Assembly (NCBI RefSeq): GCF_021654855.1
Contig: NZ_AP024202.1
Location: 930,001-994,000 of the forward strand
Direction: 5' to 3'
DNA from: Thiomicrorhabdus immobilis
GTDB lineage: Bacteria; Pseudomonadota; Gammaproteobacteria; Thiomicrospirales; Thiomicrospiraceae
DNA length: 64,000 bases
Shown here: piece by piece, positions 1-64,000 of the stretch
Layout: each line of letters starts with the position of its first letter
How positions within the stretch are numbered: the first letter of the stretch is position 1
Position numbers and translations under genes: made by a program
The notes under the pieces: generated by a model
Told to the model about the DNA's origin: nothing
The model's input: the letters and a program-made list of their open reading frames with translations, nothing else
Database searches by the model: none

Positions 1-1
1 T

Positions 2-1525
2 CCTAGCCAATTACAGAGAACCTCCGCGTTTTTAACCCACCCGGTGTTTCATGAGCACCGTTCAGAAACTGAGATGATGCGTTATATGCGTCATTTGGCG
101 GATAAAGATTTGGCCTTGGACAGGGCGATGATTCCATTGGGGTCTTGCACTATGAAATTGAATGCAACAGCCGAATTGATGCCGATTTCCTGGCCGGAAT
201 TTGCGAATATGCACCCATTTTCGCCTTTAGAACAGGCGCAAGGTTACCAAAAAATGGTCAAAGAACTCGAGAAAATGCTCTGCGAAACCACCGGTTATGA
301 TGCGGTATCTTTGCAACCTAACTCCGGGGCGCAGGGGGAGTATGCCGGGCTATTGGCGATTCGTGCCTATCATCGAAGTCGGGGTGAAACCCATCGTGAT
401 ATCTGTTTAATCCCCGCTTCGGCTCATGGTACCAATCCGGCCTCGGCACAAATGGCGGGTATGGATGTAGTGGTGGTCAATACCACGGCCGAGGGCGAAA
501 TCGATCTGGATGACCTACAAGCCAAATTGGACAAATACTCACAACAACTTGCGGCCATTATGATTACCTATCCCTCTACCCATGGGGTGTTTGAAGAGAA
601 TGTGAAGACCGTTTGCGAAATGGTCCATCAACACGGTGGTCAAGTCTATATTGATGGTGCCAATATGAATGCCATGGTCGGTATTGCCGCGCCAGGAAAA
701 TTTGGAGGTGATGTCTCACATTTGAATTTGCATAAAACCTTCGCGATACCGCATGGCGGAGGCGGGCCGGGTGTAGGGCCGATAGGTGTGGGCAAACATT
801 TAGCGCCGTTTTTACCGGGTTATGCCGTGGTGCAGGCGGAGGATGAGCCTAATGAAGTAGGCGCCGTTTGCGGCGCGCCGTGGGGCAGTGCGGGAGTGTT
901 ACCGATTAGTTGGAGTTACATTGCCATGATGGGGCGTGATGGTTTACAGCAAGCCACATCGGTTGCCATTCTTAACGCGAACTACATCGCCCAGCGTTTA
1001 GCGCCACATTACCCTATTTTGTATAGCGATAAAAACGGTCTAGTGGCACACGAGTGTATTATCGATTTGCGTCCAATTAAGGAGCAATCGGGTATCTCGG
1101 TGGACGATATCGCCAAACGTTTGATTGATTACGGCTTCCATGCACCTACCATGTCATTTCCGGTTGCAGGTACCCTGATGATAGAACCGACCGAATCGGA
1201 ATCCAAGCTGGAATTGGATCGTTTTTGCGATGCGATGATTGCCATCAAACAAGAGATTGTCGATGTCATGAATGGTGCGCTGGATGAGAATGATAATCCG
1301 CTTAAAAACGCACCGCACACTGCCGAGATGGTGATGAATGATGAATGGTCACATAGTTATTCCCGAGCGTTGGCGGCTTATCCGTTGGCAAGCTTGCGTG
1401 AGAGCAAATATTGGTGTCCGGTAGGGCGAGTGGATAATGTCTATGGTGACCGCAATTTGGTCTGCTCCTGTCCGCCTTTGAGCGATTACGCTCACGACGA
1501 AGATGCCTTGCAAGGAGAAGCCTAA
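2..1525 (+). CDS. gcvP: glycine dehydrogenase (decarboxylating), P protein, C-terminal part
   Basis: PLP-dependent P protein of the glycine cleavage system, which decarboxylates glycine and passes the aminomethyl group to lipoyl-GcvH. The frame is open through the left edge, and the residues before the first possible start ([11 protein letters not shown]) match the middle of the single-chain ~950-residue P protein, so this is a truncated view, not a complete GcvPB subunit. Visible landmarks are the [13 protein letters not shown] segment, [15 protein letters not shown], and [18 protein letters not shown], which holds the PLP lysine. The stop overlaps the ATG of the next gene by one base, so the two are co-translated. 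A GTG at position 44 could be misread as a start; the upstream homology argues against it. Confidence 0.95.
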
Positions 1526-2052
1526 TGAAAAAATCGATTGTCATCAGTGTGCTGGGTAACGACTCACCAGGCCTGGTCAAATCACTTTCCAAACTGATTG
1601 TGGCGCATCAAGGTGAATGGATAGAAAGCCGCATGGCGAGTTTGGCAGGGAAGTTTGCCGGCATCTTGCGGGTAGATTTACCTTCTGATCAGGTGATGGA
1701 TTTTCAAGCGGCTTTGCAAAATCATCAACAGCTTGGATTAAGTGCCATTTTTGAAGAGAGTCATAGCAATGGTTCTGCACAAAAAACCAATCAGTTCGAG
1801 ATTGAATTGATTGGTCAAGACCAACCTGGAATTGTGCACCGTATCTCTTCGGCACTGGCGCAAATCAATGCCAGTGTGGATGAGTTGCATACTGAGGTGA
1901 TTGAAGCGGCCATGACCGGCGAAAACCTCTTTAAAGCGGATATCAAAGTGCATATTGCCCGTGATGTGAAGGCGGCAGAAATAAGAGCCTTGCTGGAAGA
2001 GCTGGCTAATGAGTTGATTGTGGATATCCAGCTACTTGAAGCAGGCGCATAA
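1525..2052 (+). CDS. gcvR: GcvR-like ACT-domain regulator
   Basis: 175-residue protein of two ACT domains: residues 1-75 start with the ISVLGNDSPGLV strand-loop and residues 88-172 with IELIGQDQPGIV, the usual glycine/serine-type ligand loop of ACT repeats. This matches the glycine cleavage transcriptional repressor family (E. coli GcvR, about 190 residues), which acts through GcvA rather than binding DNA itself. Start is fixed by AAGGAG eight bases upstream and by the TAATG overlap with gcvP. Location directly behind gcvP supports a role in sensing glycine for this operon; no GcvA gene is in view. The first PGLV loop is encoded by a perfect CCAGGCCTGG copy (1567-1576). Regulatory function is inferred from family and context. 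Confidence 0.8.
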   Translation: MKKSIVISVLGNDSPGLVKSLSKLIVAHQGEWIESRMASLAGKFAGILRVDLPSDQVMDFQAALQNHQQLGLSAIFEESHSNGSAQKTNQFEIELIGQDQPGIVHRISSALAQINASVDELHTEVIEAAMTGENLFKADIKVHIARDVKAAEIRALLEELANELIVDIQLLEAGA

Positions 2053-2107
2053 ATGGGCAGTCTGATTAGCGGTTCAATTGGTCTTTTAATCGACTAAAAT
2101 TAAACTT

Positions 2108-2119
2108 ACCAGGCCTGGT
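2108..2119. repeat. iterated palindrome ACCAGGCCTGGT, intergenic copy
   Basis: Perfect 12-bp copy between gcvR and serS. It has no adjacent T-run, so it is not an obvious terminator here. Confidence 0.85.
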
Positions 2120-2204
2120 AGATGTTAGAATATCTGGCAAAATTTACAGGTCAAACTTAGGTTTTAAGACCTTAACACAAAGAATTACTGAATAATCCAA
2201 ATAG

Positions 2205-3500
<1,296 letters not shown>

Positions 3501-3530
3501 TCACTTCTGAACGACTCGTTTAAACAGACA

Positions 3531-3567
3531 AAAAGCACCAAGTCTTACCAGGCCTGGTGCTTTTTTT
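3531..3567 (+). terminator. rho-independent terminator after serS, carrying a palindrome copy
   Basis: Stem AAAAGCACCA / TGGTGCTTTT with a T-run following. The 3' arm uses part of an ACCAGGCCTGGT copy (3547-3558), so the palindrome is embedded in the terminator. Confidence 0.85.
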
Positions 3568-3613
3568 ATAGTTGTGTCTTTCAACTTCATTGATGCTTTT
3601 AATGAAGATATGG

Positions 3614-3943
3614 TTAACTGAAATCAAAATAGATTTCTGCAAAATTAACAACTTTGTTGTGTTTGATATTCACGCCTTCCAACTGCAACAGCGCCATTTT
3701 TTTCTCCACCCCTAAAGCATAATTGCCAATATGGCCATTCGTGTTCACCACCCTATGGCAAGGCACGTTGATGAGATCGGGGTTGTTAGCCATCGCATTG
3801 CCCACCGCCTGATAAGCCTTAGTGTTTAAGGCCTGGGCAATCGCTTTATAGGTGGTGACTCGACCTCTTGGAATTTTCATCAAAAGGGCATAACATTGTT
3901 CGTTAAAGCTTAAGTCATTGTTTTTAATCTTTTTTGTGATCAT
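3614..3943 (-). CDS. MGMT-family methyltransferase-like protein (single domain)
   Basis: 109-residue protein equal to the C-terminal DNA-binding/active-site domain of O6-methylguanine-DNA methyltransferases. It has the helix-turn-helix region IPRGRVTTYKAIAQAL, the conserved NNPD segment and the active-site motif PCHRVV with cysteine intact. The N-terminal domain of Ogt/Ada is missing. Alkyltransferase-like (ATL) proteins have the same size but usually replace the cysteine with tryptophan; here the cysteine is kept, so true alkyl transfer is possible. It points away from tRNA-Ser and has a near-perfect palindrome copy (3952-3961) just upstream of its ATG. Convergent with serS. Confidence 0.85.
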   Translation of the reverse strand: MITKKIKNNDLSFNEQCYALLMKIPRGRVTTYKAIAQALNTKAYQAVGNAMANNPDLINVPCHRVVNTNGHIGNYALGVEKKMALLQLEGVNIKHNKVVNFAEIYFDFS

Positions 3944-4011
3944 GATTGTTACCAGGCCTGTTAGGTTTTATTTATTTTACGAAAAAATTACAAAAAACTC
4001 TTTAAAACGGC

Positions 4012-4039
4012 TTGCAATAATCGCTCAGACCTCTATAAT
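4012..4039 (+). promoter_or_regulatory. sigma-70 promoter for tRNA-Ser
   Basis: TTGCAA (-35) and TATAAT (-10) separated by 16 bp, ending 17 bp before the mature tRNA. Confidence 0.8.
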
Positions 4040-4056
4040 ACGCCACATCAAAACAT

Positions 4057-4147
4057 GGTGGACTGGCTGAGCGGTTGAAGGCGGCGGTCTTGAAAACCGT
4101 TGTAGGTTTGTAGCCTACCTGGGGTTCGAATCCCTAGTCCACCGCCA
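4057..4147 (+). tRNA. tRNA-Ser (anticodon TGA)
   Basis: Class II tRNA with a long variable arm. Acceptor arms GGTGGAC/GTCCACC with discriminator G and encoded CCA; anticodon loop CTTGAAA gives TGA (4091-4093), reading UCN codons. T-arm GGTTCGAATCC is present. Confidence 0.96.
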
Positions 4148-4154
4148 TATTTTG

Positions 4155-4194
4155 AAAACCCCGTATTGGAATTGACTGATACGGGGTTTTTTTA
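4155..4194 (+). terminator. terminator after tRNA-Ser
   Basis: Stem AAAACCCCGTAT / ATACGGGGTTTT followed by further T residues, a few bases after the tRNA 3' end. The next ~265 bp up to the sensor kinase hold no feature I can support. Confidence 0.85.
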
Positions 4195-4460
4195 TGTCTA
4201 TCAAAATCGAAATTTACTATCGTGTTTTTTGCATCGAACTTAGTAAAGGCCATAGCGTTTCAACTTCACAAGCACTTATCAGGCTTAACAGACCTTTATT
4301 TTCCTTGAACCATCTCTTTATTAAGACATTCTGACAATAAGGTGTTTGGTCTTTTAATTTTTGTTTGCCAGTATAGAATAATGTGCATTCTGTCAGTTCA
4401 TTGTAAGCTGGTAAAATGTCGAGTGTTTTATATGCTGATTTTTATAAGTAAGGGTTTGTT

Positions 4461-5858
4461 TTGTTAAATTTTAAAGCGATGAAAGCGATTCAGCCAACGG
4501 CTAAACAAAAGCCCGAACTCAAATATTCGATAGGCTTATTGAGTTTTTTAACACTGCTGTGGAGTGTAACGCTTAGTTGGTTTTACGTTAAATTAGAAAT
4601 AAATTTTGCGTTATTGCCTGTCGCCGTTTGGTTAGGTCTGATGTTGTTAACCTTGTTGTTTTGTTACGTTTTGTTGCATTACCAAAACTTTAGATTGCAA
4701 ACCAATACCCAAACGTTCAATGTGTTCTGGTTGGCGCTGTTAGGCTGGATCATGATGTTGAATGCGGGTTTATTGTATGAAACGGGGGGTACGATTAATC
4801 CGTTAATGCACTTGTTACTGTTACCATTGGCATTGGGAATGCTGATTTTATCAACGCCTTTCTTTATGTTGTTAGCACTGTTTTCAGCCGGGTTTTACGT
4901 TATTTTAAGTTTTTATTACGTGCCCATCATGACCTTGAAAGTGACCAGTTTACAGGCTTTTTTTGCTTGGCATTTGCATGGTTCAATGCTGGTGTTCATG
5001 TTGTTGGTGTTGCTACTTGCCACCTTGATTTTGCCATTGAAAAAACGCTTGGAAGCGCAGCGAGCCGCATTAGAGTCGCAACGTAATGCGGCTCTCCAAA
5101 ATGAGTATTTATTGTCTATCGCGAGTATTGCTTCGGCATCGGCACATCAATTAAGTACCCCGCTCAATACCTTAACGTTATTAGAACCATTGATTCGTAA
5201 AGAGGTAAGCAGTGAATTGGGGCAAAGTTATTTACAAACCTTTTCTGAGCAAATCCAGGTTTGTAATCAGGCTTTACAGGGGTTACGTAGACGCGCAAAT
5301 TATTCGCCTAAAAATGCCCAGCATAACCTTGATGAGGGCATTGATTGCCAACAGTTATTAGCCGATTTACGTCAAGAATTCGCGTTGATTCATCCTAAAA
5401 GTGTGCTCCAAATCCAGTCGTTGGTGGCTGATTCAAACGGTGACGGACAAAATCCACCGTTGATTGATGCGTCCATTTCAGCCCCTAGGAACATGGTGTT
5501 GAAAGTGGATGAAAGCTTTAAATTAGCGATTATGAACTTGCTGGATAATGCGGCAAGATACAGTCCTGATTATGTATCGATCAAGTTTGAATTAACCGCA
5601 GCAGGCCTGTTCATTATGGTTGAGGATGAAGGCGGCGGCATGCCGGAAACCGATATTAAAACTTTAGGGGAGCAGCCGCTTGATGACTATTATGGTATTG
5701 GTATGGGGGGGTTTTTGACGCGGATGATTGTCGAGCGTTTTGCTGGAAAATTAACCTTCACAAATATACAAACCAGCTCTTCTAAGGGGTTGAGAGCGTG
5801 TTTGTTTTTACCGATGAATGTCATTCGCATGCAGGAAGACGTTTCTTCAGATACATAA
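4461..5858 (+). CDS. regB: RegB/PrrB-like membrane sensor histidine kinase
   Basis: 465-residue kinase. Residues 20-190 contain about six hydrophobic spans. A charged linker follows, then the H-box ASAHQLSTPLNTL (phospho-acceptor His near residue 228), close to the HxLxTPL form typical of RegB/PrrB/ActS redox kinases. The ATPase domain has the N-box NLLDNAARYSPDY, the G1 box DEGGGMPE and a G2 box YGIGMGGF. The TTG start is chosen because AAGGG lies seven bases upstream; an in-frame ATG six codons later has no ribosome site. The partner response regulator follows after 86 bp. Family role: sensing respiratory redox state through the quinone pool or a reactive cysteine; the exact signal here is not visible. 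Confidence 0.85.
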   Translation: MLNFKAMKAIQPTAKQKPELKYSIGLLSFLTLLWSVTLSWFYVKLEINFALLPVAVWLGLMLLTLLFCYVLLHYQNFRLQTNTQTFNVFWLALLGWIMMLNAGLLYETGGTINPLMHLLLLPLALGMLILSTPFFMLLALFSAGFYVILSFYYVPIMTLKVTSLQAFFAWHLHGSMLVFMLLVLLLATLILPLKKRLEAQRAALESQRNAALQNEYLLSIASIASASAHQLSTPLNTLTLLEPLIRKEVSSELGQSYLQTFSEQIQVCNQALQGLRRRANYSPKNAQHNLDEGIDCQQLLADLRQEFALIHPKSVLQIQSLVADSNGDGQNPPLIDASISAPRNMVLKVDESFKLAIMNLLDNAARYSPDYVSIKFELTAAGLFIMVEDEGGGMPETDIKTLGEQPLDDYYGIGMGGFLTRMIVERFAGKLTFTNIQTSSSKGLRACLFLPMNVIRMQEDVSSDT

Positions 5859-5944
5859 AAAGTCATTAATGAGTCTAACGAAAATTTTAAGTACAAAGCC
5901 TCAAGAAGGGGCAATGAATAAGCTGAGAGATAAAGGCGTTTACC

Positions 5945-6520
5945 ATGAATGAGTTGCCAATTTTAATCGTGGATGACGATACGACTTTTTTAAGGATTTT
6001 AGAGCAGTCGATTAAATACCACAATCTTATGGTGCTGACCGCCAGTTCGCCAGAGGAGGCTGGTCAGTTGATGGCCACACAATCGTTTGCTTACGCTATT
6101 TTGGACCTGAATTTAAATGGCCAAAGTGGTTTAAACCTGTTGCAGACCTTGTTAAGCCATTATCCCGATTGCAAAGTTCTGATTTTAACGGGCTATGCCA
6201 GTGTGGCAACGGCGGTTGAGGCCATGCGTATTGGCGCTTATGATTATTTGTGTAAGCCTGCCAGCGTCAAAGAAATTTTAAATGCGTTGGGGTTGGAAGA
6301 AAGCAACCTTTCGGAATCCGAAGAAGCGGCTTGTCCAAGCCGAAATGAGAATATTGAGCAGGATAGTTTTAACGCCATGTCGGTCAAGCGTTTGGAATGG
6401 GAACATATCCAAAAGGTGTTAATGGAGCACGATGGCAATATCAGCCTGACTGCACAAGCTTTGAATATGCATCGTCGCACTTTGCAAAGAAAGCTACAAA
6501 AAAGGCCGGTTGAAAAATAA
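5945..6520 (+). CDS. regA: RegA/PrrA-like response regulator
   Basis: 191 residues: receiver domain (acidic DDD near residues 10-12, phospho-acceptor Asp in AILDLNLNG, Thr in LILTGYAS, Lys in CKPAS), then a short variable linker and a Fis-type helix-turn-helix ending LNMHRRTLQRKLQKR. The MHRRTLQR recognition helix is the hallmark of RegA/PrrA/ActR regulators of photosynthesis, respiration and nitrogen/carbon metabolism. Two sites in this window match the GCGNC-N5-GNCGC type of box described for this family (9848, 17425), both upstream of TonB receptors. The stop codon is directly abutted by a perfect CCAGGCCTGG copy. Confidence 0.88.
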   Translation: MNELPILIVDDDTTFLRILEQSIKYHNLMVLTASSPEEAGQLMATQSFAYAILDLNLNGQSGLNLLQTLLSHYPDCKVLILTGYASVATAVEAMRIGAYDYLCKPASVKEILNALGLEESNLSESEEAACPSRNENIEQDSFNAMSVKRLEWEHIQKVLMEHDGNISLTAQALNMHRRTLQRKLQKRPVEK

Positions 6521-6531
6521 CCAGGCCTGGT
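6520..6531. repeat. iterated palindrome ACCAGGCCTGGT abutting the regA stop codon
   Basis: Perfect 12-bp copy whose first A is the last base of the TAA stop. No T-run follows, so termination here is not evident. Confidence 0.85.
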
Positions 6532-6633
6532 CAAATCTTAATGATTTTACGGTGTAATTTGTTTTACAATCCATAATGGATTGAAAGTGGTATTTTTACT
6601 TAAGTTGTTGTCTATTTATCTTTAGGAGTGATG

Positions 6634-7491
6634 ATGAAACGATTGTCTTTACTGGCGGTTGCCGCCGGATGTGTAATGAGTTTTCAAGCAATGGCCGCAA
6701 CGGTAGCCGAAATGGTTGAGGTCAGTAACCCGTATGTGCGTATGGTGCCGCCAAACGCACCGGCAACGGCGGCATTTATGGAGCTTAAAAATACGGGGCA
6801 CAGTGACCATGCTTTGGTTTCTGCTAAAGCTTATATTAACAAAGTAACCGAACTGCATACCCACATTCACGATAATGGCGTGATGCGTATGCGCCAAGTG
6901 CAAAAGATTGACTTGCCTGCGGGCCAGTCAACGGCATTAAAACCAGGTGGTTTCCACATTATGTTAATTGGTTTAAATGCGCCAGTTGAAAAGGACCAAA
7001 GCATTAAAATCGATTTAACGTTTGATGATGGCTCTACCAAAACCATTGAAGCCAAAGGTCGTCCTTTGATGCCAATGAAAGGCATGAAGATGGGTATGAT
7101 GGGCAAACAATTAAGTAATGGGCGCAATAGCAACCCAATGCAATTGGTAATGCATGCCAACCCTGCGTTTCCTAATTTAACCGGTATCGCGATTAAAAAC
7201 GCTCAGGAACTAGGATTGAGTGATGAGCAAGTGGGCAAATTAAAAGCGTGGACTCAAAAGAACGGTGATGAGATGAAGCGTTTATTTCAGGCTGTGAACA
7301 TGACTGAAAAAGAGCTAATTCAAGACACTTTAGCAGGCATGTCTAAAGCGGAATTGATGGCTAAGTTCGAGAAAACCTTGGCGATGCGTAAACAGATTGC
7401 CGAAACCAAAATCGATTGTCGTGACAATATGAAAAAAGTCCTAACGGCCGAGCAATTTGATAAGTTAGCTTCTATCTATCCAATGATGTAA
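6634..7491 (+). CDS. periplasmic PCu(A)C copper chaperone fused to a Spy/CpxP-like helical domain
   Basis: Signal peptide (MKRLSLLAVAAGCVMSFQ, cleavage after AMA) then a PCu(A)C domain to about residue 150 with the copper motif made of THIHDNGVMRM and GGFHIMLIGL. PCu(A)C proteins deliver Cu(I) to CuA/CuB sites of haem-copper oxidases. After a Met-rich linker (MPMKGMKMGMMG) comes a ~110-residue helical region, LSDEQVGKLKAWTQ...LTAEQFDKLASI, recalling the LTxxQ repeats of Spy/CpxP/ZraP. Start: of GTG-ATG-ATG in a row, the last ATG is five bases from AGGAG. Convergent with a copper-type TonB receptor. The fusion is unusual; C-terminal assignment is by pattern only. Confidence 0.8.
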   Translation: MKRLSLLAVAAGCVMSFQAMAATVAEMVEVSNPYVRMVPPNAPATAAFMELKNTGHSDHALVSAKAYINKVTELHTHIHDNGVMRMRQVQKIDLPAGQSTALKPGGFHIMLIGLNAPVEKDQSIKIDLTFDDGSTKTIEAKGRPLMPMKGMKMGMMGKQLSNGRNSNPMQLVMHANPAFPNLTGIAIKNAQELGLSDEQVGKLKAWTQKNGDEMKRLFQAVNMTEKELIQDTLAGMSKAELMAKFEKTLAMRKQIAETKIDCRDNMKKVLTAEQFDKLASIYPMM

Positions 7492-7510
7492 TTTCTTGAG
7501 TAGCAGATAC

Positions 7511-7536
7511 AAAAAAAGCCCGAAAGGGCTTTTTTT
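7511..7536. terminator. bidirectional terminator between convergent copper genes
   Basis: AAAAAAAGCCC, loop GAAA, GGGCTTTTTTT: works for the chaperone on the plus strand and for the receptor on the minus strand. Confidence 0.92.
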
Positions 7537-7562
7537 GTTTTTGGCGATTAAAGCTCTCTAAG

Positions 7563-9758
7563 TTAGAACTTTAAATTCAAGCCAGCGTAGAACGTTCTAC
7601 CCGCACCAGGAACAGCCAATTGCGGGATTCCTGTGATTGACATCGTTTTACCTTCACCTGTATAGACTCCACCTGTTGGTAAGTCATAAGAGTGATTAAA
7701 TAGGTTATCGATACCAAAATCGATACGTAGATTCTTTAAGGTATAGCTTGTTTTCATATTCACTAAGCTATAACCCGCTGTTTTCAGTTCATTACGGTTT
7801 TCAGAAACTTCTGTTTTATCGCTAACCAACACCAATTCAACGCTGTTGTTCCAACGGTTTAGCTGTTGCATTACGGCAACCGTCGCATTTAACGGCATAA
7901 TGTTATATAAGTTATCATCTGTTTCTAAGTTAATACCACGAGCGTAATTGACTTTGGCTTTGGCTTTCCAATCACCAAACTCGTTTTCAGCCAATTTAGT
8001 ATTAGCTGCAACATCTAAACCATAGATACGAGCACTTTCGTTGACGTATTGATATACACCGAAATCACCATAACTTTTCACTAACTCAGCATCAATATAG
8101 TTTTCAATATGGCTGAAGTATGGCATAACTTGAACACTCCAATCTTTTTGATTGGCCGCGTGCCAATCTAGAGTGGTGCTTAGAGTATAAGCCGTTTCAG
8201 GTTCTAAGTTGATGTCACCGATATAACCATTTCCATCACCCACAAAGTTATTCATAACCGCGGCCATGGACCAAGTTGACCAAGTATAACGTTCATAAAG
8301 CGTTGGTGAACGTACTTGACGGGCAAAGCCCATGTCCATATCAAAGGTATCGCTAGCTTTATAACTCGCTAATGCGGTTAGGTTAAGGTTGTGATCCGTC
8401 ACTGAACGGTCAGAAGCATTGAAAGCCGCCGCTTCACTTGCTTCATTGGTCGTCATTGTAACGGTGCCTTTAGTGAAGGTGTCAGCGTCATGGTAACCCT
8501 GGACTTCATCCGCATTCATGTTAACCAATTCATAGCGAGCTCCTAAACGAGTTTTCCACGCAGGACTGACTTCTTTAATCCATTCGGCAAAAAGCGCATT
8601 ACGATCACGTGTACCATTATTGATGTTCCAGAAAGTATTTGGACTCATGCCTGGTGAAGCAGGGTTAGCAACCCAATAATCATCCAAAGTATATGTTTGT
8701 AATTCAGCACCAATATTCAAATCATTTTTATTATCAAGTGCGACAAGTGCAGAAGCTTTAACCCCTTTGGTTTCACTTTCGGTATCCATCGGCATTTGCG
8801 TTTGAATCTTGTAATCCATAAATGCCATTTTGTGGTCGACTTCTTCACTATAAGCTTGTAACTTTAAATCACCCCAGCTCATCGCTTGGTCGAATGAAAG
8901 ATTTAATTTAGTGCTGTCGTTTTGAGTCATATCCATACGTTGGTTAGGATACTGTTGATAAGGCATCTCTTGTTTGGTTATGGTTGCTTGGAATAGATTG
9001 TCATCACCTTTATAAGCAAACCCTAAGCTGTGGTTGATTGATTCGTAAGCGGTACCTGCTACTTCATCTTTATCGGTAGTTGTTCCTTCCGTTCCTGATG
9101 TAAACTCTGTACCTGATGTAGATTTGGTGGTAGTCGTAAAGTCTTTAAAGTCATCCGCAGCATCATAGTTGCCAGACATGGCTTTTGAGCCTTTATAGGT
9201 CAAACTGAATTTGTCATTTGCGGTTGTGACCGCCACATTGCCGCCTTTAGCATCTCCGTTATTACGGTAGTAAGCGCCAATTTCACCTTTGGTAACTACT
9301 TCTGAAGTAGGGGCAAAGAAAGGCTCATTGGTTTTGACAAGAATACTGCCTCCAATACTATCACCACCCACGCTAACAGGTGTGATACCTGGGTAAATCT
9401 CAACATTATCAACTTGTGACGGAGAGGTATAAGACAAAGGCGTGTTCATGTGGTTTGGACAAGAAGCCAACAGGGGCATGCCATCAAGCTCTACATTTAA
9501 ACGGTGGTCTGCAATACCGCGTATCACAGGGAAACCAGAAACAGGTCCCGCCTGATTAACGGAAACGCTAGGAGAGTTTTTTAAAATGTTGACTACATCA
9601 CTGGTAGAGCTACTATTTGATTGAATCGTTTCTTGAGTGATTTGTTGTTGGTTGATTTGTTCTGAAGTGCCGATGACTTCAATTTGTGGCAGAGAATCTG
9701 CGTAAACGGCTGGCGATAACATGCTTGCAATAATGGAGGCTAAAAGTTTCTTTTTCAT
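7563..9758 (-). CDS. TonB-dependent copper receptor (OprC/NosA-like)
   Basis: 731-residue outer-membrane receptor: signal peptide (cleaved after VYA), TonB box region near IEVIGTSEQ, plug domain residues 40-165, then a 22-strand-type barrel ending in the C-terminal aromatic (AGLNLKF). The plug contains ASCPNHMNTP (Cys100, Met104), equivalent to the CxxxM copper-binding element of Pseudomonas OprC, and YPGITPVSVGGDSIGGSI, typical of the TonB-copper family. It faces a periplasmic copper chaperone and has a RegA-type palindrome 90 bp upstream. Likely imports copper under limitation to supply respiratory oxidases or N2O reductase; substrate is inferred from family. Confidence 0.88.
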   Translation of the reverse strand: MKKKLLASIIASMLSPAVYADSLPQIEVIGTSEQINQQQITQETIQSNSSSTSDVVNILKNSPSVSVNQAGPVSGFPVIRGIADHRLNVELDGMPLLASCPNHMNTPLSYTSPSQVDNVEIYPGITPVSVGGDSIGGSILVKTNEPFFAPTSEVVTKGEIGAYYRNNGDAKGGNVAVTTANDKFSLTYKGSKAMSGNYDAADDFKDFTTTTKSTSGTEFTSGTEGTTTDKDEVAGTAYESINHSLGFAYKGDDNLFQATITKQEMPYQQYPNQRMDMTQNDSTKLNLSFDQAMSWGDLKLQAYSEEVDHKMAFMDYKIQTQMPMDTESETKGVKASALVALDNKNDLNIGAELQTYTLDDYWVANPASPGMSPNTFWNINNGTRDRNALFAEWIKEVSPAWKTRLGARYELVNMNADEVQGYHDADTFTKGTVTMTTNEASEAAAFNASDRSVTDHNLNLTALASYKASDTFDMDMGFARQVRSPTLYERYTWSTWSMAAVMNNFVGDGNGYIGDINLEPETAYTLSTTLDWHAANQKDWSVQVMPYFSHIENYIDAELVKSYGDFGVYQYVNESARIYGLDVAANTKLAENEFGDWKAKAKVNYARGINLETDDNLYNIMPLNATVAVMQQLNRWNNSVELVLVSDKTEVSENRNELKTAGYSLVNMKTSYTLKNLRIDFGIDNLFNHSYDLPTGGVYTGEGKTMSITGIPQLAVPGAGRTFYAGLNLKF

Positions 9759-9847
9759 GATTTCTGGCTTTTATTTGTTGTTTTGATGAATCATCTGGGA
9801 ATAGATATTTGGCTCCGTATTTTGAAGTATGTTTGGGGCAAAAAAAA

Positions 9848-9864
9848 TGCGACAAATTGTCGCA
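9848..9864. promoter_or_regulatory. 17-bp operator palindrome upstream of the copper receptor (RegA-type box)
   Basis: TGCGACAAATTGTCGCA, a perfect dyad around a central A. Its GCGAC-N5-GTCGC core matches the form reported for RegA/PrrA sites. An identical 17-mer lies before the haem-type receptor at 17425-17441. RegA-like binding is inferred from the regA gene in this window. Confidence 0.75.
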
Positions 9865-9921
9865 CTTATGAATGGTTATGCATGTATAAAGTTATTTTAT
9901 TTGCTGGGTAGGGAGAGCAGG

Positions 9922-10254
9922 TTATTGATTTTTCTCTTCTGGTACATAAATCATACTGCCATCTTCCAATCGATAAGCGACTCCTGCTTTAGAGCCTTTA
10001 CCTTCGCCCATTTGCCCTGTGGATTTATACTCTTTTAATTGGTCACCCTCTTTGACCAAGATTTCCATATTAGGTTGTCCCGCATTTTTAATCACGGTGA
10101 CGTTCTCGGCGCTGTTAAACGGATTAATCGGGTTGCTCATCACAATAATCAACAGTACCGCAATCACCACCAAAAACAGATCAACCATATTGACCACACT
10201 TAAAATCGGGTCGTCTTCGTCTTCTTCAATAATATTTAAATCGATTTGGCTCAT
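9922..10254 (-). CDS. DUF2149 protein (ExbD-position, HmuV-like)
   Basis: 110 residues: acidic N-terminus (EEDEDDP), a single membrane span (residues 22-42, VDLFLVVIAVLLIIVMS), then a periplasmic domain ending GVAYRLEDGSMIYVP. This matches DUF2149, found behind CobN-like and MotA/TolQ/ExbB-like genes in haem-uptake (hmu) loci. It probably fills the role of ExbD, energising the TonB receptor or the chelatase together with the upstream ExbB-like protein. It is the last gene of the four-gene minus-strand cluster, nine bases after the ExbB-like gene. Function is inferred from context. Confidence 0.8.
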   Translation of the reverse strand: MSQIDLNIIEEDEDDPILSVVNMVDLFLVVIAVLLIIVMSNPINPFNSAENVTVIKNAGQPNMEILVKEGDQLKEYKSTGQMGEGKGSKAGVAYRLEDGSMIYVPEEKNQ

Positions 10255-10263
10255 GGTTGCTCC

Positions 10264-10773
10264 TTAAGCTGTGACAGTTTCTGGATTTGTTGTTTTTTCT
10301 GCTCGATTTTTTACCAGCATTTTAAGCTCTTCCAATAACCAACGACGACGTACCGATAAAATCCAAAAGGTGATGGATGCCGACATCAGAGCGATGATAA
10401 CCGCCGCGAATGCCACGGTTAAATTATTAGCCACATCCATAAAATTACCCGAAGCCACCGCCATCAACGCAGGCCCCATTGGAATCATGGTGGCAACCAG
10501 TCCGAGCATAGGTGCAATTCGGCTGACTAAACGTAAAGGCTCTAATTGTTTCAACAGATAAAGCTCAACCTCTTGCTGGTCCAATTCGGGGTTTTTACCC
10601 CAAAAATAGCTTAAAGGTTGTTCGGCTTGACCACTTAGTCTTCGCATAATGAGTTCAAAACTAAAACGTCCCAGTTCATATAAGGCGTATAAAAACATCA
10701 ACGCCAATACGATTAAAACCGGGGCTAAAAAGAGGCTGGAAACATCGGCCATCATCTGTTCAATAAAATTCAT
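10264..10773 (-). CDS. MotA/TolQ/ExbB-family proton channel protein
   Basis: 169 residues with an N-terminal span (residues 12-32), a cytoplasmic loop and two C-terminal spans (about 85-105 and 120-145), including RIAPMLGLVATMIPMGPAL, the conserved ExbB/TolQ/MotA pore helix with its glycine/proline pattern. It lies between the CobN-like and DUF2149 genes, as in hmu-type haem loci, so it likely forms a dedicated proton-driven energiser with the DUF2149 protein. The gap to the upstream chelatase gene contains a 24-bp perfect palindrome that could attenuate expression. Confidence 0.85.
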   Translation of the reverse strand: MNFIEQMMADVSSLFLAPVLIVLALMFLYALYELGRFSFELIMRRLSGQAEQPLSYFWGKNPELDQQEVELYLLKQLEPLRLVSRIAPMLGLVATMIPMGPALMAVASGNFMDVANNLTVAFAAVIIALMSASITFWILSVRRRWLLEELKMLVKNRAEKTTNPETVTA

Positions 10774-10813
10774 TTAAAATCCTTTTTGTTGTTTTGATTA
10801 ACTCAATTTAAAT

Positions 10814-10837
10814 AAAGCTACCAGGCCTGGTAGCTTT
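10814..10837. terminator. 24-bp palindrome (possible attenuator) built on ACCAGGCCTGGT
   Basis: Arms AAAGCTACCAGG / CCTGGTAGCTTT form a perfect 12-bp stem with no natural loop, in the gap between the chelatase and ExbB-like genes. The T-tracts are weak (TTTATTT on the minus strand), so it may attenuate rather than stop transcription. Confidence 0.6.
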
Positions 10838-10849
10838 ACTTTTAGTTTG

Positions 10850-13800
10850 TTAAACGGACTGTTTTCTACGTAACCAGGCCTGGTGAATTGCGCCCAAGAG
10901 TAATAATGCAAATAAGGCTAACCACCAGCGTGGTTGGGGTTCTTGCGGTTCTTGTTCTGTTTGTTCTTGCATGACTTGGCCTTGCACGGTTTCTAATGCT
11001 TCGGTCGGTTCAGTCGGTTCTGCGTTTTCTGGTTGCTCGGGTGTTTCGACTGCGGCAGGTTCGGCAGCGGATAACGCGGCATCAGGAGCAGGGGCGGCAC
11101 TGAGTCCATAACCTGTGGCCAATTCAGCGACATAAGCCTTAAAGGTTTGATTATCGGTATGCACATCATACTTTTCGGCCAACTCTTGATAGACTTGCAC
11201 CAACTCTTTTTTGGTTTGCTCACTCGCTTTCCAGTAGTCTTTACGAATCGCCTCCAACATACGTTCGGCAATTTGCGCTTTGGCGGTTGGGTTAGACTTT
11301 TCAAACCAGGCTTTCATCTCTAAGTTGTATTTATCTTTGATATACACTTCATGAAATTCTTGCCATTGGTCGTCACGCACCACATTGCGATCCATCACTT
11401 GCCAGCCCCAGAAGTTATTGATGACATCCAGCATTTCCAATGTGCCCGCATAACCTTCTTTTTGCATCTCTTTGACCCAATTTGGGTGCTGATAGACCGC
11501 ACGTAATTCCGTGGCTAAAAAACGCTCTGCGGTTTGCAATTTGGCTTTTTTAGGATCGCGCATATTTGAGATATACAGCTGAGGGGCTTGGCCATCCAAG
11601 TGTTGAACCGCCAGAGAAATCCCACCTAAATATTCAAACGGATGGTCTAAATCCAACAGGCCACGTAAATTGGAAGAACGAGAGAAAACCGCCGCACTGG
11701 TGCCTTTAAGCTGCTCGGCATAGACATTGACTATTTTGCCTGTGGCATCTTTGGCTTTTTGACTCCATTGCGATTTATCTGGACCATACGCCCAAGACAT
11801 GCGCGACAGATACAGCTCGGCGAGTTTGCCATCTTTTTCATCCCATTGGTCGGAGGCCAAAGTGGCATCGGGCAATTTAGTGCCGTAATCTCCGCTCTCG
11901 GTTCCAAATACTCGGGTTAGAGCAAAAATTCTGGCTGATTTGGCATCAATACCTGAGGCGAGTAGCTCTTTTTCAATGCGTAAGGTATTGGCTTTAATCA
12001 GGTTTTGTTCTGGTGACTCATCCAGATTAGCCAACATTTCGATTGCTTCATTGAACCGTTCCATCACATTCGGGAATTGGTCGCGATACAGCCCTGTTAA
12101 TGAAATCACGGTATCAATACGCGGGCGCCCCAGTTCCTCCAAAGGAATGACCTTCAAGCCAGTCACTCGTCCACCTCTATCCCAAGTGGGTTTTACTCCC
12201 ATGGCATAAAATATTTGGGCTTCCAACATCCCTAAATGACGCAAAGTCTCGGAGCTCCACATGGTAAAAGTGAGTTTTTTCGGGAACTCGTTATGGGTCG
12301 CTTGATGACTAATAACCAACTCTTTCATCGCTTGCACCCCTGCGGCATAAGCGGCTTTGGTGGGAATGCGTGAGGGATCGAAACCATACATGTTGCGTCC
12401 TGTTGGCAAGGCATCTGGATTGCGAATGGGATCGCCACCGTATGACGGGTCAACCCATTTGGCAGACAGGCCTGTTAACAATCCGCTGGTTTCAGTTTCT
12501 GCTTGCATATTATTGGCGTATTTAATGCCTTGTTTCACGATGGCAGCTAAGGCTAAATTCGCTTGGTCATTGGCAGACAACGGTTGCTGTTGGATGATAT
12601 GGCTACGCACAAACTTAAATGGTGCACTCTCTTTAATGAGTTTGTAATCCGCTTTAAAGAGTTGGCGGCTGTCTTTGAATCCAAGCGGTTGCATTAAGTC
12701 ATCACCCAGCATCAGCATAATATTGAGGGCTAAATGGTCGTCCTCCGCGGTTTCACCAAAGGTATGTAAGCCTAAAGGTTGCATGGCTGAACCTAGGTCT
12801 TCCAGGTAGTTTTCAATGTCACGTAAAAACGAGTCGAAATTAGCGTGTAAGTCGGCGACTTTCCATCCCATATCTTCGGGGATTTTCATTTTGACGGCTT
12901 GCTCAATAATCAGCTCTTTGGCATTTGATTTCACCAAACCATCATCCAATGAGGTGTATTCACGAATGGTGTCATTGATGGCTACAAAATCGTCAGACAG
13001 GCCAGCTGGCGAAAAAGACGGTACTTGATAGCTGATAATCACCCCTCGGCCACGGCGTTTAACGTGAAGCGCTTCACCAATGTTATCGACAATATAGGGG
13101 TAAACAACGGGGGTGTTGCCAACCGCTAAATTAGGGTAGTCATACGCCCAAAGACCACGTTCTTTACCTGGGTGCCACTCTTGCGTGCCGTGAGTACCCC
13201 AATGAACGATGGCATCGGTTTTATAGACTTCACGAATCCAAAGATAGGCAGCCGCATAGTAGTGATTCATGGGTTTTTTAGTGTCATGAAACAGGTCTTT
13301 GTCTTGTTCGGCCGTGCTGCCACCACGATTTGGCTGCGGCATAACGATTAAATTGCCAAGTTTTAAGCGAGGAATGACAAAGCCTTTTTGTCCTTGGTAT
13401 TCCAGCAGCCAATTATTCTGCTCGGCATCCCCCCAGTGCTGGTTCATATCCGCTTGCACTGTTTGTGGTAATTTTTTGAACCAGGCCTGGTAAGTTGCCA
13501 GTGGCATAAAATCCCACATCTCGGTTTGCATTAATTCAGGCAGGGCGTTTTGACGATAAGCGGGGCGTAGCATCGTTGCCACCGCATCAATCATTTGTTG
13601 CTCGGTAATATCCTCAAATTGATAACCTTGTTGTTTTAAATCGGTAACCAATTTTTCAATGGAACGCGGTACATTCATATTGGACGCACCTTGGTTTTTT
13701 TCACCAGGAGGGTGGTTCCAAAACAGTAATGCCAATTTTTTATCGGCATTGGCTTTTTGCTGTAACTTGGCCAAGTTCATCGCTTTACCTAGCAGTAAAT

Positions 13801-15112
13801 CCATCTGTTCAGGCAGGGCAATCATTTCGCCATCTGGGTTTACCGTTAACACCACAGGGTCTTGCAACCCGATATATTCGGCATTGGTTAAGGTGAAGGG
13901 TAAGCGGAATGAGCTCACACCTGCCAAATCCTCAAGGTAAACATCTCGACCACCATCACGGTAGTGCAGGATGTTGAGAACAGGGATACCTTGGGCTTGA
14001 TAACGTAATTTTTTGCCATCGGTATCGCCACCTAAAAAGGTATTGACTAGCATGACATTGGGTAAAACCTTGCCGTGATAAGTGATTAATGGCTCGTCAA
14101 ATTTATAAGGACGCCCTGTTTTGGGATTGGGAAAAGGGTTGTCGGTTTGATTAGTTGCTTGATTCGCTGTTAAGGGACGACCACTTGGTCTTTGCGAAGC
14201 GGTTTGTGGCTTGTTAGAGTTGGCTGGCATTGGACGACCAGAAGGTTGGTTTTGAGGTTTTCCTTGCGGTTGAGTTGTACCTTGTTGCGGTCGTTTAGCA
14301 AAGGTGCTTTGATTGACTCTGGCTGCTCGATAATAGACCAGCGGCATAGCACCACGTTGTTCAATCTCAGCAATCACCGCATCCAAATGACGAGTTTGAC
14401 CATCGGATAGATAACTTGAGGTGGTTTCCATGCCTATGACCAGGCCTGGTGTATTTTGTTTACCGTTTAGGTCATCTTTTGGGTTTTGCTGTTGCCACCA
14501 GCTTAAATAGCTTGGTAGGTCGGTAAAGATTTGTTTTGTGTATTTTGGGTGGTAGATTCCGCCATTTGGCATCTCAATGGGGGGTGGAATTTGGGCTAAG
14601 TCGCCACCAGCCATTAGGGCTTTGGCATAGTCAAACAACAAACGATGGTTGTCGGTCATGCCTCCCAAATAATAGGCGTAAATATGTTGTCCAACCTGCC
14701 CACTCATATTGACCGTGCGCATCTTTAAGGTTCGGCTAAAGCGGTTGATATGCAAAACGGGTACTTTTAACGCGCGTAACGTCTCACCTGCCATATTTTC
14801 AATTATCGCTTGGTCTTCGTTTCTTGGAGCATCAATAATGACCAGGCCTGCATTTTTTAGAGTTTTCTGAACCCCCTTTAAACCACCAGAACCGTTTTTT
14901 GCATCGACTTGTACCCAAGAAAATTCAACACCTTGCTGTTTGGAAATTGGCTCGAGTAACTTAAATTTATGGCTTAGTACAAACTCGGTAGAGATCAGAG
15001 CCACTTTGTTTGTTCCTGTTTGGTTTGTCTGTGCTTCTGACGAAAAAACGGGGGCTGACCAAATAGTCAACCACCCGCTTAGCAGAAACATCCATAACGA
15101 GTAGTGTTTCAT
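10850..15112 (-). CDS. membrane-anchored periplasmic CobN/HmuS-type chelatase
   Basis: 1420 residues of the CobN/magnesium-chelatase H family. Unlike cytoplasmic CobN it has a signal peptide (LWMFLLSGWLTIWSAPVFSS) and a C-terminal anchor (WWLALFALLLLGAIH, near residue 1400) preceded by a Pro/Glu/Ala-rich stalk. This topology, and the order TonB receptor-CobN-like-ExbB-like-DUF2149, fits HmuS of haem-uptake loci, a CobN relative reported to remove iron from haem anaerobically. Conserved core signatures include HWGTHGTQEWHPGKERGLW and LPTGRNMYGFDP. Residues ~272-335 are a low-complexity Gln/Pro/Asn insertion with two near-repeats beginning SGRP. It carries two perfect and several near-perfect CCAGGCCTGG copies. 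Cobalt insertion for B12 is less likely because no CobS/CobT is present. No gene symbol is assigned. Confidence 0.85.
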   Translation of the reverse strand: MKHYSLWMFLLSGWLTIWSAPVFSSEAQTNQTGTNKVALISTEFVLSHKFKLLEPISKQQGVEFSWVQVDAKNGSGGLKGVQKTLKNAGLVIIDAPRNEDQAIIENMAGETLRALKVPVLHINRFSRTLKMRTVNMSGQVGQHIYAYYLGGMTDNHRLLFDYAKALMAGGDLAQIPPPIEMPNGGIYHPKYTKQIFTDLPSYLSWWQQQNPKDDLNGKQNTPGLVIGMETTSSYLSDGQTRHLDAVIAEIEQRGAMPLVYYRAARVNQSTFAKRPQQGTTQPQGKPQNQPSGRPMPANSNKPQTASQRPSGRPLTANQATNQTDNPFPNPKTGRPYKFDEPLITYHGKVLPNVMLVNTFLGGDTDGKKLRYQAQGIPVLNILHYRDGGRDVYLEDLAGVSSFRLPFTLTNAEYIGLQDPVVLTVNPDGEMIALPEQMDLLLGKAMNLAKLQQKANADKKLALLFWNHPPGEKNQGASNMNVPRSIEKLVTDLKQQGYQFEDITEQQMIDAVATMLRPAYRQNALPELMQTEMWDFMPLATYQAWFKKLPQTVQADMNQHWGDAEQNNWLLEYQGQKGFVIPRLKLGNLIVMPQPNRGGSTAEQDKDLFHDTKKPMNHYYAAAYLWIREVYKTDAIVHWGTHGTQEWHPGKERGLWAYDYPNLAVGNTPVVYPYIVDNIGEALHVKRRGRGVIISYQVPSFSPAGLSDDFVAINDTIREYTSLDDGLVKSNAKELIIEQAVKMKIPEDMGWKVADLHANFDSFLRDIENYLEDLGSAMQPLGLHTFGETAEDDHLALNIMLMLGDDLMQPLGFKDSRQLFKADYKLIKESAPFKFVRSHIIQQQPLSANDQANLALAAIVKQGIKYANNMQAETETSGLLTGLSAKWVDPSYGGDPIRNPDALPTGRNMYGFDPSRIPTKAAYAAGVQAMKELVISHQATHNEFPKKLTFTMWSSETLRHLGMLEAQIFYAMGVKPTWDRGGRVTGLKVIPLEELGRPRIDTVISLTGLYRDQFPNVMERFNEAIEMLANLDESPEQNLIKANTLRIEKELLASGIDAKSARIFALTRVFGTESGDYGTKLPDATLASDQWDEKDGKLAELYLSRMSWAYGPDKSQWSQKAKDATGKIVNVYAEQLKGTSAAVFSRSSNLRGLLDLDHPFEYLGGISLAVQHLDGQAPQLYISNMRDPKKAKLQTAERFLATELRAVYQHPNWVKEMQKEGYAGTLEMLDVINNFWGWQVMDRNVVRDDQWQEFHEVYIKDKYNLEMKAWFEKSNPTAKAQIAERMLEAIRKDYWKASEQTKKELVQVYQELAEKYDVHTDNQTFKAYVAELATGYGLSAAPAPDAALSAAEPAAVETPEQPENAEPTEPTEALETVQGQVMQEQTEQEPQEPQPRWWLALFALLLLGAIHQAWLRRKQSV

Positions 15113-15120
15113 ATTATTCC

Positions 15121-17364
15121 TTAGAATTTAACTTTTAAACCAGCCATCCAAACACGACCTGGATCAACGTTGATGGAAAGGTCTTCTTGGTTATAAACAC
15201 CATCCTGGTTGCTGTCGTAGGTACCACGTACAATCGAATAGAATTGGTCATCAAGTACGTTATCCACTTTCAGGAAGAAACTTAAATCAGAAGGCCTACC
15301 GCCTACGACTTTAGCTTTGGTTTTGTATTCCAATCCCAGGTTAAATAGTGTGCGTGCTGGCATTTTCTCTTGGTTGATTTCATCGGCATAGCTTTCACCA
15401 CGGTAGTCCACTTCTGCATTGAGAGTGAGGTGGTTTGTGGCATACCAGTTGGTACGGAAGTTCGCGCTATGGGTTGGGGTTCTTGGAACATAATTGCCGC
15501 TGTTGTCATAGTGCTGGAAATAGACTTCTTTGGTTGGGTCTGTCATTGCAGATAATGAATTTAAAACCGTACCGTACGGATTTCCTAAAGCAAGGTAAAA
15601 ATCCTCATAACTACCGAATTTACTCACAAGATAGGTGTAGGCAAAGTCGAATGAAAGGTCATGTTTCTTTTCGGTTTGCAGAGCCAGCTCTAAGCCATAG
15701 CTGGTGGTTTGTCCGATGTTTTCATAAAGTTCTTCAATATCATATTGGTTGGTGACATTGCTGTTTACGTACTGCCCGATACTGCTGGTAATAAAATCAC
15801 TGCGGTCAATATAGAAAGCAGAGGTATTCATCTTGGTCTGCCAGCCCAAAAGGTTGACTGAATTACGTAAACCTAGTTCAAAGTTGTAGGTGGTTTCAGG
15901 TTTTAGGTTGTCATTGGTGGCCATTTGTTCAAGGGTAGGCGCACGAAAACCGGTTGAGACAGAGCTATATAGTGAGCTACTTTCACTGAGGTCATAATCA
16001 CCGCCTAGACGGAAAGAGTGCATGTTAAAAGTGTCGCTCGATGTTGTATCTGTAAGTCTATCTAAACCGTCCATATCGATTTGGTCAAAACGGTAGTTCA
16101 CCGTGATGTCCAAATCAGAATTTACCGCAAGTTTGGCTTCAGTGTATGCGGCTTTGGTGATTTCTTCGCGATACGAATCGGATTTAATCGTGCCAGCCGT
16201 AATGGTGCTGCCGAATTTGAAGGTACGATAGTCTTCTTTTACTGTTGTCACTTCATCAAACGTGTTCTTTTTGAATTCAAGCCCGCCCATTAAGGCCCAG
16301 TTACCGAATGAGTCACGTGTTTCGAGTTTTAATCCGCGTTGAATCTGGTGGTAATCATTTAGGTTTTGATACATATCCACTTGATCGTCACCCACTGTTG
16401 CACCCGTGCCATCGTATTTGATAGGCGCTGACCAAAAGTCGGTAATGTCTTCATATTGATAAACAATCGCTTGAAAATTTCCTGTATCGGAAAAATCTTT
16501 TGAGTAAGTGAGGTTTAAGCGGGATAAGTCGACATTGAACATGCGAGTATAACCTCGTCCTTCAAGTTCGCCTTCAGGGTCGGTTTCCGCAGCGGTAACA
16601 CCTGTCACAGAGCCATCTCGATCACGGAATCGGTCTGCCTTCTCAAAACCGAATGTGAAATCACTACTGTCATCCATGTAATACTGAAAATTTCCAGAGA
16701 GACTTTTTGAGTCACGTTGAGATAAGGCATAGTAACCGTCGTTATGTCTGTCTGAATACTGGATATGGCCAGCGAATTCGTCTTCGGCTAGACCAAGTTT
16801 GAGTTGTTTACGAGTATAGCCGTAGCTTCCTGTATCCAGTTCCAAGGTTGCTCCCGCGTTATCTGCACCACGTTTAGTGGTAATAATGACTGCACCAGCC
16901 AAAGCGTCTTCACCAAATAGGTAAGACGCTCCGCCTTTCACGATACGAATAGATTCAATATTATCTAGATCGATATTGACCTTTCCGGTACGTTCAAACA
17001 CAGGGACGCCATCGATGACAATCGCTACTCCTGGCTTTTCACCCATATAACGTTGGTTATCAATACCACGAATCTTGATTTTAATACCATCGCCTTCACC
17101 GGCTAAATCAGCGGTAATACCAGGTACACTGCGGAGTACTTCAATGATATTGGTTGCATGTTTTGCTTCGACCGCTTCTCCGCTGATAAGCATGGTGCTT
17201 GAAGGATTGTTTGTATCACTTTCAAAACGGTCTTCAATTGTGGAACTGGTCACTTGGATGGCATCAAGGCTAGTTGATTCGGCATGGCTTATATGGGCAT
17301 GGGAAGCAAATAACGTAGCGAATAGAAGCACTGAAGGTTTGGGTTTGAAAGGGAGGTTATGCAT
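15121..17364 (-). CDS. TonB-dependent receptor, haem/tetrapyrrole type
   Basis: Outer-membrane receptor: signal peptide (PSVLLFATLFASHAHISHA), TonB-box region LDAIQVTSS, plug with VLRSVPGITADLAGEGDG, IKIRGIDNQRYMGEKPG and ESIRIVKGGASYLFGEDALAG, and a barrel ending in Phe (MAGLKVKF). The chosen ATG has AAGGA eight bases upstream; an earlier in-frame ATG at 17385 adds seven residues (MKTKDFS) but lacks a ribosome site. It is the first gene of the cluster, eight bases ahead of the chelatase, and carries the RegA-type palindrome in its promoter. The substrate (haem, cobalamin or another tetrapyrrole) is inferred from its partner genes. Confidence 0.85.
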   Translation of the reverse strand: MHNLPFKPKPSVLLFATLFASHAHISHAESTSLDAIQVTSSTIEDRFESDTNNPSSTMLISGEAVEAKHATNIIEVLRSVPGITADLAGEGDGIKIKIRGIDNQRYMGEKPGVAIVIDGVPVFERTGKVNIDLDNIESIRIVKGGASYLFGEDALAGAVIITTKRGADNAGATLELDTGSYGYTRKQLKLGLAEDEFAGHIQYSDRHNDGYYALSQRDSKSLSGNFQYYMDDSSDFTFGFEKADRFRDRDGSVTGVTAAETDPEGELEGRGYTRMFNVDLSRLNLTYSKDFSDTGNFQAIVYQYEDITDFWSAPIKYDGTGATVGDDQVDMYQNLNDYHQIQRGLKLETRDSFGNWALMGGLEFKKNTFDEVTTVKEDYRTFKFGSTITAGTIKSDSYREEITKAAYTEAKLAVNSDLDITVNYRFDQIDMDGLDRLTDTTSSDTFNMHSFRLGGDYDLSESSSLYSSVSTGFRAPTLEQMATNDNLKPETTYNFELGLRNSVNLLGWQTKMNTSAFYIDRSDFITSSIGQYVNSNVTNQYDIEELYENIGQTTSYGLELALQTEKKHDLSFDFAYTYLVSKFGSYEDFYLALGNPYGTVLNSLSAMTDPTKEVYFQHYDNSGNYVPRTPTHSANFRTNWYATNHLTLNAEVDYRGESYADEINQEKMPARTLFNLGLEYKTKAKVVGGRPSDLSFFLKVDNVLDDQFYSIVRGTYDSNQDGVYNQEDLSINVDPGRVWMAGLKVKF

Positions 17365-17424
17365 TGAGAAATCCTTGGTTTTCATTTAGCCGAGGATTCT
17401 AATGATTTAAGGAAATTCAAACAA

Positions 17425-17441
17425 TGCGACAAATTGTCGCA
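17425..17441. promoter_or_regulatory. 17-bp operator palindrome upstream of the haem-type receptor (RegA-type box)
   Basis: TGCGACAAATTGTCGCA, base-for-base identical to the site before the copper receptor, 40-60 bp upstream of this receptor's start. Confidence 0.75.
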
Positions 17442-17688
17442 CATGGAGGTTTTGCTAGAGTTTATAAGGGCTTATGGGAGAGGGGGGTACCATCAATAAC
17501 GGTTTTATATCGAGTGGATAGCAAACTCTGTTCATTAGAACGGATTGGATTTCGGAAAAGGTTTAAACGATTAAATATTAAAGTAGGAGTGAAATCGCTT
17601 CACTGGTATTCGGTTTTGAAACCATGACCCGAGAGCCATCTTGGATTAGACGCTCTGCGGTAATGGTTTTATTGAACTTGTCTGACAA
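17442..17688. other. intergenic stretch with a possible 36-codon remnant
   Basis: No complete gene is evident. On the minus strand the frame of the 432-residue protein continues after its TGA for 36 sense codons to a TAA at 17578-17580, with protein-like composition (AERLIQDGSRVMVSKP). This could be a decayed extension or chance. Confidence 0.4.
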
Positions 17689-18987
17689 TCATTTAGCTTT
17701 ATAGCTATAAGGCGCCGCTTCTTTAGGGGCTTCGGTATATCTTTTGATAACCTGTTGCATTTCGAGCATCTGCTTTTGCAACTGTTGCTGCTGGTTTTGT
17801 AGGTTTTTCAGTTCATTTAGGATGGTTTTTGAACTCTCAGTCGTATTCAAGTTTAAGTTGGTTTTAACACCTAAACGGGCTTGAATCGCTTGTAAGGTTT
17901 TCTCTTGTTTTTTGATCAGCCAGCTGATGTCATTGAGTTTTTTGACCTGGAATTCTGTCAAACCTGAAGCCGTCGGGGACTTTTGAACTTGAGCCTGTAT
18001 GGTTTGTTGTTGTGTTAATACCTTCTCAACTAAGGCTTTCAGCTCAGCAAATTCTTCACTAGATACTTGCGCTGTATTTGTATTGTTATGCAAATCCTTC
18101 AAGCCGTCATTGTGAAGACTCTCTTCCTTCATTGGACGGTCATGGTTTGTCTCGGTGGAGTGAGAGTTTGCAATGACTGAGTGCGCTTTGGTTTGAGAGT
18201 CGGTTGTTTGACTATCGGTATGATGCAGCATTTCTTCCTTATCATTTTTAACGTGAAGACCATCTGTTACCGGCATCTCATGATCGGCGATCAAGGCGGC
18301 GGTCTCTGGATGTACGCTATTATGAGCATCGCTGTGGCTATCTGGCTCGCTGGCTTTTTCGGTTGCTACGGTTTCATCGGTATGCAAGTCAGACCCTTCT
18401 GGATGAATACTGACAGCGGTTTTGGCGTTCATATCATTAAGACTGGCAATGCGTTGAGTCATTGTTTCGATTACCGAGGCTAATTCATCCACTTTTAAGG
18501 TGATTTTCTTATTTAATAACGTGTTTTCGGTGGCAATGATATCCAGAACTTCACCTTTGAATTGGGCTTGTTCTTTTTGCATGGCATAAAGTAAATAACC
18601 CATTGCACCCAGCGCAATGAAGCTGAATACAATTGATGTGATGAGCATAATGGAAAAACTGCTTTTCGCAGACTGAAAATCTTTGGCGGCATTACGAACC
18701 GATTGGCGCCAATTGAAGTTTGAATCATTAAGTTCGATGGTTTGCGCTTTAAGCAGTTCAGCTTGTTTTATGGATGCTTGAGCCGCTTGATGGCTTTGAG
18801 TTGAGGCTTCTTGAGCGGTTTTTGCCGCTTCTAATGCAAGAAGGCTCGCTTCGCTGGAAGCTTTGTTGTTCGCTTCCTGGATCTGTTGGTTTTGATTCGA
18901 TGTATTTTTAATAGTCGACTCTAACGCTTGAGTTGATTCCTCAAGCTGTTCGACTTCTTGTAATAGATCATCAACAATATCGCTCAT
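17689..18987 (-). CDS. unknown coiled-coil inner-membrane protein
   Basis: 432 residues, family not recognised. Residues 1-100 are a predicted coiled coil rich in Gln/Ala/Ser (SLLALEAAKTAQEASTQSHQ), then one membrane span (about 111-134, FSIMLITSIVFSFIALGAMG), a second coiled-coil segment (140-185), a His/Ser/Glu/Asp-rich low-complexity linker (200-300, many SHST/SDAH patterns) and a C-terminal coiled coil (310-425, Q-rich). It lies nine bases behind a highly acidic protein, and both contain a similar LLAL-(A)-x-x-QA helical segment, so they are probably partners. Possible roles are a scaffold or cell-pole/envelope linker; none can be shown. Confidence 0.8.
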   Translation of the reverse strand: MSDIVDDLLQEVEQLEESTQALESTIKNTSNQNQQIQEANNKASSEASLLALEAAKTAQEASTQSHQAAQASIKQAELLKAQTIELNDSNFNWRQSVRNAAKDFQSAKSSFSIMLITSIVFSFIALGAMGYLLYAMQKEQAQFKGEVLDIIATENTLLNKKITLKVDELASVIETMTQRIASLNDMNAKTAVSIHPEGSDLHTDETVATEKASEPDSHSDAHNSVHPETAALIADHEMPVTDGLHVKNDKEEMLHHTDSQTTDSQTKAHSVIANSHSTETNHDRPMKEESLHNDGLKDLHNNTNTAQVSSEEFAELKALVEKVLTQQQTIQAQVQKSPTASGLTEFQVKKLNDISWLIKKQEKTLQAIQARLGVKTNLNLNTTESSKTILNELKNLQNQQQQLQKQMLEMQQVIKRYTEAPKEAAPYSYKAK

Positions 18988-18996
18988 AGATTTTGC

Positions 18997-20379
18997 CTAT
19001 TCCGCTTTCATTTCTTTAATGCGAGCTTTAATACTCTCATTGACTGTTTTAAGGTGGGTATTCTTCTCTTTAATTTGAGTAAGCAGCTCGGCAATCTCAG
19101 CACTACTTTGCGTCATATTAATATTTGATAGATCAACGCTGTATCCCGCTTTTTTGGCCGCTTCAAAAGCTCGTTCGGCAGCGGAAAAAGTAGACTCTAT
19201 TGCCTGTTGAGTGCGTTCTGCAGATTCCTGAGCTTGTTTTGAAGTCGCCAAGGCTAAAAGGGTGGCTTCTTGCGCCGTCTGTTTAACTTCTTGAGCAATA
19301 GCTTGAATTGATTGATCGATTTCAATCGCTTCTTCCATGTTCGCTACAGATTCACCTGTTTGTTGAATGAGTTCTAAGTCTTCATCGGCTAGGTCTTCAG
19401 CAATACTGTCGATATCATCATGATTGATCTCTCCAGTGGTCTCCGCTGTCAAATCGTTGATTGACTCATCTTCTGAAATCCCTGATTCAGGCATATCTGA
19501 AAAATCATCCAAGTCTATCTCTTCATTGATTTCGCTGTCATCAATATTGACTTCATCTGAAGCAGAAAGCGCATCCAGGTCGATATCTTCGATAGCGTCA
19601 ATGTCTTCAAGATTCTCTAGACTTGGTTCATCGCTGCTGTTTTCTGAATCCAAACTGGTATCTGCCGAATCGTTTTCAGAGATATCATCTAGATCGATGT
19701 CATCCAAGTCAACGTCATCTATTCCGTCATCCATTGTGTCCATTGTAATATCATCAATGTCTATATCGGTATCATCAATAGCATCAGCCGATGTAGAGCT
19801 TTCTTCAGTGTCGTCACTCAATGCGTCTAGGTCGATATCTTCCAAATCTTCTAAACCGTCTAAGTCATCGATGTCGAGGGCTGATAAATCATCGATATCC
19901 ATAGCATCTTCTTCCGAAGATACTTCAGCCTCGTCAGGTATTTCAATATCATCCATACCTTCAAGCATTTTTTCTAAATCTTCAATATCCGTGTTTGAGT
20001 CATCTTTGGCTTCAGAATGCATATCAGGGTCTTTAATCTCGACTTCGGCTTCGACTTCAGTGTTGGCTTCAGCCATGAATGCGTCGATGTCATCAAGTTC
20101 ATCCATATCATCCAGGTCAATACCCTCTAAATCCATGTCATTCAAGTCGTCAGTTTCAGCGGTATCACTGCTGTCGCTGGTTGGCGTTGATTCAATGTCT
20201 TGGGTCTCAATCTCATTGTCATCGTCGCTAGGTAAGTCTTCCAACGCGCTTAATAGCGCATCTGCATCCAGGTCTTCCAAGTCATCTAAAGAGCTACTGG
20301 TGTCATCATTTAAATCGCCCATCATAGACAACATTTCTTGGGTGGCTTTGTCATCTTTTTCTAAATCAATCTCTGACAT
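18997..20379 (-). CDS. unknown, extremely acidic Asp/Ser/Ile-rich protein with C-terminal coiled coil
   Basis: 460 residues, family not recognised. Residues 1-330 consist of degenerate acidic motifs such as DLEDLDADAL, DIDDLSALDI and DLDDIDLDDI, with almost no basic residues, so the region is strongly negative and probably disordered or calcium/protein binding. Residues 340-460 are helical with a segment LLALATSKQAQESAERTQQA resembling one in the adjacent membrane protein, and end in a basic coiled coil. It is first of a two-gene minus-strand unit. The Ser-rich antisense frame on the other strand is a by-product of the Asp/Glu codon pattern. Confidence 0.8.
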   Translation of the reverse strand: MSEIDLEKDDKATQEMLSMMGDLNDDTSSSLDDLEDLDADALLSALEDLPSDDDNEIETQDIESTPTSDSSDTAETDDLNDMDLEGIDLDDMDELDDIDAFMAEANTEVEAEVEIKDPDMHSEAKDDSNTDIEDLEKMLEGMDDIEIPDEAEVSSEEDAMDIDDLSALDIDDLDGLEDLEDIDLDALSDDTEESSTSADAIDDTDIDIDDITMDTMDDGIDDVDLDDIDLDDISENDSADTSLDSENSSDEPSLENLEDIDAIEDIDLDALSASDEVNIDDSEINEEIDLDDFSDMPESGISEDESINDLTAETTGEINHDDIDSIAEDLADEDLELIQQTGESVANMEEAIEIDQSIQAIAQEVKQTAQEATLLALATSKQAQESAERTQQAIESTFSAAERAFEAAKKAGYSVDLSNINMTQSSAEIAELLTQIKEKNTHLKTVNESIKARIKEMKAE

Positions 20380-20500
20380 GGCTACTATTCCTATCCGCTA
20401 AAGAGTGTTCAAAATTGAGGTATTGAAGCTTATTGTTTGTATAAAATATAGTAACTTTAAGCATATAACATGCCATTTTGCCCGAGATATTCAAGTTTAT

Positions 20501-21157
20501 TTAAAAGTCAGCAGGGCAATCAAATGTTAGTGATTGGTTGGTGATAGGGTGTATAAAACTTAAGAATTTAGCGTGCAACATCAATCGATTGGATTGGCGT
20601 AAACTATCGGAATCCGCATAAAGGTTGTCTCCTAAAATAGGGTGGCCAAGTGATTTCATATGTAATCTGAGTTGATGCGAACGACCGGTGACGGGCGAGA
20701 GTTCTACTAAAAAAGAATCCACGTATTGTTCAAGCACTTTCCAATGCGTTAAAGCGCCTTTACCTTGTTTGAAGTCAATCATTTGTAACGGTCGACGTTC
20801 CCAGTCGCAACGCATAGGCAAGTTTATATAACCGCTTTCAAGGCTAGGTTTACCGGCACAGACCGCATAGTAACGCTTCTTGGTTTGGCGCTCCTGGAAT
20901 TGGCGGCTAAGGTGGCGGTGGACTTCAGCAGAACGTGCGACGACCATTAAGCCAGAGGTGTCCATGTCCAGACGGTGCACGATTTTTGCATCGGGAAAAT
21001 CGGTCATTAGATGGGATAGCAAACATTCTTGTTTGTCAGGGCCGCGGCCAGGTACGGAAAGTAGCCCGCTGGGTTTATTGGCCACAATTAAATGTGCGTC
21101 CGCGTAGATAATCCAGTTGGAATCAAATTGAAATTGGGTCATGGGCAAAGGATGCAT
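20501..21157 (-). CDS. rluA: RluA-family pseudouridine synthase
   Basis: 218 residues, no S4 domain, the size and architecture of RluA, which modifies 23S rRNA U746 and U32 of some tRNAs. The catalytic motif HRLDMDTSGLMVVAR contains the active aspartate; VTGRSHQLRLHMKSLGHPILGD is the conserved C-terminal element. The first ATG is used; a second five codons on is equally possible because neither has a clear ribosome site. It is divergent from the phosphatase gene. RluA versus another short member is judged by length and motifs, so the exact target RNA is uncertain. Confidence 0.85.
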   Translation of the reverse strand: MHPLPMTQFQFDSNWIIYADAHLIVANKPSGLLSVPGRGPDKQECLLSHLMTDFPDAKIVHRLDMDTSGLMVVARSAEVHRHLSRQFQERQTKKRYYAVCAGKPSLESGYINLPMRCDWERRPLQMIDFKQGKGALTHWKVLEQYVDSFLVELSPVTGRSHQLRLHMKSLGHPILGDNLYADSDSLRQSNRLMLHAKFLSFIHPITNQSLTFDCPADF

Positions 21158-21233
21158 TTTTTGTGGAGGCCTTGTAAACTAATGGGCCTATTTTAAACGA
21201 ATGTTGATATTAAAAAGTAAAGGTTTAAGTTCA

Positions 21234-21716
21234 ATGAATAAAGTTTCTGTACTGTTTGTTTGTCTTGGCAATATTTGCCGTTCTCCAACTGCACATGCGG
21301 TGTTTAGAAAAATGGTACAAGACCAAGGTTTGCAAGATTTGATTGCTATCGATTCGGCAGGCACAGCGGCTTATCATATTGGCAAACATCCTGATACACG
21401 TTCGATGCAGACGGCACGTAATCGTGGTATTGAGATGTTGGATTTAAGGGCACGTAAGGTCGATTTTGGCGATTTTTATGAATATGATTATATTCTGGCG
21501 ATGGATGAAGAGAATTATCACAACTTGCTCGATTTAGCCCTGCCAGAACATAAAGAGAAAATTCAGATGTTTTTGGACTATACCAATGATTATGAAGAGT
21601 CGGAGGTGCCAGATCCTTATTATGGCGGGGCTCAAGGTTTTGAGCATGTGTTTGATTTGGTGGAGTCAGCTTCGGAAGGGCTTTTAAACCATATCAAGAT
21701 AACCCACTTGAGTTAA
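21234..21716 (+). CDS. low-molecular-weight protein tyrosine phosphatase
   Basis: 160 residues with the P-loop VCLGNICRSPTA (CX5R, nucleophilic Cys near residue 10) at the very N-terminus and the general-acid motif DPYYGGAQGF near residue 127. This is the compact LMW-PTP fold, acting on phosphotyrosine proteins or arsenate-like small substrates. An upstream ATG at 21201 would add eleven unrelated residues; the later ATG fits the family start and has AAAGG about ten bases before it. No tyrosine kinase or capsule gene is nearby, so the substrate is unknown. Confidence 0.92.
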   Translation: MNKVSVLFVCLGNICRSPTAHAVFRKMVQDQGLQDLIAIDSAGTAAYHIGKHPDTRSMQTARNRGIEMLDLRARKVDFGDFYEYDYILAMDEENYHNLLDLALPEHKEKIQMFLDYTNDYEESEVPDPYYGGAQGFEHVFDLVESASEGLLNHIKITHLS

Positions 21717-21751
21717 AGGGTTAACTGAAGGTCAATCTCAATTCCATCCAT

Positions 21752-21778
21752 AAAAAAAGCACCTTTCGGTGCTTTTTT
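21752..21778. terminator. bidirectional terminator between phosphatase and rne
   Basis: AAAAAAAGCACC, loop TTTC, GGTGCTTTTTT; usable from both converging genes. Confidence 0.92.
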
Positions 21779-21797
21779 GTTTTAGAGCGTATCAAGG

Positions 21798-24500
21798 TTA
21801 ATCTTGAGTCGACTCTGATGGCGTATTGGAAGACTTGGAACTAGATTTTCTTCTAGCACCTTGTGGACGAGGACGGCGTGAACGTCTTCTTGGTCTAGGT
21901 TTCTCTTCATTATCCGTATTTTCTGCTGTGGCAGTCTCTTCGTTGCTTTCAACAACCGTTTCAGTTGGGCTGTTTTCAGTAACGCCTTCAGAAACACCTT
22001 CAGAAACACCTTCTGAGGTAGCGGTTTCGCTTTCAATATTTTGCTCGCTTGCCGCGGTCGGCGCAACCTCTTGAACGGCTACTTCAACCACGGTTTCAGA
22101 GATTGTTTCTTGGGCAACAACGGCTTCAACTTCACTCTGTTGAGTTTCGGCCACAGTCACTTCTGTTGACGACTCTGCTTGAGGTGCGTTTTCAATCACA
22201 GGTTGCGACGGAGTAACCACTTCATTGCCTTCTGGCGTTGTTGATGCCGTGACCGAATCAGAAGCGACTTCCGTTGCTTGCACAGTTCCAGGAGCCGGTG
22301 ATTCGATTGACATCTCTTCAGCACCCGCTGGAGCACGTCTACGGCTGTTGTAGCTGCGGCTATTGTAACGACTACGGCGTTGACCCGCATTGCGGCGGCC
22401 TTTGGTTTCTTTCTCTTGATTTGCAGATGCTTCAGGAGTTGTTGATTCCGCTTGCTTGTCTGCATTTTGCTCAAGATTCTGTTCGTTATTCAAAGCCACA
22501 TTGGTTTGCGCTTCTTCATTAACATTTGCAGTTTCATCACGATCACGACGATTACGGTTGTTACGTCTTGGCTTACGTGTTTTCTCTTGAGGTTGCGTAT
22601 TTGGCTGGTTAGCTGATTCGGCCTCTGGAGCACGGTTGTTACGGTTCTCATTACGAGAGTCGTCGTTACGGTTACGGTTTCTTCCGCGAGCATTACGGTT
22701 GTCGTTACGCGCTTCACCATTACGTCCTTCGTTGTTACGGCGACGATTATTGTTGTTGCGGTTACGGTTGTTGCTACGAGCGCGAGGTTTTACCTCTTCT
22801 TCCGGTTCTGTTTTACCAAATAAAGAGTTCCAAACACGTGCAAACAACCCAGGCTTTTGCTCACCACTCGGTTGAGCGGCAGGAGTTGATGCCGGAGGAG
22901 GGGCTGTTGGCTGAAGATTTTGTACAGCAGGCTCTTCTTTTGGCGCAATTTTAGCAGGTTCGGCATTTTGCTCCATTTCTGGAGTCATGACTTCTTTGAT
23001 CTCATAACTAGCGCTTTGAGGAGCTTCTTCACCGATACGGGTACGTTCCATAATGTACTGCGGGGTTTCTAAATGTTCATTTGGAACAATTAAAATGTGC
23101 AGGTTATGACGGTCTTCAATTTTAATGAGCTGATTACGTTTCTCATTCAACAGGAAGGTCGCGACATCTACCGGTAGTTGCACCGTTACACGGCGCGTAT
23201 TCTCTTTCATGCTCTCTTCTTCAAGAAGGCGTAGCAGAGATAGGCCTAAAGATTCAACACCTCGAATAACCCCTACACCGTGACAGCGTGGGCATACGAT
23301 TTGAGTGGATTCTTCAATTGAAGGGCGAAGTCGTTGACGAGACATCTCTAAAAGACCAAAACGTGAAATCTTGCCGATTTGAACTCGAGCGCGATCAGTT
23401 TTAACCGCGTCACGAATTTTGTTTTCGACTTCACGCTGGTGACGGTTTGAATGCATATCGATGAAGTCGATAACCACTAAGCCGCCTAAGTCACGTAAGC
23501 GCAGTTGACGTGCAATCTCACATGCAGCTTCCATGTTGGTGTTGAAAGCGGTATCTTCAATATCGGAACCTTTGGTGGCGCGACTTGAGTTGATGTCGAT
23601 TGCAGTTAACGCTTCAGTGATATCAATGACGATTGAACCGCCGGAAGGCAGGGTCACTTCACGCTGATAGGCCGATTCGATTTGTGATTCGATTTGGAAA
23701 CGGGTAAACAGCGGAATGGTATCTTGATACGGTTTTACCTTGTAAACCTGTTGTGGCATAACATGTTGGATGAACTCGCGTGCCTTATGGTAAACCTCCA
23801 TATTATCGATGATGATTTCACCGATATCTTGACGAAGGTAATCACGAATCGCCAGGATAACTATGTCCGATTCTTGGTGGATTAAGAAAGGTGCTTCCTT
23901 TTCTTTGGAAGCGGCTTGAATCGCATCCCAAAGCTGGATGAGGTAGTTAACCCCCCATTGGAGTTCTTCTGTGTTTTTGCCAACACCTGCGGTACGGATA
24001 ATTAAACCCATGCCTTCCGGGGTTTCTAAATCACGTAAAGTATCACGAATATCTGTACGCTCATCACCTTCGATACGGCGAGAGATTCCCCCCGCTTTAG
24101 GGTTGTTTGGCATCATCACAACATAAGGGCCAGCCAGTGTGATTTGGGTGGTTAAAGCCGCACCTTTATTGCCACGTTCTTCTTTTTGAACCTGGACAAT
24201 GACTTCTTGGCCTTCTTTAAGGACATCTTTGATGGTTGGGCGCCCAGAACCAGGCTGTTTTTCAGGAAAGTATTCTTCAGCAACTTCTTTAAAAGGTAGA
24301 AAGCCGTGGCGCTCTGCGCCGTAATCAACAAATGCGGCTTCTAAGCTAGGCTCTATGCGTGTGATTTTACCTTTATAGACGTTGGCTTTTTTCTTTTGGT
24401 GGTGTGGCGTTTCCACATCCAGATCGTAGAGGGTTTGACCGTCTACTAGGGCAATGCGAGTCTCTTCTGCTTGAGTCGCATTAATGAGCATTCTTTTCAT
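21798..24500 (-). CDS. rne: ribonuclease E
   Basis: 900-residue endoribonuclease, core of the RNA degradosome; processes rRNA/tRNA and starts mRNA decay. N-terminal half: S1 domain (residues ~38-120, [19 protein letters not shown]), 5' sensor and DNase I-like catalytic domain ([17 protein letters not shown] with metal-binding aspartates), and Zn-link CPRCHGVG. The C-terminal half is disordered: an arginine/asparagine-rich RNA-binding stretch (about residues 575-720), then Glu/Thr/Val-rich linkers with a short [11 protein letters not shown] repeat and a final basic patch. It is shorter than E. coli RNase E (1061) but has the same plan. Divergent from rluC, as in many gammaproteobacteria, with a long upstream region that may host autoregulation. 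Confidence 0.97.
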
Positions 24501-25295
24501 GCTTTTCTCTTTATGGTTAAGCTGGGCAATACATTGTATTACATAGACGAATGCAGACGAGAGCCTTGTTACCAGGCCTGGTGAAAGCTGTTAGGCAGGT
24601 TGTTACTACAAAAAGTTTAAGTAGGGTTAGACGTTTTATGGGCTTCTTTGCCGAGTCTAACAAAGGGTTTTACAATTTATCTTTGTGTGAATGCCGTATT
24701 GCATTGCACTAAATCATCTCTTTTTGTGTAACACTGTTATCGAGCAAAGCGGGGTTTTGTTTTTTGTCTTTATTACCGTTTGCTCTAGCCATCAGGAGTG
24801 TTTTTATTCCTGTTTAACTATACTTTCAGCCTGTTTTTTCTCGTATCGCTTACAAAGTGTCTTATGGCTTTGTAGTTCATGTTCAGTCTTTATGGCTGAA
24901 AGAAGCTAATTAAGGCACTGCACTTGTAAGTGTTGCGGGTACTTCAGTTTAATTGAGATTTTGTCTGCTTAAACTAGGTAGGTACTGGCTGTGTATCGTC
25001 TTATATTTAAGATGTATGGCTCAGAGTTTTTAATCAAGTCAATAGTGGGTTCAATCGAGGTTTACTCTTATAAATCCACTATTGGTTAAAAATTCTTGCA
25101 CTTAATCGTGTGCTACGAGTACATCGCTTATAAAAATAAGCTCGGCAAATATATCACTCATTTTATGGCTATGCAATGACAAGTTTGTTATATGCGGTTA
25201 AACTGTGCGCCAATTAGGTAAAGTTTTAAAATAACAGGCAAAACAGAGACCTACTTCGGGTTTTGATTTTGTTTTATATAGAGTGTTTGTAAAAG
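24501..25295. other. 795-bp rne/rluC divergent intergenic region with long leader structure
   Basis: No protein gene is supported here. It should hold both promoters and the long rne 5' leader that in E. coli mediates RNase E autoregulation. It contains a perfect ACCAGGCCTGGT (24571-24582), 71 bp upstream of the rne start, and a long inverted repeat at 25027-25092: TTTTTAA...CAATAGTGG paired with CCACTATTG...TTAAAAA, a 9-bp stem plus a 7-bp outer stem across an asymmetric bulge. A Cys-rich 72-codon frame (24691-24909) looks like chance. Confidence 0.6.
24571..24582. repeat. iterated palindrome ACCAGGCCTGGT in the rne leader
   Basis: Perfect 12-bp copy in the presumed rne 5' untranslated region. 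Confidence 0.85.
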
Positions 25296-26240
25296 ATGAG
25301 TGCAAAAGTACAGTTAGTAGATGTAGGAACCGAAGATGCTGGTCAGCGCTTAGATAATTTCTTGATGCGCCATTTGCGAAAAGCGCCTAAAACACTCATT
25401 TACCGTATTATTCGCAAGGGTGAAGTACGTGTCAATAAAGGGCGTGCTAAAGCAAATACTCGATTGGAAGCGGGCGATGTGGTGCGTATTCCTCCGGTAA
25501 CGGTGCCGGATAAGGTGGAAATTAATGATTCTGATATCCCTGTCGCTCAACTCAAGCGTATCGAAGAGAGTATTCTTTACGAAGATAATGATTTAATGGT
25601 GGTAAACAAACCTTCTGGCGTAGCGGTTCACGGTGGTGGCGGAATCCAGTGGGGTTTGATTGAAGTTGTCAGGGTGCTAAGACCTTTGGCTAAACGACTG
25701 GAATTGGTTCATCGTATTGACCGGGACACCTCGGGATGCCTGCTGATTGCCAAAAAGGCTTCGGTGTTGAAACATTTGCATGCACAAATTCGAGCGGATC
25801 AGTTTGATAAGCGTTATTTGGCGATTGTTATGGGGCAATGGCCTAAAAACGTGCAAAAAGTCGACTTACCTTTAAGAAAAGACCATCTGCCTGATGGTGG
25901 TTGGCATGTGAATGTGGCCAAAGATGGCAAGCAAGCGATTAGCTATTTTAAAGTGGTTCAGCATTTGAAAGGTGCGGATTTGGTTTCGGTCAAGCTTAAA
26001 ACCGGTAGAACCCATCAGATTAGGGTCCATGCTCTGGCGAATGGTTGTGCTTTGATGGGGGATGATAAGTACGGCGATAGGGAGGTGAATAAAAAATACC
26101 GACCGCTTGGGATGAAACGTTTGGCGTTACATGCACAGTTTTTAGGTTTTACCCATCCTGTGACCGAAGAGAAAATGTTATTCGAAGCGCCTTTGTGGCC
26201 GGATTTTAAAAAGATTATTCAAACGTTAAGTTTGCCTTAG
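25296..26240 (+). CDS. rluC: 23S rRNA pseudouridine synthase RluC
   Basis: 314 residues: N-terminal S4 RNA-binding domain (residues 15-75, RLDNFLMRHLRKAPKTLIYR) followed by the RluA-type catalytic domain with HRIDRDTSGCLLIAKKA (active Asp) and KTGRTHQIRVHALANGCALMGD. It modifies U955/U2504/U2580 of 23S rRNA in E. coli. The location divergent to rne and upstream of a HAD phosphatase is the common gammaproteobacterial arrangement, which supports RluC over RluD. Confidence 0.93.
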   Translation: MSAKVQLVDVGTEDAGQRLDNFLMRHLRKAPKTLIYRIIRKGEVRVNKGRAKANTRLEAGDVVRIPPVTVPDKVEINDSDIPVAQLKRIEESILYEDNDLMVVNKPSGVAVHGGGGIQWGLIEVVRVLRPLAKRLELVHRIDRDTSGCLLIAKKASVLKHLHAQIRADQFDKRYLAIVMGQWPKNVQKVDLPLRKDHLPDGGWHVNVAKDGKQAISYFKVVQHLKGADLVSVKLKTGRTHQIRVHALANGCALMGDDKYGDREVNKKYRPLGMKRLALHAQFLGFTHPVTEEKMLFEAPLWPDFKKIIQTLSLP

Positions 26241-26288
26241 TCTAGTTTGACCTAAGTGATGAAATAGATGGATTTGAGAAGAGATAAT

Positions 26289-26969
26289 ATGCAAGAGATA
26301 AATAAGAGTAGTGCTGCAAGGTATAGGGCCGTGATTTTTGATTGGGATGGTACCCTGATGAATTCTGAGGCACGTATTGTCGATGCGATCCAAACTGCGG
26401 CTAGGGAAACGGGGTTGCCGGTACTTTCATATCATGATTCCAAACAGATTATCGGTTTGAGCCTTGAGAATGCCATCTTGGGTTTGTATCCGGACTTGAA
26501 TCAATCTCAGGTTGTGGCTATGTCAGAGGCGTATACCCAGTGCTTTTTGGAAGAGAGTAATGTGGATATGGTGCCTTTTGATGGTGCCGAGGCTTTGTTG
26601 CTGAATCTCAAACAGCAGGGGCTTAAGTTGGCAATTGCAACAGGTAAAAGTCGTAAAGGTTTGAATGCCGTTTTAGCTGAAACTGGCTTTGGAGTCTATT
26701 TTGATATGACTCGCACACCGGTTGAATCGGCTTCAAAGCCTGATCCTTTGATGCTCACGCAGATTCTAGAGGAATTTGGCTTAAAAGTGTCAGAAGCAGT
26801 GATGATTGGTGATACCACTTTTGATATGGAGATGGCGCAAAATATTGATATGGATCGAGTCGCTTTAAGTCATGGTGTGCATCAAACAGAGGTGCTTCAG
26901 TCTTTTAATCCTAAAGCGACCTTGGATTCATTGAATGAGCTTAATATGTGGTTAATGAACCATATTTAA
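26289..26969 (+). CDS. HAD-superfamily phosphatase (phosphoglycolate phosphatase-like)
   Basis: About 226 residues with all HAD motifs: DWDGTLMNSE (nucleophile and acid Asp), ATGKSRKGL (motif II), Lys of SKPDPLML and MIGDTTFDMEMAQ (motif IV). The cap between motifs I and II is the helical type of subfamily IA. The later ATG is preferred because AGAAGAG precedes it; an upstream ATG (26268) would add seven residues. It follows rluC by 48 bp and is probably co-transcribed. Substrate is not predictable from sequence; 2-phosphoglycolate is one candidate. Confidence 0.85.
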   Translation: MQEINKSSAARYRAVIFDWDGTLMNSEARIVDAIQTAARETGLPVLSYHDSKQIIGLSLENAILGLYPDLNQSQVVAMSEAYTQCFLEESNVDMVPFDGAEALLLNLKQQGLKLAIATGKSRKGLNAVLAETGFGVYFDMTRTPVESASKPDPLMLTQILEEFGLKVSEAVMIGDTTFDMEMAQNIDMDRVALSHGVHQTEVLQSFNPKATLDSLNELNMWLMNHI

Positions 26970-27016
26970 GAATCATATTTAATATAAAGAGAAACGCATT
27001 CAGTTTTGAAAGTCCC

Positions 27017-27040
27017 AAAGCGACCAGGCCTGGTCGCTTT
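27017..27040. terminator. 24-bp palindromic terminator built on ACCAGGCCTGGT
   Basis: Arms AAAGCGACCAGG / CCTGGTCGCTTT, perfectly self-complementary, between the convergent HAD and yceF genes. It is the only hairpin candidate in that gap. Confidence 0.7.
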
Positions 27041-27056
27041 ATTGAATTTGGTCTGT

Positions 27057-27674
27057 TCAGTTGTTTAGGATAGGTAACGCATAACCCATTTCATAAAAAA
27101 TATCGGTTAATGCCATTAAAGGCAAACCGATTAACGCATTGGGGTCGCGGCTTTCTATCTTGTTGAATAGGGTTACGCCCAAATCTTCGGATTTAAAGCT
27201 TCCAGCACAGTTGAACGGTTCTTCAATAGTGAGGTAGTTGTGGATTACGTCATTAGACAGCTCTCTGAAAAACACTTTGGTGGTATCCAGATATTGATAA
27301 TGTTTACCTGAAGAGGTGTTCAATACAACCAGGCCTGTATAAAAGGTAATGGCCTGGTTGCTGAATTGTTTGAGTTGGTTGACGGCGTTTTCGAATGTAT
27401 GCGGCTTGCCAATTGGTTGGTTGTCAAATACGGCACATTGATCCGACGTAATAATAATGTGTGCAGGATACTTCTCTTTAAACACCTCTGCCTTGGCATT
27501 AGCCAGTCTTAACACCATCTCAGCGGGCATTTCATCTTTGAAAGGTGTTTCATCGATGTCTGGCGCATCTTGGATAAAGTTCAAGTGAAGTTTATCGAGT
27601 AAATTTTTCCTAAAAGGAGAGGTTGATCCCAATACAATAGGGGGAAGTCTGTTTATGGTTTGCGCTGTAGTCAT
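27057..27674 (-). CDS. yceF: Maf-like nucleotide pyrophosphatase YceF (m7GTP type)
   Basis: 205 residues of the Maf/HAM1 house-cleaning family: LGSTSPFRKNLLDKL (phosphate-binding loop), SDQCAVFDNQPIGKP (catalytic Asp region), and the C-terminal SRDPNALIGLPL loop. YceF hydrolyses m7GTP and related modified nucleotides. Gene order yceF divergent from yceD-rpmF-plsX is the same as in E. coli, supporting YceF rather than the dTTP-specific YhdE. A near-perfect palindrome copy (27329-27338) encodes the TGLV segment. Confidence 0.9.
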   Translation of the reverse strand: MTTAQTINRLPPIVLGSTSPFRKNLLDKLHLNFIQDAPDIDETPFKDEMPAEMVLRLANAKAEVFKEKYPAHIIITSDQCAVFDNQPIGKPHTFENAVNQLKQFSNQAITFYTGLVVLNTSSGKHYQYLDTTKVFFRELSNDVIHNYLTIEEPFNCAGSFKSEDLGVTLFNKIESRDPNALIGLPLMALTDIFYEMGYALPILNN

Positions 27675-27841
27675 GGTCCGCTCGATTGTTGGGTGTTGAA
27701 ATGCTTGTAAGGTCTTCGTGTTAACAGATTGTTTTTGTTATAGAAAAATATATTGATATTTTTCTTTTTTGGTTTAAGTCGAGTAACTTGCTTAAGCGTT
27801 TAAAAAATATGCGTTTTTTTAACTTTTTTAATGAGTTTTTT

Positions 27842-27870
27842 TTGACTTCAAGAGGCTATGCGAGTATGAT
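27842..27870 (+). promoter_or_regulatory. sigma-70 promoter immediately before yceD
   Basis: TTGACT and TATGAT with a 17-bp spacer; the -10 ends eight bases before the yceD ATG, so transcription should begin within one to three bases of the start codon. Confidence 0.75.
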
Positions 27871-27878
27871 TCGCGCCT

Positions 27879-28418
27879 ATGTTTAATAAGCTACCTGATT
27901 TAATTGACCCTATTTACTCGGTAAATCATAATAAACGATTTAATGGACGAGTCAACCAAAGCCGCTTAAAACGCGTGGTTGAAGTGGTTAATGAAGCCGA
28001 TCGCGAGGTCGATGTTCAGATAGAGTTTTTCTATGATAAAGTACTCAGGTTTCCTGCCTTTATCATGAAAATACAAACCAGTTTAAATTTGCAATGTCAG
28101 CGTTCTTTGAAAGCATTTGACTTGCCTGTAGACACTGAAGTAAAAGGTGTATTTACAGAAACGCTGGCATTAACACAAGATTTACCAACGGATGTTGAAG
28201 TTTACGAGCTTGATGGTGAAAAAATCTCACTACATGAGTTAGTAGAAGAAGAGTTGTTGTTATGTGTGCCATTGGCACCCGTTGATAACAGCAGTTCTGC
28301 GCCGGATTATGATGGTGCTTCAAATCAAACAAACGTTGCAAATCAGCAGGGGCAAATCAATGACGAGGCGCCCCAAAAGCCGAACCCTTTTGCAGCTTTG
28401 CAAGGGTTAAAAAAATAG
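27879..28418 (+). CDS. yceD: YceD/DUF177 protein (23S rRNA accumulation protein)
   Basis: 179 residues of the DUF177 family, needed for normal 23S rRNA/ribosome accumulation and always next to rpmF. The start aligns with E. coli YceD (LPDLIDPI...). The central LQCQRS keeps only one cysteine of the usual CxxC. The end PQKPNPFAALQGLKK is the conserved C-terminal signature. No Shine-Dalgarno precedes the ATG, and a consensus promoter lies so close that the mRNA would be essentially leaderless. It begins the yceD-rpmF-plsX-fab transcript. Confidence 0.93.
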   Translation: MFNKLPDLIDPIYSVNHNKRFNGRVNQSRLKRVVEVVNEADREVDVQIEFFYDKVLRFPAFIMKIQTSLNLQCQRSLKAFDLPVDTEVKGVFTETLALTQDLPTDVEVYELDGEKISLHELVEEELLLCVPLAPVDNSSSAPDYDGASNQTNVANQQGQINDEAPQKPNPFAALQGLKK

Positions 28419-28448
28419 ATTTAAAGATTATAAACTTAGGAGATTGCC

Positions 28449-28625
28449 ATGGCAGTTCAAAAAAGTCGTAAAACACCTTCAAGACGTGGTATGCGTCGTT
28501 CACATGATGCACTTGGTGCACCAACTCTAACTGTAGATGAAACTACAGGTGAAGTACACCGTCGTCACCACGTAACGGCTGATGGTTACTATAAAGGTAA
28601 AAAAGTAGTTCAAGATAAGGCGTAA
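28449..28625 (+). CDS. rpmF: 50S ribosomal protein L32
   Basis: 58 codons: begins [20 protein letters not shown] and continues with [15 protein letters not shown], the typical bacterial L32 sequence of the non-zinc form (no CxxC). AGGAG lies just upstream of the ATG. It sits between yceD and plsX in the conserved ribosome/fatty-acid operon. Confidence 0.97.
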
Positions 28626-28631
28626 TTTATC

Positions 28632-29672
28632 TTGGCTATTACTATTGCCATCGATGCTATGGGTGGTGACCACGGTTTAACGGTCACTGTCCCGGCATCA
28701 ATCGATGCACTCAACTCTTTCTCAGACATTCACATTGTTTTAGTTGGTCAGGAATCTCTAATTCAGGCCGAACTTGCCAAACATCAGTACGACTCTTCAC
28801 GAATCACCGTTCAACATGCCGATCAAGTTGTTGAGATGGACGATTTACCGTCAAAAGCGTTAAGAAATAAACGTCAATCTTCGATGCGTATCGCCCTTAA
28901 TTTGGTTAAGGATGATGAGGCTCAGGCTTGTGTCAGCGCAGGGAATACCGGTGCTTTAATGGCGGTTGCCAAGTTTGTTTTGAAAACCATTCCGGGTATC
29001 GATCGTCCTGCGATTTGTACGTCGATGCCGACTATGAAAGGGCATGTTCATGTCTTGGATTTGGGCGCGAATGTAGGCTGTACCGGTGAAAACCTGATGC
29101 AGTTCGCTTTAATGGGTTCAGTATTGACTAAGGCTGTTGATGATAACCCACATCCACGTGTCGGGCTGTTAAACATTGGTGAAGAAGAGATCAAGGGTCA
29201 TCAGCGCATCAAAGATGCGCATAAGTTGCTTAACGGTACTTCAATCAACTACATCGGTTATGTAGAAGGTGATGATATCTATAAAGGCGATACCGATGTG
29301 GTGGCTTGTGATGGGTTTGACGGAAATATCGCTTTAAAAGCCAGTGAAGGTGTCGCTAAAATGATTTCTTTCTATTTGAAGGAAGCCTTTACCAAGAACT
29401 TATTTACTAAGTTCGTTGCGTTGATGGCCTATCCTGTATTGAAGTCATTTAAGAGCAAAGTCGATCCTAGAAAATATAATGGCGCCTCTCTTCTTGGTTT
29501 GCGTAAAATTGTGATTAAAAGTCATGGTGGCGCTGATCAATTCTCATTTTTTAATGCTATCTCAGAGGCGCGTTTAGAAGTCATTAAAAACGTACCTGAT
29601 TTAATTTCAGCAGAAGTTTCAGTGTTGTTGCAAAAGCAATCTGAAGAGAATGAATCTAAAGAAACCGCCTAG
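28632..29672 (+). CDS. plsX: phosphate acyltransferase PlsX
   Basis: 346 residues; converts acyl-ACP to acyl-phosphate for phospholipid synthesis at the membrane surface. Opens with ITIAIDAMGGDHG, the family signature, and contains SAGNTGALMA and VACDGFDGNIALKASEG. The start is TTG, seven bases after the rpmF stop, with AAGG about eleven bases upstream, suggesting low or coupled initiation. A hairpin follows its stop. Confidence 0.96.
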   Translation: MAITIAIDAMGGDHGLTVTVPASIDALNSFSDIHIVLVGQESLIQAELAKHQYDSSRITVQHADQVVEMDDLPSKALRNKRQSSMRIALNLVKDDEAQACVSAGNTGALMAVAKFVLKTIPGIDRPAICTSMPTMKGHVHVLDLGANVGCTGENLMQFALMGSVLTKAVDDNPHPRVGLLNIGEEEIKGHQRIKDAHKLLNGTSINYIGYVEGDDIYKGDTDVVACDGFDGNIALKASEGVAKMISFYLKEAFTKNLFTKFVALMAYPVLKSFKSKVDPRKYNGASLLGLRKIVIKSHGGADQFSFFNAISEARLEVIKNVPDLISAEVSVLLQKQSEENESKETA

Positions 29673-29675
29673 ATA

Positions 29676-29697
29676 CAAGCTTGAATAAGCTTGTTTT
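29676..29697 (+). terminator. hairpin/attenuator between plsX and fabH
   Basis: CAAGCTT-GAAT-AAGCTTG followed by TTTT, inside an otherwise continuous operon; likely partial termination or a processing site. Confidence 0.5.
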
Positions 29698-29766
29698 GGT
29701 GGTTTAGGTTCGCGTTTTGTTGTAAGGTAAGCAGTCCATTTAGACTGCCAAGCAGATAAGAAAATT

Positions 29767-30744
29767 ATGAATCAAAAAATCTACAGCCGTATTATTGGTA
29801 CGGGCGGGTACTTACCAGAAAAAATCCTTACGAATTCAGACTTAGAAAAAATGGTCGACACTAGTGATGAGTGGATTCGTGAGCGTACCGGTATTCAACA
29901 GCGTCATATCGCTGCTGATGGCCAAACAACCTGTGATTTAGCCGAAGTGGCTTCACAGCGAGCGATTGAAATGGCGGGAATCGATGCCAACTCGATTGAC
30001 TTGATTATCGTCGCAACCACCACTCCAGACAAGACCTTTCCAAGCACGGCATGTTTATTGCAACAGCGCCTAGATATACACGGCTGTCCTGCATTTGACA
30101 TCCAGGCGGTTTGTTCAGGGTTTTTGTATGCATTAAGTGTCGCTGACCAATTCGTTAAAACGGGTATGGCCAAACGTGCTTTGGTGGTGGGTTCTGAAAC
30201 CTTGTCGAGAATCACCGACTGGTCAGACCGTAATACTTGTGTGCTGTTTGGTGACGGCGCTGGTGCGGTATTATTGGAAGCTTCTGAACAACCAGGTATC
30301 TTATCGACCCATATCCATGCCGACGGTCAGTATGAAGAGTTGCTTCATGTCCCATCGGGTGTTTCTAAACTCCCTTCAACGGATTCTGTGGCAGAACGTT
30401 CAATGCAGATGAAAGGTAATGAGGTCTTCAAGATGGCGGTCAATACTTTGAGCCGCATCGCTAAGGAAACCTTGGAAGAGAATGGTCTGGAAAAAGAGGA
30501 TATCGATTGGCTTGTTCCTCACCAGGCCAACCTAAGAATTATTATGGGTACCGCTAAAAAGTTGAAACTGACCGAAGAGCAAACGGTGATTACGGTGCAC
30601 AAGCATGCCAATACATCCAGTGCTTCGGTTCCTTTGGCTTTGGATGAGGCGGTTCGTGATGGTCGTATTCAGCGCGGTCAAACATTGTTGCTAGAAGCGT
30701 TCGGTGGTGGATTTACCTGGGGTTCAGCCCTAATCAAATATTAG
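29767..30744 (+). CDS. fabH: beta-ketoacyl-ACP synthase III
   Basis: 325 residues; condenses acetyl-CoA with malonyl-ACP to start fatty-acid synthesis. The catalytic triad is visible: Cys in [10 protein letters not shown] (residue ~114), His in VPHQANLRI and Asn in [13 protein letters not shown]. The C-terminal [13 protein letters not shown] is standard. Part of the plsX-fabHDG-acpP-fabF series. Confidence 0.97.
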
Positions 30745-30805
30745 GCTCATCTTGGAAGTAAAAGATAAGTAGAGTTAAGTTACGAAATTTACAGGAATTG
30801 AAAAT

Positions 30806-31729
30806 ATGTCATATGCGTTTGTTTTTCCCGGTCAAGGATCCCAATCTGTTGGAATGCTGGCTGAGTTAGCAGAATCCCATCCACAAGTTCAAGAAGTCTT
30901 TTCCGAAGCTTCTGATGCTTTAGGTTACGATCTTTGGGATGTGGTTCAGAATGATGCCGACGGTAAACTAAATCAAACGGATGTGACTCAGCCAGCGATG
31001 CTGGCTTCAGGTATCGCTGTATATCGTACTTTAGCGGCAACTAAGCCGCTTGCTCCCTCGTTTATGACAGGGCACTCTTTGGGTGAATACACGGCGCTTG
31101 TAGCGAGTGGTTGTATGACCTTGGCGCAAGGTGTCGCTTTGGTTGCACAGCGTGGTAAGTTTATGCAATCGGCCGTTCCGGCAGGACAGGGTGCGATGGC
31201 AGCTGTTTTAGGTTTGGAAGATGCGCAAGTGGTTGCGGTTTGTGAGCAAGCTGAAGGTGTGGTTGAGGCGGTTAACTTCAACTCGCCAGGTCAGGTGGTT
31301 ATTGCCGGTAACAAAGCGGCGGTGGATGCGGCAATGGAATTGGCGACAGAAGCCGGTGCTTCACGTGTGGTTCCTTTGCCGGTAAGTGTACCTTCACACT
31401 GTTCTCTAATGAAGCCTGCGGCAGACCAGTTGGCAGAGACTTTAGCGACGATGGAACTTTCCATGCCTTCTGTGCCGGTGTTGCATAACGTGAATTTCAA
31501 GCAAGCCCAGTCAGTGGATGAAATCAAAGAATTACTGGTTCAACAGCTATATCGTCCTGTTCAGTGGGTTGAGACGGTCAATGCGATGAAGGCTCAAGGC
31601 GTTGATTCTTTATATGAATTAGGCCCGGGTAAAGTGTTGATGGGACTGAATCGTCGTATAGACCGTAAGATGGGTATGCAAGCGGTATTCGATAACGCTT
31701 CTTTAGAAAAAGCACTAGCAAGTTTGTAA
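30806..31729 (+). CDS. fabD: malonyl-CoA:ACP transacylase
   Basis: 307 residues; transfers malonyl from CoA to ACP. N-terminal FVFPGQGSQSVGML, the nucleophile motif GHSLGEYTAL (Ser ~ residue 92) and VSVPSHCSLM (active His) are all present. 61 bp behind fabH. Confidence 0.97.
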   Translation: MSYAFVFPGQGSQSVGMLAELAESHPQVQEVFSEASDALGYDLWDVVQNDADGKLNQTDVTQPAMLASGIAVYRTLAATKPLAPSFMTGHSLGEYTALVASGCMTLAQGVALVAQRGKFMQSAVPAGQGAMAAVLGLEDAQVVAVCEQAEGVVEAVNFNSPGQVVIAGNKAAVDAAMELATEAGASRVVPLPVSVPSHCSLMKPAADQLAETLATMELSMPSVPVLHNVNFKQAQSVDEIKELLVQQLYRPVQWVETVNAMKAQGVDSLYELGPGKVLMGLNRRIDRKMGMQAVFDNASLEKALASL

Positions 31730-31833
31730 ACTTGTTTATAGAATGATTTATTCGCAAATCTTTAAAATTCGTTTAAACCCGCTTTTAATTCGTTATTGAT
31801 TCTTAAAAGCGTGCATCAGACAAGGTGGAAAAA

Positions 31834-32574
31834 ATGTTAACAGGAAAAGTGGCTTTTGTAACAGGTGCAAGCCGAGGAATCGGTAAAGCCATTGCATTGG
31901 ATTTGGCGGCACAAGGTGCTACTGTAATTGGTACAGCAACCTCTGATAAAGGTGCTGAAGCCATTTCAGCTTATTTGGCTGAAGCGGGTGCAAAAGGTGC
32001 GGGTAGATGCCTGAATGTAACGGATGCGGATGCCATCACAGATGTGTTGGCAGATGTCACCAAAGAGTTTGGTGTACCAACGATTCTAGTCAACAACGCG
32101 GGTATTACACGCGATAACCTATTGATGCGTATGAAAGATGAAGAGTGGGATGATATTATGCAGACCAACTTAACTTCCGTTTTCCGTATGAGTAAAGCCT
32201 GTTTGCGTGGCATGATGAAAGCTAAAGGCGGACGTATCATCAATATCGCTTCGGTTGTTGGTGTGATGGGGAATGCAGGACAAACCAACTATGCCGCGGC
32301 AAAAGCGGGAATTATCGGTTTCAGTAAATCTTTGGCTCGTGAAGTCGGTGCCCGTAACATTACAGTGAATACGATTGCGCCAGGTTTTATCGACACCGAT
32401 ATGACAAAAGCGCTGCCGGAAGAGCAGCGTGCGGCTTTAACGACTCAAATCCCATTGCAGAGCTTAGGTCAGCCGGAAGATATTGCCAAGGCGGTGACTT
32501 TCCTTGCTGGAGATGGTGGTGCTTATATTACTGGCCAAACCTTAAATGTGAATGGCGGGATGTATATGGTGTAA
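31834..32574 (+). CDS. fabG: 3-oxoacyl-ACP reductase
   Basis: Short-chain dehydrogenase that reduces beta-ketoacyl-ACP with NADPH. TGASRGIGKAIA cofactor loop, NNAGITRDNLLMRM, and the catalytic Ser-Tyr-Lys (SVVGVMGNAGQTNYAAAKAG). 246 residues from the chosen ATG, which sits seven bases after AAGGTGG; a GTG nine bases earlier overlaps that ribosome site and is unlikely. Confidence 0.97.
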   Translation: MLTGKVAFVTGASRGIGKAIALDLAAQGATVIGTATSDKGAEAISAYLAEAGAKGAGRCLNVTDADAITDVLADVTKEFGVPTILVNNAGITRDNLLMRMKDEEWDDIMQTNLTSVFRMSKACLRGMMKAKGGRIINIASVVGVMGNAGQTNYAAAKAGIIGFSKSLAREVGARNITVNTIAPGFIDTDMTKALPEEQRAALTTQIPLQSLGQPEDIAKAVTFLAGDGGAYITGQTLNVNGGMYMV

Positions 32575-32590
32575 CCATTTTAAAATGGTT
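32573..32590. repeat. 18-bp palindrome overlapping the fabG stop
   Basis: AACCATTTTAAAATGGTT, perfectly self-complementary, starting in the fabG stop codon. No T-run follows, so it is more likely an mRNA-stabilising or processing hairpin before acpP than a terminator. Confidence 0.5.
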
Positions 32591-32745
32591 ATAAATCATA
32601 GGGTTATTTATTTTATAAAATTTATTGATGGATAGAACTTCGCTAAAAGCACAATAATGCTTGAAAATATCGGAAGATAAAGCGAAAATACGTCAAAATT
32701 TAAAAAAGTTTAATTTTTATCATATAAAACAAGTTGGAGAATTCC

Positions 32746-32979
32746 ATGAGCAGTATTGAAGATCGCGTAAAGAAAATCGTAGTTGAGCAATTAGGTGTAG
32801 AAGAAGATCAGGTAACAGCTGATGCTTCTTTCGTAGATGATTTAGGTGCGGATTCTCTAGATACAGTTGAATTAGTAATGGCTCTAGAAGAAGAGTTCGA
32901 TTGCGAAATCCCTGATGAAGAAGCTGAAAAAATCTCTACTTTAGCTCAAGCTACTGCTTACGTAGAAGCTAACCTATAA
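32746..32979 (+). CDS. acpP: acyl carrier protein
   Basis: 77 residues, acidic; carries growing acyl chains on phosphopantetheine attached to Ser of [20 protein letters not shown]. The ATG start has GGAGA six bases upstream; the TTG twelve bases earlier overlaps that ribosome site. It has its own leader of about 170 bp and is followed by a strong terminator, consistent with abundant independent expression. Confidence 0.98.
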
Positions 32980-33019
32980 GTTAGAGTTAAGTAATTGACT
33001 GTAAAGGTCGAATGCTTCC

Positions 33020-33047
33020 AAAAAGCCGTCTAGAACGGCTTTTTTTG
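33020..33047 (+). terminator. terminator after acpP
   Basis: AAAAAGCCGT / ACGGCTTTTTTT stem with loop CTAGA and seven T residues. Confidence 0.92.
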
Positions 33048-33161
33048 TATTTGAAACAAGGTGAGGCCGATTGCAATAAAGGGCTCACGATAATGAATTT
33101 TGTCATATTGAGTTTTGGTCAGCGGTGATTGAAACAAATTAAAGTGTAAGAGGGTGCTATT

Positions 33162-34400
33162 TTGTCTAAGCGTCGTGTGGTTATTACTGGATTAGGCGTT
33201 CTTTCAGCGGTTGGTTTGAATGTTGAAGAGAATTGGTCGAATATTTTAGCGGGTAAAAGTGGAATTGATTATCTTACCAAATTTGATACCGAGCCTTATG
33301 CAGTGAAATTTGGCGGTGAACTTAAAGGGTTTGATGTTTCTCAATATATCGTGCCTAAAGAAGCTAAGAAAATGGACCCTTTCATTCACTATGGTATTGC
33401 CGCGGGTGCTCAAGCCATCCAGGATTCTGGTTTAGAAATCACTGAAGAGAATGCGACTCGAATTGGAGTTTCAATCGGTTCAGGTATCGGTGGTATCGGC
33501 TCTATCGAAACACAGCATAACGCCATGCTTAAAGGTGGCCCGCGCAAAGTGTCACCGTTCTTTGTTCCAAGCTCAATCATTAATATGATTTCTGGGAACC
33601 TGTCGATTATGTTTGGCCTTAAGGGACCTAATATGGCGATTGGTACTGCGTGTGCCACCGGTACCCACAGTATTGGCGATGCGGCTCGCATGATTCAATA
33701 TGGTGATGTGGATGTGATGGTTGCCGGTGGTGCGGAGTACGCCACTACCGAGTTGGGGTTGGCTGGATTCGCAGCGGCACGTGCCTTATCAACCCGTAAC
33801 GACGATCCGCAATCGGCGAGCCGTCCTTGGGATAAAGACCGCGATGGTTTTGTGTTGAGTGATGGTGCGGGAGCCGTGGTGTTGGAAGAATACGAACACG
33901 CCAAAGCGCGTGGCGCGACCATCTATGCCGAAGTGTTAGGTTTTGGTATGAGTGGCGACGCTTATCACATGACTCTGCCAGCCGCGGGTGGTGAAGGTGC
34001 TGGACGCTGTATGGCAACCGCTTTGAATAACGCTCAGCTAGACCCAAGCAAAATCAACTATATCAACGCACACGGAACTTCAACGCCAGCTGGCGATGTC
34101 TGTGAAACCGGTGCGGTGAAAACGGTGTTCGGTGACCACGCTTATAATTTGACCATGAGTTCGACTAAGTCGATGACTGGCCACGCTTTAGGTGCGGCAG
34201 GTGCTATGGAAGCGGTCTTTACCGCTTTGGCGATTAAACACCAAACCTTACCGCCAACCATTAACCTGGAGAATCCTGAAGAGGGCTGTGATTTGGATTA
34301 CGTGGCAACTGGTGCGCGTGACGCTAAAATCGATTACGCCTTGTCAAACTCGTTTGGTTTTGGTGGCACTAACGCAACCTTGGTTTTAGGAAAAGTTTAA
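33162..34400 (+). CDS. fabF: beta-ketoacyl-ACP synthase II
   Basis: 412 residues; elongating condensing enzyme. Cys in [14 protein letters not shown] (~residue 163), His in [12 protein letters not shown] and His in [13 protein letters not shown] make the triad. Starts at TTG with GAGGG about eleven bases upstream; the encoded [12 protein letters not shown] matches the family N-terminus, so a rare start codon is used. Confidence 0.97.
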
Positions 34401-34536
34401 ACTTTTGCCATAACTCAACCAAGGTCGTCGTTGTGAGGTTAGCTGAATAAGTCATGAATTTTTTGATAACCAAATCAAAAACTCAAGTAAACTGTACGAT
34501 TCGTTAAACACTGAATTTAGAGCAGATTATTTATTC

Positions 34537-36024
34537 ATGACTATTTTGGCTAACAGTCAGGCAAATCACCAGTTACACAATGATTCTGGTCATAAAACGC
34601 CCATTTTTAAACGTGTCAATCTCAAAGAGTCACCAGGCCTGGTGACTTCTTCAATCGATCTGTCCAAACTCCATCAGTTAAACCCAGAACGCTACCCGTT
34701 TCTATTGGAAAGTGTCGCTAAAGGCGGTTTAGGTGAGTTTGATATTCTGTTTGCCTTTCCACAAGAAACCATTCAATTAGACAATCTTGATGATGCCGCC
34801 GATTTTACGCGACAAGTTCAAGCTCAGTTTAAGTCGAATATCGATGAAAACATCTCTAACCCCGCAAAATTGCCTTTTATTGGGGGTTGGTTCGCCTATT
34901 TCAGTTATGACTATGCTCAAGTGGTGGAGCCGGTTTTAAACCTCCCAAAGTCTAAATTTCCGTTAGCCAATTTAACCCGAGTGCCAGCCGCAATCATCGT
35001 GGAACATGCAACGGGTTTGGTGAGTTTGCTCGCTGAACCTGAGTTTGCCCATTTGTTACCGCAAGTGGAAGCAGACTTAGTGCAAGCTTTATCACTGCCA
35101 CAATCCGCTGATACGGCAGACGAGTTGGCCTGTGTCAAGGTTGTGGCCACCCAGGAGGAACCGGAAGAAAAGTACCTTAGCGGCGTGGAAACGATTAAGG
35201 AGTACATTTTGGCCGGTGATGTTTTCCAGGTCAATTTGTCGCGCCAATGGCAGGTTGAATTGGCTCCCAATACCGATTATCTAGCGGTCTACCGAGCCTT
35301 AAGAAAATCCAATCCCGCGCCTTTTGCCGCGTTGGTCAATTTCCAAGATAGTGGCGTGGCAAATAATCACCAGGCCTGGCAGATCGTCAGCTCATCGCCG
35401 GAACGTCTGGTGAAATACCAAGCGCCTTGGGTCGAAACCCGTCCGATTGCCGGAACCCGCAAACGGGGTGAAACTGAAGCGGCTGATAAAGCTTTGGTGA
35501 CCGAACTTATCGAACATCCTAAAGAGCGTGCCGAACATATCATGTTGATCGATTTGGAGCGCAACGATTTAGGGCGAATTTGTCAGCCAGGTTCGGTTGA
35601 GGTCAATGAGCTGATGGTGGTGGAAACTTATGAGCACGTGCATCACATTGTTTCCAATGTTCGCGGTAAATTACAACCAGGCCTGTCGCCATTGGATATT
35701 GTGCATGCGTTGTTTCCGGGAGGAACTATCACTGGTTGTCCTAAAATACGTTGTATGGAGATTGTGGCTGAGTTGGAAAAGATGCCTAGAGAAGCCTATA
35801 CGGGTTCTCTAGGTTATATCAACCTAGACGGCTCTTTGGATTTGAATATCTTGATTCGTACCATGATTCAATTTGAAGAGCAGGGTAAGCCGATCGTGCA
35901 ATTCCGAGCCGGTGCAGGAATTGTCACCGACTCTCAAGCACAGAATGAGTTGACTGAAACCCGCCATAAAGCTAAAGGCCTAATCAAAGCCTTTGACTTT
36001 GCCGATAGCGGGATTGAGTGTTGA
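34537..36024 (+). CDS. pabB: aminodeoxychorismate synthase component I
   Basis: 495 residues of the chorismate-utilising family, making 4-amino-4-deoxychorismate for folate with PabA glutaminase. C-terminal half shows SSSPERLV, TRPIAGTRKRG, ERAEHIMLIDLERNDLGRI, FPGGTITGCPKIRCMEI and GAGIVTDS. PabB is favoured over TrpE because PabC follows after one base. It contains two perfect palindrome copies (encoding SPGLV and HQAW) and a near copy (QPGLS). Confidence 0.93.
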   Translation: MTILANSQANHQLHNDSGHKTPIFKRVNLKESPGLVTSSIDLSKLHQLNPERYPFLLESVAKGGLGEFDILFAFPQETIQLDNLDDAADFTRQVQAQFKSNIDENISNPAKLPFIGGWFAYFSYDYAQVVEPVLNLPKSKFPLANLTRVPAAIIVEHATGLVSLLAEPEFAHLLPQVEADLVQALSLPQSADTADELACVKVVATQEEPEEKYLSGVETIKEYILAGDVFQVNLSRQWQVELAPNTDYLAVYRALRKSNPAPFAALVNFQDSGVANNHQAWQIVSSSPERLVKYQAPWVETRPIAGTRKRGETEAADKALVTELIEHPKERAEHIMLIDLERNDLGRICQPGSVEVNELMVVETYEHVHHIVSNVRGKLQPGLSPLDIVHALFPGGTITGCPKIRCMEIVAELEKMPREAYTGSLGYINLDGSLDLNILIRTMIQFEEQGKPIVQFRAGAGIVTDSQAQNELTETRHKAKGLIKAFDFADSGIEC

Positions 36025-36025
36025 T

Positions 36026-36937
36026 ATGGCACAAAACAAGCGTGAAGTCAGTTCGGTTAAGCTTGATACTTGGTTGAATGGAGAGCCGTTAAATTCGGTA
36101 TCCATCCATGATAGAGGCTTGCAATACGGGGATGGTTTTTTTACGACCATCTTGGTACGAAACCAGCAAGTCCTTAATTGGCCAGCGCATTGGCGGCGGA
36201 TTGAAAAATCCTGTGAAGCTTTGTTGATTCCGCTACTAGACAAAACCCAACTGCAAACTTGGGTAAGAAAAGCCTTGAGTGAATACCTGCAGGCCAACTT
36301 CCAAACGGATTGTGTGCTCAAGATAATGATTACCCGTGGTAGCGGCGGAATCGGTTATCAAATGCCTGAGCCCATCAATCCAAATTGCATATTTGTAATA
36401 AAACCTGCGCCAGCGGTTAATGAAGCACTGTTTTTGTCCCATAATGAGCCCATAGCTACCATGGTCGCCAATCAGCAAGCTGGTTTGCTCAGTCAACCAG
36501 GCCTGGTCGGTTTGAAAAGCCTCAACCGTTTAGAAAATGTATTGGCTAGAACCGAGATTGCCAATCAAGGTTTTGCGGAAGCGATCATGCTCAATTCGTT
36601 GGAAAATGTGGTTTGCGGAACACAATCGAACTTGTTTATCATTCAAGGTGAAAATATCGCTACACCTAGGTTGGATGTGAGTGGTGTAGAGGGAACGACC
36701 CGTTACCAATTGCTGTTTTTGTTAGAAACCCTTGGTTACGCTGTGCAAGAAGCCGATTTGAAACTTGAAGATGTTCTGCAGGCCGATGAGCTGTTTTTCA
36801 GCAATGCGGTGCGTGGAATTCAAGCGGTTGACCAGCTTTTAGACGTATATTTTCAAACTCTGCAAACCCAGAAAATTCACCAGGCCTGGTCCGATTGGCA
36901 ACAACAGAATGCGATTTCTCTTAATCAATTAAATTAA
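36026..36937 (+). CDS. pabC: aminodeoxychorismate lyase
   Basis: 303-residue fold-type IV PLP enzyme releasing pyruvate to give p-aminobenzoate. HDRGLQYGDGFFTT is the conserved N-terminal signature; Lys in LKSLNRLENVLAR is the PLP lysine; GVEGTTR and ADELFFSNAVRGI follow. ATG one base after the pabB stop; an upstream start inside pabB (35993) is unlikely because it adds eleven non-conserved residues. Two perfect palindrome copies lie inside (QPGLVGL, HQAWSDW). Confidence 0.93.
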   Translation: MAQNKREVSSVKLDTWLNGEPLNSVSIHDRGLQYGDGFFTTILVRNQQVLNWPAHWRRIEKSCEALLIPLLDKTQLQTWVRKALSEYLQANFQTDCVLKIMITRGSGGIGYQMPEPINPNCIFVIKPAPAVNEALFLSHNEPIATMVANQQAGLLSQPGLVGLKSLNRLENVLARTEIANQGFAEAIMLNSLENVVCGTQSNLFIIQGENIATPRLDVSGVEGTTRYQLLFLLETLGYAVQEADLKLEDVLQADELFFSNAVRGIQAVDQLLDVYFQTLQTQKIHQAWSDWQQQNAISLNQLN

Positions 36938-36942
36938 CGCTT

Positions 36943-38025
36943 ATGACGAAAACAATCCCACAATCAAAAAATGAAACTGGACCAAAGTCGGTTAACAAAG
37001 GTATATTTAAATGGCTACTTGTTGTTTTTTTATTGCTGGTTTTGGCGGGATTTGCTTGGGTTTATAGCCAGTATAGCCAATTTGTTTCTGAACCTATCTC
37101 CAATCATAAAACAGTAATACATCTCACTATTGCACCAGGAAGTTCGGTGACTAAAGTGGCCAATCAATTGCATCAACAAGGTTTTATGGCAGAACCCAAA
37201 TGGTTTGCCTGGTATGTGCGTTACCAGAACAAGCAGCAGGTGATTAAAGCGGGAGAGTTTGAGATTCAACCGCAATGGACGGTGGATGAATTATTGGATG
37301 GTTTGGAAAACGCCAAAAACATTCAGTACCCGGTGACGATTGTTGCCGGACATACCGTACAACAGACCCTTAAAATGATTCAGGCGTTGCCAAAAATCAA
37401 ACAAGAGTTGGATATTGACGATATTCAAAGTCTGCAAACATTGCTGAATATTGAAAAAACGATTGATACCAAATACCCTTATGCCAATATCGAAGGTTTG
37501 CTCTTGCCGGAAACCTACCATTATGAAGCAGGGGATAGCGATAAAGAAATCGTGTTAAGAGCTCATCAGGCTTTACAAGCTACTCTTGACCAGGCTTGGC
37601 GAGAGCGTGACAAGAATTTACCCTATCAAACGCCATACCAGGCGTTAACCATGGCATCGATTGTGGAAAAAGAGACGGGCATTTCTTCAGAACGACCTTT
37701 GATTGCCGGTGTGTTTATTCGTAGAATGAAAATAGGTATGCGCTTACAAACCGATCCAACGGTAATCTATGGTATTGGACAAAGCTATGATGGCAATATC
37801 CGTAAAAAAGATTTACTCAAAAAAACAGCTTATAACACCTATAAGATAGATGGATTGCCGCCAACACCGATTGCCTTGCCAAGTGCGGAAGCCATACAGG
37901 CGGCGTTGAAGCCAGCTAAAACCAAAGCGTTGTATTTTGTGGCTAAAGGTGGCGGAGAGCATTATTTTTCCAAAACCTTAGAAGAGCATAATCGAGCGGT
38001 ACAAAAGTATCTATTGAGTAAATAG
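36943..38025 (+). CDS. mltG: endolytic murein transglycosylase MltG
   Basis: 360 residues: cytoplasmic tail, one membrane anchor (residues ~25-45), LysM-like region and the YceG catalytic domain with IVEKETGISSERP (catalytic Glu) and MRLQTDPTVIYGI. It cleaves nascent glycan strands and sets their length. Five bases after pabC, the conserved pabC-mltG-tmk-holB order. Confidence 0.95.
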   Translation: MTKTIPQSKNETGPKSVNKGIFKWLLVVFLLLVLAGFAWVYSQYSQFVSEPISNHKTVIHLTIAPGSSVTKVANQLHQQGFMAEPKWFAWYVRYQNKQQVIKAGEFEIQPQWTVDELLDGLENAKNIQYPVTIVAGHTVQQTLKMIQALPKIKQELDIDDIQSLQTLLNIEKTIDTKYPYANIEGLLLPETYHYEAGDSDKEIVLRAHQALQATLDQAWRERDKNLPYQTPYQALTMASIVEKETGISSERPLIAGVFIRRMKIGMRLQTDPTVIYGIGQSYDGNIRKKDLLKKTAYNTYKIDGLPPTPIALPSAEAIQAALKPAKTKALYFVAKGGGEHYFSKTLEEHNRAVQKYLLSK

Positions 38026-38113
38026 TGCAATGGGCGGTTAAGCCAATTTCAACTTCTTCAAGTTGTTAATCGTTGGCTTTAACGGTAACTAAATTTTATT
38101 AAAAGGACTCACA

Positions 38114-38755
38114 ATGTCAGGTCAATTCATTACCTTAGAGGGCACTGAAGGTGCGGGTAAATCAACCAATTTGGAATTCATTAAAGAGTGGTTGACCAGC
38201 CAGGGTATTGAACACATCGTGACGCGTGAACCTGGTGGCACCGAGATTGGCGAAGCGATTCGTGCGGTACTGTTAAATAAAGATTATACGGCGATGCAAG
38301 CGGAAACCGAGTTGTTGTTGATGTTCGCCGCTAGAGCACAACATCTGCAAGAAAAAATACTCCCCGCCCTGCAGCAAGGCAAATGGGTGGTTTCCGACCG
38401 CTTTACCGATGCGACTTACGCCTACCAAGGAGCGGCACGTGGCATGTCGTTTGAGCGCATTGCCGAAATAGAGCATTGGGTTCAGCAAGGGTTTCAACCC
38501 AATACCACTTTCATTTTCGATTTGCCGATAGAAATCGGCATGGCGCGTGTCGCTTCACGTGGCGGGGAAACCGACCGCTTTGAACAGGAAAAACAGGACT
38601 TCTTTGAAAAGGTACGCGCCTCCTATCTGCAAAGAGCGTCATTGGCTCCGCAGCGCTATCGGGTGTTGGATGCTAGCCAAAGTTTGCAAAAAGTCCAACA
38701 AGATATTGTTGCCCGTTTACAAGCCATGCAACAGGCTGTGGAGAAAACCGCGTGA
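38114..38755 (+). CDS. tmk: thymidylate kinase
   Basis: 213 residues; phosphorylates dTMP to dTDP. P-loop EGTEGAGKST, DR motif VSDRFTDATYAYQGAARG (thymidine and LID region), and TREPGGTEIGE. It overlaps holB by four bases (GTGA), so they are translationally coupled. Ribosome site AAAGGA nine bases upstream. Confidence 0.97.
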   Translation: MSGQFITLEGTEGAGKSTNLEFIKEWLTSQGIEHIVTREPGGTEIGEAIRAVLLNKDYTAMQAETELLLMFAARAQHLQEKILPALQQGKWVVSDRFTDATYAYQGAARGMSFERIAEIEHWVQQGFQPNTTFIFDLPIEIGMARVASRGGETDRFEQEKQDFFEKVRASYLQRASLAPQRYRVLDASQSLQKVQQDIVARLQAMQQAVEKTA

Positions 38756-39777
38756 GTCAATCGCTTGCCGTTTATCAAACCTATCCATGGTTAACCGCTC
38801 AGTGGCAACAGTGGCAGCAGTTATCAGGTCGTTTAGGGCACGCTTATCTCTTTGCCGGCCCAAAAGGGATTGGGATTAATGAGTTTGTAAAGGAGGTGGC
38901 GCATGCCGCTCTCTGTAAACAGCCGCATAATGGCCAAGCCTGTGGACAATGTAGCAGTTGCCACTTGTTTGTAACGCAGCAGCACCCTGATTTTTTTGAA
39001 CTAAGACGTTTAGAAGAGAAAAAAGACATCAGTGTCGATCAAGTCAGAAGTTTGATTTACAAGCTCAATGAAACCTCTCACCAGGGTGGTTATAAGGTCA
39101 CCTGGATTGAGGGCGTCGAGTATCTGAATCAATCCGCTTTCAACGCGTTGCTGAAAACCCTGGAAGAACCCGCGAAAAAAACCCTATTTTTGTTGAGTAC
39201 CCATCAGGTAGATCGTTTGCCGCCGACCATCAAGAGTCGTTGCCAGCAGTTGAATTTTACAACGCCGGCCATGCCCGAGGCAATCAGTTGGTTACATGCC
39301 CAATATCCTCAAGGTGATGACGCTTTGATAAAGCGTGCCCTGCGTTTGAACTGGGGTGCGCCATTACAAGCTTTGGAGTGGATTCAAGCGGGGATGTTTG
39401 ATGAAGATAGTCAATGGAAAAACGACTTGAAGCAGATTCAGTCTGGTCGCAAGACCGCATCCCAATCGGTGGCTGAGTGGTTGAAATGGCAGCAGCCGGA
39501 GCGGGTGTTTGATTATTTTTACCAATGGAGTGTGTCGGCTGTGCGCTCGGTGATGTATCAAACCGAAGGCCAGACTTCACAAGTAACCAATGGACAAGTG
39601 CAAAACTGGTTACGTTTTCAGCAAGCGGTATTGACCGCCAAGCAAAATTGGTTGGCCAACGCCAATAAGGAACTGGTATTGGAAAGTCTGTGTTTAGAGT
39701 GGCTGAGTATTCAGCAAAGCGAAACCCCATTGCAGACCGTATTTCAATCTCGTATTCAAAAAGGAGCTTTAGCATGA
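38752..39777 (+). CDS. holB: DNA polymerase III subunit delta'
   Basis: 341-residue clamp-loader subunit. GHAYLFAGPKGIG is a degenerate P-loop, the zinc module has four cysteines (CKQPHNGQACGQCSSC), and AFNALLKTLEEPAKKTLFLLST with IKSRCQQLNF is the sensor 1/SRC region. Starts at GTG in overlap with tmk and ends in overlap with the TatD gene (ATGA). Confidence 0.95.
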   Translation: MSQSLAVYQTYPWLTAQWQQWQQLSGRLGHAYLFAGPKGIGINEFVKEVAHAALCKQPHNGQACGQCSSCHLFVTQQHPDFFELRRLEEKKDISVDQVRSLIYKLNETSHQGGYKVTWIEGVEYLNQSAFNALLKTLEEPAKKTLFLLSTHQVDRLPPTIKSRCQQLNFTTPAMPEAISWLHAQYPQGDDALIKRALRLNWGAPLQALEWIQAGMFDEDSQWKNDLKQIQSGRKTASQSVAEWLKWQQPERVFDYFYQWSVSAVRSVMYQTEGQTSQVTNGQVQNWLRFQQAVLTAKQNWLANANKELVLESLCLEWLSIQQSETPLQTVFQSRIQKGALA

Positions 39778-40550
39778 TTGTTGATTCGCATTGTCACTTA
39801 AATATTTTGCCCGAAGAGAAGGTCGGGAGTGTGGATGAGGTTATTGCCAAAGCTAAAGAGTTGGGGGTTGAGCGTATTTTATGTGTGGCAATCAATCCGC
39901 AGCAATGGCAAGAGGTGATTGAGCTGGCCAATGAGCATGAGTGTGTTTATGCCTCAATTGGTGTGCATCCCTGTGAGGATAAGTCGGTGGTGGTTTCCGA
40001 TGAGCAGTTGATTGAAGCGGCGTCACACCCTAAGGTAATCGCAATCGGTGAAGTGGGCTTGGATTATTTTCACTTTGAAGATGAAGAAGATATGAGCTGG
40101 CAGCATGAGCGTTTCAAACAGCATATTCGCATTGCCAAACAGTTGGATAAACCGCTGATTATTCACACTCGTAACTCAACGCCGGATTGCCTGAGTATCC
40201 TGGAACAAGAGGGCGCTCAGGAAGTGGGCGGCATTATGCACTGTTTCGTAGAGGATTTGGCCACCGCGCAAAGAGCGATTGAGATTGGTTTTTACATCTC
40301 TTTCTCAGGAATTGTCACCTTTAAAAACGCCAAAGAACTAAAAGCCGTTGCCGAGGCGTTGCCTTTAGACAAGATTTTAGTTGAGACCGATTCACCTTAT
40401 CTTGCGCCAATGCCTTTCAGAGGCAAAACCAATCAGCCTGGTTATACACGTTATGTGGTGCAAGAGATTGCTGATTTGAAGGCCTTGCCTTTTGATACGG
40501 TGGCTAATGCGACCACGGAAAACTTTAATTGTCTATTTAAGCTAAATTAA
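39774..40550 (+). CDS. TatD-family metal-dependent hydrolase (YcfH-like)
   Basis: 258-residue TIM-barrel DNase: DSHCHLN (two His metal ligands), GEVGLDYFHFED (Glu ligand), IHTRNS, MHCFVEDL and ETDSPYLAPMPFRGKTN (final Asp). AAGGAG precedes the ATG by seven bases, and the ATGA overlap with holB fixes this start over a longer frame from 39690. The pilZ gene often found between holB and this gene is absent. Confidence 0.93.
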   Translation: MIVDSHCHLNILPEEKVGSVDEVIAKAKELGVERILCVAINPQQWQEVIELANEHECVYASIGVHPCEDKSVVVSDEQLIEAASHPKVIAIGEVGLDYFHFEDEEDMSWQHERFKQHIRIAKQLDKPLIIHTRNSTPDCLSILEQEGAQEVGGIMHCFVEDLATAQRAIEIGFYISFSGIVTFKNAKELKAVAEALPLDKILVETDSPYLAPMPFRGKTNQPGYTRYVVQEIADLKALPFDTVANATTENFNCLFKLN

Positions 40551-40576
40551 TTCAACTCAAGCCAGAGAGTACGCTA

Positions 40577-42400
40577 ATGAGAAGTATGGCCGCGGAAAAA
40601 CCTAAAAAAGTTAAAGTAACGGCCTTGTCGGAGCGCTCTTACACCTGGCAACGCATTTACGATTTAGTGGTTGCGCATAAACCAGAGCTTATCAAAGCCA
40701 ATATCATCGCGTTTTTTGCCATGCTGGCGACGGTTCCTTTACCTCTGTTGCTGCCAATCTTAGTGGATGAAGTTTTATTGGATAAACCAGGCCTGGTGGT
40801 TGAGTTTTTACAGAGTTTTGTCTCTTCCGATTGGTATGGTCCGGTTTATTACATTGTCGCCATCACCATTATCACCGTGATTTTACGCGGTATGGGATTG
40901 GGTTTGGGGGTGTGGCAAATGCAGCAATTTACCGTTATCGCCAAAGATGTGACCTTCCGTATTCGTAAAGACTTGCTGGCGCGCGTGCAAGGTGTCTCCA
41001 TGGCGCAATACGCTTCTATGGGCAGCGGCAGTGTTTCGGCCACGATGTTGAATGATGTGAACACCATCGACACGTTTTTAGGTACCACCGTCAGTAAATT
41101 GATTATTGCCTTATTTTCGTTGGTGGGGGTGAGTGCGGTACTGTTTTGGCTAAACTGGCAGTTGGCGATCTTTATTCTGTTGTTTAACCCGATTGTGGTC
41201 TATTTCACCATGATTATGGGGCGTAAGGTCAAAACCCTTAAAAAGGATGAGAATACCGCGGTCGATGCGTTTCAGCAATCGTTGACGGAAACCTTGGACG
41301 CCTTGCAACAAGTGCGGGCGGCTAATCAAGACACTAATTTCTTTGACCGAGTTCGGGGGCACGCCTTCTCGATTAAAACGCACTCCGAAGCCTTTACTTG
41401 GAAGAGTGATGCCGCCAGTCGTTTCTCATTTATGATTTTCTTGGTCGGTTTCGACTTGTTCCGAGGTGCGGGCATGTTGATGGTGGTGTTTTCGGATTTG
41501 TCTATCGGGCAGATGATTGCGGTATTCGGTTACCTATGGTTCATGATGGGGCCGGTACAAGAACTGCTCGCCATCCAATATGGTTACAGCGCGGCCAGCG
41601 GGGCATTGCAGCGTATCAACGAGGTTTTGGACTTAAAGCAAGAGCCGAAATACAGTGAGAACCAAAATCCATTTAATGGCCATCAAGCGGTTTCGGTGGC
41701 GGTTAAAGAGTTGGGTTTTGTTTATCCAGGTAAAACCGAACCGGTCTTGCACCAACTCAATTTTGAAATCAAAGCGGGTGAAAAGCTGGCACTGGTTGGA
41801 GCAAGCGGCGGTGGTAAAACCACCTTGGTGCAACTGTTGTTAGGGTTTTATGAAGCAACAGAAGGGCAGGTTCTATATGGCGGTGTGCCGATTACCGAGA
41901 TCGGTCAATCGGTGGTGCGAGCCAATGTAGCCACCGTGTTGCAGCACCCAGCGCTATTCAATCAATCGATTCGTTTTAATTTAACGTTAGGTCAAGATTT
42001 GCCAGATGAGGTCTTGTGGCAAGCCCTAGAGCAAGCACAGCTTGCCGAGACAATTCGCGAGTTAGACAATCAGCTTGATGCGATAGTCGGGCGCAACGGC
42101 ATTAAATTGTCCGGCGGTCAGCGACAACGTTTGGCTATTGCACGAATGATTCTGCAAGACCCTAAAGTGGTGATTATGGATGAAGCCACCTCCGCTTTGG
42201 ATATGGAAACCGAACGTAAACTTTATGTGGATTTAGCTCCGTTTCTGGAAAATCGTACTACTCTGATTGTGGCGCATCGTTTAAGCTCAATTCGCCAAGC
42301 CGATAGAATCATGGTGTTTGAGGATGGACATATCATCGAATCGGGTAGTCATGATGAGCTGATGGCGCAAGCTGGTACTTATCACAAGTTATATCGATAA
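40577..42400 (+). CDS. ABC transporter, fused membrane and ATPase domains (MsbA/exporter type)
   Basis: 607 residues: six-helix exporter domain (about 35-330) then the ATPase with Walker A GASGGGKTT, signature LSGGQRQRLAIARM, Walker B VVIMDEATSALD and the H-loop AHRLSS. It belongs to the type IV (MsbA/LapB-like/peptide or lipid exporter) fold. No partner genes point to a substrate. A perfect palindrome copy encodes KPGLVVE near residue 71, in the first periplasmic loop. Confidence 0.88.
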   Translation: MRSMAAEKPKKVKVTALSERSYTWQRIYDLVVAHKPELIKANIIAFFAMLATVPLPLLLPILVDEVLLDKPGLVVEFLQSFVSSDWYGPVYYIVAITIITVILRGMGLGLGVWQMQQFTVIAKDVTFRIRKDLLARVQGVSMAQYASMGSGSVSATMLNDVNTIDTFLGTTVSKLIIALFSLVGVSAVLFWLNWQLAIFILLFNPIVVYFTMIMGRKVKTLKKDENTAVDAFQQSLTETLDALQQVRAANQDTNFFDRVRGHAFSIKTHSEAFTWKSDAASRFSFMIFLVGFDLFRGAGMLMVVFSDLSIGQMIAVFGYLWFMMGPVQELLAIQYGYSAASGALQRINEVLDLKQEPKYSENQNPFNGHQAVSVAVKELGFVYPGKTEPVLHQLNFEIKAGEKLALVGASGGGKTTLVQLLLGFYEATEGQVLYGGVPITEIGQSVVRANVATVLQHPALFNQSIRFNLTLGQDLPDEVLWQALEQAQLAETIRELDNQLDAIVGRNGIKLSGGQRQRLAIARMILQDPKVVIMDEATSALDMETERKLYVDLAPFLENRTTLIVAHRLSSIRQADRIMVFEDGHIIESGSHDELMAQAGTYHKLYR

Positions 42401-42448
42401 ACTTTCTGCTCAATCTCTGCTAAATACTTAAGTCTTAACCTTAAACCA

Positions 42449-42495
42449 AAAAAGCCCGAATTTATTAGAGTTTCTCTAGATAAATTCGGGCTTTT
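42449..42495. terminator. long bidirectional terminator between ABC exporter and folD
   Basis: AAAGCCCGAATTTAT / ATAAATTCGGGCTTT stem with an inner AGAG/CTCT stem, flanked by A- and T-runs. Confidence 0.88.
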
Positions 42496-42510
42496 AAAGA
42501 TGAAAAAACA

Positions 42511-42532
42511 AACCTACCAGGCCTGGTAGGTT
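42511..42532. terminator. 22-bp palindrome built on ACCAGGCCTGGT
   Basis: AACCTACCAGG / CCTGGTAGGTT, perfect dyad. It lies just past folD's end on the minus strand and after the exporter terminator on the plus strand, a second hairpin for the same convergent gap. Confidence 0.65.
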
Positions 42533-42551
42533 GCATTTTTATTTAACTTTA

Positions 42552-43415
42552 TTATTTTACTTTGCAATCTAAGTGATAAGCCACTTGCATGGTGTTTTCC
42601 AACAATGTCGCAATCGTCATTGGGCCAACGCCACCTGGCACTGGAGTAATCCAGCTGGCACGCTGTGCCGCAGTATCATATTCTACGTCACCGCAAAGGG
42701 TGCCATCGTCCATACGGTTAATCCCCACATCGATCACGATCGCACCTTCTTTAATCCATTCACCTTTGACCATGTTTGGAATTCCAACACCCACAACCAC
42801 TAAGTCCGCTTCCGAAACTTTCTGCGCTAAATCTTTGGTCGCACTATGACAAACCGTAACCGTGGCGCGTTCATTCAATAGTTCAAGCATCATCGGCACA
42901 CCCACAATATTGGAAGCACCAACCACAACCGCGTTCAATCCACGTAGAGGAATCCCTGTTTTAGCTAACATCGTCATAACGCCGTGTGGAGTACAAGGTG
43001 CTAATTGCGGCATACGAGTCGCCAAGCGACCAACATTATAAGGATGGAAACCATCTACATCTTTACATGGATGAATACGTTCAATAATCTCTTCTGGGTC
43101 GATATGGTCAGGAACAGGCAGCTGTACAATGATACCGTGTACTTCATCATCGGCATTCAGCTTATCGATTAGAGCAAGTACTTCTTCTTGTGAGGTCTCG
43201 GCAGGGAGTACTACTGAAACATCCTTGAAGCCGGCTTTTTGGCAGGCGATTTTTTTATTACGTACATACACTTGTGATGCAGGGTCTTCACCCACCATAA
43301 TCACGGCAAGCCCAGGCGGTTTTTTACCTAAAGCAACCTGTTTCTCAACTTCCTGTTGAATAGAGTCACGTAATTCAGCCGCAATGGCTTTACCATCTAA
43401 AATTTTTGCAGACAT
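42552..43415 (-). CDS. folD: methylenetetrahydrofolate dehydrogenase/cyclohydrolase
   Basis: 287-residue bifunctional enzyme interconverting methylene-, methenyl- and formyl-THF with [17 protein letters not shown] holds the catalytic lysine; [11 protein letters not shown] and [13 protein letters not shown] (Rossmann loop) are family signatures, and [21 protein letters not shown] closes the protein. An ATG four codons upstream (43427) abuts AGG and is less likely. Confidence 0.96.
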
Positions 43416-43661
43416 AGTATTAATCATCCTACTTTGAGTAAAAAAGTTGCTGATTATGATAACCGATTTTTTACTTTAATAATTTTGGAATCATTTATAT
43501 CCTTTATAGACAAAGTAAATGTTTGTCGATTCTGGCATCCTGAATTCTCAAAAATGGGCGCTTTAAAAGTAGAATCAATAGCTTAGCAAGCAAGGAGTTT
43601 AACCGAGTAAATAGCGGGTGAATTAAATTGTAAAAAAAACGAAAAATATTCATCTTTGTTG

Positions 43662-43690
43662 TTGACAGGAATAGGGGGCGTCTATACAAT
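43662..43690 (+). promoter_or_regulatory. sigma-70 promoter of the tRNA cluster
   Basis: TTGACA and TACAAT separated by 17 bp, with a GC-rich segment (GGGGGCG) between, 13 bp upstream of tRNA-Pro. The GC-rich stretch recalls stringent-control discriminators but is not in the canonical position. Confidence 0.85.
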
Positions 43691-43703
43691 ACGCCCCATC
43701 TTA

Positions 43704-43780
43704 CGGAGTGTAGCGCAGCTTGGTAGCGCACCTGTTTTGGGTACAGGTGGTCGGGGGTTCAAATCCCTCCACTCCGACCA
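43704..43780 (+). tRNA. tRNA-Pro (anticodon TGG)
   Basis: Acceptor CGGAGTG / CACTCCG, anticodon loop TTTGGGT giving TGG (43738-43740), T-loop GTTCAAATC, encoded CCA. Confidence 0.96.
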
Positions 43781-43841
43781 TATTCTTATTGAATTGAAGA
43801 TGGTCACCATCTTCAGTTCGATAGTCAAAAGGTTCGATAAC

Positions 43842-43918
43842 GCGCCCATAGCTCAACTGGATAGAGCATCGCCCTTCTAAGGCGAGGGTTTCAGGTTCGA
43901 ATCCTGATGGGCGTACCA
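43842..43918 (+). tRNA. tRNA-Arg (anticodon TCT)
   Basis: Acceptor GCGCCCA / TGGGCGT (terminal G-U), anticodon loop CTTCTAA giving TCT, T-loop GTTCGAATC, discriminator A and encoded CCA. Confidence 0.95.
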
Positions 43919-43948
43919 TATTTATGGTGTGTTCATCACGCCATCTAT

Positions 43949-44025
43949 GGCGGATGTAGCTCAGTTGGTAGAGCCCAGGATTGTGATTCCTGTTGTCGCG
44001 GGTTCGATCCCCGTCATTCGCCCCA
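43949..44025 (+). tRNA. tRNA-His (anticodon GTG)
   Basis: Acceptor GCGGATG / CATTCGC with the additional encoded G-1 opposite C73 that marks tRNA-His; anticodon loop TTGTGAT gives GTG (43983-43985); encoded CCA. Confidence 0.96.
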
Positions 44026-44321
44026 CTTTTTTTCTTGTTTTTCATTTAGTTTCATCTCTTTTATATACATTCTTTTTCGAATTCGTTCGTTTTTCTTTAT
44101 AAATCAATTTTTTGCTCATTTTCTCTTTGTATTATTTTTCTCTCTGCTGTAGCTGTTACTTATCTGTTTCCTCCTCTTTTTAGGTTTATATTTTTGATAA
44201 ATCGGTTTTTTGCACCAAATAATCTGTTTTGTGTTTCTTATTGGTTCAAAATGGTTTATTTAATTCTATTTCATATTACTTAATTACATCAATATCCTTT
44301 TAAAACGCTATTTATAAAAGT

Positions 44322-44337
44322 TGGTATTCCAATTGCT
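44322..44337 (+). promoter_or_regulatory. sigma-54-type promoter before the substrate-binding protein operon
   Basis: TGGTATTCCAATTGCT: GG and GC elements ten bases apart with a TTGCT -12 element, fitting TGGCAC-N5-TTGCW except in the -24 flank. It lies about 50 bp upstream of the start codon. The rest of 44026-44321 is very AT-rich, with one isolated TGCACC half site (44211-44216) of NtrC type and no gene. Confidence 0.65.
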
Positions 44338-44342
44338 TTTAA

Positions 44343-44374
44343 GGTATTACCCTTTTTTAAATTGGTAATACTGG
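44343..44374 (+). promoter_or_regulatory. paired GGTAATAC dyads (putative operator) downstream of the sigma-54 element
   Basis: GGTATTACC (44343-44351) is a perfect dyad, and TTGGTAATACTGG (44362-44374) matches TTAGTAATACTAA, found before the ABC permease, at 10 of 13 positions in the same orientation. Candidate site for the NikR-fold regulator of the locus. Confidence 0.55.
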
Positions 44375-44383
44375 AGTTATGCT

Positions 44384-45370
44384 ATGAAGTCTAAGATTGT
44401 TTCAAAAACGTTTGGGTTGGTCGCTGGTTTGGCTATGAGTGCTATGTCCTGGCAGGCAAATGCGGCTGAGCCGTTAAAAATTGGTTACAGCGATTGGCCT
44501 GGATGGGTTGCTTGGGAAGTGGCCATTGAGAAGAAGTGGTTCAAGGAAGCTGGTGTTGACGTTAAATTCGAATGGTTTGATTATGTGGCGTCAATGGATG
44601 CTTATGCGGCTGGTAAGTTAGATGCTGTGCATATGACAAACGGTGATGCCTTGGTAACCGGTTCAACAGGCGCGCCAAGTGTGATGATTTTATTGAATGA
44701 CTACTCTAACGGTAACGATATGGTGGTTGCGAAGCAGGGTGTGGCTTCTGTTAAAGATTTAAAAGGTAAGAAAGTCGGTGTGGAAGTGGGGTTTGTGGCT
44801 CATTTGATGTTATTAACAGCCTTAGACGCGAATGGTATGTCTGAATCTGATGTGACTTTAGTGAATGTGCCAACAAATGAAACGCCTCAAGTTTTAGCTT
44901 CTGGTGAGGTTGATGCGATTGTGGCTTGGCAGCCAAGTTCTGGACAAGCTTTAAACCTGGTCCCAGGTTCTAAAGCGGTATTTACTTCAGCGGACAATCC
45001 GGGAATTATTTACGATGGTTTATCCGTGAATCCGGCCAGTCTTTCTAGTCGTAAAAAAGATTGGGAAAAAGTGTTAAAGGTTTGGTACAAAACGGTTGAT
45101 TACATCAATGACCCTAAAACACATGCTGATGCGGTTAGCATTATGGCTTCTCGTGTAGGTCTTGCTCCTGCTGAATATGAACCATTCTTAAAAGGGACTA
45201 AAATTCTTTCTTTAGAAGAAGCGAAAGCGGCTTATAAAAAAGGTGATGGCTTAGACTCTATTTATGGTTCATCAAAAGTTTCTGACGACTTTAACGTTGC
45301 AAACAAAGTGTACGATGCTCCACAAGATATCAATGTTTATTTTGATGGTTCTTTAACAAACGGATTGTAA
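44384..45370 (+). CDS. ABC transporter substrate-binding protein, urea carboxylase-region type
   Basis: 328 residues: signal peptide cleaved after ANA, then an NMT1/SsuA-NrtA-like periplasmic fold. Conserved stretches [37 protein letters not shown] and [15 protein letters not shown] are those of the binding protein normally encoded with urea/guanidine carboxylase genes. Its permease and ATPase lie 12-14 kb away on the other strand, so this transporter is split between two convergent operons. Ligand probably a guanidine- or urea-like nitrogen compound. GGAG lies seven bases before the ATG. A terminator-like hairpin follows, so this gene is probably expressed more than those behind it. Confidence 0.88.
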
Positions 45371-45393
45371 TTACAAGGTACGATTTGTTTCCC

Positions 45394-45435
45394 AAACAGC
45401 CTTTTAAGAAATTTTTCTTTCAAGGCTGTTTTTTT
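45394..45435 (+). terminator. terminator/attenuator behind the substrate-binding protein gene
   Basis: AAACAGCCTT / AAGGCTGTTT stem followed by seven T residues; would reduce read-through into the desaturase-like gene. Confidence 0.8.
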
Positions 45436-45473
45436 ATCTAGTACACGTTTTATTCAGCAAATGAGGTGTGAAA

Positions 45474-46487
45474 ATGTCTAAAAAACCGAAATATTTTCGT
45501 CATCATGATGCTTTGAAACCGACGGTTATCGCAATAATTTATGTGATAACCTCTTATATTCTAGGGTTTGGCTTACTGTTAGCGGAACCTCTTATTACCA
45601 ACTTGATTGGTATTCCTTTATTGGCTCATTCAATGGTGATTGCTGCTTACTTGATTCACGAAGCGGCCCATTCAAGTGTATTTAAGGATAAAAGGCATAA
45701 CCGTTGGTTTGCCGAGTCCTTATTATGGATAACAGGTAACAGCTATTCGAGTTTTAGCGATATCCAACGTAAACACAATCGACACCATATTGACCGAGCG
45801 GATATTGTCTCTTTTGATTTTAGGCCAGTTTTAGAAAGGCACCCTAACGTTCTTAAAATTATTAAAGCTCTCGAGTGGGCTTATATCCCCGCACTCGAAA
45901 TCGTGATGCACGCCTTAGTATTGATCTTGCCTTTTGTTAAACCGAATAGAAAACAAAATCGTTCACGTATTATTTTGGTAGTGTTCTTAAGAGTGTTGAT
46001 GTTTACAGGGTTAGCGTCGATCTCTTTGAACATATTATGGTTATATCCAATCGCTTACATGCTGTTTTTAACGGTAATGCGTTTTATGGATGTTCACCAA
46101 CATACTTATGAAGTCTATGAAACTTTAGATCTACCTAGGGGTGCTGAAGCCAGATTGAGAGACCGAGAATTTGAGGAGCATAATACCTACTCAAATTTGC
46201 TGTCAGTGAAATATCCGTGGGTGAATCTATTGGTGTTGAATTTCAGTTATCACAATGTACATCATGAGCAACAGTTGCAGCCTTGGTATCGATTGCCAAA
46301 ATTACATCAACAGATGTTTGGCGACGATTATCAACAAATTCTGACTTTTAAACATCTGATTAAAAGTTTTCACAAATACCGCGTGCCACGTGTTTTAAAT
46401 GGTGACCCAATCAATTTACCCGTTAAAAAAGATGAAGGTGAGACTTTTATTGGGGTGGATGGTGTCTCTTTTCTAACCGCTCACTGA
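45474..46487 (+). CDS. membrane fatty-acid desaturase/hydroxylase-like di-iron protein
   Basis: 337 residues with four or more membrane spans and the three histidine clusters of the desaturase/hydroxylase superfamily: HEAAH near residue 62, KHNRHH near 101 and HNVHH near 260, plus DVHQH near 207. The fold uses two irons and O2 to desaturate or hydroxylate alkyl chains. Start ATG seven bases after GAGG; a GTG six bases earlier is in frame. It sits behind the nitrogen-compound binding protein and ahead of a hydrolase, which suggests oxidation of a small molecule or N-alkyl group rather than membrane lipid, but this is inference; a lipid desaturase is the alternative. Confidence 0.85.
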   Translation: MSKKPKYFRHHDALKPTVIAIIYVITSYILGFGLLLAEPLITNLIGIPLLAHSMVIAAYLIHEAAHSSVFKDKRHNRWFAESLLWITGNSYSSFSDIQRKHNRHHIDRADIVSFDFRPVLERHPNVLKIIKALEWAYIPALEIVMHALVLILPFVKPNRKQNRSRIILVVFLRVLMFTGLASISLNILWLYPIAYMLFLTVMRFMDVHQHTYEVYETLDLPRGAEARLRDREFEEHNTYSNLLSVKYPWVNLLVLNFSYHNVHHEQQLQPWYRLPKLHQQMFGDDYQQILTFKHLIKSFHKYRVPRVLNGDPINLPVKKDEGETFIGVDGVSFLTAH

Positions 46488-46518
46488 CACCATTAATTCA
46501 CTCTACAAGGTAATCATT

Positions 46519-47301
46519 ATGACTCAAGTTAAAAAGTTTTGGCCCATTCTAACAGGGCAACATACCTATGAAAAAACGCTTTCTACTCGCGGGGTGGGTA
46601 GTGGCGAAGTTATTAAAGCCCCTATTTTAGCCTATTTAATTGAGACCAATAATGGGCGTATCTTGTTTGACGTGGGCTGTGATTACCAAAAAATTAAACA
46701 GCCTGATTTACGTCAAAAATACTATGAGCATGACGGTTTTCCTTTTGGCCCGCCAGAGATGGAAGAGGAGCAGCAGTTACCTAATAAACTACAAATTTTA
46801 GGTTTACAGCCAGAAGATGTCGATGTGGTGTTTTGTAGTCATTTACATTTTGATCATGCGGGTGGTTTATGTGAGTTTTGTCACGCTGAGGTACATGTAC
46901 ACGCGCAAGAGATGAATGCGGCTAAAAACCTTGAAGACGAAGCCTACTTCACCTCGGATTTTGACTTACCGCTTAACTGGAAAATTCAAACAGAAGAGTA
47001 TGATTTAGTGCCAGGTGTGAGAGCGATTGAAACGCCTGGGCATACCGCAGGGCATATGTCTATGTATATTGAACTACCCAAAGGCCGGCCCATTGTATTG
47101 GCTGGCGATGCCGCAGATTTAGTTGAAAATATCGAACAAGAGATTGCCCCTGGGCTGTGTTGGCAAGACAACGAATCGATGGCGATTGAGAGTATTCAAA
47201 AATTGAAACAGTTTAGCCAACAAAATAATGCCGCACTTTGGCCAAATCATGATTGGCAGTTCTTTCAAAAACATAATCGATTCCCTGGTTTTTTTGAATA
47301 G
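46519..47301 (+). CDS. metallo-beta-lactamase-fold hydrolase (AHL lactonase-like)
   Basis: 260 residues with the binuclear zinc motif SHLHFDHAGG (107-116), a later His in ETPGHTAGHMS, Asp in LAGDAAD and a C-terminal His in PNHDWQFF. Closest in layout to the N-acyl-homoserine lactonase/AttM group, which opens lactones, but family members also cleave other esters and amides. It stands second in the four-gene cassette behind the binding protein, between the desaturase-like and TIM-barrel genes, so it likely hydrolyses a product of the oxidation step. Quorum-signal degradation is less likely in this context. Confidence 0.85.
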   Translation: MTQVKKFWPILTGQHTYEKTLSTRGVGSGEVIKAPILAYLIETNNGRILFDVGCDYQKIKQPDLRQKYYEHDGFPFGPPEMEEEQQLPNKLQILGLQPEDVDVVFCSHLHFDHAGGLCEFCHAEVHVHAQEMNAAKNLEDEAYFTSDFDLPLNWKIQTEEYDLVPGVRAIETPGHTAGHMSMYIELPKGRPIVLAGDAADLVENIEQEIAPGLCWQDNESMAIESIQKLKQFSQQNNAALWPNHDWQFFQKHNRFPGFFE

Positions 47302-47318
47302 TAAGGGACAATAATTTT

Positions 47319-48176
47319 ATGCAATTAAAAACATTCAAAACACTCTGGGGAAATACTCTACCGATTGACCAGGCCTGTCAAAATGCCATTCATAATAGGT
47401 TTACGGGGATTGAAGGTCAGGCTCCTAAAGATAAAAATCAACAAAATAGTTGGGCACAGGCCTTGGCGGATTTTGAGTGCGATTATATTGCTGAAATTGT
47501 CACCGGAGGTGATTATGTTCCCAATCGCAATTGGACTATTCAGCAGCATCTCGATGATATTAAATTTCAGTTGGATTGTTCACTGTCTCTTAATCCCTTA
47601 TTTGCCACTTGTATTACGGGGTGTGATGCTTGGGAGGAATCCAAGTCGATTGATTTCTTTGCGCAAGCTATGAGCCTGGGTATGGAGTATGGTGTAACCT
47701 TAAGTTTTGAAACCCATCGTAGTCGCTCATTGTTCACTCCTTGGATTACACAACGTGTGGTTGAAGCCTTGCCAGAAATAAAGTTAACCGCTGATATTAG
47801 CCATTGGTGTGTGGTGTGTGAACGTTTAATGGATTCTGAAATAGAAACCATTCATGCGATTGCGAATAATGTGCATCATATTCATGGACGAGTAGGCTAC
47901 GATCAAGGCCCGCAAGTTCCTCATCCAGCCTTACCAGAATATCAAGCCGCTTTAAAGTCTCACCAGTCCATTTGGGAATTTTTTTGGCAAGCACAGAAAA
48001 TAAATCAGTATGCCTTTTCAACATTAACCCCCGAGTTTGGGCCTGATGGCTATTGTCAGCTACTGCCGTTTACCCAAGCCCCCGTTGCGGATATTGACGA
48101 AATTAATCAGTGGATGAATAACAATGAAAAAGCCCACTTCAGCCAATTTATAGAGCCAGAAATAATATCATGTTGA
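47319..48176 (+). CDS. TIM-barrel sugar-phosphate isomerase/AP-endonuclease-2-like protein
   Basis: 285 residues of the xylose isomerase-like TIM-barrel family. Putative metal/acid ligands appear at the expected strand ends: SFETHRSRS (Glu), ADISHWCVV (Asp, His), HHIHGRVG (His) and TPEFGPDGY (Glu). The family includes isomerases, epimerases and dehydratases such as IolE and Hyi; none of those is clearly matched. It overlaps the exporter gene by seven bases. A near-perfect palindrome copy encodes DQAC near residue 18. Substrate unknown. Confidence 0.82.
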   Translation: MQLKTFKTLWGNTLPIDQACQNAIHNRFTGIEGQAPKDKNQQNSWAQALADFECDYIAEIVTGGDYVPNRNWTIQQHLDDIKFQLDCSLSLNPLFATCITGCDAWEESKSIDFFAQAMSLGMEYGVTLSFETHRSRSLFTPWITQRVVEALPEIKLTADISHWCVVCERLMDSEIETIHAIANNVHHIHGRVGYDQGPQVPHPALPEYQAALKSHQSIWEFFWQAQKINQYAFSTLTPEFGPDGYCQLLPFTQAPVADIDEINQWMNNNEKAHFSQFIEPEIISC

Positions 48177-49066
48177 AAACCTTTCAAACCTTATCGCAAA
48201 AGCCAGAGTTTCCCGTTATTGTCTTAGTTATCGCGTCCTTTTTTTGGGGGTTAAGCTGGTTGCCGCTTAAATCTTTAAATCAAATGGGATTTGATGGCCC
48301 TTTACTCATTTTTGCTGCTTATAGCTTGTTGTCGTTAGTCTTTTTGCCGTTATTGATTAAACAGCGTAGTTATCTTAAAAGTCACTTAGCAGCTTGGTTA
48401 ATCATTTTAGTTTTGGGCGGTGGGGCAAACTTCGCGTTTAGCTATGCACTCATCTATGGCGAAATTATCCGTGTCATGGTGCTGTTTTATCTTTTGCCGT
48501 TATGGGGTGTTTTGGGTGGTAAGTTTCTATTAAATGAGCATGTGGATTACAAAGGTTGGATGGCGGCAGGGCTTTCTATTTGTGGTGCGTTTTTGATTGT
48601 TGGTGGCTTTAAAGTCTTTGAGTCGCCACCCACTTGGATTGATGGTATTGCCTTATTATCTGGCTTTTTATTTGCCATGAATAATATTGCATTTCGTGCC
48701 CATCAAGATATTCCAATGGTGCCCAAATTAAGTGCTTTATTTATCGGTACAGCACTACTCTCGGGGCTTCTGTTTTTTGTACAGGGTGCTGAAATGCCAA
48801 ATGATATTTCACTGCCAGCATGGCAATTATTGGTGTTTTATGGCCTGGTTTGGTTGCTGATTTCTAATTATGGTTCGCAGTGGGGAGTGACCCATCTACC
48901 TGCGAGCCGCTCTTCCATTATCATTATTATGGAGTTGGTTGTTGCTGTGATTTCTGCGGTGCTCATTGCGAATGAAACCTTGAGCTTCGTTGAGGGGTTG
49001 GGCGGCGTTCTTATTGTAACCGCAGCGGTTTTAGAGGCTTTTAGAAAAACGAATAAAGACAAATAA
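48170..49066 (+). CDS. EamA/DMT-family transporter
   Basis: 298 residues with ten predicted membrane helices in two five-helix EamA repeats (first FFWGLSWLPLKSL, second beginning near WIDGIALLSGFLFA). Drug/metabolite transporters of this type usually export amino acids or small metabolites. It is the last gene of the plus-strand cassette and overlaps the TIM-barrel gene, so it probably moves a product or substrate of that pathway. Direction and cargo cannot be read from sequence. Confidence 0.88.
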   Translation: MLKTFQTLSQKPEFPVIVLVIASFFWGLSWLPLKSLNQMGFDGPLLIFAAYSLLSLVFLPLLIKQRSYLKSHLAAWLIILVLGGGANFAFSYALIYGEIIRVMVLFYLLPLWGVLGGKFLLNEHVDYKGWMAAGLSICGAFLIVGGFKVFESPPTWIDGIALLSGFLFAMNNIAFRAHQDIPMVPKLSALFIGTALLSGLLFFVQGAEMPNDISLPAWQLLVFYGLVWLLISNYGSQWGVTHLPASRSSIIIIMELVVAVISAVLIANETLSFVEGLGGVLIVTAAVLEAFRKTNKDK

Positions 49067-49080
49067 AAGCGTAAGCTGAA

Positions 49081-49165
49081 ATAACCAGGCCTGGTAAGTT
49101 GTATTGAATGGGTGAATAACCAGGCCTGGTAAGTTGTATTGGATGAGTGAATAACCAGGCCTGAT
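49081..49165. repeat. tandem 35-bp repeat (2.4 copies) carrying ACCAGGCCTGGT between convergent operons
   Basis: Units begin at 49081, 49116 and 49151; each opens ATAACCAGGCCTG and continues TAAGTTGTATTGRATGRGTGA. The first two hold perfect 12-bp palindromes, the third one mismatch (CCAGGCCTGA). Located exactly in the gap where the two nitrogen operons meet. No other terminator is evident there, so it may serve as one. Confidence 0.9.
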
Positions 49166-49175
49166 AAGTTAATAT

Positions 49176-50987
49176 TTAAGACTTGCGTTGTTTCATCCAG
49201 TTACGCCAACCGCCTGTTGCTGAGATATCCGTGGCTCCCTCAATACCATAAGGTTCGCAAATAAAGCCAACCACTTGGCTACCGTCTTCAAGCTCCACTT
49301 TTCCTAAACCCAATGGGGATGGAATCAATGCCAGGAAAGAGCCTAAATGTTCTTTAGGCATTGCCCAAACCTCGACTTCAATGGATTGTCCCTCATTTTC
49401 ATTGGCTTGTTTGACCAGGCCAGGTTTTAAAATTGGGCCACCAGGTAGTTCGAAAAATTGGTATTTAGGCGCAGTTTTGGTGGTTTTTAGGAGTTTTGCA
49501 CCTCGTTCAAGCAATTGTGAATTTAATGGAAAACCAACTAAATGTGCGCCGACTACCGCGAGCGCAATGGATTGTTGGTTTGTAAAGTGAGCAGGATTGC
49601 TCTCTGGAACATCAATAAAACGTGCCCCCGAATTTTCTACAAACTGTTTATGCAATGAGTCGGTCAGTTGCATTAGTTGCCGATCGCTACCTGCGGGTGC
49701 AAAAAATGTCACACCCGTCGGCAGTGTATCTGCTCTAAAACCTGTTGGCATGGCAATGGCGGCGTAATCCAGTAAATTCATGAAGTTGGTGTAAGTACCC
49801 AGTTTGGAGTTTAGACCGATTGGGTCGTTTTGCAGGGCTTCAATGCTGTAAATGGTTGGAGTGGTCGGAGTCATAAAACAATCGATTCCGTGATTTTCCC
49901 AAATGATTTGTGTTGCTCTTTGTGCTTGTTGCAGAGCATAAGCACCTTGATAAGCGTCCACTGCGGAGAGCGATTTTGCGCCGCCAATAATCTTGGCAAC
50001 CGCCGGATCCATTTGATTTTCATGGGTTTCAAAAAAATCTTGAATAGCAAGGTAGCGTTCCGCCACCCATGCGCCACCATAAAGCAGTTTGGCGGTATCC
50101 AACCAGGCCTGGAAAGGGACAGATTTGATTTCATAACCAAGGTTTTTTAAAGTCGATACGCTATGTTCAAAGGCCTTTTGCGCCTCGGAGTCGCCATCGA
50201 AAAACAAACTTTCACGGTCAGGGATACCGATGACGGGTTGGCTTGGCCAAGCAGGAGAGGTCAGCCGATTTTCCGAGCGGCTAAACGCATCCTTTTCATC
50301 AAACTTGGCCGCGACATCAAACACCGAATACGCATCCTGTGCGTTTAAAGCAAACACGCTAACCACATCTTGAGAGCGCACTGCTGGCACAACGCCATGG
50401 GTGCTCAATAAGCCTTTTGAGGGTTTTAGCCCGACCAGATTATTGAAAGCGGCCGGTACCCGACCAGAGCCGGCGGTATCGGTACCTAATGAAAAACTGC
50501 AAAGGTTGAGTGCTAAGGAAACCGCAGAACCTGAACTGGAACCACCTGAAATCATTTCAAAGTCAAACGCGTTATGACAAACTCCATAAGGAGAGCGAGT
50601 TCCTACCAGGCCTGTCGCAAATTGATCCATATTGGCTTTAGCAATGGGAATGGCACCAGCGTCAATCAGTTGTTGGACAACGGTAGCTGATTCGCTTGGC
50701 ACGTAGCTAAACTCTTTACAGGCAGCCGTAGTTGGAATGTTGGCTAAGTCAATATTATCCTTGATGACAAAAGGGATACCCCAAAGAGGCAAGCTGTTGG
50801 GTTCGCTCTGGTCTAATTGACTTAGGTAAGGTTCCAGTTCTGTGGGCGTCAATAAATGAATAAACAGATTGTAGTCTGCATAGCCATGCGCGTTTTGAAT
50901 CAGCTGTTGCACTAAGTTTCTAGGCGTGAGTTCGCCAGAGGCATATTGGTCGTGTAGCGCTGAAAGCGTTAAATTAAATTCTCGCAT
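49176..50987 (-). CDS. atzF: allophanate hydrolase
   Basis: 603 residues: amidase-signature domain with Lys76 in VIKDN, the Ser-rich SGGSSSGSA (148-155) and nucleophile region TDTAGSGRVP (169-178), then the family-specific C-terminal domain (about 460-603, VEVWAMPKEHLGSFLA). It splits allophanate into CO2 and ammonia, the last step after urea or guanidine carboxylation. It begins one base after the carboxylase stop, so the pair is coupled. A perfect palindrome encodes FQAW and a near copy ATGLVGT. Gene name follows the AtzF family and does not imply s-triazine degradation. Confidence 0.92.
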   Translation of the reverse strand: MREFNLTLSALHDQYASGELTPRNLVQQLIQNAHGYADYNLFIHLLTPTELEPYLSQLDQSEPNSLPLWGIPFVIKDNIDLANIPTTAACKEFSYVPSESATVVQQLIDAGAIPIAKANMDQFATGLVGTRSPYGVCHNAFDFEMISGGSSSGSAVSLALNLCSFSLGTDTAGSGRVPAAFNNLVGLKPSKGLLSTHGVVPAVRSQDVVSVFALNAQDAYSVFDVAAKFDEKDAFSRSENRLTSPAWPSQPVIGIPDRESLFFDGDSEAQKAFEHSVSTLKNLGYEIKSVPFQAWLDTAKLLYGGAWVAERYLAIQDFFETHENQMDPAVAKIIGGAKSLSAVDAYQGAYALQQAQRATQIIWENHGIDCFMTPTTPTIYSIEALQNDPIGLNSKLGTYTNFMNLLDYAAIAMPTGFRADTLPTGVTFFAPAGSDRQLMQLTDSLHKQFVENSGARFIDVPESNPAHFTNQQSIALAVVGAHLVGFPLNSQLLERGAKLLKTTKTAPKYQFFELPGGPILKPGLVKQANENEGQSIEVEVWAMPKEHLGSFLALIPSPLGLGKVELEDGSQVVGFICEPYGIEGATDISATGGWRNWMKQRKS

Positions 50988-50988
50988 C

Positions 50989-53900
50989 TTAAATTACCTC
51001 CAGAATCATTAGGGCTTGTCCTGTTTGGATTAAATCACCCTCGTTGACTAGGATCTCGGTGACGGTTCCAGTCGTTTCCGCCGTCACTGGAATCTCTATT
51101 TTCATGGTTTCCAAAATGGCAATGGTGTCACCCTCATTAACGGTATCTCCCGGTTTGACTTGCAGTTTCCAAACACTGCCTGTAATGGGTGAAAGCGCGG
51201 CTTCAAAACCTTCGGGTATTTCTATTGATGCATCACTTTGGATACTGTCTTGTGCGGTTTCAGATTCAAAGTTCGCTAGGCCAGACTCTTCCCAATATAG
51301 GCGTTCGGCTTCAAAAGCACCTTGTTGTTGCTTTTGAAAGGCGTCAATACTGTCGTGGTTCTGTTTCAAGAAATCTTGATAGCTATTTAAAGAAAGTTCG
51401 GTCTCTTCGATTTCAATGTCGAAACGCCCTAAAGGGAAGTCCAAACGCGCTTGCGCGAGTTCTTCTTCAGAAACGGGGTAGTATTGAATTTGGTCAAAGA
51501 AATCCAGTAACCAAGGTTTGCCGTCCTTAAAGTTCTTGGTGATGTGGTAAGGGTTCCACATTTGTATAGTTCGGCCAACAAATTGGTAACCTCCAGGACC
51601 TTCCATGCCGTAAATGCACATATAAGCGCCACCGATTCCCACCGCATTTTCCGGTGTCCAGGTTCTTGCCGGATTGTATTTGGTGGTGACTAGACGATGA
51701 CGTGGGTCAAGCGGTGTTGCAACGGGAGCTCCGAGATAAACGTCTCCTAATCCCATAACCAAATATTTGGCATCAAAGACAATCTTTTTGACCTCTTCGA
51801 TGCTGTCCAGGCCATTTATTCGACGGATAAAATCGATGTTACTCGGACACCAAGGCGCATTAGGGCGCACGGTAGTCATGTATTTTTCAATCGCCAGCTT
51901 GGTGCTTGAATCATCCCAGGAGAGGGGCAAGTGCACAATGCGACTTTTAACGGTTAAGTCTTGTCCTGATGAAATCTCCTCTTCAAGGGAAATGAGCTTT
52001 TCAATCAATTCGGCTTGAGAAATTTGGCGAGGGTCATAATGCACTTGTAATGAGCGGATGCCGGGTGTCAGTTCTCTTAAAAATGACCAGGCCTGGTGGG
52101 TTTGAGATTCTTTGTTTTCCTTCAAGCGTTCAAACAGCACCTGAATACGAAAACGCAACGCTAAATCGAGTTCCATTCTTCCATATTCCACTAAGACATG
52201 GCTGTCACCTGAGCGGCGATATTTGACTCCGAATTCATGATTTTCCGCTGATATCTCATGGGCGATACAAGATTGTTCTGTCGATGATACTAAGAAATCC
52301 AAATCTAGCTCGGTCGGCATTTCAAGTGTTTTTAAAGCGGTTTCATAGTCCTTGAGAGCGGCTTCGGCCGTTTCGATGGAAACGGCTTTAAAACGGACTT
52401 TATCTCCTGGACGCAATTGCCCCATTTTCCACTGCTCAGCTTCTATGATTGTGGCCGGGCAGACAAAGCCGCCTAGACTTGGCCCGTCTTGTGCCAGGAT
52501 AACGGGCATATCCCCCGTGAAATCGATTGCCCCAATCGCATAGGGGTTGTCGTGAATATTGGATGGGTGAAGACCGGCTTCGCCGCCATCTTTACGAGCC
52601 CATTGCGGTTTAGGACCGATTAGACGAATACCGGTACGGCTAGAGTTGTAATGAACTTCCCATTGAGCGGTAAAAAAGCGTTGAATATCATCTTCGGTAA
52701 AGAAGTCGGGGCTACCCTGAGGGCCGTAGATGACCGCAATTTCATATTCATTTGTAAGCTTAGGAATGACTTGATTCGGTAAGGCTTTGAGAATGGAATT
52801 GTCTTGACATTCAGTAAGGCGCAAAACGTCACCAGCACGCAACAAACGGCCGCCGTGTCCACCAAACTTACCTAAAGAGAAGGTGGTTTTGCTCCCCATG
52901 TAGTCGGGTACGTCAAAACCGCCCAATACAGCCAAATAGGCGCGTTGACCAATGCCCTTGATCACTTTGGATTTTAATTGTTGACCTGCTTTTACCTGGA
53001 TAGGTTGCCATTGCGGAATAGGCTGATTATCAAGTGTAGCTTGTATATCCGCGCCGGTAATACAGATGAGGGTGTCGGTATCGAACGTCAAATTGATACC
53101 CGATACGGTCATTTCAATGGTTGCCGCCTCTTCAGGGTTGTGTAAGCAGCGATTGGCTAGGCGGTGGGAGAGCGCGTCCATGGGGCCAGAAGGCGGAACG
53201 CCAATGTCCCAGTAGCCAATTCGACCAGGGTAACTCACTAACATTGAGTGTGTTCCGGGATTGGTGACTTCGACAGTGTTAGGGGTATAGCTGAAGCTAT
53301 TTAAAAACTGGGTATAGAGTTCGGTGCCTTGTTGGAATTCCGGGGCATGGCTGAGCGCTTTAAGGTAAGCTAAGTTGGTTTCAAATCCATCAATGCTTGC
53401 TTGCGCCAGGGCGTTTTGCAACGCTATGACAGCATTTTTCCTATTGTCGGCTTTAACGATGATTTTTGCCATCATCGGGTCATAAAATGAACTGACTTCC
53501 ACCCCGCGATCACACCAGGTATCAACTCGGCAATCCGACGGCATGTTCCAACCTGTTAATTTACCGCTGCTTGGCAGGAAGTTTTTGAAAGGATCTTCTG
53601 CGTAAACTCGCACTTCAATTGAGTGTCCGGAGGCCGATGGGATTTGTTGTGCGCTTAATGGTAGTTTAGGCTTGTAGGCGACTTTGATCATCCATTCGAC
53701 CAAATCGATGCCGCGAACCGATTCGGTAATTCCATGCTCGACTTGAAGGCGTGTATTCACCTCTAAAAAATAATAAGCGTTGCAGTCGGCATCGTAGACG
53801 TATTCAACCGTTCCCGCCGATTTATAGTTGACGACTTTACCCAGAGCCACCGCATGGCTTTCCATCTCGGTGATTTGTTGGCGACTGATGCCGACAGCCG

Positions 53901-54624
53901 GAGTTTCTTCGACTACTTTTTGATTTCGACGTTGTAAAGAGCAGTCACGTTCACCAAAAGAAACCACATTACCTTGGCCATCGCCGAAAATCTGAATTTC
54001 GATATGACGAGCATTGACCACAAATTTTTCCAAAAATAGTCCTGCCTGACCAAACGAGTTTTGGCTTAAACGTTTAACCTGTTCAAAAGCCGCTTCCAAG
54101 TCATCTGGGGTTTCACATTTTTGCATACCGATACCGCCACCTCCTGCGGTACTTTTAAGCATAACAGGGTAACCTATCTTCACAGCTTCTGTTTGGGCGT
54201 GTTCCAATGAGTCTAATAAGCCTGAACCTGGTAGTAGGGGAACACCTGCTTGAATGGCTAAATCCCTTGCGGTGTGTTTTAAGCCAAAGTCACGGATGTG
54301 TTGAGGTTCAGGGCCGATAAAACGGATTCCGGCTGCTTCACAGTCATTGGCAAACCCGGTGTTTTCACTTAAGAATCCATAACCGGGATGGACGGCTTCA
54401 ACCCCGAGTTTTTTCGCTTCAGAGAGAATGAGAGGGACATTCAGGTAGGTTTCAGTAGCCACGTTGCCCGGTAAAAAAATCACTTCATCAGCCTGCTGGA
54501 CATGCAAAGAAGCACGGTCGGCATCAGAGGCCAACACGACAGATTGAATGTTCATCCGTTTAAGCGTGCGGATAATACGAATTGCAATCGCGCCGCGGTT
54601 AGCGATGAGTACTTTGTTAAACAT
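50989..54624 (-). CDS. biotin-dependent urea/guanidine carboxylase
   Basis: 1211 residues: biotin carboxylase domain (1-450, [26 protein letters not shown]), KipA/AHS2 and KipI/AHS1 carboxyltransferase domains (about 465-780 and 800-1090) and a C-terminal biotinyl domain with [10 protein letters not shown] (biotin Lys ~1175). Such enzymes carboxylate urea to allophanate; those encoded with DUF1989 proteins, as here, have been shown to prefer guanidine, giving carboxyguanidine. I cannot assign the selectivity residues with certainty. AAGGA seven bases before the ATG; 123 bp separates it from the DUF1989 gene. A perfect palindrome encodes THQAW. Confidence 0.92.
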
Positions 54625-54747
54625 GATTTTTTCCTTTTCAGACCGTTCTGAATCGAGTATGCCAAGCTGGGTCGTCCCACTTGGGGTCTGTAATCACAGA
54701 CAGAATTTCAAATAAGAGTGTTAAGTAAATGAGTATTAATTAAAAGT

Positions 54748-55422
54748 TTATTCCCAGATTATCATCTCAACCGGAGTGGGGTTATAGCCATTGCATGGAT
54801 TGTTGAGCTGTGGGCAATTGGAAACTAAAACCAAGACATCCATGTGGGCTTGCATCTCTACATAACGTCCTGGAGCAGAAATACCATCATCAAAATCCAA
54901 GTGGCCGTCAGGTGAAACCGGCACATTCATAAAGAAGTTGATATTGCTCGATAGGTCGTCTTTGGTTATCGGCTTATCGTGGTTACAGCTACATGCACCT
55001 GATTCTGATGAGGATGTTTTCATTGACCCCAAAGCCATCAAGAAGGAGTCGCGACAAGAGTGCATATGACGTTTTTCAATGGCATATCGCACTGTGTTGC
55101 TCTCTGCGGAGCAAGCACCACCGATGGTGTCATGGCGTCCGCAGGTGTCGTCGATGATGGTTAACATCGGGTTGCATAAGTTGGATTGCAATACACTGCC
55201 AGTCGTTAAATAGATGTTGCCTTGTTCACGAATGGTGTCGGTAGCGGAATAACGTTCAGAGTGGTCATTGGCATTATAGAATAGCGTGTCTACCGCTTGG
55301 TTACCTTCTAAATCGACAATACGGAATTTTTGGCCAGCCTTGACCTCATGCATCCACGGGTCTCCAGCCGCCACCACTTCACGATAGACGATTTTGCTTT
55401 CATCAAATTGTGGTTTAGTCAT
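54748..55422 (-). CDS. DUF1989 urea-amidolyase-associated protein (carboxyguanidine deiminase subunit-like)
   Basis: 224 residues. DUF1989 core [21 protein letters not shown], then [20 protein letters not shown] and a CSCNHDKP motif, with several Cys/His likely binding zinc; C-terminal [12 protein letters not shown]. It is one of the two paralogues (UAAP1/UAAP2) that travel with this carboxylase type and were linked to deimination of carboxyguanidine to allophanate. The start with GGAG upstream is preferred to ATGs at 55437 and 55503; it overlaps the partner gene by eight bases, so the two are coupled. Confidence 0.87.
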
Positions 55423-56158
55423 TTGGGTTTTCTCCATAAAAAACTTTGGTGTTGTAGTAGGCACGTTGGTTTTCCGCCCGGTGTAAACGGCAAGGGTCGT
55501 CATGAGTAACCGGTAACGACTTGTATACGCTTAATTCGATAGGTTGCGGATTATATTCAGGGTTGGTATCCATTGGGTGCTGTGCGGTTGAGAGGCTAAC
55601 GATGCAATCCATCTCAAAGCGCAAATCCACATGGTCGCCGGCTTTGGAGTTGTTGGTAACGAAGGTCATCGAGCCATTGTCTTCCACGCGAACCTTACTG
55701 AACCAATTGATGTTCGGCATGATGTCACTGGCATTCAATCCCCATTTTCCTAACTCATTGATCAAACTGTCGTAACCGTTTTTGAAGTAGTCGTTATGGG
55801 CTTCTTGATAGCTTTTCTGTCCGTATTTTTTCTGTACTATCGTGGCATTTGATAAGCCACCAATCGTGTCGTGCCAGCCGCAGCTATCGGCGATAATGGA
55901 ACACATGACTCGTCCCATGTCGCTAAAACACATGTTTGGTGTGGTTAAAAAAGCGGTTTTTTGTGCTTTTAAGGTATCAGGCATGTTGTAGCGTTCATTT
56001 TTAACCTCAAGGTTGTTGATGAGCATAGCGACATTGGCGTTGCCTTGTAAGTCTGTAAGGCGAAGAACTGTGCCACGGCGAATCACTCCTGACCAGTGCG
56101 CTCCGCCAGGTAGGCTTTCTTGCCAGATTAAACCGTTATATTTGTTAGGATGGGTCAT
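55415..56158 (-). CDS. DUF1989 urea-amidolyase-associated protein, second paralogue
   Basis: 247 residues, paralogous to the next gene: [39 protein letters not shown] and [11 protein letters not shown] align with the same blocks there, but the extra CSCNH motif is absent, so the two subunits are not equivalent. Expected to form the carboxyguanidine deiminase complex together. The ATG chosen has CAGGAGA upstream; the longer frame from 56245 would add 29 unrelated residues and overlap the regulator gene more deeply. It overlaps the regulator by 14 bases. Confidence 0.87.
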
Positions 56159-56618
56159 TCGGTTTTCTCCTGAATTGAATCGGTGAGGTGTAAATAGGGG
56201 GGAGTGCCGATTGGGTGAGATAAAGATTGGCGTTTTTAACGCCACGATTGGCCGTCATCTCGTCACTGATCTTTTTCAAATCTTGAGCGGCACCCTGCAT
56301 CAAATTTACTTCTAAAGTATGTTGGTCCATTAGTTGGATTTGAGTGCTGGAAATAATCTCAGCCACATATTGGTGTTTCAACTGAATCAGTCTTTGCTGT
56401 AGCCCTGGTACAGAGTGGTCGTAAACCATGGTTAAGGTACCCGCCATAATCTCGTTGGTATGGTTCTGACTAAATGCCGCGGCTTCTTTACGGATGATAT
56501 CGGCTAATAGGGCTGAACGATTGCTAAAGCCTCGCGCTTGCATTAGATAATCTAGGTCATCTATGACATTTTCTGGTAAAGAGGCACTGGTGCGAATAAG
56601 TTTGTTGTTTTGTGTCAT
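56145..56618 (-). CDS. NikR-fold ribbon-helix-helix regulator lacking most nickel ligands
   Basis: 157 residues. N-terminal ribbon-helix-helix (LIRTSASLPENVIDDLDYLM, RGFSNRSALLADIIRKEA) and an ACT-like C-terminal domain (TLTMVYDHSVPGLQQRL...LEVNLMQGAAQDLKKI) with the order and spacing of NikR. Aligned without gaps to E. coli NikR, the nickel ligands His76, His87, His89, Cys95 fall on His82, Gln93, Gln95, Thr101: three of four are lost, so nickel is probably not the signal. It lies inside the operon between the ABC ATPase and DUF1989 genes and is the natural candidate for the GGTAATAC dyads at both operon promoters. Ligand may be guanidine or a relative (inference). Confidence 0.8.
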   Translation of the reverse strand: MTQNNKLIRTSASLPENVIDDLDYLMQARGFSNRSALLADIIRKEAAAFSQNHTNEIMAGTLTMVYDHSVPGLQQRLIQLKHQYVAEIISSTQIQLMDQHTLEVNLMQGAAQDLKKISDEMTANRGVKNANLYLTQSALPPIYTSPIQFRRKPNDPS

Positions 56619-56619
56619 G

Positions 56620-57531
56620 TTAAAAAATATCCGGTACTTCTGAATTGACTGATACCATGCGAACCATGCTCAGTTTGTCTTCCATGTCCACCTCGGCTTG
56701 TGGCGGGTGAACAATTTTTTCCAAATAGGCTTTCGTCGCTAAAAACTCTGGAGAGAGCAGGGTGTCCTCTTTTCGTGGGCGAGGTAATGGCACACTTAAG
56801 GTTTCCAAAACACGTCCAGGATTGGCTTCCAAAATTAAAATACGGTCGGCAAGGTAGATTGCCTCATCTAAATCGTGGGTGATAAAGAAGATGGTGATGT
56901 CGATGTTCTGCCAGATTTCCAATAGATAACGCTGCATCTTCAAACGGTTTTGCGGGTCTAATGCGGCGAAAGGTTCATCCATTAACAAGATTTTAGGTTG
57001 ATTGGCCAAAGCGCGAATAATCGCTACACGTTGTTTCATTCCGCCAGAAAGTTGGTGCGGGTAGGCGTTGGCAAATTTTTCCAGCCCCACCAAATCAATC
57101 CACTGAAAGGCTTCTGCTTCAGCAGAATTCTTTGACATACCGGATTCGGTTAAGCCAAACATGACGTTCTGTTTGACAGTCATCCATGGAAACAACGAGT
57201 AGCTTTGGAATACCATGCCTCTATCCGGCCCTGGTCCATCAACTAATTTATCCTCAATATGTATCGCCCCCACTTCGTGGGTTTCCAGGCCCGCAATCAA
57301 TCTGGCTAAGGTCGATTTTCCACAACCGGATGGACCAACCACGCAGACAAATTCACGTTTATAAGCGGTGAAGTCGATGGCGTTAAGGACATTGACCTTT
57401 TTACCTTTGTGTTCAAAGGTCTTGTGGAGATCGGATATGGTCAATGCTTTTGGACGCTGCAAGATTCTAGAGTTTCGGTCTTTGATTTCATCAGTGAACC
57501 AATTTGCGAGTGGGTGAATGTTCTTTAACAT
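56620..57531 (-). CDS. ABC transporter ATP-binding protein (nitrate/taurine-type)
   Basis: 303 residues: Walker A VGPSGCGKSTLARL, Q-loop MVFQSYSLFPWM, signature LSGGMKQRVAIIRAL, Walker B ILLMDEPFAALD, H-loop FFITHDLDEAIYLADR. Typical of NrtD/SsuB/TauB-like importers. It energises the permease encoded nine bases upstream, with the binding protein at 44384. The C-terminal extension (VHPPQAEVDMEDKLSMVRM) is seen in carboxylase-linked members. GGAG precedes the ATG. Confidence 0.9.
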   Translation of the reverse strand: MLKNIHPLANWFTDEIKDRNSRILQRPKALTISDLHKTFEHKGKKVNVLNAIDFTAYKREFVCVVGPSGCGKSTLARLIAGLETHEVGAIHIEDKLVDGPGPDRGMVFQSYSLFPWMTVKQNVMFGLTESGMSKNSAEAEAFQWIDLVGLEKFANAYPHQLSGGMKQRVAIIRALANQPKILLMDEPFAALDPQNRLKMQRYLLEIWQNIDITIFFITHDLDEAIYLADRILILEANPGRVLETLSVPLPRPRKEDTLLSPEFLATKAYLEKIVHPPQAEVDMEDKLSMVRMVSVNSEVPDIF

Positions 57532-57540
57532 CTGGTTCTC

Positions 57541-58515
57541 CTATTTGCCTGTATGCCAAGGGAATAATCGTTTGCCGATTTGTGCTAAGACCATGTCGGT
57601 TATCAAGCCGATTAAGCCAATGATAAGGATAGCGGCAAAGACATTATCAAAGTTTTTGTAGCGAGCTTGCTGGGTGATGAACCAAGTGATACCGGAACTT
57701 GTACCGATGAGTTCAGCCACAATCAAATAAGTCCATGCCCAGCCAAGCAGAATGCGCATGTCGCGATACAGGTCGGGCAGTATTCCAGGTAAGACAACTC
57801 GTCTAATCATACGGAAGCCTTTGCAACCTAACGTTAGAGAAGCTTCAATAAGCGCCATATTCAGTTTACGTGTGGTGGTGGCCACAATTAGTACCATTTG
57901 GAAAAAGGTTCCGATGAAGATAATGGTGATTTTAGGGGCATCGTAAATACCCATTATTGCCACGGCCAAGGCTCCAAATGCTGGGGCGGGTAGGTATCTG
58001 AAAAACTCTGTAAAAGGCTCGATTAAATGAGAGGCGGCATTATAGGTTCCGGCTAATATTCCTAAGGGCACGCCGAAAAGCATGGCCCAGAAGAACCCCC
58101 AGGCAATAATTGTAATAGAGTGGGCCAGGCTTTCATGTAACCAGGGTTCGCTATTACGTTTGGGCGGTGTTGTAAAGGCGGTGTATAGAGCGGTTACCAC
58201 TTCATGTGGTGCAGGCAAGTAGACCGGGTTGGATGGTGTTCCTTGCGGCAGGGCTGTGATGTCAATTTGCGGGTTTTCGCTGATTTTCTTGTCAACTTCT
58301 GTTTGAAAGACCTCTTTATCGATTAAAGAACCTTCTTTGAAGTAGCTGACCCCGCCTGATTGAGTGATTTCTACTTGTGGATGCCAAATGAAAGGTACAT
58401 AACTTACCAAACACCAGATGAGTATTGGAATGGCAAAACTCGCCAGAGTCAAAAGGTGTGCTGATTTTTTATCAACTGGTGTTCTTGGTATTGCCCAGTT
58501 TTTGAAGCTGCTCAT
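57541..58515 (-). CDS. ABC transporter permease (nitrate/taurine-type)
   Basis: 324 residues: one N-terminal span (about 22-42), a periplasmic segment of about 70 residues (WHPQVEITQS...PQGTPSNPVYLPAP), then five or six membrane helices with the EAA-like loop EASLTLGCKGFRMIRRVVLPGILPD. This architecture matches the importer associated with urea/guanidine carboxylases. First gene of the minus operon, with a sigma-54-type promoter and operator upstream; its ribosome site is weak. Confidence 0.9.
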   Translation of the reverse strand: MSSFKNWAIPRTPVDKKSAHLLTLASFAIPILIWCLVSYVPFIWHPQVEITQSGGVSYFKEGSLIDKEVFQTEVDKKISENPQIDITALPQGTPSNPVYLPAPHEVVTALYTAFTTPPKRNSEPWLHESLAHSITIIAWGFFWAMLFGVPLGILAGTYNAASHLIEPFTEFFRYLPAPAFGALAVAIMGIYDAPKITIIFIGTFFQMVLIVATTTRKLNMALIEASLTLGCKGFRMIRRVVLPGILPDLYRDMRILLGWAWTYLIVAELIGTSSGITWFITQQARYKNFDNVFAAILIIGLIGLITDMVLAQIGKRLFPWHTGK

Positions 58516-58540
58516 ATAAGTATCGACTCGTTTTAAAATG

Positions 58541-58553
58541 TTAGTATTACTAA
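58541..58553 (-). promoter_or_regulatory. putative operator TTAGTAATACTAA
   Basis: Perfect 13-bp dyad with a single central base, between the sigma-54 element and the permease start. Shares 10 of 13 bases with TTGGTAATACTGG before the binding-protein operon, same orientation relative to the gene. Confidence 0.6.
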
Positions 58554-58570
58554 TTCTTTAAAACGTAATA

Positions 58571-58586
58571 AGCAACAGATGTGCCA
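58571..58586 (-). promoter_or_regulatory. sigma-54 promoter of the guanidine/urea operon
   Basis: TGGCACATCTGTTGCT on the minus strand, an exact match to TGGCAC-N5-TTGCW, about 56 bp before the permease start. Implies activation by an enhancer-binding protein, most plausibly NtrC under nitrogen limitation. Confidence 0.82.
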
Positions 58587-58671
58587 TTAATAAAATAGAT
58601 TGTAAAACAACAGGATGAGTTATTTTTGTGTACTGAATTGTTTTTTATTTGGTTTTGTTGTGTTTAAGTGG

Positions 58672-58685
58672 TGCATTAGTGCACT
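58672..58685. promoter_or_regulatory. GTGCA-TTAG-TGCAC dyad about 100 bp upstream of the sigma-54 promoter
   Basis: Perfect dyad at a distance usual for enhancer sites. Its half sites are those of NtrC (GGTGCA) but in the reverse order to the classic TGCACC-N5-GGTGCA, so the identity of the bound protein is open. It overlaps the end of the biotin ligase gene's flank. Confidence 0.4.
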
Positions 58686-58688
58686 ATT

Positions 58689-59459
58689 TTATACTACAAA
58701 CTTTCTGATGGAGATTTGTCCTGAGGAGAGTAGTTTTGGTTGGCCGTTGATATCGACAATCGCTTGGCCATGAGCATTAAAACCTAGGTAAACGCCTAAT
58801 TCATAATCCAGGTTAGAGGGGGCTTCTTCTGAAATAGAAGACGTCGGTTCGTCATTTTCTTTAGAGATGAGGCGGATGGGTTCATTTATAAGAAATAAAT
58901 CATTGGTTTGCCAGTATTCTGAAAGCTCTGCAAATGTATAGTTTTGCAATTGGGATTGTTGAATCTTTTGGTAAAAGATTTCAAACAACTCCAGGATGTC
59001 AAAATCACTCATGCTGCTCGAGGTGTTTATCAATTCACTTAATTCGGTTGAATTTCGATTAATGCCAATACCAATAATGAACGCTCGGTAATCCTTTTTT
59101 ATGACCTGTTCTATGAGCATTCCCGCGACTTTGCCATTTTGATTGAAAATGTCATTTGGCCATTTTAAAAATAGCTTGTCACCACTGAGTTCTACAAGGC
59201 ATTGGTGTAATAAGGCGGCAATATGCAGGCTTACCAGGCCTGTTAGTTGGTAGTTTTTATCCAGCGGGAAAGCGAAAGAAAAAATAGCCGATTTTTCGTT
59301 GGTGATCCATTGGCGTTTTTGTTGGCCATAGCCAGCCGTTTGGTTTTGCGTGGTGCAAAAAATAGGTTTATTGGGCAGGTGCTCACTCACGTAGTCCTTT
59401 AAGTAACGGCTAGTTGAATCGACGCTTTCCAATCGAATGATTTCGTAGGGTGTTGGCAT
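58689..59459 (-). CDS. birA: biotin--[biotin carboxyl carrier] protein ligase, monofunctional
   Basis: 256 residues: catalytic domain with STSRYLKDYV, TQNQTAGYGQQKRQW (biotinyl-AMP loop), FLKWPNDIFNQNGKVAGMLIEQ and IIGIGINRN, plus a C-terminal SH3-like domain. The N-terminal helix-turn-helix of bifunctional BirA is absent, so it should not repress biotin synthesis. It lies directly upstream of the biotin-dependent carboxylase operon on the same strand. A near palindrome copy encodes LTGLVSL. Confidence 0.92.
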   Translation of the reverse strand: MPTPYEIIRLESVDSTSRYLKDYVSEHLPNKPIFCTTQNQTAGYGQQKRQWITNEKSAIFSFAFPLDKNYQLTGLVSLHIAALLHQCLVELSGDKLFLKWPNDIFNQNGKVAGMLIEQVIKKDYRAFIIGIGINRNSTELSELINTSSSMSDFDILELFEIFYQKIQQSQLQNYTFAELSEYWQTNDLFLINEPIRLISKENDEPTSSISEEAPSNLDYELGVYLGFNAHGQAIVDINGQPKLLSSGQISIRKFVV

Positions 59460-59520
59460 GACAATTTTTGCTTCATCTCGTTTCTATTGCTTGATGGGTC
59501 ATTATCTTAATGTAAATGAT

Positions 59521-62070
59521 TTATTTTCGCTGACGATTTATTTGCAACGATCGACCGGCTTTTTCTTCTAAAGGATTCTCGGGCCAGCGATGTTTTGGGT
59601 ATTTACCACGCATCTCCTTGGCGATTTCCAAATAGGAGTTTTGCCAGAAGTTGCCTAAGTCACTGGTGATTTGAATCGGACGACGGGCTGGTGACAACAA
59701 TTCAAAGCTGAGTGTAGCCTGGCCAAAACCGATTTTAGGAGAGCTTAACTCTCCAAATAGTTCTTGAAGCTGAATGGAAAGGGTGGGTTGCTTGCCAATT
59801 TGATAGTCAATGGCAACCCGTTTGCCGGAGGGGGCTTGGTAATGGCTGGGGGCTTCAATGGACAAGTTTTGGGTCGCTTCATAACTCAACCTGGCTTGAA
59901 GGAGAGAGTGTAAATCGATTTTATGCAAATCCGACCATTGACTTAAGTTCGTTAAATAGGGGGCGCACCAAGTATCAAAATCAGCGACTAACTCGTCATT
60001 GCCAAAACCTAGGTAATCATTATGGTATTGTGCCAACCAGTTGACTCGTTTCAGCCATTCCAAGCTGGTTTTACTTAAAGGTAAATCAGCAAGTTTAGTC
60101 TGTTTTAGGTGTTCGATGATACAGGTTTGCACTTGTTGTTTTGACAGCTTATCGGTCTGTTGTTTTTTAAGGGTGATTGCGCCTAACTTTTGGGTTTGAA
60201 TGCCCTCTACCTTGTGTTTTTTGAGGTTGAATTCAACCTCTGTATGTTCGGTGATCTGCTTTGCAAAAAGGGATTCGATTTCCGCTAGGGAAATGGGGAT
60301 TGCCATGAAGATTTTGCCATCACGCCTCTGCCCGTCCAAATTGGTAACCACCAAATACTCATGCTGGATGAGCGTGTCTTGTTCAGGTAAAAAAGTGCCT
60401 TTACCGTTACTCATCAAATAGCGGTTATCTTGCTGTCCGCGACGTTTGGCGATTCTATCCGGATAGGCCAGAGCAATGGCTTGGGCAGGGCTGATTGGGG
60501 CAAAGGTCGGCTTGTCTGTATTTGTTGAATTCAGTTTTACTAGGCGTTGTCGCCAATTGCGGCTATTGCTCAAGGCTTCCTTGGCCGCAGTCTTGACCAG
60601 GCCTGGTTGGTTGTTTTTAGGATGTGTTTTATAGCTTTGAAATACCTGAATTCGGTCTTGTAAATTTGCGCTATAACTTTGTGTTAATAGATCATGTTCA
60701 CCTAAAATTGCCGCAATATCACAAAGTTTCTCTTGCATCGCAATATCAGGCTGGGGATAAAGCAATAACTTGGCTAAACGTGCCGAAACACCGAGCTGCA
60801 TGGCTTGTTCACCTAACGCGGTAATGGCATTTTTAGGGTTCAAAAACCCCAGTGTTTGCAGAAGCTGTTGGGCTATTTTCAGGTGAGTTATGGGAGGGGG
60901 AGTCAGCCATTGCATGTTCAATGGTTCCGTTACACCCCACATGGCGGTTTCTAAACAGAGATCGGTTAAATCTGAGTTAAGGATGGATTCTTGTTCAAAT
61001 TCGGTACGTGAGGCCTGCTCGGATTCACTCCATAGTCGGTATGCATGGCCTGGCTGTAATCGTCCCGCGCGCCCGGCACGTTGTTTGGCCGAGGCTTTGG
61101 ATATCTTTTGGGTGAGCATACGGGTCATGCCGCTACTGGCATCGTAACTGGCTTGGCGAACCAATCCGCTGTCTACCACGATATGTATCCCTTCGATGGT
61201 CAAGCTGGTTTCGGCAATATTGGTGGCAAAGATAATCTTGCGCTTGCCTTCTTTATCGGCTTGCAAGGCATGGTTTTGCTGTTGTGGTGACAGGCCACCG
61301 TGCAGCGGTATCAATCGGTAAGGGTGTTGTGGGGATGACTCTTCAAAGAGTTGTGTCGCTTGAGATATTTCCGCTTTGCCAGGTAAAAAAACCAAACAAT
61401 CACCTGGATGATTTCGCATGGCTACTTGTAGGGTTTTTACAAGGTCGGTTTTGATTGTTTGCCAGGTCTGGTTGTTTGTCGAAGTGTTGGGTGATGAATA
61501 GTGGTATTCGACCGGAAAGCTTCTGCCGGGACATTCAATAACGGGGGCATCATTTAAGAATTTACTAAGGGTTGCTGTCTCTAAGGTAGCGGACATCACC
61601 AATAGTTTTAAATCTTCACGTAAAGCGGTCTGGCTATCCAAACACAGCGCCAATGCCAAATCCGCCTCTAAGGAACGTTCATGAAATTCATCAAAAATCA
61701 CCAGGCCTGTACCGTTTAATTCGGGGTCTTGCTGCAAGCGACGGATGAGGATTCCCTCGGTGATAACCTCAAGCCTGGTGTCGCTAGAAATTTTTTTGTC
61801 GTTGCGAACTTGATAACCCACCGTTTTCCCCACAGGTTCGTTGAGTTGTTTGGCTAGAAAGTCCGCTAGGGAGCGCGCCGCCAAGCGACGAGGTTCAAGC
61901 AAAACGATTTTCTGTCCATTGAGGCAGTGGCTCTTCAACAAGTGTAGCGGAACCAAAGTCGATTTACCTGCACCAGGTTCTGCTTTGAGAATAGTGTTGA
62001 GGTTGTTTGCTACGGTTTGCTCAATTTTCGGTAATAGTCCCTGAACGGGCAGGCCTGGTGCTTGGGTCAT
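59521..62070 (-). CDS. hrpB: ATP-dependent helicase HrpB
   Basis: 849-residue DEAH-box helicase: P-loop AEPGAGKST, LEPRRLAARS, DEFHERS, SAT motif VMSATLE, TNIAETSLTIEGI and QRAGRAGR, then the HrpB-specific C-terminal domain (SPARRPIQITSDLGNFW). Family functions in RNA metabolism are poorly defined. Three palindrome copies: a perfect one (QPGLVKT), a near one (GTGLVIF) and one at the N-terminus (APGLPVQG). Confidence 0.95.
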   Translation of the reverse strand: MTQAPGLPVQGLLPKIEQTVANNLNTILKAEPGAGKSTLVPLHLLKSHCLNGQKIVLLEPRRLAARSLADFLAKQLNEPVGKTVGYQVRNDKKISSDTRLEVITEGILIRRLQQDPELNGTGLVIFDEFHERSLEADLALALCLDSQTALREDLKLLVMSATLETATLSKFLNDAPVIECPGRSFPVEYHYSSPNTSTNNQTWQTIKTDLVKTLQVAMRNHPGDCLVFLPGKAEISQATQLFEESSPQHPYRLIPLHGGLSPQQQNHALQADKEGKRKIIFATNIAETSLTIEGIHIVVDSGLVRQASYDASSGMTRMLTQKISKASAKQRAGRAGRLQPGHAYRLWSESEQASRTEFEQESILNSDLTDLCLETAMWGVTEPLNMQWLTPPPITHLKIAQQLLQTLGFLNPKNAITALGEQAMQLGVSARLAKLLLYPQPDIAMQEKLCDIAAILGEHDLLTQSYSANLQDRIQVFQSYKTHPKNNQPGLVKTAAKEALSNSRNWRQRLVKLNSTNTDKPTFAPISPAQAIALAYPDRIAKRRGQQDNRYLMSNGKGTFLPEQDTLIQHEYLVVTNLDGQRRDGKIFMAIPISLAEIESLFAKQITEHTEVEFNLKKHKVEGIQTQKLGAITLKKQQTDKLSKQQVQTCIIEHLKQTKLADLPLSKTSLEWLKRVNWLAQYHNDYLGFGNDELVADFDTWCAPYLTNLSQWSDLHKIDLHSLLQARLSYEATQNLSIEAPSHYQAPSGKRVAIDYQIGKQPTLSIQLQELFGELSSPKIGFGQATLSFELLSPARRPIQITSDLGNFWQNSYLEIAKEMRGKYPKHRWPENPLEEKAGRSLQINRQRK

Positions 62071-62141
62071 AAGATATTGATATACAATGAGTTGAAACGG
62101 GATTGGTGATAATTGCTTCTATTATAGAGTAGGTTTCTTCA

Positions 62142-62173
62142 TAACGTCTTATTCAAATAACGTCTTATTCAAA
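62142..62173. repeat. 16-bp tandem duplication
   Basis: TAACGTCTTATTCAAA twice in direct tandem, in the hrpB/gdh divergent promoter region. Either replication slippage or a doubled regulator half-site. Confidence 0.6.
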
Positions 62174-62295
62174 TCTATTAAGTTTACGGTCATGCTTTGC
62201 AGGGTTGCTAAACCGTTGCATTTGTCGCCTAATCCCTCTAGGCTATACGGATAATTCTCAAAGAACGATAGCAAAACAATAGCAAAGGCGCGATT

Positions 62296-63570
62296 ATGTT
62301 TGAGTTAGCAAAACAACGGTTGGCATCGGTGTTTAAATACATTGATGTTGATGAAGAGGTGATTGAACGTCTATCGGTGGCCAAACGTTCCATTATCGCC
62401 AGTATTCCGGTACGAATGGATAACGGTGAACTGAAAATCTTCACTGGTTATCGTGTGCAATACGATGATACTCGGGGGCCAACAAAAGGTGGAATTCGTT
62501 ATCATCCTAGGGTCAATCTGGATGAGGTGACTTCATTAAGTTTTTGGATGACGGTGAAGTGTGCGGTGGCGGGCTTGCCGTTCGGCGGTGCTAAAGGCGG
62601 TGTGATGGTTAACCCTAAAGAACTTTCGCGTTTGGAGTTGGAGCGTCTTTCACGTGGTTATATCCGCGCCTTTGCAGACATCATAGGTGAAACCCGTGAT
62701 ATTCCCGCACCGGATGTTTATACCAATAGTACTATCATGGGTTGGATGGCGGATGAATACAGTGTTATTTCACGTCGCCAAGTCCCTTCGGTCATTACCG
62801 GTAAACCGGTTCATTTAGGTGGCTCGGAAGGACGTGAATCCGCTACCGGTCAAGGCGCTTTACATGCTTTGAATGAGTACGCTCGCCGTCAAGGTTGCCA
62901 AAAGTCAGATACCACCATTGCTGTGCAAGGTTTCGGTAATGTCGGTTATCACTTTGCACGTTTAGCAAAAAAAGAGGGATATCGAATTGTTGCCTTGTCC
63001 GATTCCCAGGGGGCAATCTATAGCTCAAGTGGCTTGAATGTTGAAGATGTTTACACCTATAAACAACAGGAAAGTAAGTTGGCATCGGTATATTGCGATG
63101 GCACGGTTTGCAATATGTTGGACTATGAGACGATCACTAATGAAGAGTTGCTGACTTTAGATGTGGATGTGTTGGTTCTAGGCGCTTTAGAAAATCAGGT
63201 GAGCCAGCTTAATGCCCATCAAATCAAAGCCAAAACCATCTTGGAAATCGCCAATGGTCCAGTTACACCGCAAGCAGATGAAGTGCTTGAAGCGAATGGC
63301 GTTAATGTCATTCCTGATGTCTTGGCCAATTCAGGTGGCGTGATTGTGAGTTATTTTGAGTGGGTGCAAAACCGTTCTGGACTTTATTGGGAAAAAGCGG
63401 AGGTTAAGGCCAAACTGCAAAAAGTGATGCAGAAAGAGTCCAATATCATCTATGACTTGGCATTACGTCATCAATGTTCATTGAGAACGGCGGCTTATAT
63501 TCATGGAATTGAGCGATTAGCCGGCGCGATTGATGAACGAGGCAATCGTAAATACTTCAAAAAACAATAG
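62296..63570 (+). CDS. glutamate dehydrogenase (Glu/Leu/Phe/Val dehydrogenase family)
   Basis: 424 residues, the short hexameric class. RVQYDDTRGPTKGGIRYHP and LPFGGAKGGVMVNP hold the substrate-binding and catalytic lysines; VQGFGNVGYHFARLA is the Rossmann loop; GPVTPQADEVLEANGVNVIPD follows. Interconverts glutamate and 2-oxoglutarate plus ammonia, so it could feed ammonia released by the upstream nitrogen locus into metabolism. Cofactor preference (NAD or NADP) is not clear; an acidic residue after the second strand (ALSDSQG) tends toward NAD. Confidence 0.92.
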   Translation: MFELAKQRLASVFKYIDVDEEVIERLSVAKRSIIASIPVRMDNGELKIFTGYRVQYDDTRGPTKGGIRYHPRVNLDEVTSLSFWMTVKCAVAGLPFGGAKGGVMVNPKELSRLELERLSRGYIRAFADIIGETRDIPAPDVYTNSTIMGWMADEYSVISRRQVPSVITGKPVHLGGSEGRESATGQGALHALNEYARRQGCQKSDTTIAVQGFGNVGYHFARLAKKEGYRIVALSDSQGAIYSSSGLNVEDVYTYKQQESKLASVYCDGTVCNMLDYETITNEELLTLDVDVLVLGALENQVSQLNAHQIKAKTILEIANGPVTPQADEVLEANGVNVIPDVLANSGGVIVSYFEWVQNRSGLYWEKAEVKAKLQKVMQKESNIIYDLALRHQCSLRTAAYIHGIERLAGAIDERGNRKYFKKQ

Positions 63571-63590
63571 CATGCCGATTTGACCAAGCT

Positions 63591-63602
63591 ACCAGGCCTG
63601 GT
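63591..63602. repeat. iterated palindrome ACCAGGCCTGGT after glutamate dehydrogenase
   Basis: Perfect 12-bp copy, flanked by AGCT/AAGT, about 20 bp after the stop codon. Weak hairpin extension and no T-run. Confidence 0.85.
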
Positions 63603-63758
63603 AAGTTTGTTTCATATTTTTAAAAAGCGGATATGTTCAAATAATCTGTGGCCACATCTTTAAGTTTATTTAAACGAATATGGCATAGCCAAGCGGTGAG
63701 ATACCATACTGGCTCGATCATTTAGGGGTTGAAATCTAAGTTTTAGAATAGAGGTGTT

Positions 63759-63956
63759 ATGAAAAAATTACATGCACTAATGCGCAATGTTTTTAAAGTT
63801 GGAAGTCTTGTTTTTATGTTTGGATTTTTTAGTACCGTATCAGCTAATGATTTGAAACAGGGTGATATAGCTCCAGGTTTTAGTCTTTTAAATCAATCTG
63901 AAAAAACCGTATCTTTGAAAGATTTTGAAGTGACCCCAAAAAGTTGGACATTTTAG
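63759..63956 (+). pseudogene. truncated thioredoxin/peroxiredoxin-like exported protein, cut by an IS
   Basis: Begins with a signal peptide (VGSLVFMFGFFSTVSA) and continues DLKQGDIAPGFSLLNQSEK and TVSLKDFE, the start of AhpC/TSA or TlpA-like thioredoxin domains (GDxAPxFxL...VSLxDF). After KDFE the sequence changes to an insertion-element end and stops eight codons later, before any CxxC or peroxidatic Cys. The remaining gene presumably lies beyond the element, outside the window. Confidence 0.75.
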
Positions 63957-64000
63957 TTAAACGGCACTTAAGGCCTGATTTCGATATTCTATCGGAGTCA
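63931..64000 (-). mobile_element. IS3-family insertion sequence, terminal end only
   Basis: The left boundary TGACCCCAAAAAGTTGGAC resembles the terminal inverted repeat of IS3/IS150-group elements. Immediately inside it lies the transposase C-terminus on the minus strand. Only one end is in view, so the element, its other repeat and the target duplication cannot be checked. Confidence 0.75.
63957..64000 (-). CDS. IS3-family transposase OrfB, C-terminal end (partial)
   Basis: Minus-strand frame entering from the right edge reads TPIEYRNQALSAV and then TAA. The (S/T)PxEYR ending is characteristic of IS3-family integrase-type transposases. Too short for subgroup assignment. Confidence 0.7.
   Translation of the reverse strand, partial: TPIEYRNQALSAV

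Follow-up and report, generated by a model that had tools for sequence, protein, structure and literature searches.

Gene content of the locus

In the window, a stretch of 64,000 nucleotides from Thiomicrorhabdus immobilis (presumably a sulfur oxidiser of the Thiomicrorhabdus type), four forward-strand genes lie side by side, as the original prediction had placed them at 45474-49066. These are DES (45474..46487), a PF00487 membrane di-iron oxygenase and putative methylguanidine (N-alkylguanidine) hydroxylase; MBL (46519..47301), a PF00753 metallo-beta-lactamase-fold hydrolase resembling AHL lactonase and pyridoxolactonase; TIM (47319..48176), a candidate N-(hydroxymethyl)guanidine lyase with a predicted xylose-isomerase fold; and EamA (48170..49066), an EamA-family (DMT) transporter (PF00892, 2.5e-20) whose gene overlaps the TIM gene by 7 nt. 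The DES reading frame (45468-46487) opens with GTG at 45468 and has an ATG at 45474. On the same strand lies SBP (44384..45370), the binding protein of an ABC importer, which is NMT1-like in the Pfam scan and has TIGR03427 as its best NCBIfam match (158 bits, under the cut-off of 333.9).

The reverse strand carries the genes of allophanate hydrolase AtzF (49176..50987; TIGR02713, 746 bits), a biotin-dependent carboxylase annotated as a urea enzyme (UC, 50989..54624; TIGR02712, 1809 bits), and the carboxyguanidine deiminase subunits CgdB (UAAP2, 54748..55503; TIGR03424, 347 bits) and CgdA (UAAP1, 55415..56245; TIGR03425, 352 bits), so that atzF, cgdB and cgdA of the guanidine carboxylase pathway are all present and above cut-off. 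Beyond them on this strand are a NikR-like ribbon-helix-helix protein (56145..56618; PF08753 NikR_C, 3.6e-22), a candidate regulator of the operon whose homologues turn up again in other gca loci, an ABC transporter ATPase (56620..57531; PF00005, 1.5e-31) and a permease (57541..58515; PF00528, 1.9e-23). The SBP, permease and ATPase genes are adjacent in other gca loci.

Asp701 of UC (codon at 52522..52524, reverse strand) aligns with an Asn of the Kluyveromyces lactis urea amidolyase, and we take this column, through Asn1330 of the yeast enzyme, to be the one that discriminates guanidine from urea. As stated in the accessible part of a published study, Asp versus Asn at the specificity position separates guanidine from urea carboxylases (PMC12186494). 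Among 68 aligned carboxylases including that of the window, some of them from loci fetched twice, 60 had Asp, 3 Cys and 2 Asn, and 3 were gapped. The carboxylase is thus likely of the guanidine type, an activity predicted from Asp701; urea was considered as its substrate, and the Asp argues against it. The three Cys carboxylases and one of the Asn carboxylases belong to Verrucomicrobia loci with a Rieske oxygenase (L103, L105, L108, L112), and the Rieske variant may therefore have another substrate.

Between SBP and DES lies a terminator-like hairpin followed by a U run (45394..45431, forward strand; -17.3 kcal/mol, z -5.8), and none of 200 shuffles was equally stable. Because this strong hairpin separates the two genes, the proposal that the cassette shares the SBP promoter is doubtful and unsupported; in other genomes, the cassette precedes SBP or lies away from it, and in some it has its own guanidine-II riboswitch. 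No guanidine riboswitch was found in the window at the gathering threshold, none up to E 5 in 43900-58900, and guanidine-II (RF01068) is absent upstream of the cassette. In a Rfam scan of 42 loci picked by choice among the TIM and DES loci, a guanidine-II riboswitch was directly 5' of DES in 9 of the 26 DES loci scanned, including Thiomicrorhabdus chilensis, where "directly" means -60 to 260 nt from a DES start estimated via the 3' end of the gene. In four loci (L087, L115, L117, L122) the riboswitch overlaps a mechanically extended DES reading frame.

The cassette proteins

DES matches PF00487 at 1.3e-35. Eight histidines (H68, H103, H106, H107, H212, H262, H265 and H266) are conserved in 31/31 sequences and H64 in 30/31. 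In sequence searches of the PDB, DES had no matches at E 10. Its AlphaFold2 model (pLDDT 92) aligns with the alkane monooxygenase FtAlkB (8sbb) over 252 residues (Z 11.6, rmsd 4.5); Foldseek alone returned weak matches, and AlkB emerged in a second structure comparison. Family match, histidine ligands and fold are all those of the PF00487 superfamily, and the model of DES is an AlkB-like fold carrying the di-iron histidines. The two top rows of the structure comparison (Z 18) were chains of chloroplast FtsHi complexes, with chain identity not given.

TIM had no Pfam or NCBIfam match at E 0.01, and its single sequence match in the PDB (E 0.88) was taken as chance. The AlphaFold2 model (pLDDT 95) shows a TIM barrel of the xylose-isomerase type, which aligns with 8z1i at Z 21.5 (rmsd 3.0, 247 residues). 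E131, D159, R191, H215 and E239 are invariant in 52 of 52 sequences. Far homologues with 31-36% identity (Cohnella, Sumerlaeota and others; L139-L145) lack gca genes in the flanking sequence fetched, and may have another activity.

MBL matches PF00753 at 2.1e-20, has an HxHxDH motif at residue 108, and matches AiiA-type structures at up to 2.7e-34. It scored 149.2 bits against the NCBIfam model of quorum-quenching AHL lactonase (cut-off 375) and 150 bits against that of 4-pyridoxolactonase (cut-off 325). In one locus (L080), MBL is fused in frame to TIM. EamA belongs, we assume, to the superfamily of the guanidine exporter Gdx.

Linkage to guanidine carboxylase genes

The gene order SBP-DES-MBL-TIM-EamA was found in 14 fetched loci (11 distinct places after removal of duplicates), and DES-MBL-TIM-EamA-SBP in 7 (5 distinct places); given these recurring orders, the gene set is not a chance grouping. 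Eight places were fetched twice, which slightly inflates the counts of oxygenase partners, riboswitches and gene orders. DES and TIM occur without MBL in several loci, some of them short contigs, and without both MBL and EamA in several. MBL and EamA seem to be accessory, the core being apparently independent of both.

We searched 369 gammaproteobacterial genomes with cut-offs of at least 189 bits for cgdA, 224 for TIM and 96 for DES; that the TIM, DES, cgdA and MgdL searches covered the same genomes is judged from equal sizes and handles. Matches below 24 bits for TIM (3 of 11 genomes), 25 bits for DES (7 of 19) and 110 bits for cgdA (14 of 43, among them G634 with 100 bits and G681 with 70) were dropped, and all six for MgdL were kept. 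While cgdA was carried by 29 of the 369 genomes, it was present in 8/8 TIM carriers (p ~5e-10), 10/12 DES carriers (p ~1e-10) and 6/6 carriers of the lyase MgdL (p ~1e-7), all p values being uncorrected for kinship. Seven of the ten genomes with both DES and cgdA have TIM and three have MgdL; the tendency of TIM and MgdL to exclude each other within the 29 cgdA genomes is by itself not significant (p 0.11). Several cases count against the reading proposed below: two DES genomes have no cgdA (G588, G681), DES and MgdL lie on separate contigs in G633, G511 has MgdL and no DES match, and 3 of 18 TIM genomes lack a cgdB match. The co-occurrence search called for by the original prediction nevertheless bears out its link between cassette and carboxylase locus: TIM and DES carriers are mostly cgdA genomes, and close homologues of TIM or DES are not widespread without the carboxylase. 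The association of the cassette with the guanidine carboxylase locus beside it is genuine.

The family names of DES and MBL, taken at face value, would suit a fatty-acid desaturase and an AHL lactonase, that is, lipid or quorum-signal genes that happen to lie beside the carboxylase locus. We give this coincidence almost no credence, as it is contradicted by the co-occurrence with cgdA, the guanidine-II riboswitches 5' of DES, the recurring gene order, and an MBL score far below the lactonase cut-off (149 vs 375 bits). No lipid or quorum-signal linkage was noticed in the loci looked at, in an incidental and non-systematic inspection.

It is also improbable that the cassette detoxifies or exports guanidino compounds instead of supplying nitrogen, with EamA as a guanidinium exporter and DES and TIM modifying an inhibitor. 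The presumed kinship of EamA with Gdx would suit such a role, and riboswitch control in relatives fits it equally well, but the linkage to an importer, a carboxylase, allophanate hydrolase and a glutamine-synthetase-like gene (31 of 90 loci) points to assimilation.

Exchange of oxygenases and of known or putative lyases

The original prediction knew of no described pathway with this combination of genes; a parallel one was published in October 2025. In the available text of that paper, the 2-oxoglutarate (2-OG) dioxygenase MgdH and the lyase MgdL of Vreelandella boliviensis convert methylguanidine to guanidine and formaldehyde, MgdL is narrow for N-(hydroxymethyl)guanidine and is described with a beta-barrel model, a guanidine-II riboswitch binds guanidine and methylguanidine alike, and the glutathione-linked formaldehyde enzymes FrmA and FghA are induced (PMC12508155). 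Among the matches listed from the open-licence literature, only this paper was relevant and none tied a PF00487 protein or a TIM barrel to methylguanidine; the "desaturase" of PMC11410670 and PMC12186494 is NapI in the text available. None of 12 locus proteins scanned was an MgdH-type 2-OG dioxygenase (2OGD), and with the MgdL of locus L182 as the query, the T. immobilis genome had no match to MgdL (Asp49/Arg51 type).

TIM and MgdL are taken as unrelated on the basis of their sizes (285 aa and 225 aa), the published beta-barrel model, the marginal score of one MgdL homologue against HRI1 (27.5 bits, cut-off 27), and the MgdL queries of the annotation run, in which no TIM protein was the best match. 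Four pairings occur in nature: 2OGD with MgdL (published), 2OGD with TIM, DES with TIM (here) and DES with MgdL. The last is found in L182, with the order DES-MBL-MgdL-EamA, and in L176, with SBP-DES-EamA-(two genes)-MBL-MgdL. The 2OGDs that neighbour MgdL in the gca operons of L170 and L172 share 49-59% identity with those adjoining TIM (L056, L058-L060, L062, L063 and L106, the TIM of L059 coming from one analysis only), and a 2OGD from an unrelated context (L174) is 31-34% identical in the same comparison. The Asp-x-Arg motif is kept in 5/5 aligned MgdL proteins. No MgdL of at least 60 bits lies within 10 kb of TIM in 89 TIM loci.

In the 58 TIM loci flanked by 5 kb each way, a few of them counted twice, the partner was DES in 32, a Rieske oxygenase in 9, 2OGD in 7 and none in 10, and no locus had two types. 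Parsimony on the TIM tree requires 2 changes for the 2OGD partner and 16 for all labels (minimum 3, with "none" as a label); therefore, partners have been exchanged more than once. Counting against the reading proposed below, 10 of the 58 full loci, and 27 of the whole set of 89, had no DES, 2OGD or Rieske gene at a distance of up to 10 kb from TIM. For 19 of these 27, genomes of stated origin but unstated assembly completeness were searched: DES was elsewhere in 6 (one a 97-bit fragment) and absent in 13, including all three of a Campylobacterota-type clade, and only 3 genomes had a 2OGD match, at 106-120 bits. Also, the MgdL of L182 shares no more than 28-38% identity with the other MgdL sequences, so that its specificity may differ. 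We slightly favor the view that unrelated oxygenases (AlkB-like membrane di-iron, 2-OG and Rieske) and two unrelated hemiaminal lyases (MgdL and TIM) were freely combined during evolution for the oxidative N-dealkylation of guanidinium compounds.

Proposed pathway

We propose, with a probability of about two in three, that the cassette does the work of the methylguanidine demethylation module with non-homologous proteins, its likely core being two enzymes, DES and TIM, in place of MgdH and MgdL. The importer (SBP, permease and ATPase) would take up methylguanidine or a very similar N-alkylguanidine; DES would hydroxylate the N-methyl group to give N-(hydroxymethyl)guanidine; and TIM, probably metal-dependent, would split this into guanidine and formaldehyde. 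Guanidine would then pass through the carboxylase, CgdAB and allophanate hydrolase to yield ammonia, usable as nitrogen, and CO2. MBL and EamA may handle the C1 product or export or import a guanidinium compound. Of the original prediction, the idea that an alkylated guanidine is oxidised by a di-iron enzyme and so supplies the carboxylase is the best reading, as suggested by partner exchange, genome linkage, the riboswitches, Asp701 of the carboxylase and the AlkB-like fold with its di-iron histidines. Two other steps of the original prediction need revision: because MgdL replaces TIM in other loci, TIM is better read as a guanidine-releasing hemiaminal lyase than as an enzyme that isomerises the carbon remnant, and because DES and TIM occur without MBL, hydrolysis of the oxidised product by MBL is unproven. 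Counting against our proposal are the lack of a guanidine riboswitch in the window, the presence of MBL, for which it does not account, and the fate of formaldehyde, since the T. immobilis genome has no match to FrmA (TIGR02818) or FghA (TIGR02821).

The lack of these matches is easier to understand if formaldehyde is not made. With the same architecture, DES could hydroxylate the carbon beside the guanidine group of a larger substrate (agmatine, 4-guanidinobutyrate or a creatine-like compound), TIM could help to release guanidine and an aldehyde, and MBL and EamA could process or export the carbon remnant, a scheme nearest to the original prediction. MBL and EamA are extras relative to the published operon, an AHL-lactonase-like MBL would be apt for a lactone or lactam, 26 of 90 clustered loci have creatininase-family genes in the neighbourhood, and the MBL-TIM fusion fits as well. 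However, the lyase that takes the place of TIM beside DES is the narrow MgdL, an MgdH-type 2OGD adjoins TIM, and several DES-TIM loci do without MBL and EamA; we therefore consider a larger substrate unlikely.

If methylguanidine demethylation is the function, DES would be, as far as we know, the first N-demethylase of the membrane di-iron type with a very small cation as its substrate, and in TIM the xylose-isomerase fold would have gained a new lyase activity. A specific activity could then be assigned to two orphan groups, of which one is annotated as fatty acid desaturase and the other as sugar isomerase or not at all, and both steps of one pathway would have been replaced non-homologously. 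Use of methylguanidine would extend far past the halophiles described so far to Thiomicrorhabdus/Hydrogenovibrio sulfur oxidisers, Arenicellales, Moraxellaceae and many other Gammaproteobacteria, and perhaps to Verrucomicrobia and cyanobacteria, and methylated guanidines would seem to form a real pool of nitrogen in nature.

Comparison with known systems

DES shares its fold and histidine pattern with AlkB alkane monooxygenase and fatty acid desaturases (SCD1 6wf2, Z 5.6), but is 11-15% identical to these structures and lies in a guanidine context, not a lipid or alkane one. TIM has the same fold as L-ribulose 3-epimerase (8yeb) and the isomerase Art22 (8z1i), at Z ~21 over ~250 residues, but is ~10-13% identical to xylose-isomerase-like epimerases, has no Pfam match, and its context offers no sugar role. 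MBL has the metallo-beta-lactamase fold and HxHxDH in common with AiiA and 4-pyridoxolactonase, but falls far under both cut-offs and sits among guanidine genes.

As in the MgdH/MgdL system of V. boliviensis, an oxygenase gene and a known or putative lyase gene form part of a guanidine carboxylase locus that also encodes an ABC importer, and MgdL homologues stand in place of TIM in two DES loci. Unlike in that system, the oxygenase here belongs to the PF00487 membrane di-iron proteins and not to the 2-OG/Fe(II) dioxygenases, a protein with a xylose-isomerase fold replaces MgdL as the candidate lyase, MBL and EamA are added, and the window has no riboswitch. Every gene of the Gca/CgdAB/AtzF pathway adjoins the cassette, with Asp at the specificity position of the carboxylase; here the pathway appears extended by an upstream module and is split into two convergent units.

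Gene arrangement around the cassette

The genome of T. immobilis is a single contig of 2.54 Mb. In the window, genes encoding a substrate-binding protein (SBP), a PF00487 desaturase-like protein (DES), a metallo-beta-lactamase-fold protein (MBL), a xylose-isomerase-fold protein (TIM) and an EamA transporter run in that order on the plus strand (44384-49066), convergent with a minus-strand unit (49176-58515) that encodes, in order, allophanate hydrolase (AtzF), the carboxylase, UAAP2 (CgdB), UAAP1 (CgdA), a ribbon-helix-helix protein, an ATPase and a permease. Between the convergent ends of the EamA and AtzF genes (49080-49184), a 35-nt unit whose core is palindromic occurs in three direct copies, perhaps a repeat element or a terminator that acts in both directions.

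Alignment placed Asp701 of the window carboxylase where yeast urea amidolyase has Asn, and we take this column to be the specificity position of the Asp/Asn rule. Asp versus Asn is said to distinguish guanidine from urea carboxylases (PMC12186494). Because CgdA, CgdB and AtzF all scored above the NCBIfam cut-offs and the carboxylase has Asp701, the minus-strand unit is predicted to be a guanidine carboxylase pathway. SBP probably works together with the opposite-strand permease and ATPase, since the three genes are contiguous in many other guanidine carboxylase loci.

A promoter common to SBP and the cassette, as assumed in the original prediction, now appears at best to act by read-through, because the SBP-DES gap holds a hairpin (-17.3 kcal/mol, more stable than 200 of 200 shuffles) followed by a U run, and because the position of SBP varies. 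In other genomes, the order SBP-DES-MBL-TIM-EamA was found in 14 loci (11 distinct) and DES-MBL-TIM-EamA-SBP in 7 loci (5 distinct).

Linkage to guanidine metabolism

The proposed tie between the cassette and the carboxylase locus was borne out among 369 gammaproteobacterial genomes, of which 29 contained cgdA. All 8 genomes with TIM and 10 of the 12 with DES also had cgdA, as did all 6 with MgdL, the lyase of the published methylguanidine pathway (PMC12508155). A TIM search of genome contigs yielded 70 loci, many with a carboxylase, CgdA, CgdB or allophanate hydrolase gene within 10 kb of TIM (31 of the 58 TIM loci that had 5 kb of sequence to either side). In 18 genomes picked for a TIM locus that lacked an adjacent carboxylase or was of the 2-OG dioxygenase (2OGD) type, cgdB was present in 15 and unmatched in 3, all Verrucomicrobia assemblies. 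The cassette belongs to guanidine metabolism.

Of 42 TIM/DES loci chosen for Rfam scans, 19 contained a guanidine riboswitch. Upstream sequence was available for 26 DES loci, and 9 of these had a guanidine-II riboswitch right in front of DES. The 9 include L079 (Thiomicrorhabdus chilensis) and L094, in which DES-MBL-TIM-EamA, as in the window, is followed by SBP. No guanidine riboswitch was found in the window or in six other scanned loci of close relatives. A NikR-like gene (PF08753; window 56145-56618), kept in many guanidine carboxylase operons, may take on regulation in loci that lack riboswitches, such as the one in the window.

Exchange of candidate oxygenase and lyase partners

In our main reading, DES would hydroxylate methylguanidine and TIM would be the lyase releasing guanidine and formaldehyde, the reaction published for the 2OGD MgdH together with MgdL. 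Among 29 carboxylase loci taken from the class sample, L170 and L172 match the arrangement of Sinn et al., a 2OGD with a 221-225 aa protein carrying Asp-x-Arg (49/51 in L172 by our count); the motif was present in all five aligned MgdL proteins. The same 2OGD type adjoins TIM, with MgdL absent, in further gammaproteobacterial loci (L056, L058-L060, L062, L063 and L179) and in L106 (Cellvibrionaceae). Conversely, genome G660 (L182) has DES-MBL-MgdL-EamA, the window cassette with TIM swapped for MgdL, and G019 (L176) holds DES, EamA, MBL and MgdL in one locus. Each of the ten genomes with DES and cgdA had exactly one lyase, 7 TIM versus 3 MgdL; in G633 and G478, DES and the lyase lie on separate contigs. 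DES or an MgdH-type 2OGD was present in 13 of 14 lyase genomes; the remaining one, G511, has MgdL, and a search of its genome for DES gave no match. The TIM tree (82 rows) contains 16 partner-label changes, with 'none' counted as a label, and the 2OGD partner by itself needs two changes; the partner type of TIM, as read from this tree, changed repeatedly.

In Verrucomicrobia and two cyanobacteria, the position of the oxygenase is filled by a Rieske-type enzyme. This variant is less sure, because the carboxylase has Cys or Asn instead of Asp in four Rieske loci. These four, all from Verrucomicrobia (L103, L105, L108 and L112), combine the Cys/Asn carboxylase and the Rieske oxygenase with TIM and a gene resembling polysaccharide deacetylases, and possibly serve a third substrate.

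Protein families and predicted folds

The predicted di-iron histidines of DES are retained: H68, H103, H106, H107, H212, H262, H265 and H266 in 31 of 31 sequences and H64 in 30 of 31. The DES model (pLDDT 92) matched alkane hydroxylase AlkB (8sbb; Z 11.6, rmsd 4.5, 252 residues) better than stearoyl-CoA desaturase (6wf2; Z 5.6), and its top two structure matches (Z 18) were chains of chloroplast FtsHi complexes, which the output does not identify further. TIM had no Pfam match; its model (pLDDT 95) is a xylose-isomerase-type barrel with Z of about 21 to epimerases, and E131, D159, H215 and E239, invariant with others across 52 sequences, would suit a metal site. MBL carries HxHxDH, with AHL lactonases nearest, and scores far below the AHL lactonase cut-offs.

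Several observations are compatible with a substrate that is related to methylguanidine but larger. Demethylation does not account for MBL and EamA, which several DES-TIM loci lack, or for the fate of formaldehyde, as FrmA and FghA had no matches in the T. immobilis genome. Methylene-THF is a possible formaldehyde sink; folD (window 42552-43427) lies just upstream of the cassette, and likewise in close relatives (L064-L066 and L072), an adjacency probably due to chance. Furthermore, 27 of 89 TIM loci have no known oxygenase, notably the three of a Campylobacterota-type clade, in whose genomes neither DES nor a 2OGD was matched. Finally, in L080 (9272-10843; a Piscirickettsiaceae MAG), a single ORF of 524 aa joins MBL, short of its final residues, to TIM in frame; this is either a genuine fusion or an artefact of assembly. 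If genuine, it would link MBL to the TIM step, and because of it we moved 0.01 of probability from methylguanidine demethylation to the larger substrate.

Other gene contents were also seen. Of the Campylobacterota-type loci without an oxygenase, L085 reads MBL-carboxylase-TIM-EamA-allophanate hydrolase, and L086 the same without MBL. The TIM locus of the cyanobacterium Drouetiella hepatica (L129) has two DES genes and two SBPs, and by eye also amidohydrolase and nucleoside-type transporter genes. Two other genes, often adjacent, recur in guanidine carboxylase loci, including those without DES/TIM: one resembles glutamine synthetase (31 loci) and the other belongs to the creatininase family (26 loci). 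Examples are L103:2635-4002, L075:4599-5381, L149, L157 and L169.

Comparison with the known methylguanidine pathway

The original prediction named no described pathway for this combination of genes. Methylguanidine demethylation by a parallel pathway was described in 2025, and we found no PF00487 or TIM-barrel route for it in the open-licence literature. We propose that the cassette is a variant of the kind of pathway described in 2025. It differs from that pathway in that the oxygenase and the lyase would both be swapped for enzymes of unrelated families.
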